A program made the position numbers and the translations under genes. Positions 1-64,000 of a stretch of 64,000 nt of DNA are shown piece by piece. Source of the stretch: Flavobacterium sp. (lineage in GTDB: Bacteria; Bacteroidota; Bacteroidia; Flavobacteriales; Flavobacteriaceae); NCBI RefSeq assembly GCF_027490375.1, contig NZ_JAIXYH010000040.1, positions 62,001-126,000 of the forward strand, read 5' to 3'. The notes under the pieces are model-generated. The model worked only from the letters and a program-made list of their open reading frames with translations. It searched no databases and was not told the origin of the DNA. Every line of letters begins with the position of its first letter. The first letter of the stretch is position 1.

Positions 1-195
1 GAGGTAGGCGTGCTGGCCGTAGCTACAATGGCAAACGAAAGCTGGTCTGGTTCAGTTGAAGTAAACGAACCTGAAACGATACCCGCAGCAGTAATGGGTA
101 ATCGAAGCTGCGGGCAGACGTTATCGAGGAAGCGTTGGCAACAATTTTTCAAAACACGGATTGCACCCGAGCCTCCAGCCGAACAGACGAAGTAA
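1..195. other. Unassigned edge segment, open frames on both strands
   Basis: The first 195 bases are more GC-rich than the following DNA. A plus-strand frame runs open from the window edge to a stop near 195, and one minus-strand frame is also open across the segment to the edge. Neither translation resembles a family I know, so this could be the end of a gene lying mostly outside the window or a GC-rich intergenic repeat. Bases 196-370 are AT-rich and hold nothing I can identify. Confidence 0.2.
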
Positions 196-370
196 ATCCG
201 CGCTATCGAATCAATAAAACAGCTGTGTTTTTCTCAAAAAGACGCATCTTGTTTTATCTGTGCATTTTAGATAACTTTAGACCCTATTAATTATTGAGCT
301 ACATAGTAGTAAAAACATAAAGCGTAGTAGGAAATATAAAGAGTTTTAGCAACAATTTATATCCGCACTC

Positions 371-659
371 ATGGTTATGACCTATGCTAATTATTCGAGA
401 GTTGAAACAAGTGATAGCAGGTTAACTATTGAAGCTTTAGGTAAAATGGCTAAGCATTTAAGTACGATCAATTACTAATTAGTGAATTTTGAAGGAGAAA
501 CTCCTAAAGAAATAGCTTTTGAAGATAAAAACCTTACTGAACGAGTTAAGCTCATGCACGAACTAGAATAAGAAAGAATGCGGATTTTAAACGGGTAAAC
601 ACTTTTCTAAAATAGAAAAATTTAAAGACTTTTTTCAAAAACACACAGCTAAACTTTAA
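371..659 (+). pseudogene. Decayed XRE-family regulator C-terminal remnant
   Basis: Reading from the ATG at 371 gives a peptide containing YSRVETSDSRLTIEALGKMAKHL, which resembles the last helices of an XRE-type helix-turn-helix domain (pattern: S-x-x-E-x-G-x-x-x-x-x-x-x-L-x-x-I-A-x-x-L). An in-frame TAA follows, then NFEGETPKEIAFEDKNLTE and KLMHELE, then a second TAA. Past a further +1 shift the frame continues as a lysine/phenylalanine-rich tail (KIEKFKDFFQKH) and stops at 657-659. Two stops plus a frameshift within one recognisable C-terminal half indicate a dead gene; the DNA-binding N-terminus is missing. It lies 10 bases upstream of the antitoxin gene and may once have regulated this locus. 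The family assignment is by motif resemblance only. Confidence 0.5.
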
Positions 660-669
660 TTGTAAAAAG

Positions 670-915
670 ATGAACGCACACCAATTACAAGACGATAAAT
701 TAAAGATTATCAATTGGATTAGCCAATTGCAAGATTCTAGCCTTGTGGATAAATTAAAAGCAATAATGAGTAGTGCCGAAGATTCTACCTTAACAAACGA
801 GCAAAAAGCTTTGATAGACCAAGCTTTTGAATCAATTCAACAAGAGGGAACAATTTCGCACAATACCGTAATGGAAGAAACAAAAAAACGTTTTCCTCAT
901 TTATACGACCGATAA
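670..915 (+). CDS. Putative type II antitoxin (addiction-module component)
   Basis: An 81-residue acidic, mostly helical protein encoded 3 bases upstream of a RelE/ParE-like toxin. Its size, charge and the C-terminal stretch with TNEQKALIDQ resemble small Bacteroidota antitoxins annotated as addiction-module components. Such proteins bind the toxin through the C-terminal half and usually bind the operon promoter as well. No clear DNA-binding fold is visible here, and the decayed XRE gene just upstream might have supplied one. Function is inferred mainly from gene order. Confidence 0.6.
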   Translation: MNAHQLQDDKLKIINWISQLQDSSLVDKLKAIMSSAEDSTLTNEQKALIDQAFESIQQEGTISHNTVMEETKKRFPHLYDR

Positions 916-918
916 ACG

Positions 919-1212
919 ATGAGGTCAATTTTATGGTCTGAACCATCTAAATTCGATTATTGGGATAATATTGATTATTTACAACGTGAATGGACGCTTA
1001 CAGAAGTGTATGCTTTCATAGATAAAACCAACGAAGTTTTAGACTTATTAGCCAAAGAAAACCTAACTTTTCAACCTACCAATTACAAAGACACTTTTCA
1101 AGTGCCTATTATAAAACAGATAACACTTTACTACCACATAAATCAAAATAAAGATATCGAACTCTTGCGTTTTTGGAACAATTACCAAAACCCTTCTAAA
1201 TTGAGATTATAA
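919..1212 (+). CDS. RelE/ParE-superfamily toxin
   Basis: The 97-residue protein has the hallmarks of the RelE/ParE fold: an N-terminal YLQREWTLTEVYAFIDK segment (hydrophobic helix with W), a central strand region (PIIKQITLYYHI) and the C-terminal LLRFWNNYQNP, matching the family pattern xLxFWDxRxNP. Members either cleave mRNA on the ribosome (RelE) or inhibit gyrase (ParE); the sequence alone does not say which. The gene starts 3 bases after the antitoxin stop, as expected for a co-translated toxin-antitoxin operon. The length is normal and the frame intact, so the module is probably functional. Confidence 0.75.
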   Translation: MRSILWSEPSKFDYWDNIDYLQREWTLTEVYAFIDKTNEVLDLLAKENLTFQPTNYKDTFQVPIIKQITLYYHINQNKDIELLRFWNNYQNPSKLRL

Positions 1213-1336
1213 AATACAAAGCCATTAAACACTTGGTTTTATATTTCATAATCGATCAAATTGCATGCAAGCTTAAAAAGTATCGAAGGAAATCTGTACA
1301 CGCAGGAATTGATAGAGAACTAAGAACGTCGCAAAA

Positions 1337-2053
1337 TTAAATCGCCTGAAACCCCATTTTATTCAAGATAAAATTATACAGAGGTATCCTGGAGTTTTTG
1401 GGGTTCTTTAGCTTTTCTTCCATCATTGTTCTATTGCAAATTTCAACAAGCTCCGCGATTCTCGGATTGTTATTGAAATACCCAAACAATAGACTTCTAA
1501 TACATTGATTATCAAAATCAGCCCAATTAATATTATGTTTTTTTACAAAACCATTGGATAATATTTCGTCATTAATGGTTTTATCCGCTTTTTCAATTGT
1601 GCCATACTTTTCCTCAATATCTAAAAGACACTTTTCATAATATTCCCTCTGTAAATAAGCCGATACAAGATCGGGGGTTTCTTCTACTTGTTGTCTAGTG
1701 AAGATACTGTAAATTCCATCAGGATAGCTATTTTCGCCGTAAAGATTCTGAACATAAAATAGGCCAAAACCAGAAATAACGTTAACTTTTTTATCATCAC
1801 TGTCGTAAAACAAAAAAACGTCTTTTTCAAAACAATCAACAAAAAATGTATTAATCGATGTAAAACTAATATTAAAGTTACAAGAAGTGTTATAAACGTT
1901 GGCTTTTGAAACATAAAAACAACCGAAACTAAATACAATTTCAGCATCAATATTAGTTTGTTTGAACACTATGTTTTTATCTTTTTTTAGAAAACCTACG
2001 CTAACTAGAAAATTAAAAAATGTGTGTTCAATATTGTTAACGAAACTTTTCAC
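1337..2053 (-). CDS. Hypothetical protein, 238 aa
   Basis: I do not recognise this protein. It has no signal peptide or membrane segment. The N-terminal 110 residues are rich in Phe, Val and Tyr and look like beta structure (ISGFGLFYVQNLYG), while residues 120-238 are charged and helical, with several Cys. The gene is AT-rich relative to its neighbours, has no obvious operon partner and sits between the toxin-antitoxin pair and the membrane-protease gene, all consistent with an accessory region. The 88-aa minus-strand ORF at 1684-1950 is an overlapping shadow. Confidence 0.55.
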   Translation of the reverse strand: MKSFVNNIEHTFFNFLVSVGFLKKDKNIVFKQTNIDAEIVFSFGCFYVSKANVYNTSCNFNISFTSINTFFVDCFEKDVFLFYDSDDKKVNVISGFGLFYVQNLYGENSYPDGIYSIFTRQQVEETPDLVSAYLQREYYEKCLLDIEEKYGTIEKADKTINDEILSNGFVKKHNINWADFDNQCIRSLLFGYFNNNPRIAELVEICNRTMMEEKLKNPKNSRIPLYNFILNKMGFQAI

Positions 2054-2160
2054 TTTCTTCTTTTTTTGAGGTTAACTAAATGTTCTTTCCGCTTTCTTAG
2101 GCAGCATTTCCCCCTTTCATTACAAACATCTTTCCATCAAACCATCCCAAACATCCTTCC

Positions 2161-3633
2161 CTAAACCAACGAAATCGCAAACCGATCTACAATACTCGAA
2201 AACGGAATTACAAACGAACAACGTTCGGCATCGCCACCCACAACAATTCCTATAGGCGTGCCACTCGGAGTGAAAACCAGCGAACCCGAATCGCCTTTCT
2301 TTGAAAACGGTTCCGTACTTATGCCGTGAACCAGCAACATGCCATCGAGATCTTTGTAATCGGGCTCGGCAGCAGTGCCGTAGTTCAAGGTAATAGGTTT
2401 GTCGACTTCCGCAAGACGACCGTAAATTTTCTTGTAACCGCGCGTTCGACTGATTATACAAACCTCTTGGTAATTCTCGAAATTTTCGGCATCCAAGTAA
2501 ACCGGTTGCGCACTTATTTTCAAATGGTTAGGAAATAGCGACTCAAATTGGATCTTATCCGAAATCTGTACCAAAGCAACATCCATAGTATCCGATTTCT
2601 CGGCCTCCAATATGGTGCCCACAATCGTAGAGTCGGTTGTGATTATTTTATCGAATCCATCGGCGGTTGAAAACGAATTCCAACTCTGCGCCGGATGTTT
2701 AACGCTGTGGTAGCACGTTATAAAAACAAACGCATCGCCTTTTTTGCAAAAACAGCCCGCACTTCCAAAATCGGCAGTAGGTACATCGGCATTTTTCACG
2801 CCTGCCGACGGGCTGAAAATACCGTGCAGTTCAGCTTCCGACTTTTCCGTTCGAATACGGTACGCGATGCCTTCCAAATCCTCATGAGCAAATTTGAGTT
2901 TTTCTGGAAGATCGTGTAGCGCTGCGTGTAAATACAATGTTATGAGTCGGCGTTGATGGTCGGTTTCGCTGTATGATACTTCGGTTTTACTTTTTACAAA
3001 GGCATTAATCTCTTTGTTGATGAGCTTAATTTTAGACGGTTCGCCCACAAATTCCGTAGAAGCTATTGTTTTTGAAGTAACAACGGTTTCGGTGCGCGGC
3101 CCAAGATCGGCTTCGCTGTCTGAGACGATTTCCTTTTTGTAATTGTTTAGCTGGTTGAGGCGCAAATTGCCGATGTTCGCAATAAAAGTGGCAAAGGCGT
3201 CATCGTGCGACGGATATTTGAGATACTTCCCCGAAAGGGAAAAGAAATGTTGTCCTTCGATAAGCAGGAGTTCGGCGGTATGCTTGTAGCTGATCCACTT
3301 TTCTCGAAATTTATACGACTGCCGTAAAGCATTGCCAATAGCCAAAAGCACACTACAAATAGTTGCTATACCCAAATATTTGTCGTTTTCCTTATCTGGG
3401 CCCGTTGAAAAGTTAATAAGCACCGGAACTAAGGCGCTGAGTATGATTACGATTACATTCGACCAGTCGTTGGCGAGTAAATTCCGGTTGGCCAGTGTTT
3501 CCATTAACCGAACGCTAACAATAAAATCGGTTTGAATTTGTTTGCGCCTAATCTCGCTTATCGGTAAGGTTGCGAGTGCTTCTTCATAGCCGGTAATACG
3601 CTGATTGAGTAATTGGTCGAGATTCCGATTCAT
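2161..3633 (-). CDS. DUF4231/SLATT-like membrane domain fused to trypsin-like serine protease
   Basis: 490 residues. The N-terminal 150 residues show a helical region followed by two hydrophobic helices (about 57-76 and 86-103) and a charged helix, the arrangement of DUF4231/SLATT-type two-helix membrane proteins. Residues about 265-490 form a trypsin-like protease domain with a visible triad: His309 in ITCYHS, Asp351 in DTMDVALVQI and Ser449 in KKGDSGSLVF. There is no signal peptide, so the protease probably faces the cytoplasm. SLATT proteins have been proposed in the literature as pore-forming effectors in bacterial conflict systems, often paired with a sensor or nuclease domain; here the partner would be a protease. 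The gene appears to stand alone. The protease assignment is firm, the SLATT assignment moderate and the defence role an inference. Confidence 0.7.
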   Translation of the reverse strand: MNRNLDQLLNQRITGYEEALATLPISEIRRKQIQTDFIVSVRLMETLANRNLLANDWSNVIVIILSALVPVLINFSTGPDKENDKYLGIATICSVLLAIGNALRQSYKFREKWISYKHTAELLLIEGQHFFSLSGKYLKYPSHDDAFATFIANIGNLRLNQLNNYKKEIVSDSEADLGPRTETVVTSKTIASTEFVGEPSKIKLINKEINAFVKSKTEVSYSETDHQRRLITLYLHAALHDLPEKLKFAHEDLEGIAYRIRTEKSEAELHGIFSPSAGVKNADVPTADFGSAGCFCKKGDAFVFITCYHSVKHPAQSWNSFSTADGFDKIITTDSTIVGTILEAEKSDTMDVALVQISDKIQFESLFPNHLKISAQPVYLDAENFENYQEVCIISRTRGYKKIYGRLAEVDKPITLNYGTAAEPDYKDLDGMLLVHGISTEPFSKKGDSGSLVFTPSGTPIGIVVGGDAERCSFVIPFSSIVDRFAISLV

Positions 3634-3690
3634 AATGGGGAAGTGTAAAGCTGCTACGACAAATACAAACAGTAAAGACTTGTCGATTTA

Positions 3691-3823
3691 CCTGTATTCG
3701 AATCAAAAATTGAGGTCAGAAATCAATCAAAATAATTGCTCAAAACTTTTGTAATTCAGGTTTCATGTACCAAAATAAACAGCTCATTTTGAGTAATCTG
3801 AACGTGGTTTTTGTCGAATTCAG
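3691..3823. repeat. Degenerate copy of TIR element (family A)
   Basis: The left end CCTGTATTCGAATC...GGTCAGA and the right end TCTGAACGTGG...GAATTCAG form an imperfect inverted repeat. They match the ends of the better-preserved copies at 27409-27629 and 47839-48034, including the conserved GTCAGA/TCTGA inner edge. The central GATAC hairpin of those copies is missing, so this is a shortened, decayed member. It fills most of the gap between the membrane-protease gene and amt. Confidence 0.5.
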
Positions 3824-3945
3824 CTGATTTGCAAATTGATATAACAATACTACTCAATTTCTCAGAGAAATACTACGTCCAAAATTGGTAATTTAATTCG
3901 AATGTGGAATATTAGCTTCCATTGTGAGCCGAAAAGCTAAGTTTT

Positions 3946-5313
3946 CTACCCTACCACGTGCCGCTGCGCATCCAAACTCTCGTCGTGCTGCGATAAATCC
4001 AGTCCAATTTTCTCGGATTGTTCGCTTACACGAAGCGGAATTATAGCGTTTGTAATGCGGTACAAAGCCAACGAACCTAGAAACGTAAACCCCGCAACCA
4101 AGCCCAAAGCCGCCATGTGGTGCGCAAAAACGCCCCAGCCTCCGTGCAACAAACTAGCCGATTCGCCTTGCGCAAATACTGCAGTAAGTATCATGCCCAT
4201 AATGCCGCCTACACCGTGGCACGCAAACACATCTAAAGTGTCGTCTATGCGTTTCATCACCCGCCAATACAAAATCGAGTTCGATACAATTGCCGTGATA
4301 AATCCAAAAAACATACTTTCAGGAATGCTCACAAATCCAGCGGCAGGCGTAATAGCCACCAAACCAACCACGGCACCAATACAAGCCCCTAAAGCCGAGA
4401 CTTTTCTACCAAACAACCGATCGTAAAAAACCCAAGTCATCATCGCTGCAGCCGACGCTGTTATCGTAGTTCCAAACGCCATAACTGCCGTTCCGTTTGC
4501 AGCCAAGGCCGAACCCGCATTAAAGCCAAACCAACCAAACCAAAGCATGCCCGTTCCTAAAATTACAAACGGAATATTTGTTGGTATATGTAAACTGTCT
4601 TTGCGTTTTCCCAAAACCAAAACGCCTGCAAGTGCAGCAAATCCGGCGCTCATGTGTACAACGGTTCCGCCGGCAAAATCTTTTACGCCAAAAAAGCTGC
4701 CCAATAAGCCCGTCGGATACCAAACCATGTGGCATAAAGGCGCGTAAATCAGCAAAGTAAACAAGCAAATAAAGAGCAAATACGAGATAAATCGCACGCG
4801 CTCAGCAAACGAACCGGTGATAATAGCAGGTGTAATCACCGCAAATTTCATCTGAAAGAGCGCAAAAAGCATAAACGGAATCGTCGAAGCCATTTTGCTG
4901 TGCGGCAAGATACTCACGTGATCAAAAAAGGCGTAGGTAAACGGATTTCCAACAACGCTGTAAAATTTCCCCGAAATCTCAAAACCTAAAGGTTCGCCAA
5001 ATGCTAACGAAAAAGCGCAAATCACCCACAGTAAACTCACTACACCTAAGCAAACAAAGCTCTGCAGCATCGTACTAATGATGTTCTTTTTGCCAACCAT
5101 TCCGCCATAAAAGAACGACAAACCGGGCGTCATCAATAAAACCAAACACGATGCGGTAAGTAACCACGCTACATCTGCAAACGACACGGCTTCTTCTGTT
5201 AAAAAGTTGTTGCGAATAGCCGATGGATCCGATTTCCAAAACAATCCTACCAAACTAAACAAACTGATTAGCGAAAACGAAACAATCCATCTTTTTTCAA
5301 TTTTTCTCATCAC
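3946..5313 (-). CDS. amt: Ammonium transporter
   Basis: A 455-residue Amt/Mep/Rh family channel that conducts ammonium across the inner membrane. The N-terminal hydrophobic stretch resembles the cleaved signal segment of AmtB, and it is followed by about eleven membrane helices. Family signatures are GLSFFYGGMVGKKN, the pore-histidine segment GGTVVHMSAGFAALAG and the second histidine segment FACHGVGGIMG. The length is typical. The C-terminal tail ends in a charged cytoplasmic segment of the kind that contacts PII proteins, but no glnK lies next to the gene in this window. A consensus promoter lies 20-50 bases upstream, so it is probably transcribed alone. Confidence 0.93.
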   Translation of the reverse strand: MMRKIEKRWIVSFSLISLFSLVGLFWKSDPSAIRNNFLTEEAVSFADVAWLLTASCLVLLMTPGLSFFYGGMVGKKNIISTMLQSFVCLGVVSLLWVICAFSLAFGEPLGFEISGKFYSVVGNPFTYAFFDHVSILPHSKMASTIPFMLFALFQMKFAVITPAIITGSFAERVRFISYLLFICLFTLLIYAPLCHMVWYPTGLLGSFFGVKDFAGGTVVHMSAGFAALAGVLVLGKRKDSLHIPTNIPFVILGTGMLWFGWFGFNAGSALAANGTAVMAFGTTITASAAAMMTWVFYDRLFGRKVSALGACIGAVVGLVAITPAAGFVSIPESMFFGFITAIVSNSILYWRVMKRIDDTLDVFACHGVGGIMGMILTAVFAQGESASLLHGGWGVFAHHMAALGLVAGFTFLGSLALYRITNAIIPLRVSEQSEKIGLDLSQHDESLDAQRHVVG

Positions 5314-5333
5314 AACCCTAGTTTTATACGGGT

Positions 5334-5364
5334 CAAATCTAAAAAAGTTATTTTATAATTCAAA
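5334..5364 (-). promoter_or_regulatory. Bacteroidota promoter for amt
   Basis: On the minus strand TTTG (5364-5361) is followed after exactly 19 bases by TAGATTTG (5341-5334), a full match to the Bacteroidota sigma-ABfr consensus TTTG-N19-TAnnTTTG. It lies 20 bases upstream of the amt start codon. Confidence 0.75.
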
Positions 5365-5410
5365 CAAACCCTATTTTTGAAAGGGATTAATTTTTAAAAC
5401 TAATTTTTGA

Positions 5411-5549
5411 AGCTATTCCCGCTTTCCCTCCAAGTCCGCTTTTTCGCCGCCGTTTTTTAATGGCTTTCCCGCCGGCTTCCGTTGGGCGCCGCCGCAAAGC
5501 CTTAAAAAATCGCCACTCAAAATGCGGGCTTTCCGTCCAATCGGGGCTA
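5411..5549. repeat. GC-rich imperfect palindromic intergenic element (family B)
   Basis: This segment begins AGCTATTCCCGCTTTCC and ends CCAATCGGGGCTAAG. The ends match those of the element at 59106-59206 when that one is reverse-complemented (AGCTAATCCGGCTTTCC ... CAATCCGGGCTA). The interior is GC-rich with CGCCGCCG runs, unlike the surrounding AT-rich spacer. The overlapping minus-strand ORF (5413-5682) looks spurious. Confidence 0.5.
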
Positions 5550-5670
5550 AGAACGAACCGTTCAGCGATTTTCTACCTATAAAAGTGTGTGCGTTTGCGA
5601 AAAATTTTACTTTTACCCGTTGGTACACTAAAAACGGATTTTGAAAGTTTATATCCCAAAGAAAATTTAC

Positions 5671-8589
5671 GTGAAGGCACATACGAAAGGTCTGTTGATT
5701 TTAGCCTTAACTGTTTTGATCGTTGCTTGTTCAACGCGAAAAAACAAGTTTGTAAATCGTCAATTCCAGGCACTCAACACCAAATATAACGCGCTTTACA
5801 ACGGCGAACTGGCTTTAGATAAAGGTCTCGAAGAAGTCAAACAAAAATACCAAGACAATTACTGGGATATTCTTCCCATCGAACGCATGCAAGGTGATGC
5901 GGCCGCCGGCGAGTCCGATAAAGCCAAACCAAAAAACACCAACTTCGAACGCGCCGAGCTTAAAGCCACAAAGGCCATTCAAAAACGCTCCATGAATATC
6001 GAAGGTAAAGAGCGTAACCCGCAAATCGACGAAGCGCACCTCATGCTCGGACAAGCGCGCTACTACGACCAACGCTACATTCCGGCTCTAGAAGCCTTTA
6101 ACTACATCTTGTACAAATACCCCGAAAGCGACAAAATTTATATCGCAAAAATCTGGCGCGAACGCACCAATATGCGACTCGGAAACGACGCACTCGCCGT
6201 TAAAAATCTAAAACAGCTCTTATCCGAAATAAAATTTAAAGACCAAGTCTTTGCCGACGCTAATGCTACTATCGCACAAGCCTTCGTAAACCTAAATCAA
6301 ATTGATAGCGCAACCGTACGTTTGGCAAAAGCTATCGAGTTTTCTAAAAACGACGAAGAAAAAGCGCGCTACCACTTTATTTTAGGTCAGTTGTACGAAC
6401 GTCAAGGCAAACCCGAATTGGCAGCAAACGAGTTCAGAACGGTAATCGACATGAAACGAAAATCGCCGCGTGTGTACATCATTCAAGCCGAAGCGAAACT
6501 CGCACAGCAATTCGATTACAAGTCGGGCGATACAATTGCGTTCATCAAACATATGGATGCCTTGATAAAAGATCGCGAAAACCGACCGTTTCTCGATGTT
6601 TTATACCACCAAAAGGCACTTTTCTACACCAAGCGCAAAAAGTACAAACCGGCAATCGAAAATTACAACAAGTCCCTGCAAATCGAATCAAACGACGATT
6701 ATCTGGTGGCCAGCAACTACCGTAATCTCGCAGGGATATACTTCGATTCAGCGAAATATCAAACTGCTGGTCAGTATTACGACAGTACTTTAACAAAACT
6801 AAAGCCCAGAACACGCGAGTACAAAGCCATCGAGAAAAAGCGCAATAATCTAGACGATGTCATTAAATACGAAGGCATTGCACAGCGAAACGACAGTATT
6901 TTAAATGTAGCCGCACTTTCGCCTTCCGACAGAAAAGAATTCTACGAAGCATACATCGAAAAACTTAAAAAATCCGACGCCGAAAAAGCGAAGAAAGAAA
7001 AAGAAGCAGCCGAGAAAGCCGAACGTTTAGCCGCACGAGACGGAGATAACTCCGACGATACTGCTTCGGAAATTCGCGCTGAATTACGACGCAACGATGC
7101 CCCAGGTCAAAACCTAAAAGACGTATCCGATAACAAAGGTGCGTCGTCAGAAAAACGACCCCGATCAACCGCAGGTGCAAGTGCAGGCGGCAAAGACGGA
7201 TTCTATTTCTACAACACCGTAAATGTTTCCCAAGGGAAAATCGATTTTAAAAAGATTTGGGGAAACAGAACTTTGCGCGACAACTGGCGTTTAACTTCGC
7301 TTACACAAAACAAATCGGAAATCGAAAAAGTTGATAAAAAGTCGGATTCGATTAGCGAAAAAGCCCAAGTCAAAGAAGTTGAAAAACCACAATACACCGC
7401 CGATTTTTATCTAAAAGGCGTTCCTACTTCTAAAACGGTGCTCGACAGTTTGGCCAAAGAACGCAATTTTGCCTACTTTCAATTAGGAGCCATTTATAAA
7501 GACAAGTTCAAAGAATATCAGCTTTCGGCAGATAAATACGAGAGTTTACTCAAGCAAAATCCAGAAGAACGCTACATTTTACCGGCGCTTTACAATCTGT
7601 ACAAAGATTATATGGAAATTAATCCATCCAAAGCGCAAGCCATTAAAGACCGCATTATTGCCAGCTATCCGAACAGCAGATATGCGCAAATTCTTCAAAA
7701 TCCGGAATTAGCTACCGGAAACGAAGCCATGACGGGCGAGGAAGTGTATAATGAACTTTTCGAGCAGTTCAGAAACGGCGATTACATCCGTTTGGCGCCA
7801 AAGATTGATGCAGCTATTTCGCAATTTACAGGTGAGGAAATCATTCCGAAGCTCGAGTTATTAAAGGCAACCAATGCCGGAAAACTCAACGGAGTTACAG
7901 CGTACAAAGCTGGGTTGAATTTCGTAGCACTCAATTTTCCAACAACAGGCGAGGGCAAAGAAGCCGAAGAATTGTTGCGTGCCGACATTCCGATTTTGGA
8001 AGATATGGAGTACGATGATTTTAAGCCAACAACCTATAAAATTTTATACAAAGTCGACGATCCCGAAGCCGAGTCGGTTAAAGCAGTTCGAACGATTTTA
8101 GAGACATTTGTAAAAGAACGAACCACAGACGCATTAAAGTTATCGGTTGACATTTACACACCAACCTCGTATTTTCTCGTGCTTCACAATTTTGAAAATG
8201 AAACAGCAGCAAAAGATGTTGCAACGATTTTAAAAGAGTACAAAGACTATCAGATTAAGTTACCAGCCACAGTAATGTCGTCGGAGAATTATAAGGTTAC
8301 GCAAGTGAAAAAGAACTTCGAAACGTATCACTTGCCAAGACAGCCACGAGTGAAAAAGCCCGTGGTTATCAAACCTAAGCCTGAAGAGAAAAAAGCAGCG
8401 GCTGCTGCGCCAAAACCAAAGCAAGCCAAGCCGCAAACTAATCCGAGACAAAATCCAGGTATGCCGCCCGGCTTGGGTAACGCACCCAACCAAAAGCAAG
8501 CCGACAAAGGTTCTCGCAGCATTAGTCCTTCTCCAGACATGACCGACGATCCAGCAGGAGGAAATACGAGAACCCAGAAACCAAAATAG
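5671..8589 (+). CDS. sprE: T9SS/gliding motility TPR lipoprotein SprE (PorW)
   Basis: A large TPR lipoprotein required in relatives for type IX secretion and gliding (SprE in Flavobacterium, PorW in Porphyromonas). The N-terminus has a lipobox (LIVAC) followed by STRKNKFVNRQFQALNTKYN and the segment DILPIERM, which I recognise from this family. Tetratricopeptide helices span roughly residues 100-420, with a lysine/glutamate-rich linker around 440-500, more helical repeats to about 780, and a Pro/Lys/Ala-rich tail. The ORF track begins at a TTG (5641). I prefer the GTG at 5671 because it gives a compact signal peptide with the cysteine at position 20; the 5641 start would add 10 residues. It is followed on the same strand by the ATP synthase cluster and would serve the T9SS substrates encoded in this window. 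Confidence 0.82.
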   Translation: MKAHTKGLLILALTVLIVACSTRKNKFVNRQFQALNTKYNALYNGELALDKGLEEVKQKYQDNYWDILPIERMQGDAAAGESDKAKPKNTNFERAELKATKAIQKRSMNIEGKERNPQIDEAHLMLGQARYYDQRYIPALEAFNYILYKYPESDKIYIAKIWRERTNMRLGNDALAVKNLKQLLSEIKFKDQVFADANATIAQAFVNLNQIDSATVRLAKAIEFSKNDEEKARYHFILGQLYERQGKPELAANEFRTVIDMKRKSPRVYIIQAEAKLAQQFDYKSGDTIAFIKHMDALIKDRENRPFLDVLYHQKALFYTKRKKYKPAIENYNKSLQIESNDDYLVASNYRNLAGIYFDSAKYQTAGQYYDSTLTKLKPRTREYKAIEKKRNNLDDVIKYEGIAQRNDSILNVAALSPSDRKEFYEAYIEKLKKSDAEKAKKEKEAAEKAERLAARDGDNSDDTASEIRAELRRNDAPGQNLKDVSDNKGASSEKRPRSTAGASAGGKDGFYFYNTVNVSQGKIDFKKIWGNRTLRDNWRLTSLTQNKSEIEKVDKKSDSISEKAQVKEVEKPQYTADFYLKGVPTSKTVLDSLAKERNFAYFQLGAIYKDKFKEYQLSADKYESLLKQNPEERYILPALYNLYKDYMEINPSKAQAIKDRIIASYPNSRYAQILQNPELATGNEAMTGEEVYNELFEQFRNGDYIRLAPKIDAAISQFTGEEIIPKLELLKATNAGKLNGVTAYKAGLNFVALNFPTTGEGKEAEELLRADIPILEDMEYDDFKPTTYKILYKVDDPEAESVKAVRTILETFVKERTTDALKLSVDIYTPTSYFLVLHNFENETAAKDVATILKEYKDYQIKLPATVMSSENYKVTQVKKNFETYHLPRQPRVKKPVVIKPKPEEKKAAAAAPKPKQAKPQTNPRQNPGMPPGLGNAPNQKQADKGSRSISPSPDMTDDPAGGNTRTQKPK

Positions 8590-8731
8590 TTTTCAATCCG
8601 TCGATGTTTGACGACATTTTAACACTAAAAAACAGAGAGCAAGACTAGGTTTCGTATCCCAGAAATAGCTGAGGCTTAATACCGGTTGTTCGGTTAAAAA
8701 GCGCTTGTCACATTGCTAACATACTTTCAAA

Positions 8732-8950
8732 ATGCAGCAGAATTCAAATAACAATCCCAATAAATGGCTTTTGCTCTCGACCATGGGAATCGAAATGTTT
8801 GCTTGGATTTTTGCGGGTCATAAGTTAGGCGAGTATGTAAACCAGCAATATCCGGAGAGTCCGGCCGATTATCACGTAATCTTCTTATTGGTCGGAATAG
8901 CACTCGCATTTTATTCCGTATTCAGAAAATTGAAAGATTTAAACAGCTGA
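8732..8950 (+). CDS. AtpZ/AtpI-like ATP synthase accessory protein
   Basis: A 72-residue protein with two membrane helices (about 14-30 and 48-64). The motif GIEMFAWIFAGHKLGEYVN matches the AtpZ/putative F0F1-ATPase subunit family, which usually precedes atp operons and is linked to c-ring assembly or divalent cation transport. Its stop overlaps the next start in TGATG (8948-8952), so the two are translationally coupled. Its position directly before the atp block supports the call. Confidence 0.75.
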   Translation: MQQNSNNNPNKWLLLSTMGIEMFAWIFAGHKLGEYVNQQYPESPADYHVIFLLVGIALAFYSVFRKLKDLNS

Positions 8951-9336
8951 TGAAGTCACTTTTATTTAAATCACTAGGGATTGCTATTCTTTTAACGGCG
9001 GCTGCTTGGAGCGTACTGCTCGGGTACCACAGTGTAGCTTTCGCAGAAGTGGAAATCGTTGTTTGGCAGTATTTGGCTTTTTTTGTGTTAGCCGCGGCAA
9101 TTTGTATGAGTATCGTTTTATTGGTATCTCAGAAAAACTTTGATCAAACGGGCATGAGCTTTCTGGCAGTAACCACAGTAAAAATGATTCCTGCTTTTGT
9201 GGTAATTAAATTCGCGCGGGAGCAGATAAACGAAACCCTTGCTATTCAAATGGGTTACAGCGGTTTTCTTTTATTTTTGGCAATTGAGGTTTATTTTACT
9301 TACAGATTATTGAACAATAAACAAAAAAAAGACTGA
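8950..9336 (+). CDS. AtpI-like four-helix membrane protein
   Basis: 128 residues with four predicted membrane helices (about 8-25, 40-62, 73-90 and 100-120). This size and layout fit the poorly conserved AtpI-like protein found between atpZ and atpB in Bacteroidota. There are no catalytic motifs. It shares TGATG with the upstream gene. A strong promoter lies between this gene and atpB, so the two small genes may also be transcribed separately from the main operon. Confidence 0.6.
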   Translation: MKSLLFKSLGIAILLTAAAWSVLLGYHSVAFAEVEIVVWQYLAFFVLAAAICMSIVLLVSQKNFDQTGMSFLAVTTVKMIPAFVVIKFAREQINETLAIQMGYSGFLLFLAIEVYFTYRLLNNKQKKD

Positions 9337-9375
9337 AAGCTTACTTTATCAGCACAAAAAATAATTTTTAAAGCG

Positions 9376-9405
9376 TTTGTCGTTCTAATAAATAATGTAC
9401 CTTTG
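9376..9405 (+). promoter_or_regulatory. Bacteroidota promoter for atpBEFHAG
   Basis: TTTG at 9376-9379 and TACCTTTG at 9398-9405 are separated by 18 bases, matching the TTTG-N(18-20)-TAnnTTTG consensus. It sits about 40 bases before the atpB ATG at 9445. Confidence 0.7.
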
Positions 9406-9444
9406 CGCCAAATTTGAGAACCCTTAAAATTTGTTCCAAAACGT

Positions 9445-10596
9445 ATGGTTATTTTTAAAAAACCAATCCTATCAGTTTTATTAGCAATAGCTTGCAGCTT
9501 TACTGCTGTGGCTACTTCTGTTAACGACACTATTAAAACAAGTGAAGCCAATCACAGCGAGGCTCCAGAAGCACATGCTGCAAAAGGCGAACATCATGAA
9601 AGCGGCGATATCAAATCAGAAATCAAAGCCCACATCAATCACCACGTTCTAGATTCGCATGACTTCACATTGTTTTCAGACGATGAAGCTGGGACGCATT
9701 TCGGTTTTCCTTTGCCGGTGATATTGTGGGATAATGGGGTTCATATCTTTTCTTCTGCAAAATTTGATCACGGACATGCTGTCGCTGAATCGAACGGAAA
9801 TTACTACGCGATCGGTCATCACGACGGAAAGATTTATAAAACTGACGCGAAAGGCACTTTGAACGAAGATGCTACAGGGCATATCACGAATGAACGACCT
9901 TTAGATTTTTCAATCACTAAAAGTGTATTGTCGATAATACTCGTAGCGTTGATTATGTTCTTGCTGTTTCGTTCTTTAGCGAAATCTTACGCAAGAAACG
10001 GCGGCGTTGCAGCCGGTGCAGGAAGAATTTTTGAGCCGCTAGTATTATACGTTCGCGATGAGATTGCAATTCCAAATATTGGTCATAAACACCACAGGAA
10101 GTATATGGGCTATTTGTTAACCATATTTTTCTTCATTCTCTTCTTGAATTTATTTGGATTAACTCCTCTGGGAATTAATGTGACGGGTAACATCACTATC
10201 ACTTTTTCCCTAGCAATTTTAACGTTCCTAATTACCAATCTTACAGCTAATAAATACTATTGGGGACATATCTTCTGGATGCCAGGTGTGCCTTATGCAA
10301 TGCGAATTGTCTTAGCGCCAATTGAATTGTTGGGAGTAGTTATTAAACCGTTTTCATTAATGATCCGGCTCTATGCAAACATTTTTGCGGGTCACATCGT
10401 ATTAATGTCGATCATCGGATTAATGTTTATTTTCAAAAGTTGGATCGGAAGTTCGCTCTCGTTGGCTCTAGCTTTTGTATTGTCTATTCTTGAAATTTTG
10501 GTTGCCTTTCTACAAGCATATATCTTCACCATGTTGTCTGCCCTTTATTTCGGAGCAGCAGTGGAAGAACATCATCACGAAGAAGGTCATCACTAA
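9445..10596 (+). CDS. atpB: F1Fo ATP synthase subunit a
   Basis: 383 residues; forms the proton half-channels against the c-ring in the inner membrane. The N-terminus has a signal-like segment and then about 110 extra residues that are rich in His, Glu and Asp, a long periplasmic extension seen in Bacteroidota subunit a. Five to six membrane helices follow. The diagnostic helix contains MIRLYANIFAGH, with the essential arginine that faces the c-ring carboxylate. The C-terminus ends in a His-rich tail (EEHHHEEGHH). It is the first gene of the atpB-E-F-H-A-G block. Confidence 0.93.
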   Translation: MVIFKKPILSVLLAIACSFTAVATSVNDTIKTSEANHSEAPEAHAAKGEHHESGDIKSEIKAHINHHVLDSHDFTLFSDDEAGTHFGFPLPVILWDNGVHIFSSAKFDHGHAVAESNGNYYAIGHHDGKIYKTDAKGTLNEDATGHITNERPLDFSITKSVLSIILVALIMFLLFRSLAKSYARNGGVAAGAGRIFEPLVLYVRDEIAIPNIGHKHHRKYMGYLLTIFFFILFLNLFGLTPLGINVTGNITITFSLAILTFLITNLTANKYYWGHIFWMPGVPYAMRIVLAPIELLGVVIKPFSLMIRLYANIFAGHIVLMSIIGLMFIFKSWIGSSLSLALAFVLSILEILVAFLQAYIFTMLSALYFGAAVEEHHHEEGHH

Positions 10597-10628
10597 TAAT
10601 TTGAACGTTTAATTTTAATATACATTTT

Positions 10629-10820
10629 ATGCAAATTCCAACTATTGTAGGAGCAGGTTTGATCGTAATCGGTGCTGGTTTAGGTATCGGTAAAATTGGT
10701 GGGTCAGCTATGGATGCTATCGCTCGTCAGCCTGAAGCTTCAGGTAAAATTCAAACAGCTATGCTTATCGCAGCAGCTCTTATTGAAGGTATTGGTTTCG
10801 CTGCACTTTTCGCGGCTTAA
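10629..10820 (+). CDS. atpE: F1Fo ATP synthase subunit c
   Basis: A 63-residue two-helix proteolipid. The glycine-rich first helix (GAGLGIGKIGG), the polar loop ARQPEA and the second helix with the ion-binding glutamate in LIEGIGFAALF are all present. The first helix lacks the glutamine typical of Na+-binding rings, so proton coupling is likely. The spacing from atpB is 32 bases. The short length is normal for Bacteroidota. Confidence 0.95.
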   Translation: MQIPTIVGAGLIVIGAGLGIGKIGGSAMDAIARQPEASGKIQTAMLIAAALIEGIGFAALFAA

Positions 10821-10889
10821 TTAAACAATCTAACCTTTGTTAGAACGGTTGGTTTTAACAAAGGTTTAAATTAGAATTAATCACCCAAC

Positions 10890-11390
10890 ATGGAAAAATT
10901 AATAAATCAGTTTGAATTAGGCTTGTTCTTTTGGCAAGTAATCATTTTTGTAGGATTAATTTTACTTCTCAGAAAATTCGCTTGGAAACCCATTCTCGAT
11001 GCGGTTAATCAGCGTGAAGAAGGTATTAAAAATGCGTTGCAATCTGCAGAGAATGCTCGTAAAGAAATGCAGTTGTTGCAAGCCGATAACGAGCGTATCT
11101 TACAAGAAGCCCGTATCGAGCGCGATGCACTTTTAAAAGAAGCTCGTGAAATGCGTGAAAAGATGATCGCTGATTCAAAACAAGACGCTCAAGCAGAAGG
11201 TGCTCGCATGATCGAACAAGCGAAATCCGCTATTGCTGCTGAGAAAAATGCCGCTATGGCCGAGCTTAAAAATCAAGTTTCAGCTTTGTCTATCGAAATC
11301 GCTGAAAAATTGGTGAAGCAAGAACTTACCGATAAAGCAGCACAAACAAAGCTTATCGAGAAATTACTAACTGAAGTAAAAGCTAACTAA
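10890..11390 (+). CDS. atpF: F1Fo ATP synthase subunit b
   Basis: 166 residues. One N-terminal membrane helix (about 8-27) ends in LLRKFAWKPIL, the subunit b hallmark. A long charged coiled coil follows and forms the peripheral stalk that holds F1 against Fo. It is separated from atpH by only 2 bases. Confidence 0.94.
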   Translation: MEKLINQFELGLFFWQVIIFVGLILLLRKFAWKPILDAVNQREEGIKNALQSAENARKEMQLLQADNERILQEARIERDALLKEAREMREKMIADSKQDAQAEGARMIEQAKSAIAAEKNAAMAELKNQVSALSIEIAEKLVKQELTDKAAQTKLIEKLLTEVKAN

Positions 11391-11392
11391 TA

Positions 11393-11926
11393 ATGTCTGT
11401 ATCAAGAGCAGGTTTGAGATACGCTAAAGCAATTCTAGATATTGCATTAGATAAAAACGAAGCCGACGCGGTTGCTGTCGATATGCAATCTATTGCAGAT
11501 ACCTTGCACGCAAACGCCGAGCTTTCGAATTTCTTAACCAATCCCGTGCTTCCAGGTGCAAATAAGTTAAGTGCGCTTGAAGCAATCTTTTCGAATACGA
11601 GCGGTACCACGAAGAACGTTTTCAGATTACTCCTCGAAAACAAGCGTTTCGCAATTTTGGGAGATATCGCAACAGCTTATTTACAGCTTAACGATCAAAG
11701 AAATGGTATCGAAACAGCATTGGTAACTACGGCGCAACCTCTAGATGCAGCCTTGGAAACTGCTGTTTTAAATAGTGTGAAAGCACTTACTTCGGCAAAA
11801 GTAACCCTGAAAAATATTGTAGATCCTTCAATCATCGGAGGATTCATCTTACGCATAGGCGACAAGCAGTTCAACGCTTCCGTTGCACAACGCATTCAAA
11901 ATTTAAAAAGAGAACTTAGCAACTAA
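11393..11926 (+). CDS. atpH: F1Fo ATP synthase subunit delta
   Basis: 177 residues. It has the helical N-terminal domain of OSCP/delta (RYAKAILDIAL) and the C-terminal signature PSIIGGFILRIGDKQFNASV. It joins the peripheral stalk to the alpha subunits. It lies between atpF and atpA as in other bacteria. Confidence 0.94.
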   Translation: MSVSRAGLRYAKAILDIALDKNEADAVAVDMQSIADTLHANAELSNFLTNPVLPGANKLSALEAIFSNTSGTTKNVFRLLLENKRFAILGDIATAYLQLNDQRNGIETALVTTAQPLDAALETAVLNSVKALTSAKVTLKNIVDPSIIGGFILRIGDKQFNASVAQRIQNLKRELSN

Positions 11927-11943
11927 TTATTCAATAATAAGTT

Positions 11944-13521
11944 ATGGCAGAAATTAATGCTGCTGAAATATCAGCAATTCTTAGAAAACAAGTTGAAGGC
12001 TTCGAATCAGGTGCTACTTTGGAAGAAGTAGGGTCTGTAATTGAAGTAGGAGACGGTATTGCCCGTGTGTACGGGTTGTCTAATGCGCAATATGGCGAAT
12101 TAGTACAGTTCGAAAACGGTCTCGAGGCCATCGTACTTAACCTAGAAGAAGATAATGTTGGGGTGGTACTTTTGGGTCCTTCAACGGGTATTAAAGAAGG
12201 TTCTACTGTTAAGAGAACTCAAAGAATTGCTTCGCTTCGCGTAGGTGAAGAAATGGTTGGTCGTGTGGTGAATACACTCGGACAGCCAATCGATGGTAAA
12301 GGACCAATCGGTGGACAATTATACGAAATGCCACTTGAGCGTAAAGCGCCAGGTGTAATTTTCCGTCAGCCAGTTACCGAGCCTTTACAAACAGGTATCA
12401 AAGCTGTTGATGCGATGATTCCAGTAGGTCGTGGTCAACGTGAGTTGGTTATTGGCGACCGTCAGACAGGTAAGTCGACTGTTTGTATCGATACCATCTT
12501 GAATCAAAAAGAATTTTACGATGCAGGACAACCTGTATTTTGTATCTACGTAGCTGTAGGTCAGAAAGCTTCAACCGTTGCAGGTATTGCGAAAACCTTG
12601 GAGGAAAAAGGTGCAATGGCTTATACCATCATCGTAGCAGCTAATGCTTCTGATCCAGCTCCAATGCAAGTTTATGCACCATTTGCGGGTGCCGCTATTG
12701 GCGAGTACTTCCGCGATACAGGTCGTCCGGCGTTGATCGTATACGATGATTTGTCGAAACAAGCGGTTGCTTATCGTGAGGTATCTCTTTTGCTAAGACG
12801 TCCACCAGGACGTGAGGCGTACCCTGGAGACGTTTTCTACTTGCACTCACGTTTGTTAGAGCGTGCGGCAAAAGTAATTGCCGACGATTCGATTGCAAAA
12901 AACATGAACGATTTACCAGAATCACTTAAACCAATCGTTAAAGGTGGTGGTTCGTTAACGGCTTTACCAATTATCGAAACACAAGCGGGCGACGTTTCTG
13001 CGTACATCCCAACTAACGTAATTTCGATTACCGACGGGCAGATTTTCTTGGAATCAGATTTATTTAACTCGGGTGTTCGTCCGGCTATTAACGTAGGTAT
13101 TTCGGTATCGCGTGTAGGTGGTAACGCTCAAATTAAATCGATGAAGAAAGTATCGGGTACGTTAAAACTGGATCAAGCGCAGTTCCGTGAATTGGAAGCT
13201 TTCGCGAAATTCGGATCGGATTTGGATGCTGTAACGTTAAACGTAATCGAAAAAGGACGTAGAAACGTTGAAATCTTGAAGCAAGGTTTGAACAGTCCGT
13301 TTACTGTTGAAGATCAGGTTGCAATTATCTATGCAGGTTCTAAAAACTTATTGAGAAATGTTCCTGTGAACAAAGTAAAAGAGTTTGAAAAAGATTATTT
13401 AGACTATTTGAATAACAAGCACCGCGCTACATTAGATGCTTTGAAAGCGGGTAAATTAGACGACAGCATTACCGATGTATTGGAAGCTGCCGCTAAAGAA
13501 ATCGCTGCGAAGTATAACTAA
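11944..13521 (+). CDS. atpA: F1Fo ATP synthase subunit alpha
   Basis: 525 residues. The P-loop GDRQTGKST (about 171-179) binds non-catalytic nucleotide, and the family signature [14 protein letters not shown] is present near residue 380. The beta-barrel N-terminus, nucleotide-binding core and helical C-terminus are complete. The start ATG lies 17 bases after atpH. Confidence 0.97.
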
Positions 13522-13548
13522 GAAAACCGGTAAAACGAACAATTCTAA

Positions 13549-14406
13549 ATGGCAAATCTTAAAGAAATACGCAACAGGATAACCTCGGTTTCATCGACGA
13601 TGCAAATTACGTCGGCGATGAAGATGGTTTCTGCGGCAAAGCTTAAGAAAGCGCAAGATGCTATTACGGCTATGCGTCCGTATGCTGAAAAGCTAACGGA
13701 GTTGTTGCAAAACCTTTCGGCAAGTATCGAAGATGGTGATAATGGTGTGTACACAACACAGCGCGATGTAAAACGCGTGTTGGTAGTTGCCATTACGTCG
13801 AACAGAGGTTTGTGCGGCGCCTTTAATACAAACGTTATTAAAGAAGTAAAAAATCGTATAGATTTTTACAGCGGTAAGCAAGTTGCTGTTTTTGCGATTG
13901 GCAAGAAAGGAAACGACGTATTGTCGAAAAACAGTTCGGTTGTTGCAAACAAGAGTCAGGTTTTTGACCAACTCACTTTCGACAATGTAGCACAGATTGC
14001 CGAAGAAATTATGGCTTTTTATGCTGCTGGCGATTACGATCGCGTGGAATTGGTGTACAACCAATTTAAGAATGCAGCTACGCAAATAGTGCGCACGGAG
14101 CAGTTTTTGCCACTCGTTTCTTCTGGTGCAAAACAGAACAATTCGGTTGATTACTTGTTCGAGCCAGAGAAAGAGAGCATCATCGAAACCTTGATTCCGA
14201 AAAGCTTAAAAACACAATTGTACAAAGCAATTCGCGATTCGTTTGCTGCAGAGCACGGCGCACGTATGACAGCTATGCACAAAGCAACTGACAATGCTAC
14301 TGAACTTCGAAACCAATTGAAGTTAACATACAACAAAGCACGTCAGGCGGCGATTACTAACGAGATTTTAGAGATTGTTGGTGGAGCAGAGGCTTTGAAA
14401 GGATAA
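13549..14406 (+). CDS. atpG: F1Fo ATP synthase subunit gamma
   Basis: 285 residues. The N-terminal helix MANLKEIRNRITSV and the C-terminal helix ARQAAITNEILEIVGGAEAL are the two strands of the central-shaft coiled coil. The segment SNRGLCGAFN marks the Rossmann-like part. This is the last gene of the first ATP synthase block and is followed by a strong terminator, so atpD and atpC, 9 kb downstream, must use their own promoter. Confidence 0.95.
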   Translation: MANLKEIRNRITSVSSTMQITSAMKMVSAAKLKKAQDAITAMRPYAEKLTELLQNLSASIEDGDNGVYTTQRDVKRVLVVAITSNRGLCGAFNTNVIKEVKNRIDFYSGKQVAVFAIGKKGNDVLSKNSSVVANKSQVFDQLTFDNVAQIAEEIMAFYAAGDYDRVELVYNQFKNAATQIVRTEQFLPLVSSGAKQNNSVDYLFEPEKESIIETLIPKSLKTQLYKAIRDSFAAEHGARMTAMHKATDNATELRNQLKLTYNKARQAAITNEILEIVGGAEALKG

Positions 14407-14430
14407 TAAAAAATAGTTTTAGATTTATAA

Positions 14431-14460
14431 AGCTGCATTGTAATGATGCAGCTTTTTTTT
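14431..14460 (+). terminator. Rho-independent terminator after atpG
   Basis: An eight-base-pair stem AGCTGCAT/ATGCAGCT with a 7-base loop is followed by eight T. It begins 25 bases after the atpG stop. Confidence 0.85.
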
Positions 14461-14484
14461 GTGGATTTGTGAACGATTTTCCGC

Positions 14485-14560
14485 GTGAGTGACCGCAGCG
14501 GCATCCTTTTGTGAGTGCCTTTAGGCCGAATAAAAGATACAGCGGAGGGCACGACCCGAG
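14485..14560. repeat. Imperfect palindromic intergenic element (family B)
   Basis: GACCGCAGCGGCATCCTTTT and AAAAGATACAGCGGAGG form an imperfect inverted repeat around a short GC-rich centre. The same arms occur at 59106-59206 (GCAGCGGCTATCCTTTTT ... AAAAAGATAATAGCGG). The long upstream extension of the TonB receptor ORF (from 14511) reads through this element and is not real coding. Confidence 0.5.
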
Positions 14561-14822
14561 GTTGCACTTACGTCTTTTAGCACACACAAAAACCGAGGGG
14601 CACGCCCAAAAGTTTAACAAGATTCTAACTAAATCTCAAAAACCCTCAACATTTTACAATGATTTAACAAAACCTCCTCTGATTGTTAAGAAATCATTAA
14701 TTTGTGATGATATGGTGAAATCTGAAAATTTTGTAAAACTTTTTGCGAATCGTGAAAATAATAGTTCGGAAAATTATGAGGATTTGAAATTATTTGTACT
14801 TTGGCATTATAAACTAACAAAA

Positions 14823-17624
14823 ATGAACCAAATGAAAGTGTACTTTTTAGTGCTGTCTTTGTTCTTTTCGGTGGGTCTTGCTGTTGCGCAAAACACCGTT
14901 ACAGGAAAAGTGACAGATGCAAATGGCTTGCCTCTGCCAGGAGCTACGATTTCGGTAGTAGACAACGAATCGAGCACAGTTACGGATGAAAGCGGAAGTT
15001 TTTCGTTGACCACTTCGAAGAAGCCGCCTTTTCAAATTACGGTGAGTATGGTAGGATTTACCTCACAAACCGTGAGTGTTGCTGGAAATAAAGTAACAGT
15101 ACGTTTGATAGAGGAGGAAACGTTGCTCAATGAAGTTGTAGTATCTGCCTCCAGAACGCCGGAGCGAATTTTAGAGTCGCCTGTTACGGTAGAGCGCATG
15201 AGTTCAGCTGATATTAAAGCTACAACTGCTGCCACTTTTTACGACGGCTTGGAGAACTTGAAAGAAGTTCACTTTAATACGAGCTCCCTATCGTTTAAAT
15301 CGATTAACACACGCGGTTTTGCGACGGTTGCGAACACGCGATTCTTGCAATTGGTAGATGGTATGGACAACTCATCTCCGGCCTTGAACTTTGTTTTAGG
15401 AAACCTAATTGGGGTAAGTGATATCGACGTTGCTAGCGTGGAATTACTTCCTGGAGCGTCGTCGGCACTATATGGAGCAAACGCTTTCAATGGTATTATG
15501 TTTATGAATAGCAAGAATCCGTTTAATTCTCCGGGTATTAGTGCTTATTATAAGCGAGGCGAAACAATTCAAGATGCGGCTGGAATCAACCCGTTTTTTG
15601 ATTTTGGAATTCGCGCCGCTTACGTATTTACCGACTGGTTTGCAGCGAAAGCTAATGTTTCTTATATGGAGGCTACAGAGTGGATCGCAAACGATCGTCG
15701 TGATGTAGGAACAAATTTGCAGAGCCTTGATCCGAATCCAAATTACGACGGACTAAACTTGTACGGCGATGAGGTTTCAACAAACATTAAAGACGTTGGT
15801 CGTTCTTTAGCGGCACTTGGTGTTATTTCGCCCGCAGCTGTTAACTTGTTGCCAAGCTACAATGTGGCGCGAACAGGATATGAAGAGCGCGATTTGAATG
15901 ACTCGGACATTAAGAGTGTTAAGGCCGATTTCTCTTTGCATTTCAGACCGTTTAAAAACGACTTTGAGATCATTTTACAACACAAACTCGGTTTCGGTAA
16001 CACCGTTTACCAAGGAGCTAACCGCTATGCACTTCGAAACTTTGAAATGAGTCAGACGAAAATAGAAGTAAAAGCAAATAATTTCTTCTGGCGTGCATAC
16101 ATGACCACTGAAGATGCTGGAGATTCGTACGATATGCGATTTGCAGCATGGAATGTTAACCGCGCTTGGAAAGCGGATAATGTATGGTTTGGGCAATACG
16201 CTGGAGCTTACATTCAAAGTACGTTAGCGGGTGCTACACCAGCACAGGCTCATGCTGCCGGTAGAGCTACAGCAGATTCAGGACGTTTTTTACCGGGATC
16301 ATCTGAGTTCAATGAGGCTTTAGCACGTGTTACTGCAGATCCAAATTTAACGACAGGTGCAAAATTCCAAGATCAATCTAAATTGTATCACAGTGATTTG
16401 AATTACAACTTCAAAGACATGATCAAATTTGGTGAATTGATGGTAGGAGGTTCTTTTAGAAGATATGAGATGAATTCAAACGGAACCATCTTTACCGATT
16501 TTGACGGCCCAATCACCTACGACGAGTACGGTGCTTACACCCAATTTAGCAAAAAATTATTGAAAGAGGAGCGTTTGAAATTTACCGGTTCGGTTCGCTA
16601 TGATAAGAGCCAGAATTTTGATGGGTTTGTTTCGCCACGTGTAGCGTTTGTGTATTCTGCGGGCGCCACCAAAAAGCACAATTTCCGCTTGTCTTATCAA
16701 ACTGGTTTCAGAAACCCAACAACTCAAGATCAGTATATCGGTTTAGATTTAGGTCCGTTTGCATTAATCGGATCTGCTCCAGACAACTTAAATCGATATA
16801 CCGAAACGCGTACAGTAAGTGCTGCGGGTCAAGCAGCTGGACAGCCAGCTACAGTTACTTTAGACGGTAACGATGCCTACAATAATTCGTTCACGCTTGC
16901 ATCTGTGCAGCAGTTTTCGGCAACGGGCGACGTTTCCGTTTTGCAGGTAGCTAACGTAGATTTAGTAAAACCAGAACGCGTAACTGCTTTTGAATTAGGC
17001 TATCGTACAGTAGTTGGTGATGATTTTGCGATTGATATCAACGGTTATTACAACATTTATAATGACTTCTTGAATCAAGCTCGTGTAATTACTCCGTTAT
17101 ATGGTTCCGTTACAGATTTAGGACCTACTAGCCAATCGCTTTTAGCACTTATCAACGGCGACCGTCGCGTATTCCAAGTGTATACCAATTCAAAAACAGA
17201 AGTTACTTCGCTAGGTTTTGGTATTGGTGCTAGCAAAAAGATCTATAAAGATTATGAAATAGGTGTGAATTATAACCATGCACAATTTGAGTTTGATCAA
17301 GCAGAAGACCCAAGTTTTATCCCTGGATTTAATACACCAAAGCACAGAATCAAAGGTTCGTTTGGCAATCCAAAAGCATTTAAAAACTTTGGTTTCAATA
17401 TGAATGTAAGATGGAATAGTGAATACTTATGGCAGTCTTCATTTGCTGATGGTATGGTTCCAGAAAACACAGTGTTTGATGCACAAATCAATTACGCGAT
17501 CCCAAGCCTGAAAGCTGTACTAAAAGTAGGTGGCACGAATCTTTTCGGAAGCGACTATATCCAGGTAATCGGTGCGGGAGAAATCGGTAAGCAGTGGTAT
17601 GCTTCAGTTACAATCAATCCATAA
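14823..17624 (+). CDS. TonB-dependent outer-membrane receptor
   Basis: I place the start at the ATG at 14823, not at the 14511 ORF start, because it opens a clear signal peptide (MNQMKVYFLVLSLFF...AVAQ) and the extension runs over an intergenic repeat. The 933-residue product has a carboxypeptidase-regulatory-like domain (about 24-110, TVTGKVTDANGLPLPGATI), a plug domain (about 115-230, with LLPGASSALYGANAFNGI) and a large beta barrel ending in an aromatic-poor strand. It lacks a SusD partner. The next gene, 17 bases away, is an SGNH-hydrolase lipoprotein, so the pair may act on and import an esterified or lipid-like substrate; the substrate is unknown. It lies between the two ATP synthase blocks. 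Confidence 0.88.
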   Translation: MNQMKVYFLVLSLFFSVGLAVAQNTVTGKVTDANGLPLPGATISVVDNESSTVTDESGSFSLTTSKKPPFQITVSMVGFTSQTVSVAGNKVTVRLIEEETLLNEVVVSASRTPERILESPVTVERMSSADIKATTAATFYDGLENLKEVHFNTSSLSFKSINTRGFATVANTRFLQLVDGMDNSSPALNFVLGNLIGVSDIDVASVELLPGASSALYGANAFNGIMFMNSKNPFNSPGISAYYKRGETIQDAAGINPFFDFGIRAAYVFTDWFAAKANVSYMEATEWIANDRRDVGTNLQSLDPNPNYDGLNLYGDEVSTNIKDVGRSLAALGVISPAAVNLLPSYNVARTGYEERDLNDSDIKSVKADFSLHFRPFKNDFEIILQHKLGFGNTVYQGANRYALRNFEMSQTKIEVKANNFFWRAYMTTEDAGDSYDMRFAAWNVNRAWKADNVWFGQYAGAYIQSTLAGATPAQAHAAGRATADSGRFLPGSSEFNEALARVTADPNLTTGAKFQDQSKLYHSDLNYNFKDMIKFGELMVGGSFRRYEMNSNGTIFTDFDGPITYDEYGAYTQFSKKLLKEERLKFTGSVRYDKSQNFDGFVSPRVAFVYSAGATKKHNFRLSYQTGFRNPTTQDQYIGLDLGPFALIGSAPDNLNRYTETRTVSAAGQAAGQPATVTLDGNDAYNNSFTLASVQQFSATGDVSVLQVANVDLVKPERVTAFELGYRTVVGDDFAIDINGYYNIYNDFLNQARVITPLYGSVTDLGPTSQSLLALINGDRRVFQVYTNSKTEVTSLGFGIGASKKIYKDYEIGVNYNHAQFEFDQAEDPSFIPGFNTPKHRIKGSFGNPKAFKNFGFNMNVRWNSEYLWQSSFADGMVPENTVFDAQINYAIPSLKAVLKVGGTNLFGSDYIQVIGAGEIGKQWYASVTINP

Positions 17625-17641
17625 TTCTAAAATAAGTTATT

Positions 17642-19111
17642 ATGATTAAAAGTTTTAAATATTTGTTTGTAGCTGCATTAGCGCTTACCGCTTGTAGCGA
17701 AGACGATACTACCGAAGAGGTAGTAGTAATTACCCCGGGTGAAGCCAATTTTGCAAAATACGTGGCTTTAGGCGACTCATTTGCAGCAGGATTTAGTGAC
17801 GGAGCTTTATTTAAATCCGGACAAGAAAATGCATATCCTAACATTCTAGCGGAGCAATTCACTCTTGCAGGCGGAGGCGCATTTACGACTCCCTTTATGT
17901 TAGATGATATTGGAGGATTTAGTTTAGGTGGATCGCAAGTTCCTGGATTTGGTACCCGATTGGTACTTAACGGGACAACTCCAGTTTCTTTAGCTGGAAT
18001 TGCTAGCACTCAAATTACGGATCAACTTTCGGGAGCTTTCAACAATCTTGGTGTTCCTGGGGCAAAGAGTTTCCATTTAGTGGCACCCGGTTACGGACAA
18101 TTGAATCCGTATTTTGGTCGATTTGATTCTTCTGCAACAGCAACAGTTTTGGGCGATGCTATAGCGCAATCACCAACATTCTTTTCTCTTTGGATTGGCG
18201 GCAATGACGTTTTGGGTTTTGCAACCTCAGGAGGTACCGGTACGAATCAAACAGGTAACCTAAATCCTGCTACTTATGGTCAGAGCGACATTACCGATCC
18301 AACGGTATTTGCCGCAACCTATTCTAACCTTGTTGATGCACTTACAGCAGGTGGTGCAAAAGGTGTAGTTGCAAATTTACCTTACATAAATGCACTTCCC
18401 TACTTTACTACTGTACCTCATAATCCGGTTCCTTTAAATGCACAAACAGCAGCAACCTTAATGAGTGCACAAGCTTTTGGAGCATACAATGCTGGCTTGC
18501 AGTTTGCAGCAACTAATGGTTTAATTTCACAAGCAGAGGCACAAAGAAGAACAATAAGCTATACTGCTGGGAATAATAATGCCGTGTTGTTAACAGATAG
18601 TTACTTAACAAACTTGACCTCCTTTGGTATTCCATCGATTCGTCAGGCTACTAACGAAGATTTTATTGTTTTACCAGCTCGTGCGGTAATCGGTACAGCG
18701 GTTAACAATAATCCACAGCAAATCAATGGGGTTTCTGTCCCGTTGGCAGATCAGTGGGTTCTAACTAAAGATGAAGTGGCAGAAATCAAGACTGCCACCG
18801 ATGCTTACAATGCCGCAATCGAACAAATTGCAACAGCCAAAGGTTTAGCTTTAGTGGATGTCCGCGGAATCTTAGAGCAATTGAAAACAACTGGGATCGT
18901 GCGCGATGGTTTTACTCTTCGCAGCGATTATGTAACAGGAAATACGTTCTCATTAGACGGTATTCATCCCGGGCCACGTGGATATGCATTTATCGCCAAT
19001 CTTTTCTTAGATGCTATAAATACCAAATACGGTTCGAACATTCCTAATGTAAAAATGGGTGATTATAATATCTTGTACGGACCACAAATACCGTTTGGTT
19101 CCGGAAACTAA
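17642..19111 (+). CDS. SGNH/GDSL-family hydrolase lipoprotein
   Basis: 489 residues with a lipobox (ALTAC, Cys18). Block I is VALGDSFAAG with catalytic Ser46, block III is WIGGNDVLG, and block V is DGIHPGPRGY with Asp439 and His442, so the catalytic set is complete. The enzyme is probably an esterase or lipase anchored in the outer membrane. An insert of about 200 residues between blocks makes it longer than typical GDSL lipases. It is encoded 17 bases after the TonB receptor and is probably its partner. Transcription ends at a terminator 18 bases downstream. Confidence 0.85.
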   Translation: MIKSFKYLFVAALALTACSEDDTTEEVVVITPGEANFAKYVALGDSFAAGFSDGALFKSGQENAYPNILAEQFTLAGGGAFTTPFMLDDIGGFSLGGSQVPGFGTRLVLNGTTPVSLAGIASTQITDQLSGAFNNLGVPGAKSFHLVAPGYGQLNPYFGRFDSSATATVLGDAIAQSPTFFSLWIGGNDVLGFATSGGTGTNQTGNLNPATYGQSDITDPTVFAATYSNLVDALTAGGAKGVVANLPYINALPYFTTVPHNPVPLNAQTAATLMSAQAFGAYNAGLQFAATNGLISQAEAQRRTISYTAGNNNAVLLTDSYLTNLTSFGIPSIRQATNEDFIVLPARAVIGTAVNNNPQQINGVSVPLADQWVLTKDEVAEIKTATDAYNAAIEQIATAKGLALVDVRGILEQLKTTGIVRDGFTLRSDYVTGNTFSLDGIHPGPRGYAFIANLFLDAINTKYGSNIPNVKMGDYNILYGPQIPFGSGN

Positions 19112-19129
19112 AAAAACTAGAATTTAATC

Positions 19130-19158
19130 AACCGCCGACCAACATCGGCGGTTTTTTT
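19130..19158 (+). terminator. Rho-independent terminator, copy 1 of an identical pair
   Basis: The stem CCGCCGA/TCGGCGG with loop CCAACA is followed by seven T. The same 29 bases recur without a mismatch at 23334-23362, after the SBBP pair. Confidence 0.88.
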
Positions 19159-19576
19159 ATTCTCAATAGTGAAGGTTTTGCTTTAACAAGCTATATTTTC
19201 TTAAATGGAGGTTAACTCTTCTAAAAGGTGCTTGTTTTTGATAACTGCACGTTCTTTTTTAAATCTTAAAATTTAAAAATTAACAATTACTCACCGATAA
19301 TAATAGCTAACTTTATGTTCGTAAAAAAAAACGGTTGAGAAGTATTCTAAAAAATAATAATAAAACTATTTTTTTTTAAAGCATTAATATTTAAAGGAGT
19401 GTTTACTCGAAAATTTAGAACTGTAGTTGTAAATACGTCAGGCTAGTGTATTGTAAGCTTTTTTCCTATCAAGTAACGTTCAGCTAGTTCTACTTTTTTC
19501 AAGAATGATTTCACTGCGGCAAAGGGTACAACAAAAGTTTTTATAACCCGCGAATCGCCCATCTAAAGAATAAACA
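19159..19576. other. AT-rich intergenic region before SBBP genes
   Basis: About 420 bases of AT-rich sequence with long T and A runs. I see no gene, tRNA or consensus promoter in it. It must contain the promoter of the SBBP-repeat gene at 19577. Confidence 0.5.
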
Positions 19577-21385
19577 ATGGAGAGAAAAACAAAAAAATAT
19601 ACCCAAGTTAAATTGCTCTATGCGTTCACTTCTTTTTTTTATTTGGGACTTTACCTGGCTCTGGCGCAATCTCAAAATGTAACCCGTGTTTGGGGAACGT
19701 ACTTCGGTGATGAGCGGTTTTATTTGCAAGATTCTCGGGTAGATAATTCGGGTAATTTATACATTGTAGGTGTCTTTATTGGCAACAAAAATTCTGCACC
19801 TACATTCAACACAAACGCGTATCAAGCTAATTTTGGGGGCGGTGAATCAGATGGGTTTATAGCAAAATTTAGCGCGGAAGGTTCCTTAATCACATGCAGT
19901 TATTTTGGCGGAGAGGGAATAGACGGTTTGTCGGCTATTGATGTGGACCCTAATAATAATGTTTATATTTCGGGTTTTACTACAAGTGAAACGCAAATAG
20001 CCACTCAAGGATCCTATCAGCAAGTGAAAAGCCTTGGAACCGATTTATTTGTTGCAAAATTCAATGAGAGTGGTTCTCTAGTTTGGTCGACCTATTTTGG
20101 TGGTGAAGGAGACGATGGGGAAGGACTTAACACCATCTTATCGACAGGTGTTTCAACAAAACGGACGCACATATCGCACGATAAAGAATCTCATTGCTAT
20201 TTGTTGTTACAGACCAATAGCCAAGATTTAGGTACTGATGATACCTTTCAGCCAAACAAGGAAAATTCTAATTATTTAATCGCAAAATTTTCAGAAACGG
20301 GTTTTTTAGTTTGGAGTACTTATTATGGAATAAATCTTCAAAATCAGGCGAACTCATTAAAATCAGGTAATGATGCCGTTTATGTTAGCGGAGTAATCAA
20401 CGAATGTACACCAGGTCAAATACCAAACAACTATTTTGGTACAGCCAACGCTTTTCAGGAGGTAAAAGGTAGTTGTAGAGATACCTTTCTTTCGAAATTT
20501 GATACTACCGGACAGCGACTTTGGAGCACGTATTATGGTGGAACAAGTTCCGAATTGACCTCAGATAATGCTCTGAGTATTGTAGATGGACATGTTTACT
20601 TTTCTGGTATAGGCTCAAGCTCCATGCTAGCTACGGCAGGGACATTTCAATCGCAATCAGGGCAAGTATCTTCGCCATTTTTAGCAAAGTTCACCAGTGA
20701 GGGCGAGCGCGTTTGGGCTTCATTTAACGGACTTAGTCAAAATCAAGCAGAAACTTATTTATCAAATAACACAGCTGTTGAAGCCGACCTAAATGGAAAT
20801 ATACTCTTAAGTGGCACAATCGGCTTAAACGCGAACATCTCATCGGCACAAGCTTGGCAAGAGGATTTATATGGAATAAACGATGCTTATATGGCAAAGT
20901 TCACTAGTACAGGTCAGAAATTATGGGGTACCTATTACGGAGGAAGCAATTTTGAGCTCAGAGCAATTGCACACTCCTATGGCGAAAATGTCTTTTTGGT
21001 CGGAAGCTCGTTGAGTACAGACGGCCTCTCTACTTCCGGCGCGCTTCAAGAAAATTTGATCCTTTTTGATGAGAGTACCACGCTAAAAAAAAACATTTTT
21101 ATCGCTTATTTTATCCCTATACCTTTGTCTGTTGCAGACAATCATGAGTTAACTTTTGAAATTTTTCCCAACCCAAGCACAGGAGCATTCACGCTCGCTT
21201 CGGTAAGTAGTGAACAATTGCCTTTCGAAATCAGCATATTTGATCTCACGGGTAAACAAATTTTTAACCAACATGCTACTGAACAAAATACTGTCATTAA
21301 CTTACAAGGTATTGCACGAGGAATATATATGGTAGTAGTTAAATCAAAAAATACAAGCCAGGTTTCAAAATTAGTTGTTCAATAA
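19577..21385 (+). CDS. SBBP-repeat beta-propeller protein with T9SS sorting domain
   Basis: 602 residues. After an N-terminal signal segment (to about residue 32) the protein is made of SBBP-type beta-propeller repeats of about 50-60 residues with the pattern DxFxAKFxxxGxxxWSTYYGG and NxYISG. The last 80 residues (FEIFPNPSTGAFTL ... GIYMVVVKSKN ... KLVVQ) form a type A C-terminal sorting domain, so the protein is predicted to be exported by the type IX system and attached to or released from the cell surface. Ligand and role are unknown. A close paralogue follows 149 bases downstream. Confidence 0.85.
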   Translation: MERKTKKYTQVKLLYAFTSFFYLGLYLALAQSQNVTRVWGTYFGDERFYLQDSRVDNSGNLYIVGVFIGNKNSAPTFNTNAYQANFGGGESDGFIAKFSAEGSLITCSYFGGEGIDGLSAIDVDPNNNVYISGFTTSETQIATQGSYQQVKSLGTDLFVAKFNESGSLVWSTYFGGEGDDGEGLNTILSTGVSTKRTHISHDKESHCYLLLQTNSQDLGTDDTFQPNKENSNYLIAKFSETGFLVWSTYYGINLQNQANSLKSGNDAVYVSGVINECTPGQIPNNYFGTANAFQEVKGSCRDTFLSKFDTTGQRLWSTYYGGTSSELTSDNALSIVDGHVYFSGIGSSSMLATAGTFQSQSGQVSSPFLAKFTSEGERVWASFNGLSQNQAETYLSNNTAVEADLNGNILLSGTIGLNANISSAQAWQEDLYGINDAYMAKFTSTGQKLWGTYYGGSNFELRAIAHSYGENVFLVGSSLSTDGLSTSGALQENLILFDESTTLKKNIFIAYFIPIPLSVADNHELTFEIFPNPSTGAFTLASVSSEQLPFEISIFDLTGKQIFNQHATEQNTVINLQGIARGIYMVVVKSKNTSQVSKLVVQ

Positions 21386-21534
21386 AATAGAAAACGAATT
21401 TTCAGTAGCGCAAGTACTTTCAATCGAATTTATGCAGACTTTTTTGCAAAGGTTTTAACAGCTGCGCGTATGGTTAACTACCCGCTGTTCGAAAATTCCA
21501 AAAGTTCTCAGCTACAATTCTTAGTCCTACATTC

Positions 21535-23313
21535 ATGAAAAAAATTGTTTTTTACACCTTACTTGCTCCACTGCTGTGTTTTTCTCAGCAACAATCCTTG
21601 CAGCGTGTATGGGGAACCTATTTTGGTGATGAGCGTTACAAACTCGAAGATTCAGTTGTTGATAGGGCTGGAAATTTATATTTAGTAGGATTGATAACCA
21701 GTAACGTCGATACAGCGCCCGTGTTTGCGTCTGATGTTTACCAATCTAATTACGGCGGCGGTTTTTCCGACGGATTTATTGCAAAATTCAACAACCAAGG
21801 TCAACTGTTATACATTACTTATTTTGGCGGAGTTGGCGATGACGTAGTTTCTTGTATCGATTTTGATAACAGCAATAACATATATGTAGCCGGCTTCACG
21901 GATAGTGAAACACAGATTGCAACGGCAACGGCTTTTCAAACTAATAAGAGCGCATTGAACGACCTATTTGTTGCAAAATTCAATGAAGAAGGATTGTTGC
22001 AATGGAGTACTTATTACGGCGGAAATGGAAACGACGGCAGCAGTCTTTTTCTTACCTTATCGATGGGAATAGATTCTAATCGAATTCAACTCGCGCACGA
22101 CGGAGCTAATCATTTTTATGCTTTTTGTGAAACAACGAGTTCCAACATGGGAACTGCCAATACTTTTCAACCCACAAAGGAAAATGCAAATTTTTTAATT
22201 GTAAAGTTTTCAAATGATGGCATCCCACAGTGGTCAACTTATCATGGTTTTAACGAAAACAATCAGCTCACTGCAATTAAGGCTAACGAGGAAGCAGTTT
22301 ATCTAAGTGGCCAGATAAGAGAATGCGTGCCAGATAATATTCCAAACACCTATTATGCTACACCTAATGCTTTTCAGCCGACTAGAGCTAGTTGTCAAGA
22401 TTTATTTCTAACTAAGTTTGACACCAATGGCCAACGCCTTTGGAGTACATATTATGGCGGTAATTCACTCGACTTAGTATCAGATCGTTCAATTGATGTA
22501 AGAAACAATGCCATTTACTTTGCAGGCCAAGGTTTAGATCAAGCACTCGCCACATCTGATACCTTTCAAGAAACTCCAAGTGTTGATTTGCTTACTCCTT
22601 TTCTGGTGAGATTTAACGAGCTGGGAGAAAGAATCTGGGGAACTTTTAACGGAACAACTTTCAATCAGACAGGCGCAACAGCTTCTAATTCAGGACACGT
22701 AAAAATCGATAATGAAAACAATTTAATTTTCAGCGGAACGGTTGGTTTGAATGCAAACGTTGCTCAAGGCCAAGCATTTCAGACGTCTCTAAATGGAACT
22801 CTTGACGGATTTTTAGCAAAGTTCGACGAAACAGGTCAGAAAATTTGGGGCACGTATTATGGCGGAAATAATACTGAAATTGCAATGATTGCCCATCCAT
22901 TCGGCGAAAATGTATTCGTTGTCGGTGAATCAAATAGTATCACAGGTTTAGCAACAACGGGCGCAATGCAACCCAATCTAACCCTTTTTGATCCAAGTAG
23001 TTCAGAAACCAATTTTAATATTTTCATCGGTTATTTAACACCAATTCCACTGTCCACCAACGAAAATCAAGAGCTGTCCTTTGAAATGATACCTAATCCC
23101 AGTGCTGGGAATACGATTATCCGTTTGCCCTCCAACGTAATCAATTCAGCGAATGTGACGATTTTTGACATATCAGGAAAAACAATCTACGAAAGTACAA
23201 CCCAAAACGAAGAACTGCGCGTGCAGCTTGATGGCCTTTCTAGTGGTGTTTATTTTGTGAAAGTAGCTACTGATAATACTGCGGTAGTCAAAAAATGGAT
23301 TGTAAAAAATTAA
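21535..23313 (+). CDS. SBBP-repeat beta-propeller protein with T9SS sorting domain, paralogue
   Basis: 592 residues and colinear with the preceding gene over its whole length. It shares the opening RVWGTYFGDER, the same repeat units and the same C-terminal sorting domain (EMIPNPSAGNTIIRL ... GVYFVKVATDN). The signal peptide is MKKIVFYTLLAPLLCFSQ. The pair arose by tandem duplication and has diverged widely while keeping repeat number. It ends at the second copy of the identical terminator. As a T9SS substrate it should be surface-exposed or secreted. Confidence 0.85.
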   Translation: MKKIVFYTLLAPLLCFSQQQSLQRVWGTYFGDERYKLEDSVVDRAGNLYLVGLITSNVDTAPVFASDVYQSNYGGGFSDGFIAKFNNQGQLLYITYFGGVGDDVVSCIDFDNSNNIYVAGFTDSETQIATATAFQTNKSALNDLFVAKFNEEGLLQWSTYYGGNGNDGSSLFLTLSMGIDSNRIQLAHDGANHFYAFCETTSSNMGTANTFQPTKENANFLIVKFSNDGIPQWSTYHGFNENNQLTAIKANEEAVYLSGQIRECVPDNIPNTYYATPNAFQPTRASCQDLFLTKFDTNGQRLWSTYYGGNSLDLVSDRSIDVRNNAIYFAGQGLDQALATSDTFQETPSVDLLTPFLVRFNELGERIWGTFNGTTFNQTGATASNSGHVKIDNENNLIFSGTVGLNANVAQGQAFQTSLNGTLDGFLAKFDETGQKIWGTYYGGNNTEIAMIAHPFGENVFVVGESNSITGLATTGAMQPNLTLFDPSSSETNFNIFIGYLTPIPLSTNENQELSFEMIPNPSAGNTIIRLPSNVINSANVTIFDISGKTIYESTTQNEELRVQLDGLSSGVYFVKVATDNTAVVKKWIVKN

Positions 23314-23333
23314 AAAGCGACCGCTTACCGACA

Positions 23334-23362
23334 AACCGCCGACCAACATCGGCGGTTTTTTT
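23334..23362 (+). terminator. Rho-independent terminator, copy 2 of an identical pair
   Basis: Identical over 29 bases to 19130-19158: stem CCGCCGA/TCGGCGG and a T tract. It separates the SBBP pair from atpD. Confidence 0.88.
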
Positions 23363-23436
23363 GTGCGTATTTCCGACATTTCAAATCATTCTTTAATAAA
23401 TTGCCAAAAACGATTCGTTTTTTTATGCAACTATTG

Positions 23437-23466
23437 TTGATTATGTATTTTAAAAAATTATCTTTG
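23437..23466 (+). promoter_or_regulatory. Bacteroidota promoter for atpDC
   Basis: TTG at 23437-23439 and TATCTTTG at 23459-23466 are separated by 19 bases, a consensus match. About 70 bases of 5' leader precede the atpD ATG. Confidence 0.75.
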
Positions 23467-23526
23467 CACTCGAAAATTTAGGGCAATTGCGCCTTCTTTT
23501 TTCGAACATAACAGACTAAAAATTAA

Positions 23527-25047
<1,521 letters not shown>

Positions 25048-25058
25048 TCTATAGATTC

Positions 25059-25340
25059 ATGCATATAGAAATCGTATCTCCTGAAGCTACATTATTCACC
25101 GGCGAAGCAAATTCAGTTACGCTTCCAGGTGTCGATGGTTCGTTTCAGATTTTGAATAACCACGCGCCAATCGTAGCCGTGTTGCAAAGCGGGCAGGTAA
25201 AAATCGCCGCGCCTAGTTTTGCACTTTCAAAAGAAGCAGAATCAAAAGTCACGAAGTTAGACGCGCAAACACTTGGTTTGCAAATCAACAGCGGAACAAT
25301 CGAAATGAACAACAACAAGGTTATAATCTTAGTCGACTAA
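25059..25340 (+). CDS. atpC: F1Fo ATP synthase subunit epsilon
   Basis: 93 residues, covering only the N-terminal beta-sandwich (MHIEIVSPEATLFTGEANSVTLPG ... FQILNNHAPIVAVL). The C-terminal inhibitory helical pair found in longer epsilon subunits is absent, which is usual in Bacteroidota and suggests no epsilon-type autoinhibition. It lies 11 bases after atpD and ends before a terminator. Confidence 0.92.
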   Translation: MHIEIVSPEATLFTGEANSVTLPGVDGSFQILNNHAPIVAVLQSGQVKIAAPSFALSKEAESKVTKLDAQTLGLQINSGTIEMNNNKVIILVD

Positions 25341-25362
25341 AACCTCAACGTTCGTCAAATAC

Positions 25363-25391
25363 CAAAGCCGTGAGAAATCGCGGCTTTTTTT
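25363..25391 (+). terminator. Terminator after atpC
   Basis: AAAGCCG and CGGCTTT form the stem around a 10-base loop, followed by a T run. It starts 23 bases after the atpC stop. Confidence 0.75.
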
Positions 25392-25522
25392 GTGTCTACA
25401 CCGCACTGGATTTTCGGCTATTTATACTTTAACACGACTTCTTTGTGCCTATTTAACCCAGGTTTGGAATATAGTTTTACGCTGATTATAAACGGCATTC
25501 AAGCAACTGAGCTTCATGTCTA

Positions 25523-26287
25523 TCAAAGCCTATAAACCGCACGCGCATTTTGAGTTGTTATGGATGCAATTTCCTCCAAAGAAAGCGCATAAATAAATGC
25601 GAGCTTTTCAGCAATTAAGCGTAAAAAAGCTGGATCGTTGCGTTTACCACGATGCGGAACAGGCGCTAAATACGGCCCATCAGTTTCCAGTACTATTTCC
25701 GACAAAGGTATTTCAGCTAAGAACTGATCAATTTTTCCGTTCTTAAACGTGGCCACACCGCCAATTCCCAACTTCAAACCTAAATCAACGGCTTGTTGCG
25801 CCTGCTGAAGATCGCCAGTAAAACAGTGGAAAATGCCGTGCAAACCGCGATTTCGATACGATTCTAAAACCTCGAAAATTTCGTTAAACGCTTCGCGGCA
25901 ATGAATGTTTATGGGCAAATCGAATTCTAAAGCCCAATCGATCTGCGTGCGAAACGCCTCGAGCTGCCAGTTGAGTGTCGACTTATCCCAGTACAAATCC
26001 ACGCCAATTTCGCCCACGGCCACGTAGCCGCCCTGTTGCAATTCGGAGAAAACGATGGCGAGTTCTTCGCGGTAATTTTCTTTCACGTAACACGGATGTA
26101 AGCCCATCATTAGCGAAACGTGTTCGGGATACAATTGCTTCAGACGTTTCATTCCTGCGTGCGAGGAAGCGTCGATTGCGGGTAAGACAAACTGCGAAAC
26201 ACCGGAAGAAAAGGCTTGTTCAATCAATTCAGATCGTTGATTTTCATATTCTTGACTGTAAAGATGAATGTGCGTATCAATTAACAT
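25523..26287 (-). CDS. tatD: TatD-family metal-dependent hydrolase
   Basis: 254 residues from the ATG at 26287; the 16-residue extension in the ORF track lacks homology-like character. The metal ligands of the TIM-barrel fold are visible: DTHIHL near the start, GEIGVDLYWDK, NIHCREAF, GIFHCFTGD and ETDGPYLAP. Family members are 3'-5' DNA exonucleases or D-aminoacyl-tRNA deacylase-like enzymes. A TATTTTTG motif on the minus strand (26314-26307) is a possible -7 element. Confidence 0.9.
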   Translation of the reverse strand: MLIDTHIHLYSQEYENQRSELIEQAFSSGVSQFVLPAIDASSHAGMKRLKQLYPEHVSLMMGLHPCYVKENYREELAIVFSELQQGGYVAVGEIGVDLYWDKSTLNWQLEAFRTQIDWALEFDLPINIHCREAFNEIFEVLESYRNRGLHGIFHCFTGDLQQAQQAVDLGLKLGIGGVATFKNGKIDQFLAEIPLSEIVLETDGPYLAPVPHRGKRNDPAFLRLIAEKLAFIYALSLEEIASITTQNARAVYRL

Positions 26288-26363
26288 GCTCGTGCGATAA
26301 GTGCTGCAAAAATAGCCTATAAAAAGCGAATGCACGTATTTGAAAGAATTGCATAAAGTTTAG

Positions 26364-26393
26364 TTGGTTGAAAAGTAGAAAGTTGTATATTTG
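26364..26393 (+). promoter_or_regulatory. Promoter for rplU-rpmA
   Basis: TTG (26364-26366) is followed after 19 bases by TATATTTG (26386-26393). The rplU ATG is at 26430, which leaves about 30 bases of leader. Confidence 0.72.
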
Positions 26394-26429
26394 CCGACAT
26401 TTTATAAACAATTTCATAAACACATTGTT

Positions 26430-26846
26430 ATGTACGCAATCGTAGAGATAGCAGGGCAACAATTTAAAGTAAGCAAAGACTTAAAGGTTTATGTACACAG
26501 ATTGGCAACTGAGGAAGGTTCGAAAGTTACTTTCGATAAAGTTCTTTTAGTTGACGATAACGGTACAATCACTTTAGGCGCCCCGGCTGTAGAAGGTGCT
26601 TCAGTAGAAGCCAAAGTGTTACAACACTTAAAAGGAGACAAGGTAATTGTTTTCAAAAAGAAACGCAGAAAAGGTTTCAAAAAGAAAAATGGTCACAGAC
26701 AATCGTTAACACAGATTGTTATTGAGGGCATTACTTTAGGAGCTGTTAAGAAAGCTGCTAAAAAAGAAGCTGCTCCTGTAGCTGATGAGGCTGAAGCGCC
26801 AAAGAAAGCGCAAAAAGCTAAAAAAGAAGAAACAACTGAAGAGTAA
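26430..26846 (+). CDS. rplU: 50S ribosomal protein L21
   Basis: 138 residues from the ATG at 26430 ([17 protein letters not shown]). The core carries the L21 signature [15 protein letters not shown]. After the domain, about 40 residues rich in Lys, Ala and Glu form a tail longer than in E. coli L21. It is followed by rpmA, the usual gene pair. Confidence 0.96.
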
Positions 26847-26868
26847 TAATATTTAAAACCTATAAACG

Positions 26869-27129
26869 ATGGCTCACAAGAAAGGTGTCGGTAGTTCGAA
26901 AAACGGTAGAGAATCAGAAAGTAAGCGTTTAGGCGTGAAAATTTTTGGTGGCCAGGCAGCAACTGCAGGTAACATTATCGTAAGACAACGCGGTTCTAAA
27001 CACAATCCAGGTGCAAATGTGTACATCTCTAAAGATCACACATTACACGCACAAGTTGATGGTGTTGTAAAGTTCCAAAAGAAAAAAGACAACAAGTCGT
27101 ACGTTTCAATCATTCCTTTCGAGGCATAA
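26869..27129 (+). CDS. rpmA: 50S ribosomal protein L27
   Basis: 86 residues starting [23 protein letters not shown] and containing [18 protein letters not shown], the L27 signature. The N-terminus begins directly at the mature AHKKG and has no cleavable extension. A terminator follows. Confidence 0.97.
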
Positions 27130-27151
27130 TTAAACGAGATTTCAAAAGACA

Positions 27152-27182
27152 AACCCAATCAGTATTGATTGGGTTTTTTTTT
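27152..27182 (+). terminator. Terminator after rpmA
   Basis: The stem AACCCAATCA/TGATTGGGTT has a 3-4 base loop and is followed by more than eight T. Confidence 0.88.
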
Positions 27183-27184
27183 GG

Positions 27185-27230
27185 GAGATTAAGAGATTTC
27201 GAGATTAAGAGATTTCGAGATTGAAAGATT
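27185..27230. repeat. Short tandem repeat, 16-bp unit
   Basis: GAGATTAAGAGATTTC occurs twice head to tail (27185-27200 and 27201-27216), followed by two shorter degenerate units. It has no coding potential. Confidence 0.75.
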
Positions 27231-27408
27231 AAAAGATTAGAGATTTGGGTTGAGGTACTTGGTTTCTGGGCAATCCGCTGCGGCAAACGTTTGCTGGAAA
27301 TTTGTCGCGCCGCATCGTCACGCCTTTCACTGCAACAAAACGCCCGAAAAAGCACAAAAACGGGTCGCCAAAAAGCTTCTGAGGTCGCTTTTTCGCTTGG
27401 GTTTTTGT

Positions 27409-27629
27409 AAACCTGAACTCGGTTTAAAAGTTAAAGTCAGAAAATATTTAAATGGTTGATTACAAGGCGCACTTTATTTGGGATACTGTAGTATCGCAAA
27501 TAAATGCAACGAAGTAAGCGACCGTTTAAATGTTTAGCGGCCGCGATTTACACAGATTTTGTGTTAGTCTAAATCTCAATGTATTGTGAAACCGCGATCT
27601 GACAGAGATTTTTAATCGAGTTCAGGTTT
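27409..27629. mobile_element. MITE-like element with terminal inverted repeats (family A)
   Basis: About 220 bases bounded by AAACCTGAACTCG and CGAGTTCAGGTTT. The imperfect inverted repeat extends about 33 bases to GTCAGA/TCTGAC. Inside is a nested hairpin: outer arms TTTAAATGG/CCGTTTAAA, inner arms TTTATTTG/CAAATAAA, and the tip GATACTGTAGTATC. No ORF of note lies within. Copies at 47839-48034 (good), 47571-47700 (degenerate) and 3691-3823 (ends only) share this layout, and the arms covary between copies. It is probably non-autonomous; no transposase is present in the window. Confidence 0.65.
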
Positions 27630-27780
27630 TAGGCATTTTCAGGCGTTTTGGTTTCCGTTGCAGTCGTTATTGCGGGGAACGTGCTAACCGTGTAGTTGCA
27701 ACTCTATCATTCTAGTTATAATGTTTTTTAAACGACATCTTCGATCCGAAAGCACAGATTTGAAATCCGCAGAATCAATG

Positions 27781-28012
27781 CCTTCGAGCAAAGACACAGG
27801 GATTACATAAATGAGATCCCGAAATGGGGTTCGTGGTCGAGTAGCATAAAAAACGCAGCTATCGCCGCTACTTTTTACTTCCCAATCTCAAGCCTTCGAG
27901 CAAAGACACAGCGATTACATAAATGTGATCCCAAAATGGGGTCTGTGCCCGAGTAGCACAAAAAACGCAGCTATCGCCGCTACTTTTTATTTCCCAATCT
28001 CAAGCCTTCGAG
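27781..28012. repeat. 112-bp tandem direct repeat beside tRNA-Ser
   Basis: Two 112-bp units (27781-27892 and 27893-28004), each starting CCTTCGAGCA, plus the start of a third (28005-28012). Each unit contains a hairpin GCAGC...GCTAC followed by a T run, which looks like a terminator. The units differ at several positions. No gene is present in either. Confidence 0.75.
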
Positions 28013-28069
28013 CAGAGCTCGAGCTTGGGATTGGGAAATAAAAAAACCGACTACCGTCGGCTTTTTTTA
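27988..28069. terminator. Long hairpin and bidirectional terminator next to tRNA-Ser
   Basis: TATTTCCCAATC...CGAGC and GCTCG...GATTGGGAAATA (27988-28040) form a long near-perfect hairpin. Immediately after it, CCGAC/GTCGG with a 4-base loop is flanked by A and T runs (28041-28069) and can end transcription from either side. On the minus strand it lies just after the tRNA 3' end and is probably its terminator. Confidence 0.7.
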
Positions 28070-28076
28070 CTACTCG

Positions 28077-28163
28077 CAGAGAGGAAGGGATTCGAACCCT
28101 CGATGCAGTTACCCACATACAAACTTTCCAGGCTTGCTCCTTCAACCACTCGGACACCTCTCT
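28077..28163 (-). tRNA. tRNA-Ser (anticodon GGA)
   Basis: On the minus strand an 87-nt cloverleaf starts AGAGAGGTGTCCGAGTGG and ends CCTCTCT plus discriminator G. The acceptor stem is AGAGAGG/CCTCTCT, the anticodon loop CTGGAAA gives GGA, a long variable arm typical of serine tRNA follows, and the T loop is GGTTCGAATCC. CCA is not encoded. Confidence 0.93.
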
Positions 28164-28188
28164 ATTTCTGCAGCAAATATACTTTTTC

Positions 28189-29235
28189 TTACGAACTAAA
28201 AGTCATTTCCCCGCAAATTGGCGTTTCAAAAGCCGTTTTAAAATCGGCAAACTCCGTTTCGTTACCCAACAAAAACATCAACTTGCAAACGGCCGCCTCT
28301 GTCGTAATATCCTTACCCGAAATCACGCCAATTTCCTTTAATGCACTACTGGTTTCGTACTGACCCATTTGTACACTCCCGGCAATACACTGCGTAACAT
28401 TTACGATGTGTAAGCCGCGTCTGATGGCTTGTTTCAATAAATCGATAAACCACGCCTCGCTCGGAGCATTGCCCGCACCGTAGGTTTCTAAAACGATTGC
28501 TTTTAAATCTCTAATCTCTAATATCGCATTCAAAACCGTTGCGTTTATGCCCGGAAACATCTTGATAATGGCAATATGCGAATCCAATAATTTACGGACC
28601 TTGAAGGGAGCACCCGTCAAATCGCGTCTAAGCAAGTTCTCGTGGACGATATTTAGATGAACGCCACTCTCTGCCAGCGCTGGGTAATTAGGCGATGTAA
28701 AGGCTTTAAAATGCTCGGCATTCACTTTCGTAGTTCGGTTGCCTCGATATAATTTGTATTCAAAATACAAACACACCTCGCGAACAACCGGTCTGCCTTC
28801 TTCCAACTGCGAGGCAATTTGAATGGCCGTAATTAAATTCTCCTTAGCATCCGTGCGCAAATCCCCAATCGGTAGTTGCGAACCTGTAAAAACTACCGGC
28901 TTTTGTAAATGTTCTAGCATAAAACTCAAAGCCGAAGCCGAGTACGACATAGTGTCCGACCCGTGTAAAACCACAAATCCGTCGAATTGCTCGTAATTGC
29001 TTTCAATAATTTCGGCCATGCTGATCCACTGCGCCGGATTCATATTCGACGAATCAATCGGAGTTTCAAACGAAATCGTTTCAATATCGCAATCCAACTG
29101 TTTCAATTCCGGTATGCGCTGCAAAAGCTTTTTAAAATTAAAGGCTTTCAGGGCTTTGGTTTCAAAATCCTTAACCATACCAATCGTTCCACCGGTATAA
29201 ATCAATAAAATACGCGCTTTATTCGATGGTTCCAT
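28189..29235 (-). CDS. ansA: Type I L-asparaginase
   Basis: 348 residues without a signal peptide, so cytoplasmic; hydrolyses asparagine to aspartate and ammonia. Both catalytic threonine motifs are present: LIYTGGTIGM (Thr14/Thr17) and VLHGSDTMSY (Thr95, Asp94). The length matches type I enzymes. The start overlaps the end of the acyltransferase gene by 17 bases, so the two are probably co-transcribed. It ends 25 bases before the tRNA-Ser gene. Confidence 0.92.
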   Translation of the reverse strand: MEPSNKARILLIYTGGTIGMVKDFETKALKAFNFKKLLQRIPELKQLDCDIETISFETPIDSSNMNPAQWISMAEIIESNYEQFDGFVVLHGSDTMSYSASALSFMLEHLQKPVVFTGSQLPIGDLRTDAKENLITAIQIASQLEEGRPVVREVCLYFEYKLYRGNRTTKVNAEHFKAFTSPNYPALAESGVHLNIVHENLLRRDLTGAPFKVRKLLDSHIAIIKMFPGINATVLNAILEIRDLKAIVLETYGAGNAPSEAWFIDLLKQAIRRGLHIVNVTQCIAGSVQMGQYETSSALKEIGVISGKDITTEAAVCKLMFLLGNETEFADFKTAFETPICGEMTFSS

Positions 29236-30355
29236 ACTTCAATTTATTGAAAACAGGGTTGGCGTACATGGCTAAGAAACTCTGTAGCTGGTTCGGATCG
29301 TTAGCATCAATACGCAATTCCAAACGACGTTCAAACAGCTGCTTCTCACTATCGGTGTATTTGTGTGTAAATGCAGCCGACTGATTCAGCAAATCGTACG
29401 CAATAAAATTGGTCGGCCACAAGCGGTAATTGCTAATAATCGAATCGTCGATTTTTTGCGCCAATGCCTGAATTTGCTTGTTAGTATTATCGGTTTCTGC
29501 CAGAATATCGTCGATCTCTGTATCCAAAGTTTTTCCGATATGTATGTGAATGCGTTTCTTCTGACCCATAATGCCGCTAAGCAAGGTCATAAAATCTTCG
29601 TTCTTTTCTTTTATATACTTTTCATTGTTGGCTTCGGCCAGTAATTGCGGCATTTTCAATGCGTCGGTCGGGTCGTACTCGTACGAAATAGCCACAGGAA
29701 CAATTCGTGCTTTCTTGAAATAGTGCAGCTGATGATCGTCGCCTGCACCCATCGCCAACATCTTTAAAACGCCCGGATGAGTAGCGTCGTTGCCGTCTTT
29801 GGTGCGTCCTTCGCGTTGGGCAATCCAAACCGAACGATTTTCTCTGCGCAGTAAACGTGCAATGTATTCCGACATTAATTTCGAGCTTTGCAGCAATTCG
29901 CGTGGCGGCAAACCGCGTTGTACCAAAAAGTTTCGGTTCATCCGCGAAAGCGATTTCAAAAACGACTTCTTCACTAAATTATCCCCAATCGCCGAAGCCG
30001 TCATCACTAAACCATGTTCAAACAAGGCAGCATTTAGCAGCGAAGTGTCTAGAATAATGTCGCGGTGATTCGAAATAAACAAATATGCCGTATTGGGTTC
30101 GAGCTTTTCAAATCCCGAGGTACTCAATCCTTCAGCGCTGTTTCGCAGCACTTGTTGCACCGAATGGTAAATAAAATTGCACTGAAAATCGCGAATACTA
30201 TGCGTTTTCTTCAACTGCTCTTTCCACACCTCGTCGGCAACGTCTGGAAACGTAAAATTCATCAAAGCCTTCATCATCGGATGATGCAATACCTCGCAAA
30301 TAGCGGCATTAATCTCCGTATCGTAATAAGGTCTAATGGCGTCAAATTTTTGCAT
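29219..30355 (-). CDS. Glycerolipid acyltransferase (PlsC-like)
   Basis: 378 residues from the ATG at 30355 (MQKFDAIRPYY); the ORF track adds 8 residues. The acyltransferase motif I appears as SNHRDIILD, close to NHX4D with one extra residue, and the second motif as AQREGRTKDGND. Members acylate lysophosphatidic acid or related lipids at the membrane. It forms an overlapping pair with ansA. Confidence 0.82.
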   Translation of the reverse strand: MQKFDAIRPYYDTEINAAICEVLHHPMMKALMNFTFPDVADEVWKEQLKKTHSIRDFQCNFIYHSVQQVLRNSAEGLSTSGFEKLEPNTAYLFISNHRDIILDTSLLNAALFEHGLVMTASAIGDNLVKKSFLKSLSRMNRNFLVQRGLPPRELLQSSKLMSEYIARLLRRENRSVWIAQREGRTKDGNDATHPGVLKMLAMGAGDDHQLHYFKKARIVPVAISYEYDPTDALKMPQLLAEANNEKYIKEKNEDFMTLLSGIMGQKKRIHIHIGKTLDTEIDDILAETDNTNKQIQALAQKIDDSIISNYRLWPTNFIAYDLLNQSAAFTHKYTDSEKQLFERRLELRIDANDPNQLQSFLAMYANPVFNKLKYGTIE

Positions 30356-30957
30356 TATTCTCAAATTGTGTCGGCACAAAAGAACGAAAATTTAACCGAA
30401 AGCCGTTTACCTAAGCGTTAATTCGCGTGTTCGAATTTTTTGGCCGTTGCGGCGCAGCAAACTTCTTCCCAACCAACGTTCTGTTAGGCGCCGCCGCGCT
30501 TTCCGCTTTAGCACCAATTACCGGCAGCGGGCGTCAGGGGCTTTCAACGGGCTCTCGGTGTCGCCGTTTTCAGCCACTTCCGCCAACGCCGCCAACAATC
30601 GGTGCTGCCGCTTCAATCGCTAACGGATTGGCCTCCCAAACCCAAAATCGTGCAAAGCAATCGCTTCTATATTTCTTCGTCAAAAACATACAAGTGTCAT
30701 TAACTTGTAATTTTTGAAACTATTCTTACTCTTAAAATTCATTCTTAAAGCTATTTTTTACCTCAACATTTCCTTTACAACAGCAAAATTCAAACGCAAC
30801 CGTTGCTCGTTGCCAAATCGCCGAAAATCAGCAGTAATAAGGCGTTCGCAAACGTTTTCGCCTGCAAAAAACCTGTATAGTTTTTATATAGGAATGCCTT
30901 AGATCGTAAAACTCCTTTTGTATTCTACATTTGTTTCAAACATCAAAACAACATTCT
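30356..30957. other. Intergenic region with GC-rich segment and possible promoter
   Basis: Bases 30427-30660 are unusually GC-rich (GGCGCCGCCGCG runs) and resemble the interior of the family B elements; the 96-aa ORF there (30427-30717) is low-complexity and probably not a gene. TACATTTG at 30926-30933 fits a -7 element for the 30958 gene, but no convincing -33 box sits at the right distance. TTCGCAAACGTT (30845-30856) recurs inverted before susC. Confidence 0.45.
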
Positions 30958-33345
30958 ATGAAAAAAATTACCCTTTATTTTACTGGATTGTTAATTTCTT
31001 GTGGCTTTTCTGCGCAAGCTGTTAACTTTCCTGTTAAATCGAGCGCTCCTCTAGACGGAACGCCCACGCAAGCTGCTCCAACTCCTGAGTTTCCAGCTGC
31101 AAACGTAATTTCTCTTTTTAGCAACGCCTATACAAACGTACCAGTAGATACCTGGCAAACATCGTGGTCGGTTGGTGTGCTCACTGAAACGCAAATTGCT
31201 GGGAACGACACCAAACAATACAACAACGTATCGTTTGTGGGTATCGAAACCATTGCCAGCCAAATCAACATTAACAACATGTTGTATTTACACATGGATA
31301 TTTGGACACCAAACATGACTACGTTCCGTGTGAAATTAGTCGACTTCGGTCCAAATGCCATTTTTGGCGGCGGCGACGATACCGAGCACGAACTTATCTT
31401 TAATCCAACCTTAAACGGCTGGAATACTTTAAACATTGATCTAGCAAATTTCACAGGATTGCAAAACCGCAACAATATCGCACAGTTGATTATTTCGGGC
31501 TTGCCTGCTGGACAAGGAACTGTTTTTGTAGACAATGTTTTCTTTCACAACGTTGCTACTAGCACGCCACAAGAACCAACAGTTGCCGCAGCAACTCCTA
31601 CACGTTTGGCGGAAAATGTCATTTCACTTTTCAGCAACACGTATAACAATGTACCTGTAGACACGTGGCAAACGTCTTGGTCGGCTGGCGTTGTATCAAA
31701 CTTTGCTGTGGAAGGAAACGACATTAAAAAGTACGAAAGTTTAAATTTCGTTGGCATCGAAACCGTAGCAAATCAGATCGACGCAACAGAAATGCTCTTC
31801 TTCCACATGGATATTTGGACACCAAACATGACGACATTTCGCGTCAAACTCGTAGATTTTGGTGCCGATGCTGCTTTTGGTGGAGGAAACGACACAGAAC
31901 ATGAGCTTACTTTTACCCCAAATCAGTCGGGTTGGGTAGCTCTAGAAATTCCGATGGCCGATTTCGTTGGGCTTACCACCAGAGAACACATCGCACAGAT
32001 AATTTTATCGGGAACTCCGGTAGGACAAGGAATTGTTTTCGTAGACAACGTTTATTTCCATAAAGAAGGTGTTGTGGTTCCGGTAGAACCTACCGTTGCA
32101 GCACCTACACCAACACGTCCGGCACAAAACGTAATTTCAATGTTTAGCAACGCATACACAAACGTCCCGGTTGATACGTGGCAAACCTCTTGGTCGGTTG
32201 GAACCGTTTCCGATGTACAAATCGAAGGAAACGATACCAAAAAATACGACAACTTAAACTTTGTAGGTATTGAGACTGTTAACAACCAAATCAACGCCAC
32301 ATCTATGTTGTACTTCCACATGGATATCTGGACACCTAACATGACATCTTTCCGTATTAAATTAGTTGATTTTGGTGCAGATGGTGCGTTTGGTGGCGGT
32401 AACGATACGGAACACGAAATTACTTTCACACCAGCACAAGCAGGTTGGGTGAGCTACGAAATTCCGTTAAGCGACTTTTCTGGACTCATCAATAGAGCAA
32501 ACATTGCACAATTAATCTTGTCGGGAACACCGTCTGGAAGCGGAATTGTCTTTGTAGACAACGTATATTTCCACAACGTAGCTGTTGTCGATCCGAATGT
32601 ACCTGCAGTGGCAGCAAACACTCCTGATGTTGATCCAGCTTTAGTACAATCTATGTTCTCAGAAAGCTACACAAATCTTTCTGTAGATACTTGGAAAACC
32701 TCGTGGTCGGCAGCTAATTTTCAGGATGTTGAAATCGCTGGAAATCCAACCAAAAGATATACTTCACTAGATTTTGTAGGTATTGAAGCTACAACAGATC
32801 CGATCGATGCTTCGCAAATGAATTACTTCCACATCGATGTATGGACACCAAACATGACGGCTTTCCGCATCAAGTTAGTAGATTTCGGTGCAAACGGTAC
32901 TTTTGGTGGTGGCGACGACGTTGAGCACGAATTGAGCTTCACACCGACACAATCACAATGGAATACGTACACTATTCCGCTAAGCGACTTTACTGGTCTG
33001 GTAACTCGTTCGAATATTGCACAACTAATCTTGTCGGGTAATCCAACTGGACAAGGTATTTTGTTTGTAGATAACGTATTCTTCTCTGCTATTCCGTTAA
33101 GCGTTAACGCTCCTGAACAAACCAGACTTTCGCTTTATCCAAATCCGGTTAACGACGTGCTTCAAATTTCGACAGCAGAGCCAGTAACACGTATGGAAGT
33201 GTACAACAGTCTTGGTCAATTAGTTTTCGAGAACAAAGGCGCTGCACTTACACAAATTAACACAGCAGCTTGGACTGTAGGAACGTACATTGCAAAAATT
33301 CAGATTGCAGATCAAACGATTACGCGTAAAATCGTAAAAAAATAA
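30958..33345 (+). CDS. T9SS-secreted protein with four 171-aa CBM-like modules
   Basis: 795 residues. A signal peptide (MKKITLYFTGLLISCGFSAQA) is followed by four tandem modules beginning near residues 49, 220, 391 and 562, an exact period of 171. Each has the pattern SLFSNxYTNVPVDTWQTSW, NFVGIET, DIWTPNMTxFRVKLVDFG, GGGxDxEHEL, IAQLIxSG and VFVDNVYFH, which looks like a beta-sandwich carbohydrate-binding module. Residues about 715-795 (LSLYPNPVNDVLQI ... TITRKIVKK) form a T9SS sorting domain. The surface lipoprotein at 41196 carries two modules of the same kind. With no catalytic domain, it is probably a multivalent beta-glucan-binding surface protein; that role is inferred. Confidence 0.8.
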   Translation: MKKITLYFTGLLISCGFSAQAVNFPVKSSAPLDGTPTQAAPTPEFPAANVISLFSNAYTNVPVDTWQTSWSVGVLTETQIAGNDTKQYNNVSFVGIETIASQININNMLYLHMDIWTPNMTTFRVKLVDFGPNAIFGGGDDTEHELIFNPTLNGWNTLNIDLANFTGLQNRNNIAQLIISGLPAGQGTVFVDNVFFHNVATSTPQEPTVAAATPTRLAENVISLFSNTYNNVPVDTWQTSWSAGVVSNFAVEGNDIKKYESLNFVGIETVANQIDATEMLFFHMDIWTPNMTTFRVKLVDFGADAAFGGGNDTEHELTFTPNQSGWVALEIPMADFVGLTTREHIAQIILSGTPVGQGIVFVDNVYFHKEGVVVPVEPTVAAPTPTRPAQNVISMFSNAYTNVPVDTWQTSWSVGTVSDVQIEGNDTKKYDNLNFVGIETVNNQINATSMLYFHMDIWTPNMTSFRIKLVDFGADGAFGGGNDTEHEITFTPAQAGWVSYEIPLSDFSGLINRANIAQLILSGTPSGSGIVFVDNVYFHNVAVVDPNVPAVAANTPDVDPALVQSMFSESYTNLSVDTWKTSWSAANFQDVEIAGNPTKRYTSLDFVGIEATTDPIDASQMNYFHIDVWTPNMTAFRIKLVDFGANGTFGGGDDVEHELSFTPTQSQWNTYTIPLSDFTGLVTRSNIAQLILSGNPTGQGILFVDNVFFSAIPLSVNAPEQTRLSLYPNPVNDVLQISTAEPVTRMEVYNSLGQLVFENKGAALTQINTAAWTVGTYIAKIQIADQTITRKIVKK

Positions 33346-33369
33346 AATAGTTTTTTGTAGTTGATTGTT

Positions 33370-33402
33370 AAAGCTGCACCCCAAAACGGTGCAGCTTTTT
33401 TT
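33370..33402 (+). terminator. Terminator after the four-module protein
   Basis: The stem AAGCTGCACC/GGTGCAGCTT with loop CCAAAAC is followed by a T run. Confidence 0.85.
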
Positions 33403-33560
33403 ATAAAAGCACTTATAATCAAACATTTGAATTTTAATTAGTGTCTTTTTCTTACAATTTTTTATAGTCTCGTTTTAACTGTCGAACTTTAATTGTTGTG
33501 TGCAGTACGAAATCGCTGTAGTTGCTGTATTTTTATCACAAGCTTTCTTTAATTTGCACT

Positions 33561-36410
33561 ATGCCCAGAATAAAAATTTCGCTGAATTCAAATAGCCATG
33601 TTCAAAAAAGCCTAATCGGGCTTTTGCTTTTTGGACTGTTTTCGTGTACTGTATTTGCGCAAGAATTACCACCAATTGTTCCGTATAGCCCGAAGTTATA
33701 CAACGCCGGGAATCAAAACTGGATGATCGATCAAGATGCGCAGAAGCGTTTATTCTTCGCAAATAACGAAGGCTTGCTGGAGTTTACGGGCGCTTCTTGG
33801 AATTTGTATCCTTCGCCAAACGAAACCATAATTCGTTCAGTAAAAGTAATCGACGGACTCATATACACGGGCTGTTATATGGAATTTGGGTATTGGAAAC
33901 GAGAAGCAACCGGAATATTAAAATACCACTCGTTAAGCGCACCAATCCGAAAATACCTTCTCGACGACGAGCAATTCTGGAATATTTTACAATATCAAGA
34001 CTTTGTGCTGTTCCAGTCGTTAAGTCGGATTTACATCTATCAAAAATCGACGCGCAAGTTTAAAATCATTGCACCTAAAGAACAAATATTAAAGGCTTTC
34101 AATACCGGAAGCAATCTGTATTATCAAACCACTACAGGGAATTTATACGAAATCGAAAACGCCAAAAGCAAGCTTATTTCGAACGACCCGAAAATTAAAA
34201 CCAATAAAATTGTTCGTATCGAGAAGAAAGGCGAAGCGCTGGTTATTCTTACACAACTAAACGGGTTTTTAACGCTGTATCAAGGAAAAGTATTTGCCAG
34301 TAATTTTCCGGTAAATGCGCTACTGCAAGCCAGCAGTGTGTACAGTTCGCAACATTTGAAAAACGGCGGCTCGGTTATTGGCACCGTATCCGATGGGATT
34401 ATTATTCTAAATCCGGATTACAGTGTACAATTTCACATCACACAAGCACTCGGCTTGAGCAATAATACCGCTTTATCACTCTTTGAAGATCACGACAAAA
34501 ATGTATGGGTAGGTTTAGATAACGGAATTAACTGTATTAATTTACAGTCGCCGGTAAAAAGTTATAGCGACCGGTCAGGATTGTTAGGAACGGTTTATAC
34601 TTCCGAGCTGTATCAAGGAATTCTCTACGTAGGAACCAACCAAGGATTGTTCTGCAAGAAATGGAACAGTGGCGAATCATTCCGCTTTGTGGCAGGAACG
34701 AAAGGCCAAGTCTGGAACTTGTTTGCCTACGCCGGAAGTTTGTTTTGCGGTCATGATTCAGGGACGTTTCTTATAAAAGATGCGGTGGCTACTCCCATTT
34801 TTAGCCAATCGGGTACATGGAAGTTTGCTGCCGTTCCCAATAACCCCAATCTGCTGCTGCAAGGTAACTACTATGGTTTATCTGTTCTAGAAAAGACCAC
34901 TACCGGCTGGCGATTTCGTAATAAAATTGCCAAGTTCGATTATTCTTCTAAAAATTTCGAACTCGCCGGACCAAACCAAATCTATGTCTCACACGAATAC
35001 AAGGGAATTTTTAGACTAGAAGTAGATGCTGCTTTGACAAAATCTACAAACGTATTCACCTACGATCAACCAAAAAAGGGAAAGAACGCGGGTTTGATAA
35101 AATACCAGAATCAAATTTATTACGCGAGTAAAAACGGTATTTATAAGTTAAATCCGCAAACAAAGAGCTTTGCTCGAGATCCATTTTTTAGTCAGATTTT
35201 AGATAAAGACGAGTATACATCGGGAAAGTTAATCGTTGATAAAACCAACAAACTTTGGATGTTTACAAAAAATTACATCCATTACTTTACCGTCGGAAAA
35301 TTGAGTAATAAGTTGGAATTTAATTTTATTCCGATTTCAGCAACGCTTACCAATTCGATGTTGGGATACGAAAATGTCACACAAATTTCGCCTTCTTCGT
35401 ACCTAATTGGAACTACCGACGGATATTACACCTTAAACATTGATGATTTAAGTTTCAGCAATCATCCGGTGGCAATTACCTATGTTTCGAATTACAAGCA
35501 AAACGAACGCGAACAATTTGTTTCGGTAACGGAGGAAGGTTCCTTTTCTCACGATCAAAATAATCTGATGTTTAGTTATGCCGTTCCGGAATTCAATAAG
35601 TATATAAATGCAGAATACCAATTTGCGCTTAAAGGATTTCAAGACAATTGGAGTAAGTGGAGCAGCAAATCGGCTACTGGTTTTAAAAACCTGGAGCCAG
35701 GAACCTACACATTTATGGTTCGAGCAAAAATTGCTAATTCAAAACCTGCTAACGTGGCTCGGTATACCTTTACCATCTTAAAACCTTGGTACGCCACCAA
35801 TCTAGCATTGTTTATTTACTTGATACTAGGCATTTATTTAGGATTCTTTATTCACAAAAAGTACAAACGTTATTACCAAAACCAGCGTGAAAAACTCATT
35901 GAAGAAAACAATTTATTGCTAGAAATCAAAGAGTTAGAAAACGAGCAACAGCTCATGAAGCTTCGTAACGAGCAATTGGCAAAGGACGTAGACAACAAAA
36001 GTAAAGAGCTTGCCGTATCTACGCTTACTCTGATTCAAAAGAATGAACTCTTGGCATTAATAAAGGAAGATTTGAATAAAACTTCTGCAGGCGATGCCAC
36101 TCGTGGTGTAAAGAATGTAATTTCTAAAATCTCTAAGAATATTTCTGAAGACGACAATTGGAACGTTTTCAGAGAGGCATTCGACAGTGCTGATAAAGAT
36201 TTCTTAAAGAAAATAAAGCAGGCTCATCCAGCACTTACACCAAACGATCTACGCTTATGTGCGTACTTACGATTGAATTTATCGTCGAAAGAGATTGCTC
36301 CTTTGCTGAATATTTCGGTTCGCAGTGTAGAGATAAAGCGATATCGTTTGCGTAAAAAAATGGATTTGCCGCATGAGCAAGGCTTGGTGGAGTACATATT
36401 GTCGATTTAA
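33561..36410 (+). CDS. Membrane-spanning one-component regulator (propeller, Y_Y_Y, LuxR HTH)
   Basis: 949 residues from the ATG at 33561. A signal-anchor is followed by a periplasmic region of propeller-type repeats (about 40-660; for example DHDKNVWVGLDNGINCI), a Y_Y_Y domain (about 665-740), a membrane helix (about 746-768), a coiled coil (about 775-830) and a C-terminal LuxR-type helix-turn-helix (LTPNDLRLCAYLRLNLSSKEIAPLLN). There is no histidine kinase or receiver domain, so it should sense a ligand outside and bind DNA directly from the membrane. It lies immediately upstream of the SusC operon on the same strand and is the likely regulator of the glucan locus. Confidence 0.85.
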   Translation: MPRIKISLNSNSHVQKSLIGLLLFGLFSCTVFAQELPPIVPYSPKLYNAGNQNWMIDQDAQKRLFFANNEGLLEFTGASWNLYPSPNETIIRSVKVIDGLIYTGCYMEFGYWKREATGILKYHSLSAPIRKYLLDDEQFWNILQYQDFVLFQSLSRIYIYQKSTRKFKIIAPKEQILKAFNTGSNLYYQTTTGNLYEIENAKSKLISNDPKIKTNKIVRIEKKGEALVILTQLNGFLTLYQGKVFASNFPVNALLQASSVYSSQHLKNGGSVIGTVSDGIIILNPDYSVQFHITQALGLSNNTALSLFEDHDKNVWVGLDNGINCINLQSPVKSYSDRSGLLGTVYTSELYQGILYVGTNQGLFCKKWNSGESFRFVAGTKGQVWNLFAYAGSLFCGHDSGTFLIKDAVATPIFSQSGTWKFAAVPNNPNLLLQGNYYGLSVLEKTTTGWRFRNKIAKFDYSSKNFELAGPNQIYVSHEYKGIFRLEVDAALTKSTNVFTYDQPKKGKNAGLIKYQNQIYYASKNGIYKLNPQTKSFARDPFFSQILDKDEYTSGKLIVDKTNKLWMFTKNYIHYFTVGKLSNKLEFNFIPISATLTNSMLGYENVTQISPSSYLIGTTDGYYTLNIDDLSFSNHPVAITYVSNYKQNEREQFVSVTEEGSFSHDQNNLMFSYAVPEFNKYINAEYQFALKGFQDNWSKWSSKSATGFKNLEPGTYTFMVRAKIANSKPANVARYTFTILKPWYATNLALFIYLILGIYLGFFIHKKYKRYYQNQREKLIEENNLLLEIKELENEQQLMKLRNEQLAKDVDNKSKELAVSTLTLIQKNELLALIKEDLNKTSAGDATRGVKNVISKISKNISEDDNWNVFREAFDSADKDFLKKIKQAHPALTPNDLRLCAYLRLNLSSKEIAPLLNISVRSVEIKRYRLRKKMDLPHEQGLVEYILSI

Positions 36411-36454
36411 AGCGTTAATTTTTCATAAAAGTTCCTATACATCGCCACAACAAC

Positions 36455-36504
36455 AACGTTTGCGAAACGGGGTTTTTGTAGAGTTTTTAGCGATGTACAT
36501 CGCT
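36455..36504. promoter_or_regulatory. Candidate operator region upstream of susC
   Basis: AGCGATGTACATCGCT (36489-36504) is a perfect 16-bp palindrome, about 150 bases before the SusC start. AACGTTTGCGAA (36455-36466) is the inverse of a 12-mer at 30845-30856, upstream of the four-module gene. Both sites lie in the two spacers that precede glucan-locus transcription units. A role as binding sites for the membrane regulator is a guess. Confidence 0.3.
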
Positions 36505-36650
36505 GCAAATCCGCGTAAATCCTTAAATATTTATCGATTTCGGAATTTTAAACGCTTTTTTTTCTGTTGTATATTTTTTGTTGTGGTTGCTATTTCGAAA
36601 TATGCAAGTTTATCCAACTATTTTCGTAAACGATAACAGCAAAACCAAAT

Positions 36651-39600
36651 ATGAAATCAAGAATCTATTTATTCGCACTAGTCTTATGGGCTTTTGGTTT
36701 ACAGGCGCAGAATATCAATATTCAGGGTACTGTAAGCGAAGCGTCATCTGGGCTGCCTCTTCCGGGTGTTAGTATCTCGGTTGGAGGAACCGCTACCGCA
36801 GCAACTGATCTCGACGGAAAGTATCAACTTAATAATCTTGCAGCAGGGCAAACTGTTCAATTTAGCTATGTAGGATTTCAAAACTTTTCAATAACGGTAA
36901 GTAAGAGCGGAACTTTTGACATTAAACTTCAGGAGGCGGTGAATGCACTTGAAGAAATCGTAGTTATTGGATACGGTGAAAAGAAACGAAAAAATGTGAC
37001 GGGTTCAGTAGCAGTAATAAGCGCTAAAACCATCGAAGATTTAACGCCTTTTAAAACGGAACAGGCATTGCAGGGAACCGTTGCTGGTGTAACTGTTACA
37101 CAACAATCGGGTGCACCGGGCGCGGGCTTGGACATTCGAATTCGAGGTGTAGCAACGAACGGTAATGGTGCACCTATTGCTATTATTGATGGGTATCAGG
37201 GCGACTTGAGCTTGCTTAATCCGTCCGATATTGAATCGTTGACGGTTTTGAAAGATGCGGCAGCGGCAATTTACGGAACTATTGGTGCAAATGGTATTAT
37301 CTTAGTAACCACTAAGAAAGGAAAGAAAAATGCCAAACCAACTTTATCGCTGAATACTTTTACAGGTTTTCAGGAGACAACAAGAAAGCTGCCGTTATTA
37401 AATGCAACTGAGTATGCACTTTTAACAAACGAAAGTTATGCAAACGGGGGGCAACCAGTACCTTTTCCAAACGTAAGTAATTTAGGGACTGGTACCAATT
37501 GGCAAGACCAAGTATTCGATACTTCACCTATTCGAAATACCGATTTCTCAATTAAAGGAGGTAGTGAAAAAATATCATACATGTTTAGCGCCTCCGATTT
37601 TACACAAGAAGGTATAGTGGGTCGCGAAAAGTCTGATTTTAAAAGAAATACAGCTCGCCTACAACTCAGTGCAGACTTATCTTCGAAGCTAAAGTTAAGC
37701 ACCAACGTAATATACACGTACATCGACCGAGACTCATTCAATGAAAACGGTCTTGGTTCTGTTTTATTTAATGCGGTTAACGCAGATCCTACTTTGTCTG
37801 TATTCAACGCAAACGGCGATTTCAATCCAATTCCGAGCACTCCCGGCTATGGCATCGAAGTCATAAACCCTGTTCAACAACTCGCAAACACATTCAACGA
37901 TTATAAGCTTAAAAAACTAAATGGAAATTTTGAACTTAATTATTCGATTATAGACAACCTTCTTTTAACAGGACGAGTTGGTTTTAATACTGTAAACAGC
38001 CGTGGCCGTGTCTTCAATAAAGAGGTCGATTACGGCGGGAAAGTCTTTGACATTGAAAGAAGCAGCGTCAATCAAAATGCTATAGAAGATAACGACTATA
38101 CATTCGACTTCTTTGGAGCTTATAATTTTAACATCAACTCTGAGCACAATTTCAAAGCAACAGTTGGCACAACTATTTTTAAACAATACGGAAACGGATT
38201 ATTCGCAACCGGCTTCGATGTGCCAAACAACAGTTGGGAGTTTGCAGATATTTCTTTAGCTATTGGAACCAGTCCAGATGGCGGGCGAGATGTAGGATCG
38301 TATGCATACGACGAAAGACGTCTTTCTTACATTGGGCGTTTAGAGTACGATTACAAAGACAGATACCTTTTTTCTATGATGTTTAGAAGAGATTTATCGT
38401 CAAGATTTGGAAGAAGTAATCAAGTAGCGAACTTCCCATCTGTTACAGCGGGCTGGAAAATCTCCGAAGAGTCTTTCTTTCCTAAAGAAGGAAAAATTAA
38501 CTTCTTGAAAATGAGAATAAGTTACGGAGAACTAGGGAACGACGCCATAGGTAGTAACTTGTTTGCAGGTTCGCTGTCGGGCGAAGCAACTTACGTTATC
38601 AATGGTGTATTGGTGAATGGACGAGCCGTTGGAACGCTTCCAAACCCAAATGTTGCTTGGGAAGAAGCGAGAAAGTTCGACGTTGGTTTCGATATAGAAG
38701 CTTTTAAGAACAGACTTCAAATAACAACAGATTATTTTATTGACACACGCGCAAATTTATTAATTGGAAATATTCCGGTTTCGGGTATTACCGGTATTTA
38801 TGCGCCAGGATCGGGATCTCCAACGGTAAACGCCGGTTCTGTTCGCAATTCAGGTTTTGAATTCGCGTTTAATTATAATTCTTCCTCGGATAAGGCATTT
38901 CGATATAATTTCGGATACAATGTAGCTTTTATCAAAAACGAGGTCTTGGAAGTGAATAACCAAACTAGATTTTTAGAAACGGGTTCATTCGGAGTAGGAC
39001 AACCATTTATTTCGAGAATGCAAGAAGGGCAAGTATTAGGCGCGTTTTTTGGATACCAAACCGACGGAATTTTCCAAAATCAAGCTGAAGTAGATGCACA
39101 TCCATCACAACTCGCTTTAGGAGCAGAAGCGGCGCCTGGAGATCTTCGATACAAAGATTTAAACGGCGATGGCGTTATCAATTTAGAAGACCGTACGTTT
39201 ATAGGAGACCCAATTCCAGACGTTACAATGGGTTTCAATGTGGGATTCAATTATAAAAACTTCGATTTCACAGCAAATGCCTTTGCGTCAATCGGACACG
39301 ATATGGTAAGAAACTATGAAAGAGTTCTAGCTAATATGAACCGTTTAGATTACGTTTTAGATCGTTGGACTGGCGAAGGAACCAGCAACACCGTGCCTCG
39401 GGTAACCACTGGAGCATCAGGAAACAATGTGTTCTCCGACTATTTCGTAGAAGATGCTTCATTTTTGAGAATTCAAGCTATCCAATTAGGTTATTCACTC
39501 CCTCCAAAATTTGCTGAAAGTATCGGATTTACAAAATTTAGACTCTACGGAGCTGTAAACAATGTATACACCTTTACTAAATATAAAGGGTTTGATCCTG

Positions 39601-39695
39601 GTGCAAGTTCAGGTGCGCCTATTGGAGGAGGAATTGACAACGGCTTCTATCCTGTACCACGTACGTATATGCTAGGTTTAAATCTTAATTTTTAA
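36651..39695 (+). CDS. susC: SusC-family TonB-dependent receptor
   Basis: 1014 residues. After a signal peptide (to about residue 21), a carboxypeptidase-regulatory-like domain (QGTVSEASSGLPLPGVSI) is followed by the plug domain with LKDAAAAIYGTIGANGIILVTTKKG, the SusC signature, and a 22-strand-type barrel ending in TYMLGLNLNF. It forms the outer-membrane importer with the SusD encoded 11 bases further on. The surrounding GH16 and GH3 genes indicate beta-1,3-glucan oligosaccharides as the substrate. Confidence 0.95.
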   Translation: MKSRIYLFALVLWAFGLQAQNINIQGTVSEASSGLPLPGVSISVGGTATAATDLDGKYQLNNLAAGQTVQFSYVGFQNFSITVSKSGTFDIKLQEAVNALEEIVVIGYGEKKRKNVTGSVAVISAKTIEDLTPFKTEQALQGTVAGVTVTQQSGAPGAGLDIRIRGVATNGNGAPIAIIDGYQGDLSLLNPSDIESLTVLKDAAAAIYGTIGANGIILVTTKKGKKNAKPTLSLNTFTGFQETTRKLPLLNATEYALLTNESYANGGQPVPFPNVSNLGTGTNWQDQVFDTSPIRNTDFSIKGGSEKISYMFSASDFTQEGIVGREKSDFKRNTARLQLSADLSSKLKLSTNVIYTYIDRDSFNENGLGSVLFNAVNADPTLSVFNANGDFNPIPSTPGYGIEVINPVQQLANTFNDYKLKKLNGNFELNYSIIDNLLLTGRVGFNTVNSRGRVFNKEVDYGGKVFDIERSSVNQNAIEDNDYTFDFFGAYNFNINSEHNFKATVGTTIFKQYGNGLFATGFDVPNNSWEFADISLAIGTSPDGGRDVGSYAYDERRLSYIGRLEYDYKDRYLFSMMFRRDLSSRFGRSNQVANFPSVTAGWKISEESFFPKEGKINFLKMRISYGELGNDAIGSNLFAGSLSGEATYVINGVLVNGRAVGTLPNPNVAWEEARKFDVGFDIEAFKNRLQITTDYFIDTRANLLIGNIPVSGITGIYAPGSGSPTVNAGSVRNSGFEFAFNYNSSSDKAFRYNFGYNVAFIKNEVLEVNNQTRFLETGSFGVGQPFISRMQEGQVLGAFFGYQTDGIFQNQAEVDAHPSQLALGAEAAPGDLRYKDLNGDGVINLEDRTFIGDPIPDVTMGFNVGFNYKNFDFTANAFASIGHDMVRNYERVLANMNRLDYVLDRWTGEGTSNTVPRVTTGASGNNVFSDYFVEDASFLRIQAIQLGYSLPPKFAESIGFTKFRLYGAVNNVYTFTKYKGFDPGASSGAPIGGGIDNGFYPVPRTYMLGLNLNF

Positions 39696-39706
39696 TACGA
39701 ATGATC

Positions 39707-41182
39707 ATGAAAAACAACATAATCTTCCGATCTCTTTTATTCGTCTTGTTGCTTGGAACGATACATTCTTGCAGCGACGACTTCGTTGACCGTAAACCGG
39801 TTTATAATATTGATTCTGAAAATTACTTCAACTCCGAACAAGATTACTATGACGCACTAATTGCGGCATACGACATGCTGCAAAGCACCTACATCAATGT
39901 TATGTTGGGAGAAATCGCCTCAGATAATACCCTATCCGGTGGAGAATCTGCTAACGACGTGATTGGTATTCAGCAAATCGATGAAATGATTCACACACCT
40001 ACTAACAGCAACCTACGCGATATTTGGAATTGGATGTTTGCAGGTGTTAACAGAGCAAGTTATATCCTTGAATTTAAAGACAAAACAGATTTTGAAGGTA
40101 AAGAGCAAATCATTGCAGAAGCTCGATTTTTAAGAGCGTATTACCACTTCGAATTGGTAAAATGGTTTGGTCCGATTCCGTTAAAAGGAGATGCTCGATT
40201 TAGATTAAACGACGAAAAAACAATTCCGCGTTCGCCTGTTGCAGATGTTTATGCTTCGATTGAAGCCGACTTGCAGTATGCCGTGGAGAATTTAAATCCA
40301 GTTGCCCCTCAAGTTGGTCGTGCATCAAAAGGAGCGGCGCAAGCACTTCTCGGAAAAGTATACCTATTCCAAGAAAAATTTGTGGACGCTGCTAATGTTT
40401 TGGATGATCTAATCAGCAGCAACCAATACCAGCTAGTTGCAAACTACAATACAATTTTTGAAAACAACAACGAAAACAACAGCGAATCGGTTTTTGAAGT
40501 ACAGTATTCTGATGCTGAAGGCGCAGGCTTTGGTTGCTTGCAGTGTAGCGAAGGAAACGTAGCAGTAGGATTTAATGGAATCCGAAACTACAGCGGACCT
40601 CTTTTCGATTCAGGATTTAGCTTCAATGTTCCAACACAAGAAGCGTATCAAAGTTATGAAGTGGGCGACAATCGCCGAGATGTGGCTATCTTAAATATTG
40701 TCACTTTTGCTGCTGCAAATAATGCCACCTACGGAACGGGATACAAACACACCGGTTATTTCAACAGAAAATACCTTCCCCGTAAAGGCGATGCAAATAT
40801 CGGCGACCAAAATCTGACAAATCCAAACAATTACAGAGCGATTCGGTACGCAGATGTACTTCTAATGGCTGCTGAAGCCTACAGTAGAGGAGGCATTAAC
40901 GACGCAACGGCTCGTGAATATTTGAATCGTGTAAGAAGAAGAGCTTTTGGTGATAACAACCACGATATTAGCGCTTCAGGTGCAGCATTAACCGATTTTA
41001 TCCTTGCTGAAAGAAGGTATGAACTAATGGGTGAAGGACACCGCTTCTTTGACTTAGTGCGTACTGGAAAAGCTGCCGGAACCATACCCGGATTCGTAGC
41101 AGGTAAGCATGAAATTTTCCCAATTCCGATCGAAGAAATACAATTCGCTAACGGTAATTGGCAGCAAAATCCAGAATACTAA
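39707..41182 (+). CDS. susD: SusD-family glycan-binding lipoprotein
   Basis: 491 residues from the second ATG (39707); the first, at 39701, adds Met-Ile. The lipobox ends at Cys22 (GTIHSC). SusD features are TPR-like helices (AEARFLRAYYHFELVKWFGPIPL), RASKGAAQALLGKVYL and the C-terminal EYLNRVRRRAF, ILAERRYELMGEGHRFFDLVRTG. It caps the SusC barrel and delivers glycan. It is followed directly by the surface glycan-binding protein. Confidence 0.95.
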   Translation: MKNNIIFRSLLFVLLLGTIHSCSDDFVDRKPVYNIDSENYFNSEQDYYDALIAAYDMLQSTYINVMLGEIASDNTLSGGESANDVIGIQQIDEMIHTPTNSNLRDIWNWMFAGVNRASYILEFKDKTDFEGKEQIIAEARFLRAYYHFELVKWFGPIPLKGDARFRLNDEKTIPRSPVADVYASIEADLQYAVENLNPVAPQVGRASKGAAQALLGKVYLFQEKFVDAANVLDDLISSNQYQLVANYNTIFENNNENNSESVFEVQYSDAEGAGFGCLQCSEGNVAVGFNGIRNYSGPLFDSGFSFNVPTQEAYQSYEVGDNRRDVAILNIVTFAAANNATYGTGYKHTGYFNRKYLPRKGDANIGDQNLTNPNNYRAIRYADVLLMAAEAYSRGGINDATAREYLNRVRRRAFGDNNHDISASGAALTDFILAERRYELMGEGHRFFDLVRTGKAAGTIPGFVAGKHEIFPIPIEEIQFANGNWQQNPEY

Positions 41183-41195
41183 AAAAAAAAAGAAT

Positions 41196-42797
41196 ATGAA
41201 AAAAATAGCATCTTTCTTCCTTGTCTTCGCTAGCTTGCTCTTTTGGGCTTGTAGCGATGATTCCGATGTGAATATCGACCAGCTCGATGCACCAAAAGAC
41301 ATTTCTGCGTTGGTAACTATTTCGCAAGACAATTCCGGAAATGTAACTTTCTTGCCGAAAGGAACCGGTGTCAGTCAGTACGAAATTTACTTCGGCGACG
41401 ATTCGACAGAACCCGCTCTCGTGAGCCCAGGTAATACTACAGAGCACACTTATGCCGAGGGAACCTATCAGGCACGAATTGTCGGAGTGGCGCTCAATGG
41501 TAAAAGAACCGAAGTAACTCAAGAAGTTACCGTGTCTTTCGTACAACCCACAAACCTAAACGTAACAATTACTACCGGAGCCAATCTATCGATTACGGTT
41601 CAGGCAGAAGCCGAATTGGAGACTTTCTTTGAAGTAACCTTTGGCGATAATCCTGCTGCAGAGCCGGTTGCTTTCAATCAAGGAGAGACGGTAAGTTACA
41701 CCTATGCCCAAGCAGGAAGCTACACGGTTACTGTAACCGCATTAAGCGGCGGCGCAGCTACAACAACCTATACTCAAACTGTAGTAATTGTTGATATAGG
41801 TACTGCCCCAACGCCAACTCAAGCACAATCGAGTGTAATTTCACTATTCAGTAATACATACACAAATGTACCAGTTGATACCTGGAGAACATCGTGGTCG
41901 CAAGCAAATCTAGAAGAGTTTCAAGTGGATGGTGACGATATTAAGAAATACAGCGCATTGAATTTCGTTGGTATAGAAACCGTTAACAACCAAATCAACG
42001 CTACGGGAATGACGCATTTCCACACGGACATTTGGTCGTCCGACTTTACACAGTTTCGTGTTAAATTAGTTGACTTTGGAGCAAACGCAGCTTTTGGCGG
42101 CGGAGACGATGTGGAACACGAAATAGTAATCGATAATCCAGCTCGCAATCAGTGGGTGAGTTTAGATATTCCATTAAGTTCGTTTACCGGACTCACAACT
42201 AGAGCACACATTGCGCAACTTATTTATGTGGGTCAGCCTGCCGGAAATACAACCGTTTACATTGATAATGTTTATTTCTACAATCAAGGCGGACCATCAA
42301 ATGTTCCTCTAGTAGCTGCTCCAAACCCAACACTGCCGCAAGCAAACGTAATATCCATGTTTAGCGGAGTTTATAACAATGTTCCAGTAGACACTTGGCA
42401 AACTCCGTGGTCACAAGGAACTCTAACCGATGTAACTATCGCTGGAAATGCTGTTAAGCGCTACACGAATCTAAATTTTGTAGGTGTAGAGACCATTGCA
42501 TCGCAAATTAATGCCACTTCAATGACGCACTTTCACGTAGATGTCTGGACACCAAACATGACCACCGTGCGAATCAAACTAGTTGATTTTGGAGCGAACG
42601 GCGCATTCCAAGGTGGCGACGACGTTGAGCACGAGTTAACTTTCACACCAACACAAGCCGGTTGGAACAGTTACGACATTCCGCTATCGCAATTCACAGG
42701 CTTAATCAATCGTGCGCATATTGCTCAATTAATTTTTTCGGGAACGCCTGCGGGCTCCGGAACGCTTTTCGTTGACAACGTTTATTTCCACAACTAA
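41196..42797 (+). CDS. Surface glycan-binding lipoprotein with two 171-aa modules
   Basis: 533 residues from the ATG at 41196; the longer ORF overlaps susD and is unlikely. The lipobox cysteine is Cys19 (LLFWAC). Residues about 30-205 hold two PKD/Ig-like beta domains. Two modules start near residues 214 and 385, again 171 apart, and have the same SLFSNTYTNVPVDTWRTSW and DFGANAAFGGGDDVEHE motifs as the T9SS protein at 30958. Its position after SusD is that of a SusE/SGBP-type protein, which captures glycan at the surface. Confidence 0.85.
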   Translation: MKKIASFFLVFASLLFWACSDDSDVNIDQLDAPKDISALVTISQDNSGNVTFLPKGTGVSQYEIYFGDDSTEPALVSPGNTTEHTYAEGTYQARIVGVALNGKRTEVTQEVTVSFVQPTNLNVTITTGANLSITVQAEAELETFFEVTFGDNPAAEPVAFNQGETVSYTYAQAGSYTVTVTALSGGAATTTYTQTVVIVDIGTAPTPTQAQSSVISLFSNTYTNVPVDTWRTSWSQANLEEFQVDGDDIKKYSALNFVGIETVNNQINATGMTHFHTDIWSSDFTQFRVKLVDFGANAAFGGGDDVEHEIVIDNPARNQWVSLDIPLSSFTGLTTRAHIAQLIYVGQPAGNTTVYIDNVYFYNQGGPSNVPLVAAPNPTLPQANVISMFSGVYNNVPVDTWQTPWSQGTLTDVTIAGNAVKRYTNLNFVGVETIASQINATSMTHFHVDVWTPNMTTVRIKLVDFGANGAFQGGDDVEHELTFTPTQAGWNSYDIPLSQFTGLINRAHIAQLIFSGTPAGSGTLFVDNVYFHN

Positions 42798-42808
42798 GAA
42801 TAAAAATT

Positions 42809-44446
42809 ATGAAAAAGTTACTTTTTAAAAGCTTTACCATTCTCGGCCTATTTTTGTTTTTAGGATGCGAAGAAAATAACAGTTTCGGCGAGTTGACCTC
42901 TCCTGAAAATTTAGCTGTGACGGTAGAAATTATCGGCCAAGACGCTGAAAATCCGAATGGCGACGGTAGTGGATTGGTTAAATTTACCGCAACGGCCGAT
43001 AATGCAATCTCTTATCAATTTGACTACGGAGATGGAGTCAGAGGAACCGTGCCCAGCGGAAGTGTAACTCACGGATATTTTCAACCGGGTGTAAACACTT
43101 ATACAGTAACAATTACTGCCACAGGAACTGCTGGTATTGCTTCTACGATTACCACAGAAGTTACTGTATTTAGTAATTTCCGTGACGATGAAGCAGTTGC
43201 ATTCCTTACAGGTGGAACGCAAAAAACCTGGTATTGGGCAGCGGGAGAACCCGGACATTTAGGTGTAGGACCAAATAACAGCGATGCAACTCAAAACTAC
43301 TTCCCTGTTTACTATGCTGCTGCACCTTTCGAAAAGGCAGGCTCTCCAGACAGTAGCTGTTTGTACGACAACGAATTAACTTTCCGTAAAGACGGCGACA
43401 ACCTTTATTTTAAACTAGACAATGGGGGTAGTACATTTTTCCACGTCTCGTACCAAGGAGTTGGAGGAGGTAGTGCAGGAACCGATTTTTGTTATCCATA
43501 TGCAGTTGTTGACGAAAGAGTTGTGGGTTTGAGTCCATCAAATTCAGCTGTAGTTGCTAATAATGTACCGGGACAAACTCGAGGTACCATGCTTAATTTC
43601 ACAGATGGAGGGTTTATGGGATATTACATAGGTCAAAGCTCCTATGAAATCTTGTCTATAACTGAAAACCGCATGGTAGTACGAGCCGTTATGGGTAATG
43701 ATTCTGGTTTAGCTTGGTATCATATCTTCACGACAACACCGCCCGTACAAGATCCTGTAACAGATTATACAAACCTTGTTTGGTCTGATGAATTTGATGT
43801 TGCAGGAGCACCCGACGCAACCAAATGGGGCTACGACTTAGGTGGTGGCGGTTGGGGTAATAACGAGGTGCAAAGCTACACCAACAACGCGGCAAACGTT
43901 GCAGTTAGCAACGGTACCCTGAAAATCAATGCCTTAAAAACAGGCAACAACTGGACATCAGCACGCCTAAAATCACAAGATAAATTCGAATTTACGTACG
44001 GAAAAGTAGAAGCACGTGCTAAACTTCCCGTAGGCGGAGGTACTTGGCCCGCTATTTGGATGCTTGGCGCAAATTTCCCCGAAGTAGGGTGGCCAAATTG
44101 CGGCGAAATAGATATCATGGAACACCGCGGAAATAGCCCCGGCGTCATCCACGGATCGCTGCACTACCCCGGAAACTTCGGCGGAAACGCAAACACCAAC
44201 ACAACCAACGTAGCCAACGTAAGCTCAGAATTTCACCTCTACAAAGTAATTTGGAGCCCATCTGCGATACGTTTCTATGTAGACGATGTCTTGTTCCATT
44301 CCTTCGCAAACAACAACAGCGTACCGTTTAATAGCGATTTCTTCCTAATCATGAACGTGGCTATGGGAGGAACCTTCGGAGGAACTGTTGCGAACGACTT
44401 CCAAACGGCAACCATGGAAGTAGATTACATCCGCGTTTACCAATAA
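42809..44446 (+). CDS. GH16 endo-beta-1,3-glucanase lipoprotein with PKD domain
   Basis: 545 residues. Lipobox Cys20 (LFLFLGC); a PKD-type domain at about 35-120 (YQFDYGDGVRGTV); a middle beta-rich domain (about 130-310) of unknown function containing four Cys; then a GH16 domain at about 318-545. The catalytic segment GEIDIMEH places the nucleophile Glu433, Asp435 and acid/base Glu438. The tryptophan-rich WPAIWMLG and the ending MEVDYIRVYQ are typical of laminarinases. It is anchored in the outer membrane and makes the first cuts of beta-1,3-glucan. Confidence 0.9.
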   Translation: MKKLLFKSFTILGLFLFLGCEENNSFGELTSPENLAVTVEIIGQDAENPNGDGSGLVKFTATADNAISYQFDYGDGVRGTVPSGSVTHGYFQPGVNTYTVTITATGTAGIASTITTEVTVFSNFRDDEAVAFLTGGTQKTWYWAAGEPGHLGVGPNNSDATQNYFPVYYAAAPFEKAGSPDSSCLYDNELTFRKDGDNLYFKLDNGGSTFFHVSYQGVGGGSAGTDFCYPYAVVDERVVGLSPSNSAVVANNVPGQTRGTMLNFTDGGFMGYYIGQSSYEILSITENRMVVRAVMGNDSGLAWYHIFTTTPPVQDPVTDYTNLVWSDEFDVAGAPDATKWGYDLGGGGWGNNEVQSYTNNAANVAVSNGTLKINALKTGNNWTSARLKSQDKFEFTYGKVEARAKLPVGGGTWPAIWMLGANFPEVGWPNCGEIDIMEHRGNSPGVIHGSLHYPGNFGGNANTNTTNVANVSSEFHLYKVIWSPSAIRFYVDDVLFHSFANNNSVPFNSDFFLIMNVAMGGTFGGTVANDFQTATMEVDYIRVYQ

Positions 44447-44512
44447 AATCCTTTTTAATTATGGCAGACATCGCATTCCAAAAGAATGCTGTCTGCCTTA
44501 TTTTTAAGCAAA

Positions 44513-46804
44513 ATGAAAATAGTAAAATCCGTCATTTGCCTTTCTCTTGCCTTGGGCATGGCCTGCAGTAGTACAGCTCCTGTGGGAACAACGCCAACCG
44601 CAGCGAAAAGTGCAATAGATATAAAAGTTGATTCAGTTTTGAAACTGATGACGCTCCAAGAAAAAGGTGGACAGCTCAATCAGTACAACGGCTTTTACGA
44701 CGTAACAGGTCCAGAACCCAAATCTGGGCAAGCAGCCGAGAAATTAGAACATCTAAAAAAAGGACTTGTAGGTTCAGTTCTAAACATTACCGGCGCCGAA
44801 CAAGTTCGCAACATCCAAAAAATAGTGATGGACAATTCCCGTTTGAAAATTCCTCTTATTTTTGGATTCGATGTCATTCACGGCTTTAAAACTATTTCCC
44901 CCATTCCGCTGGCCGAAGCTGCTAGTTGGGATCTGAGAACCATTGAAAAATCGGCACGAATGGCCGCGGAAGAAGCCTCAGCTGCCGGAATCAACTGGAC
45001 GTTCGCTCCGATGGTCGACGTTTCCAGAGACGCGCGGTGGGGCAGAGTCATGGAAGGATCCGGCGAAGATCCGTATCTCGGAAGTCAAATTGCCGTTGCG
45101 CGCATCAAAGGTTTTCAAGGAACCGATCTCGCCGCAAATAACACCATACTCGCCTGCGCCAAACACTTTGTGGGCTACGGTTTTGCCGAAGCCGGACGCG
45201 ATTATAACAGCGTTGATGTGAGCGAAGCTACACTCGAAAACGTACTCTTTCCCCCATTCAAAGCTTCTGTCGATGCCGGCGTTCGAACCTTTATGAATGC
45301 CTTTAACGACCTGAACGGAGTGCCCGCAACAGCAAGTTCGTATTTGCAACGCGACGTTCTTAAGAATCGTTGGAATTTCTCAGGCGCCGTGGTTTCCGAT
45401 TGGGGCTCGATTATGGAAATGATTCCACACGGATACGCCTCAAACTTATCTCATGCCGCCGAAATAGCCTTAAATGCCGGAAACGATATCGATATGGAAT
45501 CCTACGCCTACGTGAATCATCTCGAAGATTTGGTTAGATCCGGTAAGGTTTCCGAAGAAAACTTAAACGATGCCGTACGACGTGTTTTAAAACTGAAATT
45601 CGAACTTGGCTTGTTCGACGATCCATACAAATACTGCGATGCCAAGCGTGAGAAAGAAGTAACCTTCTCGGAACCCTTGCAGATAATCGCTTTAGACATG
45701 GCTCTGAAATCGGTCGTATTGCTTAAGAACGAACAAAATTTACTTCCCTTACCAAAATCAGGGAAAAGAATTGCAGTGATTGGCGCACTTGCAGCAGATA
45801 AAACCAGTCCGCTCGGAAGCTGGAGAATAGGTGCCAGCGACAATACCGCCGTTTCGTTACTCGAAGGCTTGAAAAACTATCCCAACGCCCAAATTACATA
45901 CGCAAAAGGGGCTGATGTTGCGCTTGGCGAAACCAAATTCGTTTCGGAACTCACCATCAATACGACCGATAAAAGCGGATTTGCAGCAGCAATCGAAACC
46001 GCCAAAAATGCCGATATTGTAGTAATGATGCTCGGCGAACATGGCCTGCAATCGGGAGAAGGACGCAGCCGTTCCGAACTTGGATTGCCCGGAGTTCAAC
46101 AAGAATTACTAGAAGCTGTTTTCGCAGTAAACAAAAGCATTGTGCTGGTATTGCAAAACGGACGTCCTCTAACCATTCCTTGGGCAGCCGAAAATATTCC
46201 AGCAATAGTGGAAGCTTGGCATTTGGGTACGCAAAGCGGAAATGCCATTGCACAAATCTTGTTCGGCGATTTTAACCCGCAAGGAAAACTTCCGATGAGC
46301 TTCCCGCGATCGGTCGGACAACTGCCTTTGTATTACAACGCTAAAAGCACCGGACGTCCGGCTGCTAATGAACCCAACAGCGTATTCTGGTCGCATTACG
46401 GCGATGTTCCCAATACGCCGCAATTTCCTTTTGGATACGGACTCAGTTACACCACGTTCTCGTACAACAACCTCCGCTTAAGCAGCGCCAAATTGACCGA
46501 TTCGCAAAAAATTACTGCCAGTATCGATCTTACAAATACGGGAAAAGTAAGCGGAACTGAAGTCGTACAACTGTACATCCAAGACGAAGTAGCAACCGGA
46601 ACGCGCCCCGTTAAAGAACTTAAAGGTTTTGAATTGGTTACGCTAGCTGCTGGCGAAACCAAATCGGTAACGTTTACCATCGACAAAAAAATGCTTGAAT
46701 TCTTTTCCGCAAACCGCAAATGGGAAACCGAAGACGGCACTTTTAAAATTTATATCGGCACAAATGCACAAACCAATTCGTTTAAAGTTTTAACCGTAGA
46801 ATAA
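44513..46804 (+). CDS. GH3 beta-glucosidase lipoprotein
   Basis: 763 residues from the ATG at 44513. Lipobox Cys18 (ALGMAC). The GH3 TIM barrel (about 40-360) carries the KHFVGYG segment and the nucleophile Asp296 in AVVSDWGS; the alpha/beta sandwich domain (about 370-600) and a fibronectin III-like C-terminus follow. It should cleave glucose from beta-linked oligosaccharides (BglX-like). Being lipid-anchored, it may act in the periplasm on imported products. It shares one base with the next gene (TAATG). Confidence 0.92.
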   Translation: MKIVKSVICLSLALGMACSSTAPVGTTPTAAKSAIDIKVDSVLKLMTLQEKGGQLNQYNGFYDVTGPEPKSGQAAEKLEHLKKGLVGSVLNITGAEQVRNIQKIVMDNSRLKIPLIFGFDVIHGFKTISPIPLAEAASWDLRTIEKSARMAAEEASAAGINWTFAPMVDVSRDARWGRVMEGSGEDPYLGSQIAVARIKGFQGTDLAANNTILACAKHFVGYGFAEAGRDYNSVDVSEATLENVLFPPFKASVDAGVRTFMNAFNDLNGVPATASSYLQRDVLKNRWNFSGAVVSDWGSIMEMIPHGYASNLSHAAEIALNAGNDIDMESYAYVNHLEDLVRSGKVSEENLNDAVRRVLKLKFELGLFDDPYKYCDAKREKEVTFSEPLQIIALDMALKSVVLLKNEQNLLPLPKSGKRIAVIGALAADKTSPLGSWRIGASDNTAVSLLEGLKNYPNAQITYAKGADVALGETKFVSELTINTTDKSGFAAAIETAKNADIVVMMLGEHGLQSGEGRSRSELGLPGVQQELLEAVFAVNKSIVLVLQNGRPLTIPWAAENIPAIVEAWHLGTQSGNAIAQILFGDFNPQGKLPMSFPRSVGQLPLYYNAKSTGRPAANEPNSVFWSHYGDVPNTPQFPFGYGLSYTTFSYNNLRLSSAKLTDSQKITASIDLTNTGKVSGTEVVQLYIQDEVATGTRPVKELKGFELVTLAAGETKSVTFTIDKKMLEFFSANRKWETEDGTFKIYIGTNAQTNSFKVLTVE

Positions 46805-47562
46805 TGAAAACTAAAATTGCAATCTTGATTCTCGCGTGCAGCCTGTCGAGCTTCGCGCAAAAGCGAAAATTAGTTTGGTCGGAAGAATTTAACGGCAAGA
46901 CACTAAACGAAAAAGTTTGGAATTTCGAGCTTGGCGACGGCTGCCCGAACATCTGCGGCTGGGGAAATAACGAAAAACAGTTGTACACCCGCGACAACCA
47001 CGAACTGCGCGACGGAAAACTTGTGATAAACGTAACCAAGAAAGACGACAAATTTTACTCGACCCGAATTACAACGGCTTCTAAAAAGGAGTTCAAGTAC
47101 GGCCGTATGGAAGCGCGCGCAAAAGTGCCTACAGCCATTGGAACTTGGCCTGCTTTCTGGATGTTGGGTGCAAACATTAAACAAGTGGGCTGGCCCAAAT
47201 GTGGAGAGATTGATATTTTGGAGTACGTCGGACGCGCTCCCGGCGAAGTGTTTACTTCTCTGCACACACAGTCGAGCCACGGAAACACCATCAATACTAA
47301 AATTTCAAAAATTGCCGGAATCGATCAAGGTTTTCACGAATATGCTATTGAATGGAACGAAGAATCGATTGCATTTTTCGTCGACGGAAACCACGTGTAT
47401 ACGTATAACCCAGCTGTTAAAAATGAAGATACCTGGCCTTATAATCAGCCATTTTATTTCATTTTAAATGTGGCTGTCGGAGGCAATTTTGGCGGTCCGA
47501 CCATCGATGAAACGGCATTTCCACAAACATTCGAAATTGATTATATTCGGGTATATCAATAA
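46804..47562 (+). CDS. GH16 laminarinase, secreted
   Basis: 252 residues, a bare GH16 catalytic domain behind a signal peptide (MKTKIAILILACSLSSFAQ). GEIDILEY gives Glu135, Asp137 and Glu140 as catalytic residues, and the product ends FEIDYIRVYQ. It lacks the PKD and middle domains of the GH16 at 42809, so the locus has one multidomain anchored and one compact GH16 enzyme. It is the last gene of the operon, translationally coupled to GH3. Confidence 0.92.
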   Translation: MKTKIAILILACSLSSFAQKRKLVWSEEFNGKTLNEKVWNFELGDGCPNICGWGNNEKQLYTRDNHELRDGKLVINVTKKDDKFYSTRITTASKKEFKYGRMEARAKVPTAIGTWPAFWMLGANIKQVGWPKCGEIDILEYVGRAPGEVFTSLHTQSSHGNTINTKISKIAGIDQGFHEYAIEWNEESIAFFVDGNHVYTYNPAVKNEDTWPYNQPFYFILNVAVGGNFGGPTIDETAFPQTFEIDYIRVYQ

Positions 47563-47570
47563 TCTGACTT

Positions 47571-47700
47571 GCGTTCGACGTAGAAATTGAAGTTAGGAAT
47601 CTTTAAAACGGTGTAACAGGCGTATTTTCTTTGCGATACTGAGGTATCTCAAAAAAGTATACCGACGAAACCGACGAATGGAATCGCTAACTTTTAAAAA
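47571..47700. repeat. Degenerate copy of family A element
   Basis: GTTCGACGTAGAAATTG, AACGGTGTAACAGGC and the core GCGATACTGAGGTATCTC align in order with GTTCGATTTAAAAATTG, AATGGTTGATTACAAGGC and GGGATACTGTAGTATCGC of the copy 270 bases away. The right inverted repeat is unclear. Confidence 0.5.
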
Positions 47701-47838
47701 TTTTTCCTCGATCTTTTAAAGCATACACTACAAGTGCTGTAACCAAGATTTTTGTATTGAACTTACTTTGTTGTTTTTTAGGGCAAGCCCTGCCGCTGTC
47801 TGTGGAAACTAATGAAGCGGCAGGTCGCGTCTTTGCTG

Positions 47839-48034
47839 CCTGAGTTCGATTTAAAAATTGCAGTCAGAAAGCAGATAAATGGTTGATTACAAGGCAGATT
47901 TTTTTGGGATACTGTAGTATCGCAAAAAAATCTAACGAAGTAGGCAGCCGTTTATCTGTTTAGTGTGCAAGTTGTTATTTTCCATTGCTATTTGATTTCA
48001 AGCGATCTGACAAAGATTTTTAATCGAACTCAGG
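47839..48034. mobile_element. MITE-like element with terminal inverted repeats (family A)
   Basis: 196 bases bounded by CCTGAGTTCGAT and ATCGAACTCAGG, with the inverted repeat running in to GTCAGA/TCTGAC. The nested hairpin has outer arms CAGATAAATGG/CCGTTTATCTG and inner arms AGATTTTTTTG/CAAAAAAATCT around GATACTGTAGTATC. The arms differ from those of the copy at 27409-27629, but pairing is kept, which implies selection on structure or on single-stranded transposition ends. Confidence 0.65.
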
Positions 48035-48633
48035 TTTGCAGCAATACCGCTTACAAAAAGCAGCTGCGGCTGGCGTTTTTCTGGCTCATGAAATCGCCCC
48101 AAAAACACCGCCTACGCAAGCTTTTTGTACAGCTATATTTCCGCGTCAACCGCTCTTGCAGAAAAGTACTTCGTCAAGAATAAGTCGCTGAAAAGTTGTG
48201 CAAGATAAGTTACCTCTATTCACTGGAGCGCATCAAAACTACAGTTAAACACCAATTATAGCCATAGTAAACATGCTTTCTAGAGCATTCCGTGGTGTGC
48301 AAAATCCGAGCTGCGTATTGTGTTTAAAGCGCTCAAGCAGTAGTGTTATGAGGATAAGATCGGAAAAATCGATTTGAGATTATCGTACAACGAACTTTTT
48401 TGTAACTACCTACATTCAAACATTCTGAATAAAAGTGGTATTCGAATTCAAGCTTTTTTATGTTTCCACTACTTTAGCGCAAAAGCACGCTTGTGCCCCA
48501 TTCGGCATTTTCTTCGATCGCGGATAGGAAAGCAATTATCTTAAGCATGCAATTTTGAAAAAAAATCAGTAATTCGAACAGCAGAAAACAAACGTTTTAC
48601 GAAATTGTTTTTACTTTGTGAAAATTATGATTT
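48035..48633. other. Intergenic region without recognisable genes
   Basis: About 600 bases. The 72-aa ORF starting at 47965 overlaps the family A element and is probably spurious. I see no tRNA, promoter pair or coding homology. A run TTTTTACTTTGTG just before 48634 may be the -7 region of the small membrane gene. Confidence 0.4.
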
Positions 48634-48891
48634 ATGAAACAAAAGCATATAGCAGCAGTACTTTTAATATTAGCGAGTTTCATTCTGTTTTTAAGGCAGT
48701 CTTTTATAGCTATCGAGATCCGTGCGATTATAGCTGTAGTTTCTGCTATTGTTGGAACGCTGTTGTTTTATTTTTATAAAATCAGAAACAACGAACAAAA
48801 CACGCCTGCCGATAAAATCAGATTAGAGGTGTTTTACTTTTTCATGGCAATTACGTTTTTAATTGGAGTTTATAGTTTTTTCGCTGTGTAA
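48634..48891 (+). CDS. Small three-helix membrane protein
   Basis: 85 residues with three hydrophobic segments (about 6-22, 28-47 and 68-85) and a charged loop between the second and third. No family is recognised. It ends 4 bases before the convergent gene's stop. Function is unknown. Confidence 0.55.
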   Translation: MKQKHIAAVLLILASFILFLRQSFIAIEIRAIIAVVSAIVGTLLFYFYKIRNNEQNTPADKIRLEVFYFFMAITFLIGVYSFFAV

Positions 48892-48895
48892 TCGC

Positions 48896-50011
48896 TTATT
48901 CAAATTCGTTTAGTCCGTATAAGATTTCCTTCATTTTGCTGCCGTTTATCTCTACAGGTTTGTAGGCTACATTAAACTTGTTGATCGCTACATCAATATC
49001 GGCGCGCATTTTCTGAAACTCCGACGGCAATTTGGTTTCGCAACGTTGGGCATTTTCGTAACTGTTTAAGATAATCCGAAACTTCTCGTAAAACTTGCCG
49101 CCCTGATCAATAAAGACATTGTACTGATTGATGAATTGCAACAGTCGATCAACCGGAAATTCGATGTTTACTTGCATTTTGTATTGTGCACTTCCTTGCG
49201 CCGATTTCATCTTACCGAGATATTCCTCCATTTTTTGGGTTAGCGTGTCCCAGTCGTCGTTGGCGCGACATTTTTCGAGTGTTTCGCTGTAGTTTACGGG
49301 TTTGGTGTAGTCTTTAAAAAGCACTTCAATTTCTTGCTTAATACGCGAATTCGATGTAGTTAAATAGGCCGTTTCGAAATAAATCGTGTTTAAATCGTTT
49401 TGCATGCGCAACGTAAAATCGAGTATGCATTCGATGTTGGCGAGTTCCTTTTCTTTTTCCTCTTTGTTGAGGTTCGAACTAATCATGTTTGTAAAGGTAT
49501 TTACCAGAGAAACCAACGGATTAGTTGCTAAAACTGTGCTCAAATCGACATTGTTTTTCTTGTCGCGCTTCGAGCTGATGTAATCGCGTAGTTTTTGATA
49601 CTCGGCGTACTGCGTCGGATTCGATATTTTATGAATTTCGCCCAAGGTTCGTACTGACGCGAAATGATGGTCGAGACTCAGCACTTTCTCGTACAACAAA
49701 CGGATGATTTGAACGCCTTTCAAATAGCGTATTTTGGAAATATCGAATTGCAATTCGGCAAGCAAGCGCTTTTTTTTAAGTCGCAATAATTCGTTGGCTT
49801 TTAAGTATTGAATAATCGTTTGGTTATTGGTTTCCACAACGAGCTGTCTCGAAATATAATCGATTTCTAAATTTATCCTTTTGAGTTCGAAAGCACTTTG
49901 TTGCAAACGTTGTTCGACTGTGAGATTGAGTTCGGCAACAGCTGTATGAAGCTCGTTTGCGGCTCCAGGAAGCAAGTAAAATAGAGCGGCGGCAAACAGC
50001 AGCGGTTTCAT
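48896..50011 (-). CDS. Secreted coiled-coil protein of unknown function
   Basis: 371 residues. A signal peptide (MKPLLFAAALFYLLPGAA) is followed by long charged helices (about 25-130 and 180-260) with heptad-like spacing and a helical C-terminal part. No enzyme motif is seen. It is translationally coupled (4-base ATGA overlap) to the 155-aa gene upstream, and the two probably act together in the envelope. Confidence 0.6.
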   Translation of the reverse strand: MKPLLFAAALFYLLPGAANELHTAVAELNLTVEQRLQQSAFELKRINLEIDYISRQLVVETNNQTIIQYLKANELLRLKKKRLLAELQFDISKIRYLKGVQIIRLLYEKVLSLDHHFASVRTLGEIHKISNPTQYAEYQKLRDYISSKRDKKNNVDLSTVLATNPLVSLVNTFTNMISSNLNKEEKEKELANIECILDFTLRMQNDLNTIYFETAYLTTSNSRIKQEIEVLFKDYTKPVNYSETLEKCRANDDWDTLTQKMEEYLGKMKSAQGSAQYKMQVNIEFPVDRLLQFINQYNVFIDQGGKFYEKFRIILNSYENAQRCETKLPSEFQKMRADIDVAINKFNVAYKPVEINGSKMKEILYGLNEFE

Positions 50012-50475
50012 GGCGCAGTTGTTCTAATGGGTTTGAAATCGATGGTAATCTTGCTGCTACTAGATTGCATCGGATAGTTACCTGCGGGTACTAGCAAATC
50101 TCTGCTGCTGCTTCGGTTTTTATCGAATAGAATCGCAGGAACGGTTATTTTTTCTTCTTGAACAAACAGATTTACATCTTTTGTAAACAAGTTGATTTGC
50201 CTGTAAATGCTTTGTTTCTCGATATCGGGAAGGGTTTCAAGGTCAATTACGAGTCGAATGGTGCCGTTTTCGAGTTCGTACAGCACAGCGTTTTTTGTTG
50301 CAATTGTAGCTGCCGAAAAGCTGCAAATACCGCGACCGCCCAAACATCCGCCGTTTTCACTGGCATAACGACCAAAACTTACGTTTACGGGCACTCCGGA
50401 ATCTTGTGCAGAGCTATAATGGTAAAGAATTGAGAAAAAGAGCAAGAGAATCCTTGCAAGAGCAGGTGTTTTCAT
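50008..50475 (-). CDS. Secreted protein with Gly/Cys motif, unknown function
   Basis: 155 residues. After a signal peptide (to about 23) the mature part has FGRYASENGGCLGGRGICSF, a compact Gly/Cys motif, then beta-rich sequence. No known family. It is the first gene of a two-gene operon with the coiled-coil protein. Confidence 0.6.
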   Translation of the reverse strand: MKTPALARILLLFFSILYHYSSAQDSGVPVNVSFGRYASENGGCLGGRGICSFSAATIATKNAVLYELENGTIRLVIDLETLPDIEKQSIYRQINLFTKDVNLFVQEEKITVPAILFDKNRSSSRDLLVPAGNYPMQSSSSKITIDFKPIRTTAP

Positions 50476-50580
50476 GGCGTATAAAATTAAATTGGCTTAT
50501 ATTCGGGTAAAGTTAATGGCTTTTTTGCAGTTGCGATTACGGAAAAACCGTAATTTTTGCACTAATTTTCGGTAACGATT

Positions 50581-50672
50581 GCCCGCGTTAGGGGGCGGCA
50601 GCGGTAGCCCACAGCTGCGGAGCCATAGCGGAGCAGCGAGGACTAAAGCAGAGCACCCGGCGCCGCAGTTAC
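50581..50672. repeat. GC-rich intergenic segment, possible family B relative
   Basis: A sharply GC-rich stretch (GGGGGCGGCAGCGG, GCGGAGCCATAGCGGAGC, CCCGGCGCCGCAG) between two AT-richer genes. The AGCGGAG spacing resembles the palindromic elements at 14485 and 59106, but the second arm is not clear. Confidence 0.3.
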
Positions 50673-50723
50673 TTATTTTATTGTATCAACGAAACGTCGG
50701 CGGCGCAACGCCCAACTAAAAAA

Positions 50724-51191
50724 ATGATTGAAATAGAACGAAAATTTCGAGTTACTCACTTAGATTGTTTGCAATTTGCGGAGCGTTCGTATCGTATTTC
50801 GCAGGGTTATTTAAGTACCGATCCGGCGCGTACTGTGCGCGTTCGAACCAAAGATGACAAAGGATTTCTGACCATTAAAGGCAGTTCGTCAGGCGATGGA
50901 TCGAGTAGGTACGAGTGGGAAAAGGAAATTCCGGTAGACGATGCGCTGGAGCTTTTGAAACTTTGCCTTCCGGAGCCAATTTATAAGGTTCGGCATTTAA
51001 TTCATGCGGGAAAACACACCTATGAAATAGATGTTTTTGAAGGTGCGAATACTGGTTTGGTGATTGCAGAAATTGAGTTGGAACGTGCCGATGAGCCTTT
51101 TGATCGTCCCGATTGGTTGGGTGAAGAAGTTACCGGCGATGCACGGTTTTACAATGCTTTTATTGCTGAAAACCCGTTTAATACTTGGTAA
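50724..51191 (+). CDS. CYTH-domain protein (triphosphate tunnel family)
   Basis: 155 residues that open with MIEIERKFRV, the EXEXK signature of the CYTH superfamily, and continue with VRVRTKDDKGFLTIKG, YEWEKEIP, YEIDVFEG and VIAEIELE, the alternating acidic/basic strands of the tunnel. Bacterial members hydrolyse tripolyphosphate or nucleoside triphosphates, or act as class IV adenylate cyclases. It has no accompanying CHAD domain, and its substrate is unknown. Confidence 0.85.
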   Translation: MIEIERKFRVTHLDCLQFAERSYRISQGYLSTDPARTVRVRTKDDKGFLTIKGSSSGDGSSRYEWEKEIPVDDALELLKLCLPEPIYKVRHLIHAGKHTYEIDVFEGANTGLVIAEIELERADEPFDRPDWLGEEVTGDARFYNAFIAENPFNTW

Positions 51192-51206
51192 ATTCTTCTC
51201 AGTTTT

Positions 51207-51584
51207 TTAGTTGAGAATGTAAATGTCGGCTTTAAGAATGCCGATAGACGTTGATTCGGCAATTTCTAGGAACGCGCTTTTAGACAAATCGAGTTCGCGA
51301 CTTTTTTTAGCGGGTCCGCGATCGGTAATTGTTACCACAACCGATTTTCCGTTTTTGGTATTAACTACTTTAAGTTTGGTTCCGAACGCGAGTGTGCGGT
51401 GTGCGGCGGTTTTTTCTTTTTGGCGAAATGTGCTGCCGGAAGCGGTTCGTTTTCCTTCGAAAGAATCGGCATAATAACTAATTTCTGCTTGTGATTTCAG
51501 TAGGTTTTGTTTGCTTTTGGAAGCTCCACAACCAAAAAGCAGCAAAGCAAGACTGCAAGATAGAAGCCATTGCGCGCTGCGCAT
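51207..51584 (-). CDS. RlpA-like double-psi beta-barrel lipoprotein
   Basis: 125 residues. Lipobox LLLFGC, then the RlpA domain: ISYYADSFEGKRTASG, AHRTLAFGTKLKV and VTITDRGPAKKSRELDLS, with the conserved catalytic-type Asp. RlpA-like proteins bind or cleave peptidoglycan; no SPOR domain is present. Its start codon shares one base with the stop of the following paralogue. Confidence 0.85.
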   Translation of the reverse strand: MRSAQWLLSCSLALLLFGCGASKSKQNLLKSQAEISYYADSFEGKRTASGSTFRQKEKTAAHRTLAFGTKLKVVNTKNGKSVVVTITDRGPAKKSRELDLSKSAFLEIAESTSIGILKADIYILN

Positions 51585-52051
51585 TATTCGATTATTTCTT
51601 CGATGGTTACTTTAAGCGATCCGCCGTAACGTGAGGACGCGATATCCATGAATGCGCGTTTGGATAGGTCGATGTCGCGTCCGCGGGTGAAAGGTCCGCG
51701 GTCGTTAACCACCACGACAACTGATTTTTTGTTGACCTCGTTAGTAACGCGTAGTTTAGTTCCGAAAGGTAATTTTCGGTGTGCCGCCGTGTATTTGTTG
51801 TTGTCGAATCGTTTTCCACTAGCGGTTCGTCGGCCGTTAAACTTATCGGCGTAGTACGAAGCGTGTGCGTTTTTCTTGAACAACTTGTATTTCACTTTTT
51901 TCGAAAGTGAATCTGCTTTCTTGATCGTGTCTTGTTGTACGCGAGTTTGCGTCACGACTTTTTTAGGCTTAGGAGCCGGTTTGTCGAAGCTAGCCATCGC
52001 AAATAGTGTAGCAGCCGTGGTGAGCAATAGGTATACTAGTTTTAATTTCAT
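51584..52051 (-). CDS. RlpA-like double-psi beta-barrel protein
   Basis: 155 residues. The signal segment MKLKLVYLLLTTAATLFAMA is followed by a Lys-rich linker (about 22-60) and an RlpA domain: ASYYADKFNGRRTASG, AHRKLPFGTKLRV and VVVNDRGPFTRGRDIDLS. It is a paralogue of the overlapping downstream gene, with an intact motif set. Together they form a two-gene operon of septal or peptidoglycan-acting proteins. Confidence 0.85.
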   Translation of the reverse strand: MKLKLVYLLLTTAATLFAMASFDKPAPKPKKVVTQTRVQQDTIKKADSLSKKVKYKLFKKNAHASYYADKFNGRRTASGKRFDNNKYTAAHRKLPFGTKLRVTNEVNKKSVVVVVNDRGPFTRGRDIDLSKRAFMDIASSRYGGSLKVTIEEIIE

Positions 52052-52078
52052 AAAATACAGGTTAGTGCAGGCAGGGTT

Positions 52079-52501
52079 TTAAAACCAAAGTTGCCAAGGG
52101 ATTCTTGTTAAAATCAGCACTAAACCTAATCCGTAGAAAAGCAAGAAATTTTTGAAGATAGCTCCACTGTCAGTCATCTTTTTGTGTCTCGACCAGCCTA
52201 TGGTAATCAAAACAATAGCGATAATATTTGTTAGCGGATGTTCTAGTGCTGTTAATCGTAAGCTGGCATCTTGCATTTGGCTAAGTGCTGCTTTTCCGAT
52301 TGGCGAAACAAACCAAAGTACTAATCCTAAAAGCAATTGCACATGTGAAGCAATTAAAGCAAAGAGTGCTAATTTGCGGTCTTTGTCTGAAAAAGCTTTA
52401 GCGTTTGCGGTACTCATAACCGCGTTTAAAACGGTGAAGAATAAAACAATAAGGACGATGTAAGCCCAACCAGAATGTGCGTTTTGCAAAAAATTATACA
52501 T
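52079..52501 (-). CDS. Four-helix membrane protein, cytochrome b-like
   Basis: 140 residues with four membrane helices (about 12-30, 46-65, 88-106 and 118-136). Histidines fall in or beside helices (HSGWAY, SHVQLLLG, LEHPLTN), as in small cytochrome b-like proteins, but heme binding is only a possibility. It lies 27 bases upstream of the RlpA pair on the same strand. Confidence 0.55.
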   Translation of the reverse strand: MYNFLQNAHSGWAYIVLIVLFFTVLNAVMSTANAKAFSDKDRKLALFALIASHVQLLLGLVLWFVSPIGKAALSQMQDASLRLTALEHPLTNIIAIVLITIGWSRHKKMTDSGAIFKNFLLFYGLGLVLILTRIPWQLWF

Positions 52502-52558
52502 AGTTGTTTCGATGTTTATAAGGGTAAATATATAGAAAATGTCGCTTAAAACCTAAGT

Positions 52559-54202
52559 TTACCTTTTGTCGAGGTAGTATGAAACGAGCGAAGCTGTCGA
52601 TCCGTCGTGTTTTTTCGATGATTTTCCGTCGAATTCGTCTAGAATTGAATTGGCGAGTTGCTTCCCTAATTCAACGCCCCATTGGTCGTAGCTGAAGATG
52701 TTCCAAATCACGCCTTGAACAAAAATTTTGTGTTCGTAAAGGGCTATTAAGGCACCTAGCGCATGTGGCGTAAGTTGGTCGATGAGAATGGTATTGGTAG
52801 GGCGGTTGCCTGAAAACACTTTGAAAGGCTTTAAGAACGCCGCCTTTTCTGGATTCATTTGCGCTTGATCGAATTCGTCTTGAACCGTTTCAGCCGTTTT
52901 CCCATTCAGTAGTGCTTCGGTTTGTGCAAAGAAATTCGACATGAGTTTATCGTGGTGATCTTGCAGACCGTGACAGGATTTAACGAAGCCGATAAAGTCT
53001 GTTGGAATGAGTTTCGTTCCTTGATGCAACAATTGAAAGAAAGCGTGTTGCGAGTTTGTACCCGGCTCGCCCCAAATGATGGTTCCGGTTTGATAGTCGA
53101 TTGGGTTTCCGGAACGATCAACGCTTTTTCCGTTACTTTCCATGATTCCTTGCTGTAAATATGGCGCTAATTTTTGCAAGTATTGGGTGTACGGAATCAG
53201 CGCTTCGGATTCGGCGCCGTAAAAGTTGTTGTACCAAACGGTTAACAAGGCTAGTACAACGGGAATGTTTTCATGGAAATCGCTGTCGCGGAAATGTTTG
53301 TCCATTTCGCCCGCGCCCGTTAGCAACTCTCCGAAATTATCGAAACCAACGGCAAGTGCAATGGTAAGTCCGACAGCACTCCACAAGGAGAATCGGCCAC
53401 CAACCCAGTCCCACATGGGGAAGATGTTTTCGGAGGAAATTCCGAATGCCGTTACTTTTTCGATGTTGGTGGAAACCGCTACGAAATGTTTAGCAATATC
53501 CGCAGCTGTGCCGTGGTTTAAGAACCAATTTTGTGCTGTGGTTGCATTTGCGAGTGTTTCCTGCGTGGTAAATGTTTTTGAAACTATTACAAAAAGTGTG
53601 GTTTCTGGATTTAGTTTTTTGAGCACTTCCTGCACATGATCTCCATCAACGTTAGAGATAAAATGCGTGTTTAGGTGGTTTTTGTAGTACGCGAGTGCAT
53701 CGACAACCATTGCCGGCCCAAGGTCGGAACCTCCAATACCGATATTAACTACGTCTGTAAAGGTTTTTCCGGTGTATCCGCGCGCTTCGCCAGAAATAAT
53801 CGATTGGCAGAAACGAGCCATTTGATCTTTTACTTGTTGAATTTCAGGAAGGATATCCACACCATTTAGAAGAACGGGCTTCTTGTCTATGCTTCGCAAC
53901 GCCGTGTGTAATACGGCTCTATTTTCGGTTTCATTGATGGCCTCTCCATTGAAATACGATTTAATTGCATCGGAAAGTTTGCACGATTTAGCTAAGTCGA
54001 GTAGCAAAGTCATGGTTTCGAGCGTGATTCGATTTTTAGAATAATCAACTAAAAATTCTTTCCAGTGAATGCGAAACTTGGCAGCGCGATCGGCATCGGA
54101 TTCAAATAATCCTTTGATATTGTGCGTATTTCCTTCGTTGAAATGATTTTGAAGGTTCGACCAAGCTTGCGTAGTTAATGGATTAACTTTATGAAGTGCC
54201 AT
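52559..54202 (-). CDS. pgi: Glucose-6-phosphate isomerase
   Basis: 547 residues; interconverts glucose-6-phosphate and fructose-6-phosphate. Signatures: [51 protein letters not shown] and [13 protein letters not shown]. The length is standard. The promoter region carries TAAATTTG on the minus strand (54227-54220). Glucose released by the beta-glucan locus would enter glycolysis here. Confidence 0.95.
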
Positions 54203-54279
54203 TTTAAAAAATTTTGTCGCAAATTTAGAATATTAACATCTATAAAAGATTTTAAATTCGCAGCTTTAACGAGTGATTT

Positions 54280-54723
54280 ATGAAATTTAAACAACTGTTT
54301 ATCGTTTTGGTGCTGTTGTTGTTCGTAACGAACAGCTTCGGACAGAAAATTGGATTTATCCAGCGCGCCCAACACCGTATTTCGGCAGATTTAACGCCCT
54401 TGAAAAAAGCGTGGGAGTTAGCATTAACAAACCAAAATCGATTTGCAGAATTGGTTCATTTTGAAATCGAATCTGGATTAGACCCAACTGTAAACAAAAC
54501 TTTTTACGTGCTCACAGCTCTGAGTAAAGACCGTAAAATTAAAGTTTATGCCCCACTTAAAAATGTCGGTGGAAATTTATCAATCGCGGGTAAAGACATG
54601 CCGTTATCTACCGTAGTTTTTATTGAAACCGAACAAACTTTGAAGGTTAAAATCGACAACAATACTTGGCAATGCGAGCGTGTCGATCAGGCGGCTTGTT
54701 CTCCAACGCTTCTTATCGAGTAG
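54280..54723 (+). CDS. Secreted hypothetical protein
   Basis: 147 residues with a signal peptide (MKFKQLFIVLVLLLFVTNSFG). The mature region is mixed alpha/beta with two late Cys (WQCERVDQAACS). No family recognised. It is divergent from pgi and overlaps the end of the M23 peptidase gene by 11 bases in a convergent arrangement. Confidence 0.55.
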   Translation: MKFKQLFIVLVLLLFVTNSFGQKIGFIQRAQHRISADLTPLKKAWELALTNQNRFAELVHFEIESGLDPTVNKTFYVLTALSKDRKIKVYAPLKNVGGNLSIAGKDMPLSTVVFIETEQTLKVKIDNNTWQCERVDQAACSPTLLIE

Positions 54724-55951
54724 CGATTTTAACTTTAGCAACGCTGTCGAGTTCGCGTTTTAGTGGTGCGATGGTTTTTAGGAAACGTTCGCGGTATTTT
54801 TTATCCATTGGTTCTGCGTTGGGTAGTCGTAAGCGAAGCGGATCGACTTGAACATTGTTAACCCAAAAGCGGTAACACACGTGCGGTCCTGTGGCCAAGC
54901 CCGTACTTCCTACCTTTCCGATAATCTGACCTTGCGAGACAGATTGTCCGCGACGAACTAATATCTTCGACATGTGCAGATACTGCGTACTGTACGTTCG
55001 GTTGTGACGTACTTTTACAAAGTTACCGTTACCGGCAGTATATCCCGTTTTTTCTACAACTCCAGCTGCTGTCGACATAATCGGAGTTCCGTGAGGCGCA
55101 GCGTAATCGGTACCTTTATGTGCTTTCCAGGTTAATTGAACGGGGTGAAACCTACTTTTCGCGAATCGGCTTGTTATGTTAATGAACTTTAACGGCGCTT
55201 TTAAGAACATGTTTTTGAGCGGTTTTCCTTCTTCGTCGTAGTACTCCACTTTCGTGGAAAGGGAATCGCGCTTAAACGGAAAGGCATAAATTAATTTTCC
55301 TTTGTATTCGAAAAACGCAGCGTCGAGTGAAGCCACACCGTCGTAGATGGAATCGTTGATGTAGCGTTCTTTGAAGGTTATGGCAAAACGGTCGCCTTTT
55401 TGAAGTTTAAAGAAGTCGATCGACCAGGCATATACTTGCGAAATTTCGGTTGCCAGTGCGGGATTCACCTTTTCTTTGGCAAGCATTTCAGACAGAGAAC
55501 CGTTTAATTCTGCGGCAATTGTACGGCGTTTGATGGTAACTGGACGTTTTTTACGTTCGGCGTAAACCGAATCACCGAAGTGGACTACAAAATATTCAGA
55601 TGGGTCGGGTTCGTAAATCAAAGCTCGTACTTTTTTAGTACTGTCTTTTGTGCGGAGAATGGTGTATGTTTTTCCGAAACGGATTTTCCGAATATCGAAG
55701 GAGTCTTTAATTTTTTCGACGATTTCGTGGATTTTCAACGTGCCAATATTTTCTTTTTCGAGAATAGAGCCAAAGTTATCTCCCGGTTTTAAGGTGTCGC
55801 GGGTGATGTTGTAATCGTTGAGTTTAAACCCGTAATCGAAAATGGGTTTTTCAGGTTTGGGTGCTGCTTTTTTGGCAGATACCTCGTCTTTACAAGACAC
55901 GAGTAGTGCCGCAAAAAGTGCGGATAACCATATTACGAATTTGAATTTCAT
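54713..55951 (-). CDS. M23-family metallopeptidase lipoprotein, HxC variant
   Basis: 412 residues from the ATG at 55951; the ORF track extends into the dioxygenase gene. Lipobox-like LLVSC. An OapA/LysM-like N-terminal domain (LKPGDNFGSILEK), a linker domain and a C-terminal LytM/M23 domain: AHKGTDYAAPHGTP (His and Asp ligands), YLHMSKI and TGPHVCYRFWVN. The usual HxH here is HVC, so the third zinc ligand would be Cys. The likely role is peptidoglycan hydrolysis. It overlaps the dioxygenase start by 4 bases, so it is the last gene of a coupled operon. Confidence 0.85.
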   Translation of the reverse strand: MKFKFVIWLSALFAALLVSCKDEVSAKKAAPKPEKPIFDYGFKLNDYNITRDTLKPGDNFGSILEKENIGTLKIHEIVEKIKDSFDIRKIRFGKTYTILRTKDSTKKVRALIYEPDPSEYFVVHFGDSVYAERKKRPVTIKRRTIAAELNGSLSEMLAKEKVNPALATEISQVYAWSIDFFKLQKGDRFAITFKERYINDSIYDGVASLDAAFFEYKGKLIYAFPFKRDSLSTKVEYYDEEGKPLKNMFLKAPLKFINITSRFAKSRFHPVQLTWKAHKGTDYAAPHGTPIMSTAAGVVEKTGYTAGNGNFVKVRHNRTYSTQYLHMSKILVRRGQSVSQGQIIGKVGSTGLATGPHVCYRFWVNNVQVDPLRLRLPNAEPMDKKYRERFLKTIAPLKRELDSVAKVKIATR

Positions 55952-56877
55952 GCGCCAACTCCCCAGTTTTCTAATTCTTCTGCCGACCACAATTCGGGGA
56001 AGAAAATACGACGTTGATGTTTTGGGTGCATGTATTTTTTCCAATCACTACCGCCTGTGGCTTCGGTTCGTCCTTGCCCGCTGTCGATGTATTTCATTGC
56101 GGTTCGCAAGTGCCCCATAGTCCATTTGATGTTTACGGTGGAGTCGTAATGGCGCATAGCTGCGATTAGTTCCGGATTTTTGCGATCTTCTTCAGGCAGA
56201 AGTGTGAAACGTTTCCAGATGTTTCGTTGGTTATAGTATTCCATTTTTTCAAGAAATAGCGATTTGTACTTTCTCTCGAATTCTTGAATTAAATACGACT
56301 TTTTATTTGTGGAATAATCTTTACCTGCAGCTTGCCAATACAAATGTTCGAGTGCGTGTTCGTAAGGTGTGTTTCGGTTTATGGAAACGCGAAAACGGTC
56401 GTCGATTAGATTGATTAAGTCGGTAGATCCGAATTCAATAATGCGGTATTGTGCACTTTGGAAACCACTTGCTGGTGCGAGCGTGTTTCTGAATTTCATG
56501 TATTGGCTAACTTCCATGCCATCGCCCATGATGGTAAATGACGTGGTGAGCATATCGAAATAGCGGCTGATTCGCATCAGACGTTCGGTAAAAAACGAAG
56601 TGGTAAGCGATTCTGCGGCAGCGAGCTGATCTATTTCCCAGAGAATCATTTTGAACAGCAACTCATTAACTTGATGATACATGATAAAAACCATCTCGTC
56701 GGGTAGCGAGGTGCGTTGAGTTTGCAGGGAAAGTAAGGCGTCGGTTTGAATGTAATCCCAGTAGGTTAAAGGCTTGGAGTAGAGTAAACCTTCGAGATGC
56801 ATTTCGGGTTTAAGTCCGAGTGCTTCAAAGCGGTCTTCTATGCTTTTGTGTAGTGGGTCGGTATCTGTTTGGTTCAT
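55948..56877 (-). CDS. kynA: Tryptophan 2,3-dioxygenase
   Basis: 309 residues; oxidises tryptophan to N-formylkynurenine, the first step of the kynurenine route. Family marks: TYWDYIQTDALLSLQ, MVFIMYHQVNELLFKMIL, RFRVSIN and the heme-ligand helix WTMGHLRTAM, then TEATGGSDWKKYM. It sits between a DUF3108-like gene and the M23 gene with ATGA overlaps on both sides, an unusual partnership of a cytoplasmic heme enzyme with two envelope proteins. Confidence 0.93.
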   Translation of the reverse strand: MNQTDTDPLHKSIEDRFEALGLKPEMHLEGLLYSKPLTYWDYIQTDALLSLQTQRTSLPDEMVFIMYHQVNELLFKMILWEIDQLAAAESLTTSFFTERLMRISRYFDMLTTSFTIMGDGMEVSQYMKFRNTLAPASGFQSAQYRIIEFGSTDLINLIDDRFRVSINRNTPYEHALEHLYWQAAGKDYSTNKKSYLIQEFERKYKSLFLEKMEYYNQRNIWKRFTLLPEEDRKNPELIAAMRHYDSTVNIKWTMGHLRTAMKYIDSGQGRTEATGGSDWKKYMHPKHQRRIFFPELWSAEELENWGVGA

Positions 56878-57653
56878 TCAGCTTTAACTTTAACTTTAAA
56901 AGGATGTTTAAGTCCTCTATACCCTTCCAAATCTGCTTTTAAAGAACCCACTGCCAAGCTTGCTTTGATCCGAACGGGAATTTTATTGGCATCGTCTGAA
57001 ATCCAGACAGTTAAGCTTTCTTGTTCTTTAAATACACGACCGGCTTGAACGAACGGTCGGAAGATCATGGTTGGAATCGTGCCAAATTTAGTCTTAATAT
57101 CTTCCCGACCCATAAATTTCAGCTTAAATTTCGTGGTTTCGTCGTCGAAGAACATATCGATAGCTATGTATTCGCCCACTTTTAGGCGATTTATTGATGG
57201 ATGGTTTCGCAAATAATAGAACGTCGATAGAATATCTTGTGCGTTTTCAGGAACAGCAAATGTTTTTTCTGTTTTTTTACGATAATCCTTTACCAGTACT
57301 TTATCTGTGTTGCGATTGAAGAAGCCTTCTTGATCTTTTTTGTAACCACCTTCGTCAATTTTACGCACAAATTGATACGGATTTCCGGTTACTTTATCCA
57401 TGTAGGTTTCGTAATTATCTTCTACTTTAAAGAACAATTTCGATAATCCTGTTGTATAACCTTTGCCAACAGCGTGATATACTTTTTTATTGTTGATAAC
57501 GGCATCTTTTACTTCTAAAGTTGCATAGCCAGCAGTTACAAAGCCGTAATGAACGTGGAATTTGAAATACTCGCCCGTTTCAAATGCTCCGTCGGGTTGG
57601 CCTTTAAAGCTCGTTAGTGCGAGTAGTACAAGTAAAGCAATCACTTTTTTCAT
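56874..57653 (-). CDS. DUF3108-like secreted protein
   Basis: 259 residues from the ATG at 57653 (MKKVIALLVLLALTSFKG); the ORF track's earlier start lies within a terminator. The mature part (FHVHYGFVTAGYATLEVKDA ... FFDDETTKFKLKFMGREDIKTKFG ... VWISDDANKIPVRIKASLAVGSL) resembles DUF3108 envelope proteins. First gene of the coupled operon with the dioxygenase and M23 peptidase. Function unknown. Confidence 0.75.
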   Translation of the reverse strand: MKKVIALLVLLALTSFKGQPDGAFETGEYFKFHVHYGFVTAGYATLEVKDAVINNKKVYHAVGKGYTTGLSKLFFKVEDNYETYMDKVTGNPYQFVRKIDEGGYKKDQEGFFNRNTDKVLVKDYRKKTEKTFAVPENAQDILSTFYYLRNHPSINRLKVGEYIAIDMFFDDETTKFKLKFMGREDIKTKFGTIPTMIFRPFVQAGRVFKEQESLTVWISDDANKIPVRIKASLAVGSLKADLEGYRGLKHPFKVKVKAE

Positions 57654-57710
57654 AATCGTCTGTTTAGTTTTGAAGCAAAACTTTACAAAAGTTATTCCAA
57701 ACTTACTAAA

Positions 57711-57814
57711 ACAAAAAAACCCAGCCAAAGAGACTGAGTTTTAATGCTATTAACCAACCAAAACTATAAATTATGAAATTTATATAAAACTCCGGGAACC
57801 ACCCCATCGTTTTC
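57711..57814 (-). ncRNA. Candidate small RNA or attenuator leader, about 100 nt
   Basis: A strong promoter just upstream and an intrinsic terminator (AAACTCAG/CTGGGTTT stem, 9-base loop, seven T; 57742-57713) enclose about 100 nt on the minus strand. The unit lies between hpd and the DUF3108-kynA-M23 operon. Within it, a 33-codon ORF starting at 57807 (MGWFPEFYINF...) has three Trp, seven Phe and two Tyr and runs through the terminator stem. It could be a free-standing small RNA or a leader with an attenuator for the downstream operon. Confidence 0.4.
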
Positions 57815-57819
57815 AGGTA

Positions 57820-57850
57820 CAAAGATACGGTGCGGTTCGCCATAACCAAA
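57820..57850 (-). promoter_or_regulatory. Consensus promoter for the short transcript
   Basis: On the minus strand TTTG (57850-57847), 19 bases, then TATCTTTG (57827-57820): an exact consensus match. Confidence 0.7.
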
Positions 57851-57924
57851 ACATTTTGGAGGTTTAACAAATAATTGACAATAAATCAATCTAAAAACCT
57901 TGTTTTTTTAAGAATTTGTTAAAG

Positions 57925-59085
57925 TTACAGCGTTCCTCTTTTAGCTTGTTCACGCTCAATGGATTCAAACAGTGCTTTAAAATTTCCTGCACCAAATCCT
58001 CTTGCACCCATTCTTTGAATGATTTCAAAAAATAGAGTCGGACGGTCTTGAACTGGTTTTGTGAATATTTGCAGAAGATATCCTTCTTCGTCGGCATCGA
58101 TCATAATGGCCAAGCTTTCCAGCGTGTTGATGTCTTCTTTCATCACATTCATATGCTCGCCTAAACGTTCTGGTATAGCTTCGTAGTAAGCTTTTGGCGG
58201 TGGCGATAAGAATTCGACGCCGCGTTTTCTCAATTCGCTTACCGTGGAAATGATATCGTCGGTAGCGATGGCAATGTGTTGTACGCCGGGACCTCCGTAA
58301 AAGTCTAAATATTCTTCGATTTGCGAACGTTTTTTGCCTTCGGCTGGTTCGTTGATTGGGAATTTGATGCGTCCGTTGCCATTCGACATTACTTTACTCA
58401 TCAAAGCACTGTATTCGGTATTGATTTGCTTGTCGTCGAACGAAAGGAAATTCACGAATCCCATGACGTCTTCGTACCATTTAACCCAAGTGTTCATTTC
58501 GCCCCAGCCCACGTTTCCAACCATGTGATCGATGTATTTTAGGCCGGTTGACTCTGGTTTGTAATCGGATTCCCAGGTTTGATAACCGGGCAAGAAAATA
58601 CCTTTGTAGTTCTTGCGCTCCACGAAAATGTGAACGGTTTCGCCGTAAGTATAAATTCCGGAGCGAATTACAGTTCCGAATTCGTCTTCTTCAACGGTGG
58701 GTTCCATAAAGGGTTTTGCACCTCGTTTTGTTGTTTCGTTGTATGCTGAAGTGGCATCATCCACCCAAAGAGCCACGACCTTCACACCGTCGCCGTGCTT
58801 ACGTAGGTGATCGTTTATGGGAGAATCGGCGGTGAGTGGCGTTGTTAACACCAATCTAATTTTGTCTTGTTTAAGCACGTACGACGCTCGGTCTTTGACG
58901 CCGGTTTCTAAGCCCGCATATGCCAACGATTGGTATCCGAAAGCAGTTTTGTAGTAGTGCGCAGCTTGTTTTGCATTTCCTACATAAAGTTCCACGTAAT
59001 CGGTACCAAGAAGAGGTAAAAAGTCTTGTGCGCCTTCAAATATTTTTTCGAGTCCGTATTCTACGGATTTAATTTCTTTACTCAT
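57925..59085 (-). CDS. hpd: 4-hydroxyphenylpyruvate dioxygenase
   Basis: 386 residues; converts 4-hydroxyphenylpyruvate to homogentisate in tyrosine breakdown. Two vicinal-oxygen-chelate domains; the iron ligands are visible as IDHMVGNV, GVQHIAIATDDI and PTLFFEIIQRMGARGFGAGNFKALFE. The length is typical. hmgA, the next enzyme of the pathway, lies directly upstream on the same strand, with a palindromic repeat between them. Confidence 0.95.
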   Translation of the reverse strand: MSKEIKSVEYGLEKIFEGAQDFLPLLGTDYVELYVGNAKQAAHYYKTAFGYQSLAYAGLETGVKDRASYVLKQDKIRLVLTTPLTADSPINDHLRKHGDGVKVVALWVDDATSAYNETTKRGAKPFMEPTVEEDEFGTVIRSGIYTYGETVHIFVERKNYKGIFLPGYQTWESDYKPESTGLKYIDHMVGNVGWGEMNTWVKWYEDVMGFVNFLSFDDKQINTEYSALMSKVMSNGNGRIKFPINEPAEGKKRSQIEEYLDFYGGPGVQHIAIATDDIISTVSELRKRGVEFLSPPPKAYYEAIPERLGEHMNVMKEDINTLESLAIMIDADEEGYLLQIFTKPVQDRPTLFFEIIQRMGARGFGAGNFKALFESIEREQAKRGTL

Positions 59086-59105
59086 GTTTATTCGGTTTTG
59101 GTGCC

Positions 59106-59206
59106 CTAGCCCGGATTGCAGCGGCTATCCTTTTTGGGCTAAGGCGAAATTTTTAATTATAGCGGGCTGTTGCCCAAAAAGATAATAGCGGAAAGCCGGA
59201 TTAGCT
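59106..59206. repeat. Imperfect palindromic intergenic element (family B)
   Basis: AGCCCGGATTGCAGCGG...ATCCTTTTTGGGC and GCCCAAAAAGATAATAGCGG...CCGGATTAGCT form long imperfect inverted arms around an AT-rich centre. Related arms occur at 14485-14560 and 5411-5549. Confidence 0.6.
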
Positions 59207-59207
59207 C

Positions 59208-60365
59208 CTAATCAACCCAACTTTTATAATACTTTCCGTCGTCTATTCCCATAGCTTCTTCGGTAACCATTAATGGCCTGAAAGTATCAACCATTACTGC
59301 TAATTCGGCGGTTTCGGTTTGTCCGATGCTGCGTTCCATAGCGCCTGGTGCGGGTCCGTGCGGAATTCCTTTCGGGTGCAAGGTAATGTGTCCTTGTTCG
59401 ATATTATTTCGGCTCATAAAGTCGCCATCCACGTAATACAAAACTTCATCCGAGTCGATGTTACTGTGGTTGTAAGGTGCGGGAATGGCTTGCGGATGGT
59501 AGTCGTACAAACGCGGGCAAAACGAGCAAACCACAAAAGTTGCAGTTTCGAAAGTTTGGTGTACTGGTGGCGGTTGGTGTACGCGTCCGGTAATTGGTTC
59601 GAAGTTGTGAATGCTGAAGGCGTACGGAAAATTGTAGCCGTCCCAGCCAACTACATCAAAGGGATGAGTGGCGTAAACCAATTCGTGCATCATGCCTTCT
59701 TTTTTGATTTTCACGATGAAATCGCCTTTTTGATCGTACGATTCAAGCTCGGTTGGGAGTTTGAAGTCGCGTTCGCAAAACGGACTGTGCTCAAGGTGTT
59801 GTCCCGACTCGTTTTTATAGCGTTTCGGAGTGTAGAAAGGTGTGTACGATTCGACATAGAACAAGCGATTGTCGGTGGTGTCGAATTGTATTTGGTAAAT
59901 CATGCCTCTCGGAATGATGAGGTAATCGCCGTATTCAAAAGGGATATTTCCCATCATGGTGCGTAAAGTGCCTTTTCCTTTGTGGATGAAAATCATTTCA
60001 TCGGCGTCGGCATTTTTGTAGAAGTATGAGGTAAGTGATTCTTGCGGAGCGGCAAGTCCGATGATGCAATCTCTGTTGAGGAGCATGGCTTTTCGGCTCT
60101 CGAGGAAATCGGCGGTTGGTTTCAGGTCGAAACCTTTAAGCAAGAGCGATTTGATGTTTTTTTCGATGGCGATTTTAGGTTGGACATCGTATGATTTCAG
60201 GATTTCCTTTACTTGCGTTGGTCTGTGAATGTGATAGAGTAGGGAGGAATGTCCGTGAAATCCTTCGGTTCCGAACAATTGTTCGTAGTAGTAGCCGCCA
60301 GTAGGTTTCTCGAAAGTTACGTGGCGTTTTTGTGGAAAAGTTCCGAGTTTGTGATAAATAGGCAT
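59208..60365 (-). CDS. hmgA: Homogentisate 1,2-dioxygenase
   Basis: 385 residues; opens homogentisate to maleylacetoacetate. The cupin-type fold shows GKGTLRTMMGNIPFEYGDYLIIPRG, FVVCSFCPRLYDYHPQAIPAPYNHSN, DEVLYYVDGDF and the iron-site segment HPKGIPHGPAPGAMERS. It is shorter than the mammalian enzyme, as is common in Bacteroidota. It lies upstream of hpd on the same strand. Confidence 0.92.
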   Translation of the reverse strand: MPIYHKLGTFPQKRHVTFEKPTGGYYYEQLFGTEGFHGHSSLLYHIHRPTQVKEILKSYDVQPKIAIEKNIKSLLLKGFDLKPTADFLESRKAMLLNRDCIIGLAAPQESLTSYFYKNADADEMIFIHKGKGTLRTMMGNIPFEYGDYLIIPRGMIYQIQFDTTDNRLFYVESYTPFYTPKRYKNESGQHLEHSPFCERDFKLPTELESYDQKGDFIVKIKKEGMMHELVYATHPFDVVGWDGYNFPYAFSIHNFEPITGRVHQPPPVHQTFETATFVVCSFCPRLYDYHPQAIPAPYNHSNIDSDEVLYYVDGDFMSRNNIEQGHITLHPKGIPHGPAPGAMERSIGQTETAELAVMVDTFRPLMVTEEAMGIDDGKYYKSWVD

Positions 60366-60490
60366 AGTGATGAAATTTTAATTCTGTAAATAAGTAACGA
60401 ACAGAAAAAAAACATCATTCCGGATTTCGCTTAATCAGGAATTTGAGTAAAATCGGTAAACAAAGCCATTGATTCATCAATACAAATATC

Positions 60491-60525
60491 TAAAAAAAAT
60501 CCGGGCGAAATACGACCCGGATTCT
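60491..60525 (-). terminator. Terminator after the amino-acid permease
   Basis: Minus-strand stem ATCCGGG/CCCGGAT with a 9-base loop, followed by a run of T. Confidence 0.8.
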
Positions 60526-60532
60526 TAAGTTT

Positions 60533-62017
60533 TTATTCAATTTGGTTGAGGTTTGATTTTCGTTTGCCGTAAGCGAAGTAAACCAATATTCCGATTGTTC
60601 CCCAAATGATGAAGGCGATCCAGGTTTCTGGACGCACGAAGTACATTAGAAATAAGTTGAAAGCAACGCCTAATGTGCCTACTAGGTAAACAAAAGGAGT
60701 TTTGTATGGGCGTTCTAATTCTGGTTTTTTAACGCGTAAAATCATTACGGCAACACAAACCATGGCAAAAGCAAGAAGAGTTCCCATAGAGCACATTTCG
60801 CTTACTTTGTTAATTGGTGTTAGCGCTGCTGTTACAGATATGATTAAACCAACTAAAATGGTTGATTTGTGTGGTGTTTTGAAAATCGGGTGAAGCGTTT
60901 TGAAGAAGTTTGGCAACAGGCCATCTTTAGCCATTCCTAAGAAAATACGGGTCTGCCCGAGCATCATTACCAACATTACGCTTGTTAATCCGGCAGTTGC
61001 AGCGAGGGTAATGATAAATACCGCCCAGGTGATACCGTTTTCGCTAAATGCAGAAGCTACTGGTGCCGCTTTATCGAGTTGGTCGTATTTCACCATTCCT
61101 GTTAAAACTAGGGAAACTAGAATGTACAATACGGTACAAATAAGTAAAGATGCAACTATGGCGAACGGAACGTCTTTTTTCGGATTGATAGCTTCTCCAG
61201 CTTGTGTAGATACGGCGTCGAATCCGATATATGCGAAGAAAACGATAGTTGCGGCGGTAAGTACGCCACCAAATCCGAAGCTTACTTTTTCGACACCATC
61301 GATTAATGTTGTTGTTTCAGTTGGAATGAAAGGATCCCAATTCGCAGGTTCTATGTAGAAAGCACCACAAATGATTACGAAAAGAACAACCGCTACTTTT
61401 ATTATCACGATAATGTTGTTGGTTTTAGCAGCTTCTTTGATGCCTTTTACCAAGATATACGTTACAACCCAAGTAATTAAAAATGCAGGTAAATTGAATG
61501 CAAAACTAGGTTCGGCAATCAGATTACTCGGATTTTCTGCGTTGTGTTCAGCGACTTTAGCTACGGCAGTTGCATAATCGTTGCACAACCAAATTGGAAA
61601 ATCGATACCAAACAAATGAAGTAGTTTTACAAAGTATCCACTCCACGCCACCGCTACTGTGGTAGCACCCATCATGTATTCTAGAATGAGGTTCCATCCG
61701 ATAAACCAAGCGAAGATTTCCCCGACAGTACCGTAAGCGTAGGCATAAGCACTTCCTTCAACAGGCAAAACCGACGCAAATTCGGCGTAACACAATGAAG
61801 CGAATAAACAACCAATTCCTGCAATAACAAATGAAAGGGCAAGTGCTGGTCCGGCATAATCGTGGGCAGCAATTCCGGTCAAGGTGAAAATACCACCTCC
61901 GATAATTGCGCCTATTCCCAGTGAGGTAAGTCCCCATTTTGTTAGCACGCGCTTGAGGTCGTTTTTCTTCATATCGGCTTCAAAGGCCGAAACAGGTTTA
62001 ACTCTCCAAATTGACAT
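60533..62017 (-). CDS. APC-family amino-acid permease
   Basis: 494 residues with about 12-14 membrane helices. The first helix has GIGAIIGGGIFTLTG, the unwound substrate site of the APC superfamily, and ASLCYAEFASVLPVEGSAYAYAY follows, as in cationic amino-acid transporter (CAT)-type permeases. The substrate is unknown; the neighbouring tyrosine and tryptophan catabolic genes make aromatic amino acids worth considering. It has its own promoter and terminator. Confidence 0.85.
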   Translation of the reverse strand: MSIWRVKPVSAFEADMKKNDLKRVLTKWGLTSLGIGAIIGGGIFTLTGIAAHDYAGPALALSFVIAGIGCLFASLCYAEFASVLPVEGSAYAYAYGTVGEIFAWFIGWNLILEYMMGATTVAVAWSGYFVKLLHLFGIDFPIWLCNDYATAVAKVAEHNAENPSNLIAEPSFAFNLPAFLITWVVTYILVKGIKEAAKTNNIIVIIKVAVVLFVIICGAFYIEPANWDPFIPTETTTLIDGVEKVSFGFGGVLTAATIVFFAYIGFDAVSTQAGEAINPKKDVPFAIVASLLICTVLYILVSLVLTGMVKYDQLDKAAPVASAFSENGITWAVFIITLAATAGLTSVMLVMMLGQTRIFLGMAKDGLLPNFFKTLHPIFKTPHKSTILVGLIISVTAALTPINKVSEMCSMGTLLAFAMVCVAVMILRVKKPELERPYKTPFVYLVGTLGVAFNLFLMYFVRPETWIAFIIWGTIGILVYFAYGKRKSNLNQIE

Positions 62018-62048
62018 AAAAATTGTTTTGTGACGTATTAATAGATGC

Positions 62049-62081
62049 CAAATATATCTTTTTTACGGATATGTCGAACAA
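62049..62081 (-). promoter_or_regulatory. Promoter for the permease
   Basis: On the minus strand TTG (62081-62079), 22 bases, then TATATTTG (62056-62049), 32 bases before the start codon. Confidence 0.6.
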
Positions 62082-62119
62082 TTCATCTTATTGCGCTGAG
62101 TAAAATGCCTCAGTACAAA

Positions 62120-64000
62120 TCAAAATACAAATCCGATGCTGAACCAAGTGAAACCATTACCGGTTTCCGGCGACCAAGAATACTTGATTTCGGCGGGTCC
62201 GATTATGGTTTCGAGGCCGTAACCTATTGCATAACCTGAAAGTCGGGGTCTTGATATCCAATCAGAAGTCTGAAACAATCGATTTCCTAAATTCATAAAA
62301 TTAGCCGCAAGGTTGATGTGGTGCTTGCGGTAAAATTCGTAATCGAAAGTACCAGCAGCTCTGATGTAACTGTCGGCACTCAGACTCACAAAATTATATC
62401 CGTAAAATGGTTTGATGTTCAAAATCTCGGTAAATCCATATCCGCCGAAAGTGAAGTTAAAGAAATCTATTGTTCGTTCACCAATAGCAAAACCAGCATC
62501 AGATTCAAGCTTTAAAGTTGTTCGTGGAAAAAACTTCGTTGCAAAGGCCACGTGTCCTTTAGCTAACGAAAATGGTTCGAATTCTTGTGTGTAATTCGTC
62601 GAGTAAAACAAGTGTTGAACATCTGCACCAAACATCCAGCCCGACTTTGGAAAATACCGATTATCAAAACTGTCGAATTTTAAGTAACTAAAAACGCTGT
62701 AGTAATTGCTTTGCTCGAAAAGTGGCGCCGTATCTTCTAAAGTTTCCGACTTGATTCGAATATTCTGATGTTCGAGCCCACCACCCAGCATGAGCCGTTC
62801 TAGAAATAATGTTTGAACATATATCTGATTCTGCCAATTTTCCACATCGAGATTGAGAGAAGAAACCCCCAGCAATTCTAAGATACGCCCATCGTTGAAG
62901 TCGGTCTTTGCGTTTCGATTAAACGAATTGAATCGACTCCTAAATCCGTAACTCCAATAAAAACCGTTATCGATGTAATAGTCTAAATTGTATCGTAACT
63001 GGTCTCCCAGCATGGCATCAACTGAAAGGACATCGTTTTTAAAAAGCGTTTTTTTATTGGTAACATTTAGAAGTACCGCGCTTTTAAAAAGACCGTCGTA
63101 ATGTGCACCAATTTTAAAAAAAGTTCTATTCGGATTTTCAACTAGTTGCAAAATCAAATCGTCGCGATCGCCATTATCTTCAAATTCGTAAGAAATGCCA
63201 CTAAAGTTTTGAGTAGCATTTAGGTTGTTAATTCCTGTTCGAATCTGATCGTAAGTAACTTGCGTGTCGGGTTTAATCTTTAGCTTACCTAGAACGTAAG
63301 CACGGGTGTAGTTTTTAAGTTTACCGGTCTGAATTCTGCCAATAAACAAAGAGTCTGGAGCTGCTTTGAGTTCTTTTTTATGATTATATAAGGTATCGCC
63401 TAAAGCTTTAATTTTTTCATAAACCGTAAACGCTGCTTCTTCTCCAGCTCGAATAATTGCAGCACCATCGTCGAACGAAATAACGGTATATCCCGACACA
63501 TCAGGTTTTATGTAAACATCTGTTTGTTCGGCTTTTTCTTTCATGCGTTCCAACATTCCCATATTGGAGATTTGCACCAAGATACGTGTTGCATCGCGCA
63601 ATGCATTGCGGTCTTTTAATCCGTCTTGAACGTCAACACCAATGATAAAATCAGCTCCCATGTTGCGAACTTCTTGAATGGGATAGTTATTCACCACACC
63701 TCCGTCAATCAACAAGCGCCCGTTGCGTTCCACAGGAGCAAACAAACTCGGAAACGAGCTACTAGCAAGCATTGCCTGTGGTAAGGAACCGTCTTTCATA
63801 ATTACTTGCTGACCAGTTTCTATATCGGTTGCAATACATATAAACGGAATCGGCAAGTCGGAGAATTTTTTGATGTGCCTAACATTTGCCGTCAAGCGCG
63901 AAAGTAAATTGTAGTTGTACATGCCTTTTGATAAAGCAGTGGGAATCCCAATTTTAAATTTATTGAAAGGTAAAGTAAGCGCGTACATTTCGTCGTTACG
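62120..64000 (-). CDS. Patatin-like phospholipase with POTRA and Omp85-type barrel (5' truncated)
   Basis: The frame runs off the window edge (four more codons precede the ATG at 63988), so the N-terminus with the GXSXG nucleophile is missing. Visible are the patatin Asp motif LLIDGGVVNNYPIQ, a POTRA-like stretch (SLFIGRIQTGKLKNYTRAYVLGKLK) and a C-terminal 16-stranded-type barrel (about the last 330 residues) ending WFSIGFVF. This architecture is that of PlpD/type Vd-like proteins, which export or display a lipase at the outer membrane. Confidence 0.85.
   Translation of the reverse strand, partial: RNDEMYALTLPFNKFKIGIPTALSKGMYNYNLLSRLTANVRHIKKFSDLPIPFICIATDIETGQQVIMKDGSLPQAMLASSSFPSLFAPVERNGRLLIDGGVVNNYPIQEVRNMGADFIIGVDVQDGLKDRNALRDATRILVQISNMGMLERMKEKAEQTDVYIKPDVSGYTVISFDDGAAIIRAGEEAAFTVYEKIKALGDTLYNHKKELKAAPDSLFIGRIQTGKLKNYTRAYVLGKLKIKPDTQVTYDQIRTGINNLNATQNFSGISYEFEDNGDRDDLILQLVENPNRTFFKIGAHYDGLFKSAVLLNVTNKKTLFKNDVLSVDAMLGDQLRYNLDYYIDNGFYWSYGFRSRFNSFNRNAKTDFNDGRILELLGVSSLNLDVENWQNQIYVQTLFLERLMLGGGLEHQNIRIKSETLEDTAPLFEQSNYYSVFSYLKFDSFDNRYFPKSGWMFGADVQHLFYSTNYTQEFEPFSLAKGHVAFATKFFPRTTLKLESDAGFAIGERTIDFFNFTFGGYGFTEILNIKPFYGYNFVSLSADSYIRAAGTFDYEFYRKHHINLAANFMNLGNRLFQTSDWISRPRLSGYAIGYGLETIIGPAEIKYSWSPETGNGFTWFSIGFVF

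Follow-up and report, generated by a model that had tools for sequence, protein, structure and literature searches.

A four-module, T9SS-tailed protein encoded beside a laminarin PUL in Flavobacterium is likely to bind beta-glucan

Laminarin ranks with the largest flows of algal carbon, and competition for it is decided by who captures it first. The window analysed here, a 64,000-nucleotide stretch of Flavobacterium sp. DNA, carries a laminarin-type PUL with its own surface glycan-binding lipoprotein and, directly upstream of the PUL regulator, a gene whose product repeats the module of that lipoprotein four times. What would a cell gain from a second, differently exported protein built from the same module? 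Our analysis suggests that this array protein is probably a secreted, non-catalytic, four-site binder of beta-1,3-glucan (laminarin), accessory to the adjoining PUL. The module, the PUL type and the type 9 secretion system (T9SS) are each already of a known kind; in the openly accessible literature we found no description of a T9SS-exported, enzyme-free, multi-site binder beside laminarin PULs.

The array gene and its product

The array gene is an intact open reading frame (Table 1). Since the Sec leader begins at the ATG at 30958, this codon was taken as the start in preference to a TTG at 30931. The leader reads MKKITLYFTGLLISCGFSA and is followed by Q, in agreement with the Q-rule for signal-peptide cleavage in Bacteroidetes (PMC10653852). 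Reading the leader as that of a lipoprotein, through the sequence LISC at residues 12-15, was considered and dropped, because the Cys is absent from most T9SS-tailed relatives and because the leader fits the Q-rule. The mature protein contains four modules of about 149 residues each, with every start-to-start step equal to 513 bp, or 171 codons; the exact 171-residue period of the original prediction therefore holds at all four starts. Pairwise identity among the modules is 60-77% over about 150 residues, far above chance. A full-length model resolves four separate beta-domains, with a pTM of 0.33, at which the arrangement of the modules is unreliable.

Pfam and NCBIfam scans of the array protein matched its T9SS tail and CBM_11 and returned no catalytic domain, in line with what had been proposed. 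T9SS machinery is encoded in the same genome (GldL, 1.5e-69; SprA, 5.8e-138), and the protein thus combines the features of T9SS cargo: a Sec leader, a sorting domain and a genome that encodes the export system. These sequence features agree with the export route originally predicted, and the type A tail would fit either a cell-attached or a released protein. Elsewhere in the window, two adjacent paralogues of about 600 residues (19577-21385 and 21535-23313) combine repeats that resemble a beta-propeller with a T9SS-like tail; they lie upstream of the gene for the ATP synthase beta subunit.

Table 1. Coordinates of the array gene, the adjoining PUL and a transporter fusion found at related loci
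Feature	Position	Strand	Evidence
Four-module T9SS-exported protein P0001, 795 aa	30958..33345	+	intact ORF
Sec type I signal peptide, probable cleavage A19/Q20	30958..31014	+	sequence, Q-rule
CBM-like module 1	31102..31551	+	module comparison
CBM-like module 2	31615..32061	+	module comparison
CBM-like module 3 (the modelled one; beta-sandwich, CBM11/30/29-like)	32128..32577	+	AlphaFold2, Foldseek
CBM-like module 4	32641..33087	+	module comparison
T9SS type A C-terminal sorting domain	33133..33342	+	TIGR04183 8.4e-15, PF18962 6.2e-12
PUL regulator (sensor repeats, Y_Y_Y-like region, HTH)	33522..36410	+	ORF, sequence, synteny
SusC-like TonB-dependent transporter	36651..39695	+	ORF, sequence, synteny
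SusD-like lipoprotein	39701..41182	+	ORF, sequence, synteny
Surface glycan-binding lipoprotein: PKD region and two modules	41196..42797	+	lipobox-like LFWAC then SDD
PKD and GH16 lipoprotein, laminarinase motif GGTWPAIWMLGANFPEVGWP	42809..44446	+	PF00722 4.3e-28
GH3 beta-glucosidase	44486..46804	+	ORF, sequence
Second GH16, motif GTWPAFWMLGANIKQVGWP	46804..47562	+	sequence
MFS sugar transporter fused to GH17 domain, one polypeptide	L027:4957-7368; L032:3772-6123		

Fold and family of the module

A set of 83 modules, drawn from the window and related loci, was used for AlphaFold2 prediction, and module 3 was predicted as a beta-sandwich with a mean pLDDT of 97.1 and a pTM of 0.91. Foldseek returned CBM11, CBM30, CBM29 and CBM16 as its best solved matches; the structure prediction advised at the outset thus gave a confident model whose nearest solved folds are those of glucan-binding CBMs. 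The top matches were to CBM11 of Clostridium thermocellum Lic26A-Cel5E (PDB 1v0a and 6r3m), at E 8e-7 and TM 0.67, and one matched CBM11 entry is a complex with a beta-1,3-1,4-glucan tetrasaccharide. CBM30 and CBM29 (for example PDB 2c24 and 1gwk) have the same fold, with TM values up to 0.75. Sequence likeness is far lower: the module is only 16% identical to CBM11, which in C. thermocellum belongs to a cellulosomal enzyme, and 12-14% identical to CBM30 and CBM29, with no sequence-level match to either.

The whole array protein passes the curated Pfam CBM_11 test, scoring 37.8 bits against a cutoff of 27 bits that no single module reaches (module 3, 14.6 bits), and 17 of the 83 modules match CBM_11 at E 0.1 or better, the best at 0.0025. 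Since single modules fail this cutoff, we place the module outside CBM11 proper; they lie under every other Pfam cutoff as well, and none could be given a numbered family by this route. Searches of PDB chains with the module profiles gave nothing better than E 0.03. That match, to a discoidin-receptor chain, falls in a kinase-like region, is absent from the best 50 fold matches listed and was taken as chance; the two best PDB matches of the whole array protein correspond to its T9SS tail region. By its modelled structure, the module is a predicted CBM that belongs with the CBM11-like beta-sandwich group and lies outside CBM11 by the curated test. The original statement that it could not be assigned to a numbered family stands for single modules measured against Pfam cutoffs, and gives way where fold and the weak Pfam signal point to this wider group.

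A more precise home may lie in CBM102, a family that Zuehlke et al. (2024) reportedly established from the modules that the binding protein of the Christiangramia forsetii laminarin PUL contains. In Christiangramia portivictoriae (L048), the binding lipoprotein of the laminarin PUL has a C-terminal module that shares 59% identity with the array module, the PUL order is the same, and 10 of 25 Christiangramia genomes carry the module. For these reasons, CBM102 is the likely candidate family.

Genomic setting, relatives and evolution

Laminarin PULs of variant A, a laminarin-induced type known first from Gramella forsetii, contain a GH3 gene framed by two GH16 genes (PMC6298971), and this arrangement, preceded by SusC and SusD, is found downstream of the array gene. 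Both GH16 proteins carry the motif TWPA-W-LGAN---VGWP, which has been tied to beta-1,3-glucanases (PMC11345257). By gene order and motif, the locus beside the array gene is a laminarin PUL of the published variant A type. Over 36875-39575, its SusC gene shares only 68-81% DNA identity, and its product 85% protein identity, with the SusC of pond MAG loci L009 and L012, from a close relative whose other PUL proteins are 95-98% identical to those here, as if one SusC allele had been exchanged for another; phage-driven diversification would be one possible cause.

The modules might instead be directed mainly at mixed-linkage beta-1,3-1,4-glucan, at beta-1,6-branched fungal glucan or at several glucans, with laminarin a secondary ligand. 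The tetrasaccharide in the CBM11 complex is of the mixed-linkage kind, and GH16 subfamily 3 enzymes can also take mixed-linkage glucan as a substrate (PMC7157763). The GH16-GH3-GH16 order, however, is that of laminarin-induced PULs (PMC6298971), and genes for GH17, an enzyme family highly specific for beta-1,3-glucan (PMC6298971), lie near relatives of the array gene. We regard a different preferred glucan as improbable.

The module recurs within the PUL itself. Two copies (41832-42284 and 42345-42794) form the C-terminal end of the surface glycan-binding lipoprotein, with starts 171 codons apart as the original prediction had noted, and they are 53-75% identical to the four array modules. Four repeats without an enzyme, in a module common to another PUL protein, could also suggest a scaffold of the cellulosomal scaffoldin style, in which the modules hold PUL enzymes rather than glycan. 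The predicted fold, however, matches carbohydrate-binding modules, and a Pfam search of the array protein, the lipoprotein and the first GH16 detected neither cohesin nor dockerin; a cohesin/dockerin-type scaffold was rejected on this ground, and we consider any protein scaffold very improbable.

Proteins that join a T9SS tail to between one and five modules are common in Bacteroidota: they were seen in Flavobacterium as well as in MAGs with the labels Crocinitomicaceae, Chitinophaga and Saprospiraceae. At seven further flavobacterial loci (L009, L016, L018, L019, L022, L023 and L068) the array gene again precedes this regulator, with SusC and SusD next in line. The design can therefore no longer be called unusual, as it had been. 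In a sample of the order, the module was carried by 35 of 298 genomes. A Croceivirga locus (L047) joins three modules to a GH16 domain in one polypeptide, and at L027 and L032, where no SusCD is in view, one to three genes separate the gene of the T9SS-tailed module protein from an MFS-GH17 fusion (Table 1), a neighbourhood that supports, as an independent beta-1,3-glucan context, the ligand proposed here.

Other relatives are found in other settings. No match to GH16, GH3, SusC, SusD or the regulator was obtained in 22 of the 58 longer module loci, many of which encode single-module T9SS proteins and two of which (L027 and L032) have GH17; the module may thus also serve other roles or glycans. 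Among ten genes near the module protein at L020, L029, L078, L081 and L083, Pfam recognized one MFS transporter only, and at the Crocinitomicaceae locus L035 its matches were confined to housekeeping genes and one protein with a VIT domain. The genome that contains the window encodes a second T9SS-tailed protein on another contig (C79; L007:451-2148, an open frame of 566 aa), with remote modules scoring 43 and 14 bits and relatives at L050 and L102. Two modules near GH16 genes were also seen in a MAG labelled Opitutales, of the Verrucomicrobiota (L058:9782-11941), and reflect either inter-phylum transfer or a binning error.

T9SS cargo includes adhesins besides enzymes. A cell-anchored array could accordingly attach the cell to beta-glucan-rich surfaces such as algal or fungal walls and detritus, rather than capture nutrient as such, and multivalency and the single-module relatives away from PUL genes would fit this role. 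Against it stand the conserved place of the array gene immediately before the regulator and SusCD of the laminarin PUL, and the sharing of its module with the glycan-binding lipoprotein of the PUL. An adhesin is in our judgement unlikely, and it heads the alternatives, ahead of a different glucan and, last, a protein scaffold.

Between the array modules, dS ranges from 1.5 to infinite, near saturation, at a dN of 0.17-0.37, which indicates that the copies are old and were kept by selection rather than produced by recent amplification. Compared with its orthologue from the pond MAG (L009), the array gene has a dN of 0.011 and a dS of 0.144; it is under strong purifying selection. In a tree of the modules, several deep nodes of which are weakly supported, grouping tends to follow protein and lineage, which suggests that arrays expanded separately in each lineage. 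The two kinds of array may also recombine. In Flavobacterium aurantiibacter TH167 (L008:9809-11989), the T9SS gene is fused to the lipoprotein gene within module 3, so that T9SS modules 1 and 2 are followed by a mixed module 3, with the switch near L008:11180, and by the last module and stop of the lipoprotein. Regulator, SusC and SusD are absent at the junction, no close SusC or SusD was found in the TH167 assembly, where full-length matches reached 33% at best and the best pieces of SusD 32-36%, and its GH3 gene has an in-frame stop. This looks like a natural loss of the PUL by recombination between two module arrays, in a contig that ends about 70 bp past the fused gene, where misassembly is possible.

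Proposed function and comparison with known systems

We favour a secreted laminarin binder on the following grounds: the T9SS tail, the CBM fold and the CBM_11 match, together with a variant A PUL whose GH16 proteins bear the beta-1,3-glucanase motif; the presence of the module in the PUL lipoprotein, in a GH16 fusion and near GH17; and the conserved place of the gene upstream of regulator, SusC and SusD, with purifying selection. The protein would be exported by Sec, lose its signal peptide and then leave through the T9SS. Each module, with its predicted beta-sandwich, may bind a stretch of laminarin, and four such sites on flexible linkers would provide avidity. Held on the cell or released from it, the protein could gather laminarin close to SusD, to the GH16 at the surface and to the lipoprotein with two modules; of this lipoprotein it would be a T9SS-exported counterpart with twice the number of modules. 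A broader proposal, which we put forward tentatively and hold to be rather less probable than not, is that such proteins form a second class of glycan-binding protein in Bacteroidota PULs, T9SS-exported, multivalent and non-lipidated, built from the same CBM as the lipoprotein kind (the surface glycan-binding protein, SGBP) and possibly released for distant soluble laminarin. If true, this would contradict the view that soluble laminarin is captured solely by membrane-anchored surface parts.

Like a canonical SGBP, the array protein is non-catalytic, multi-domain and PUL-linked. A canonical SGBP, however, is a surface-anchored lipoprotein encoded beside SusD, a description that fits the 41196-42797 product as the true SGBP of this locus and is unmatched by a protein with a T9SS tail, a type I leader and a gene upstream of the regulator. 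The SGBP-B proteins of Bacteroides beta-1,3-glucan loci (PMC7157763) are likewise non-catalytic glucan binders, encoded in PULs with SusCD and GH3 and in some cases GH16; they are surface proteins predicted to be lipidated, and none is among the best 50 fold matches listed for the module. A close parallel is the PUL of C. portivictoriae, in which regulator, SusC, SusD, binding protein, GH16, GH3 and GH16 follow one another as they do here, and whose binding protein also has no catalytic domain. It is lipidated by type, includes PKD among its several beta-domains and has a smaller number of strong module copies, whereas the array protein is T9SS-exported, carries four near-equal copies without PKD and is encoded upstream of the regulator.
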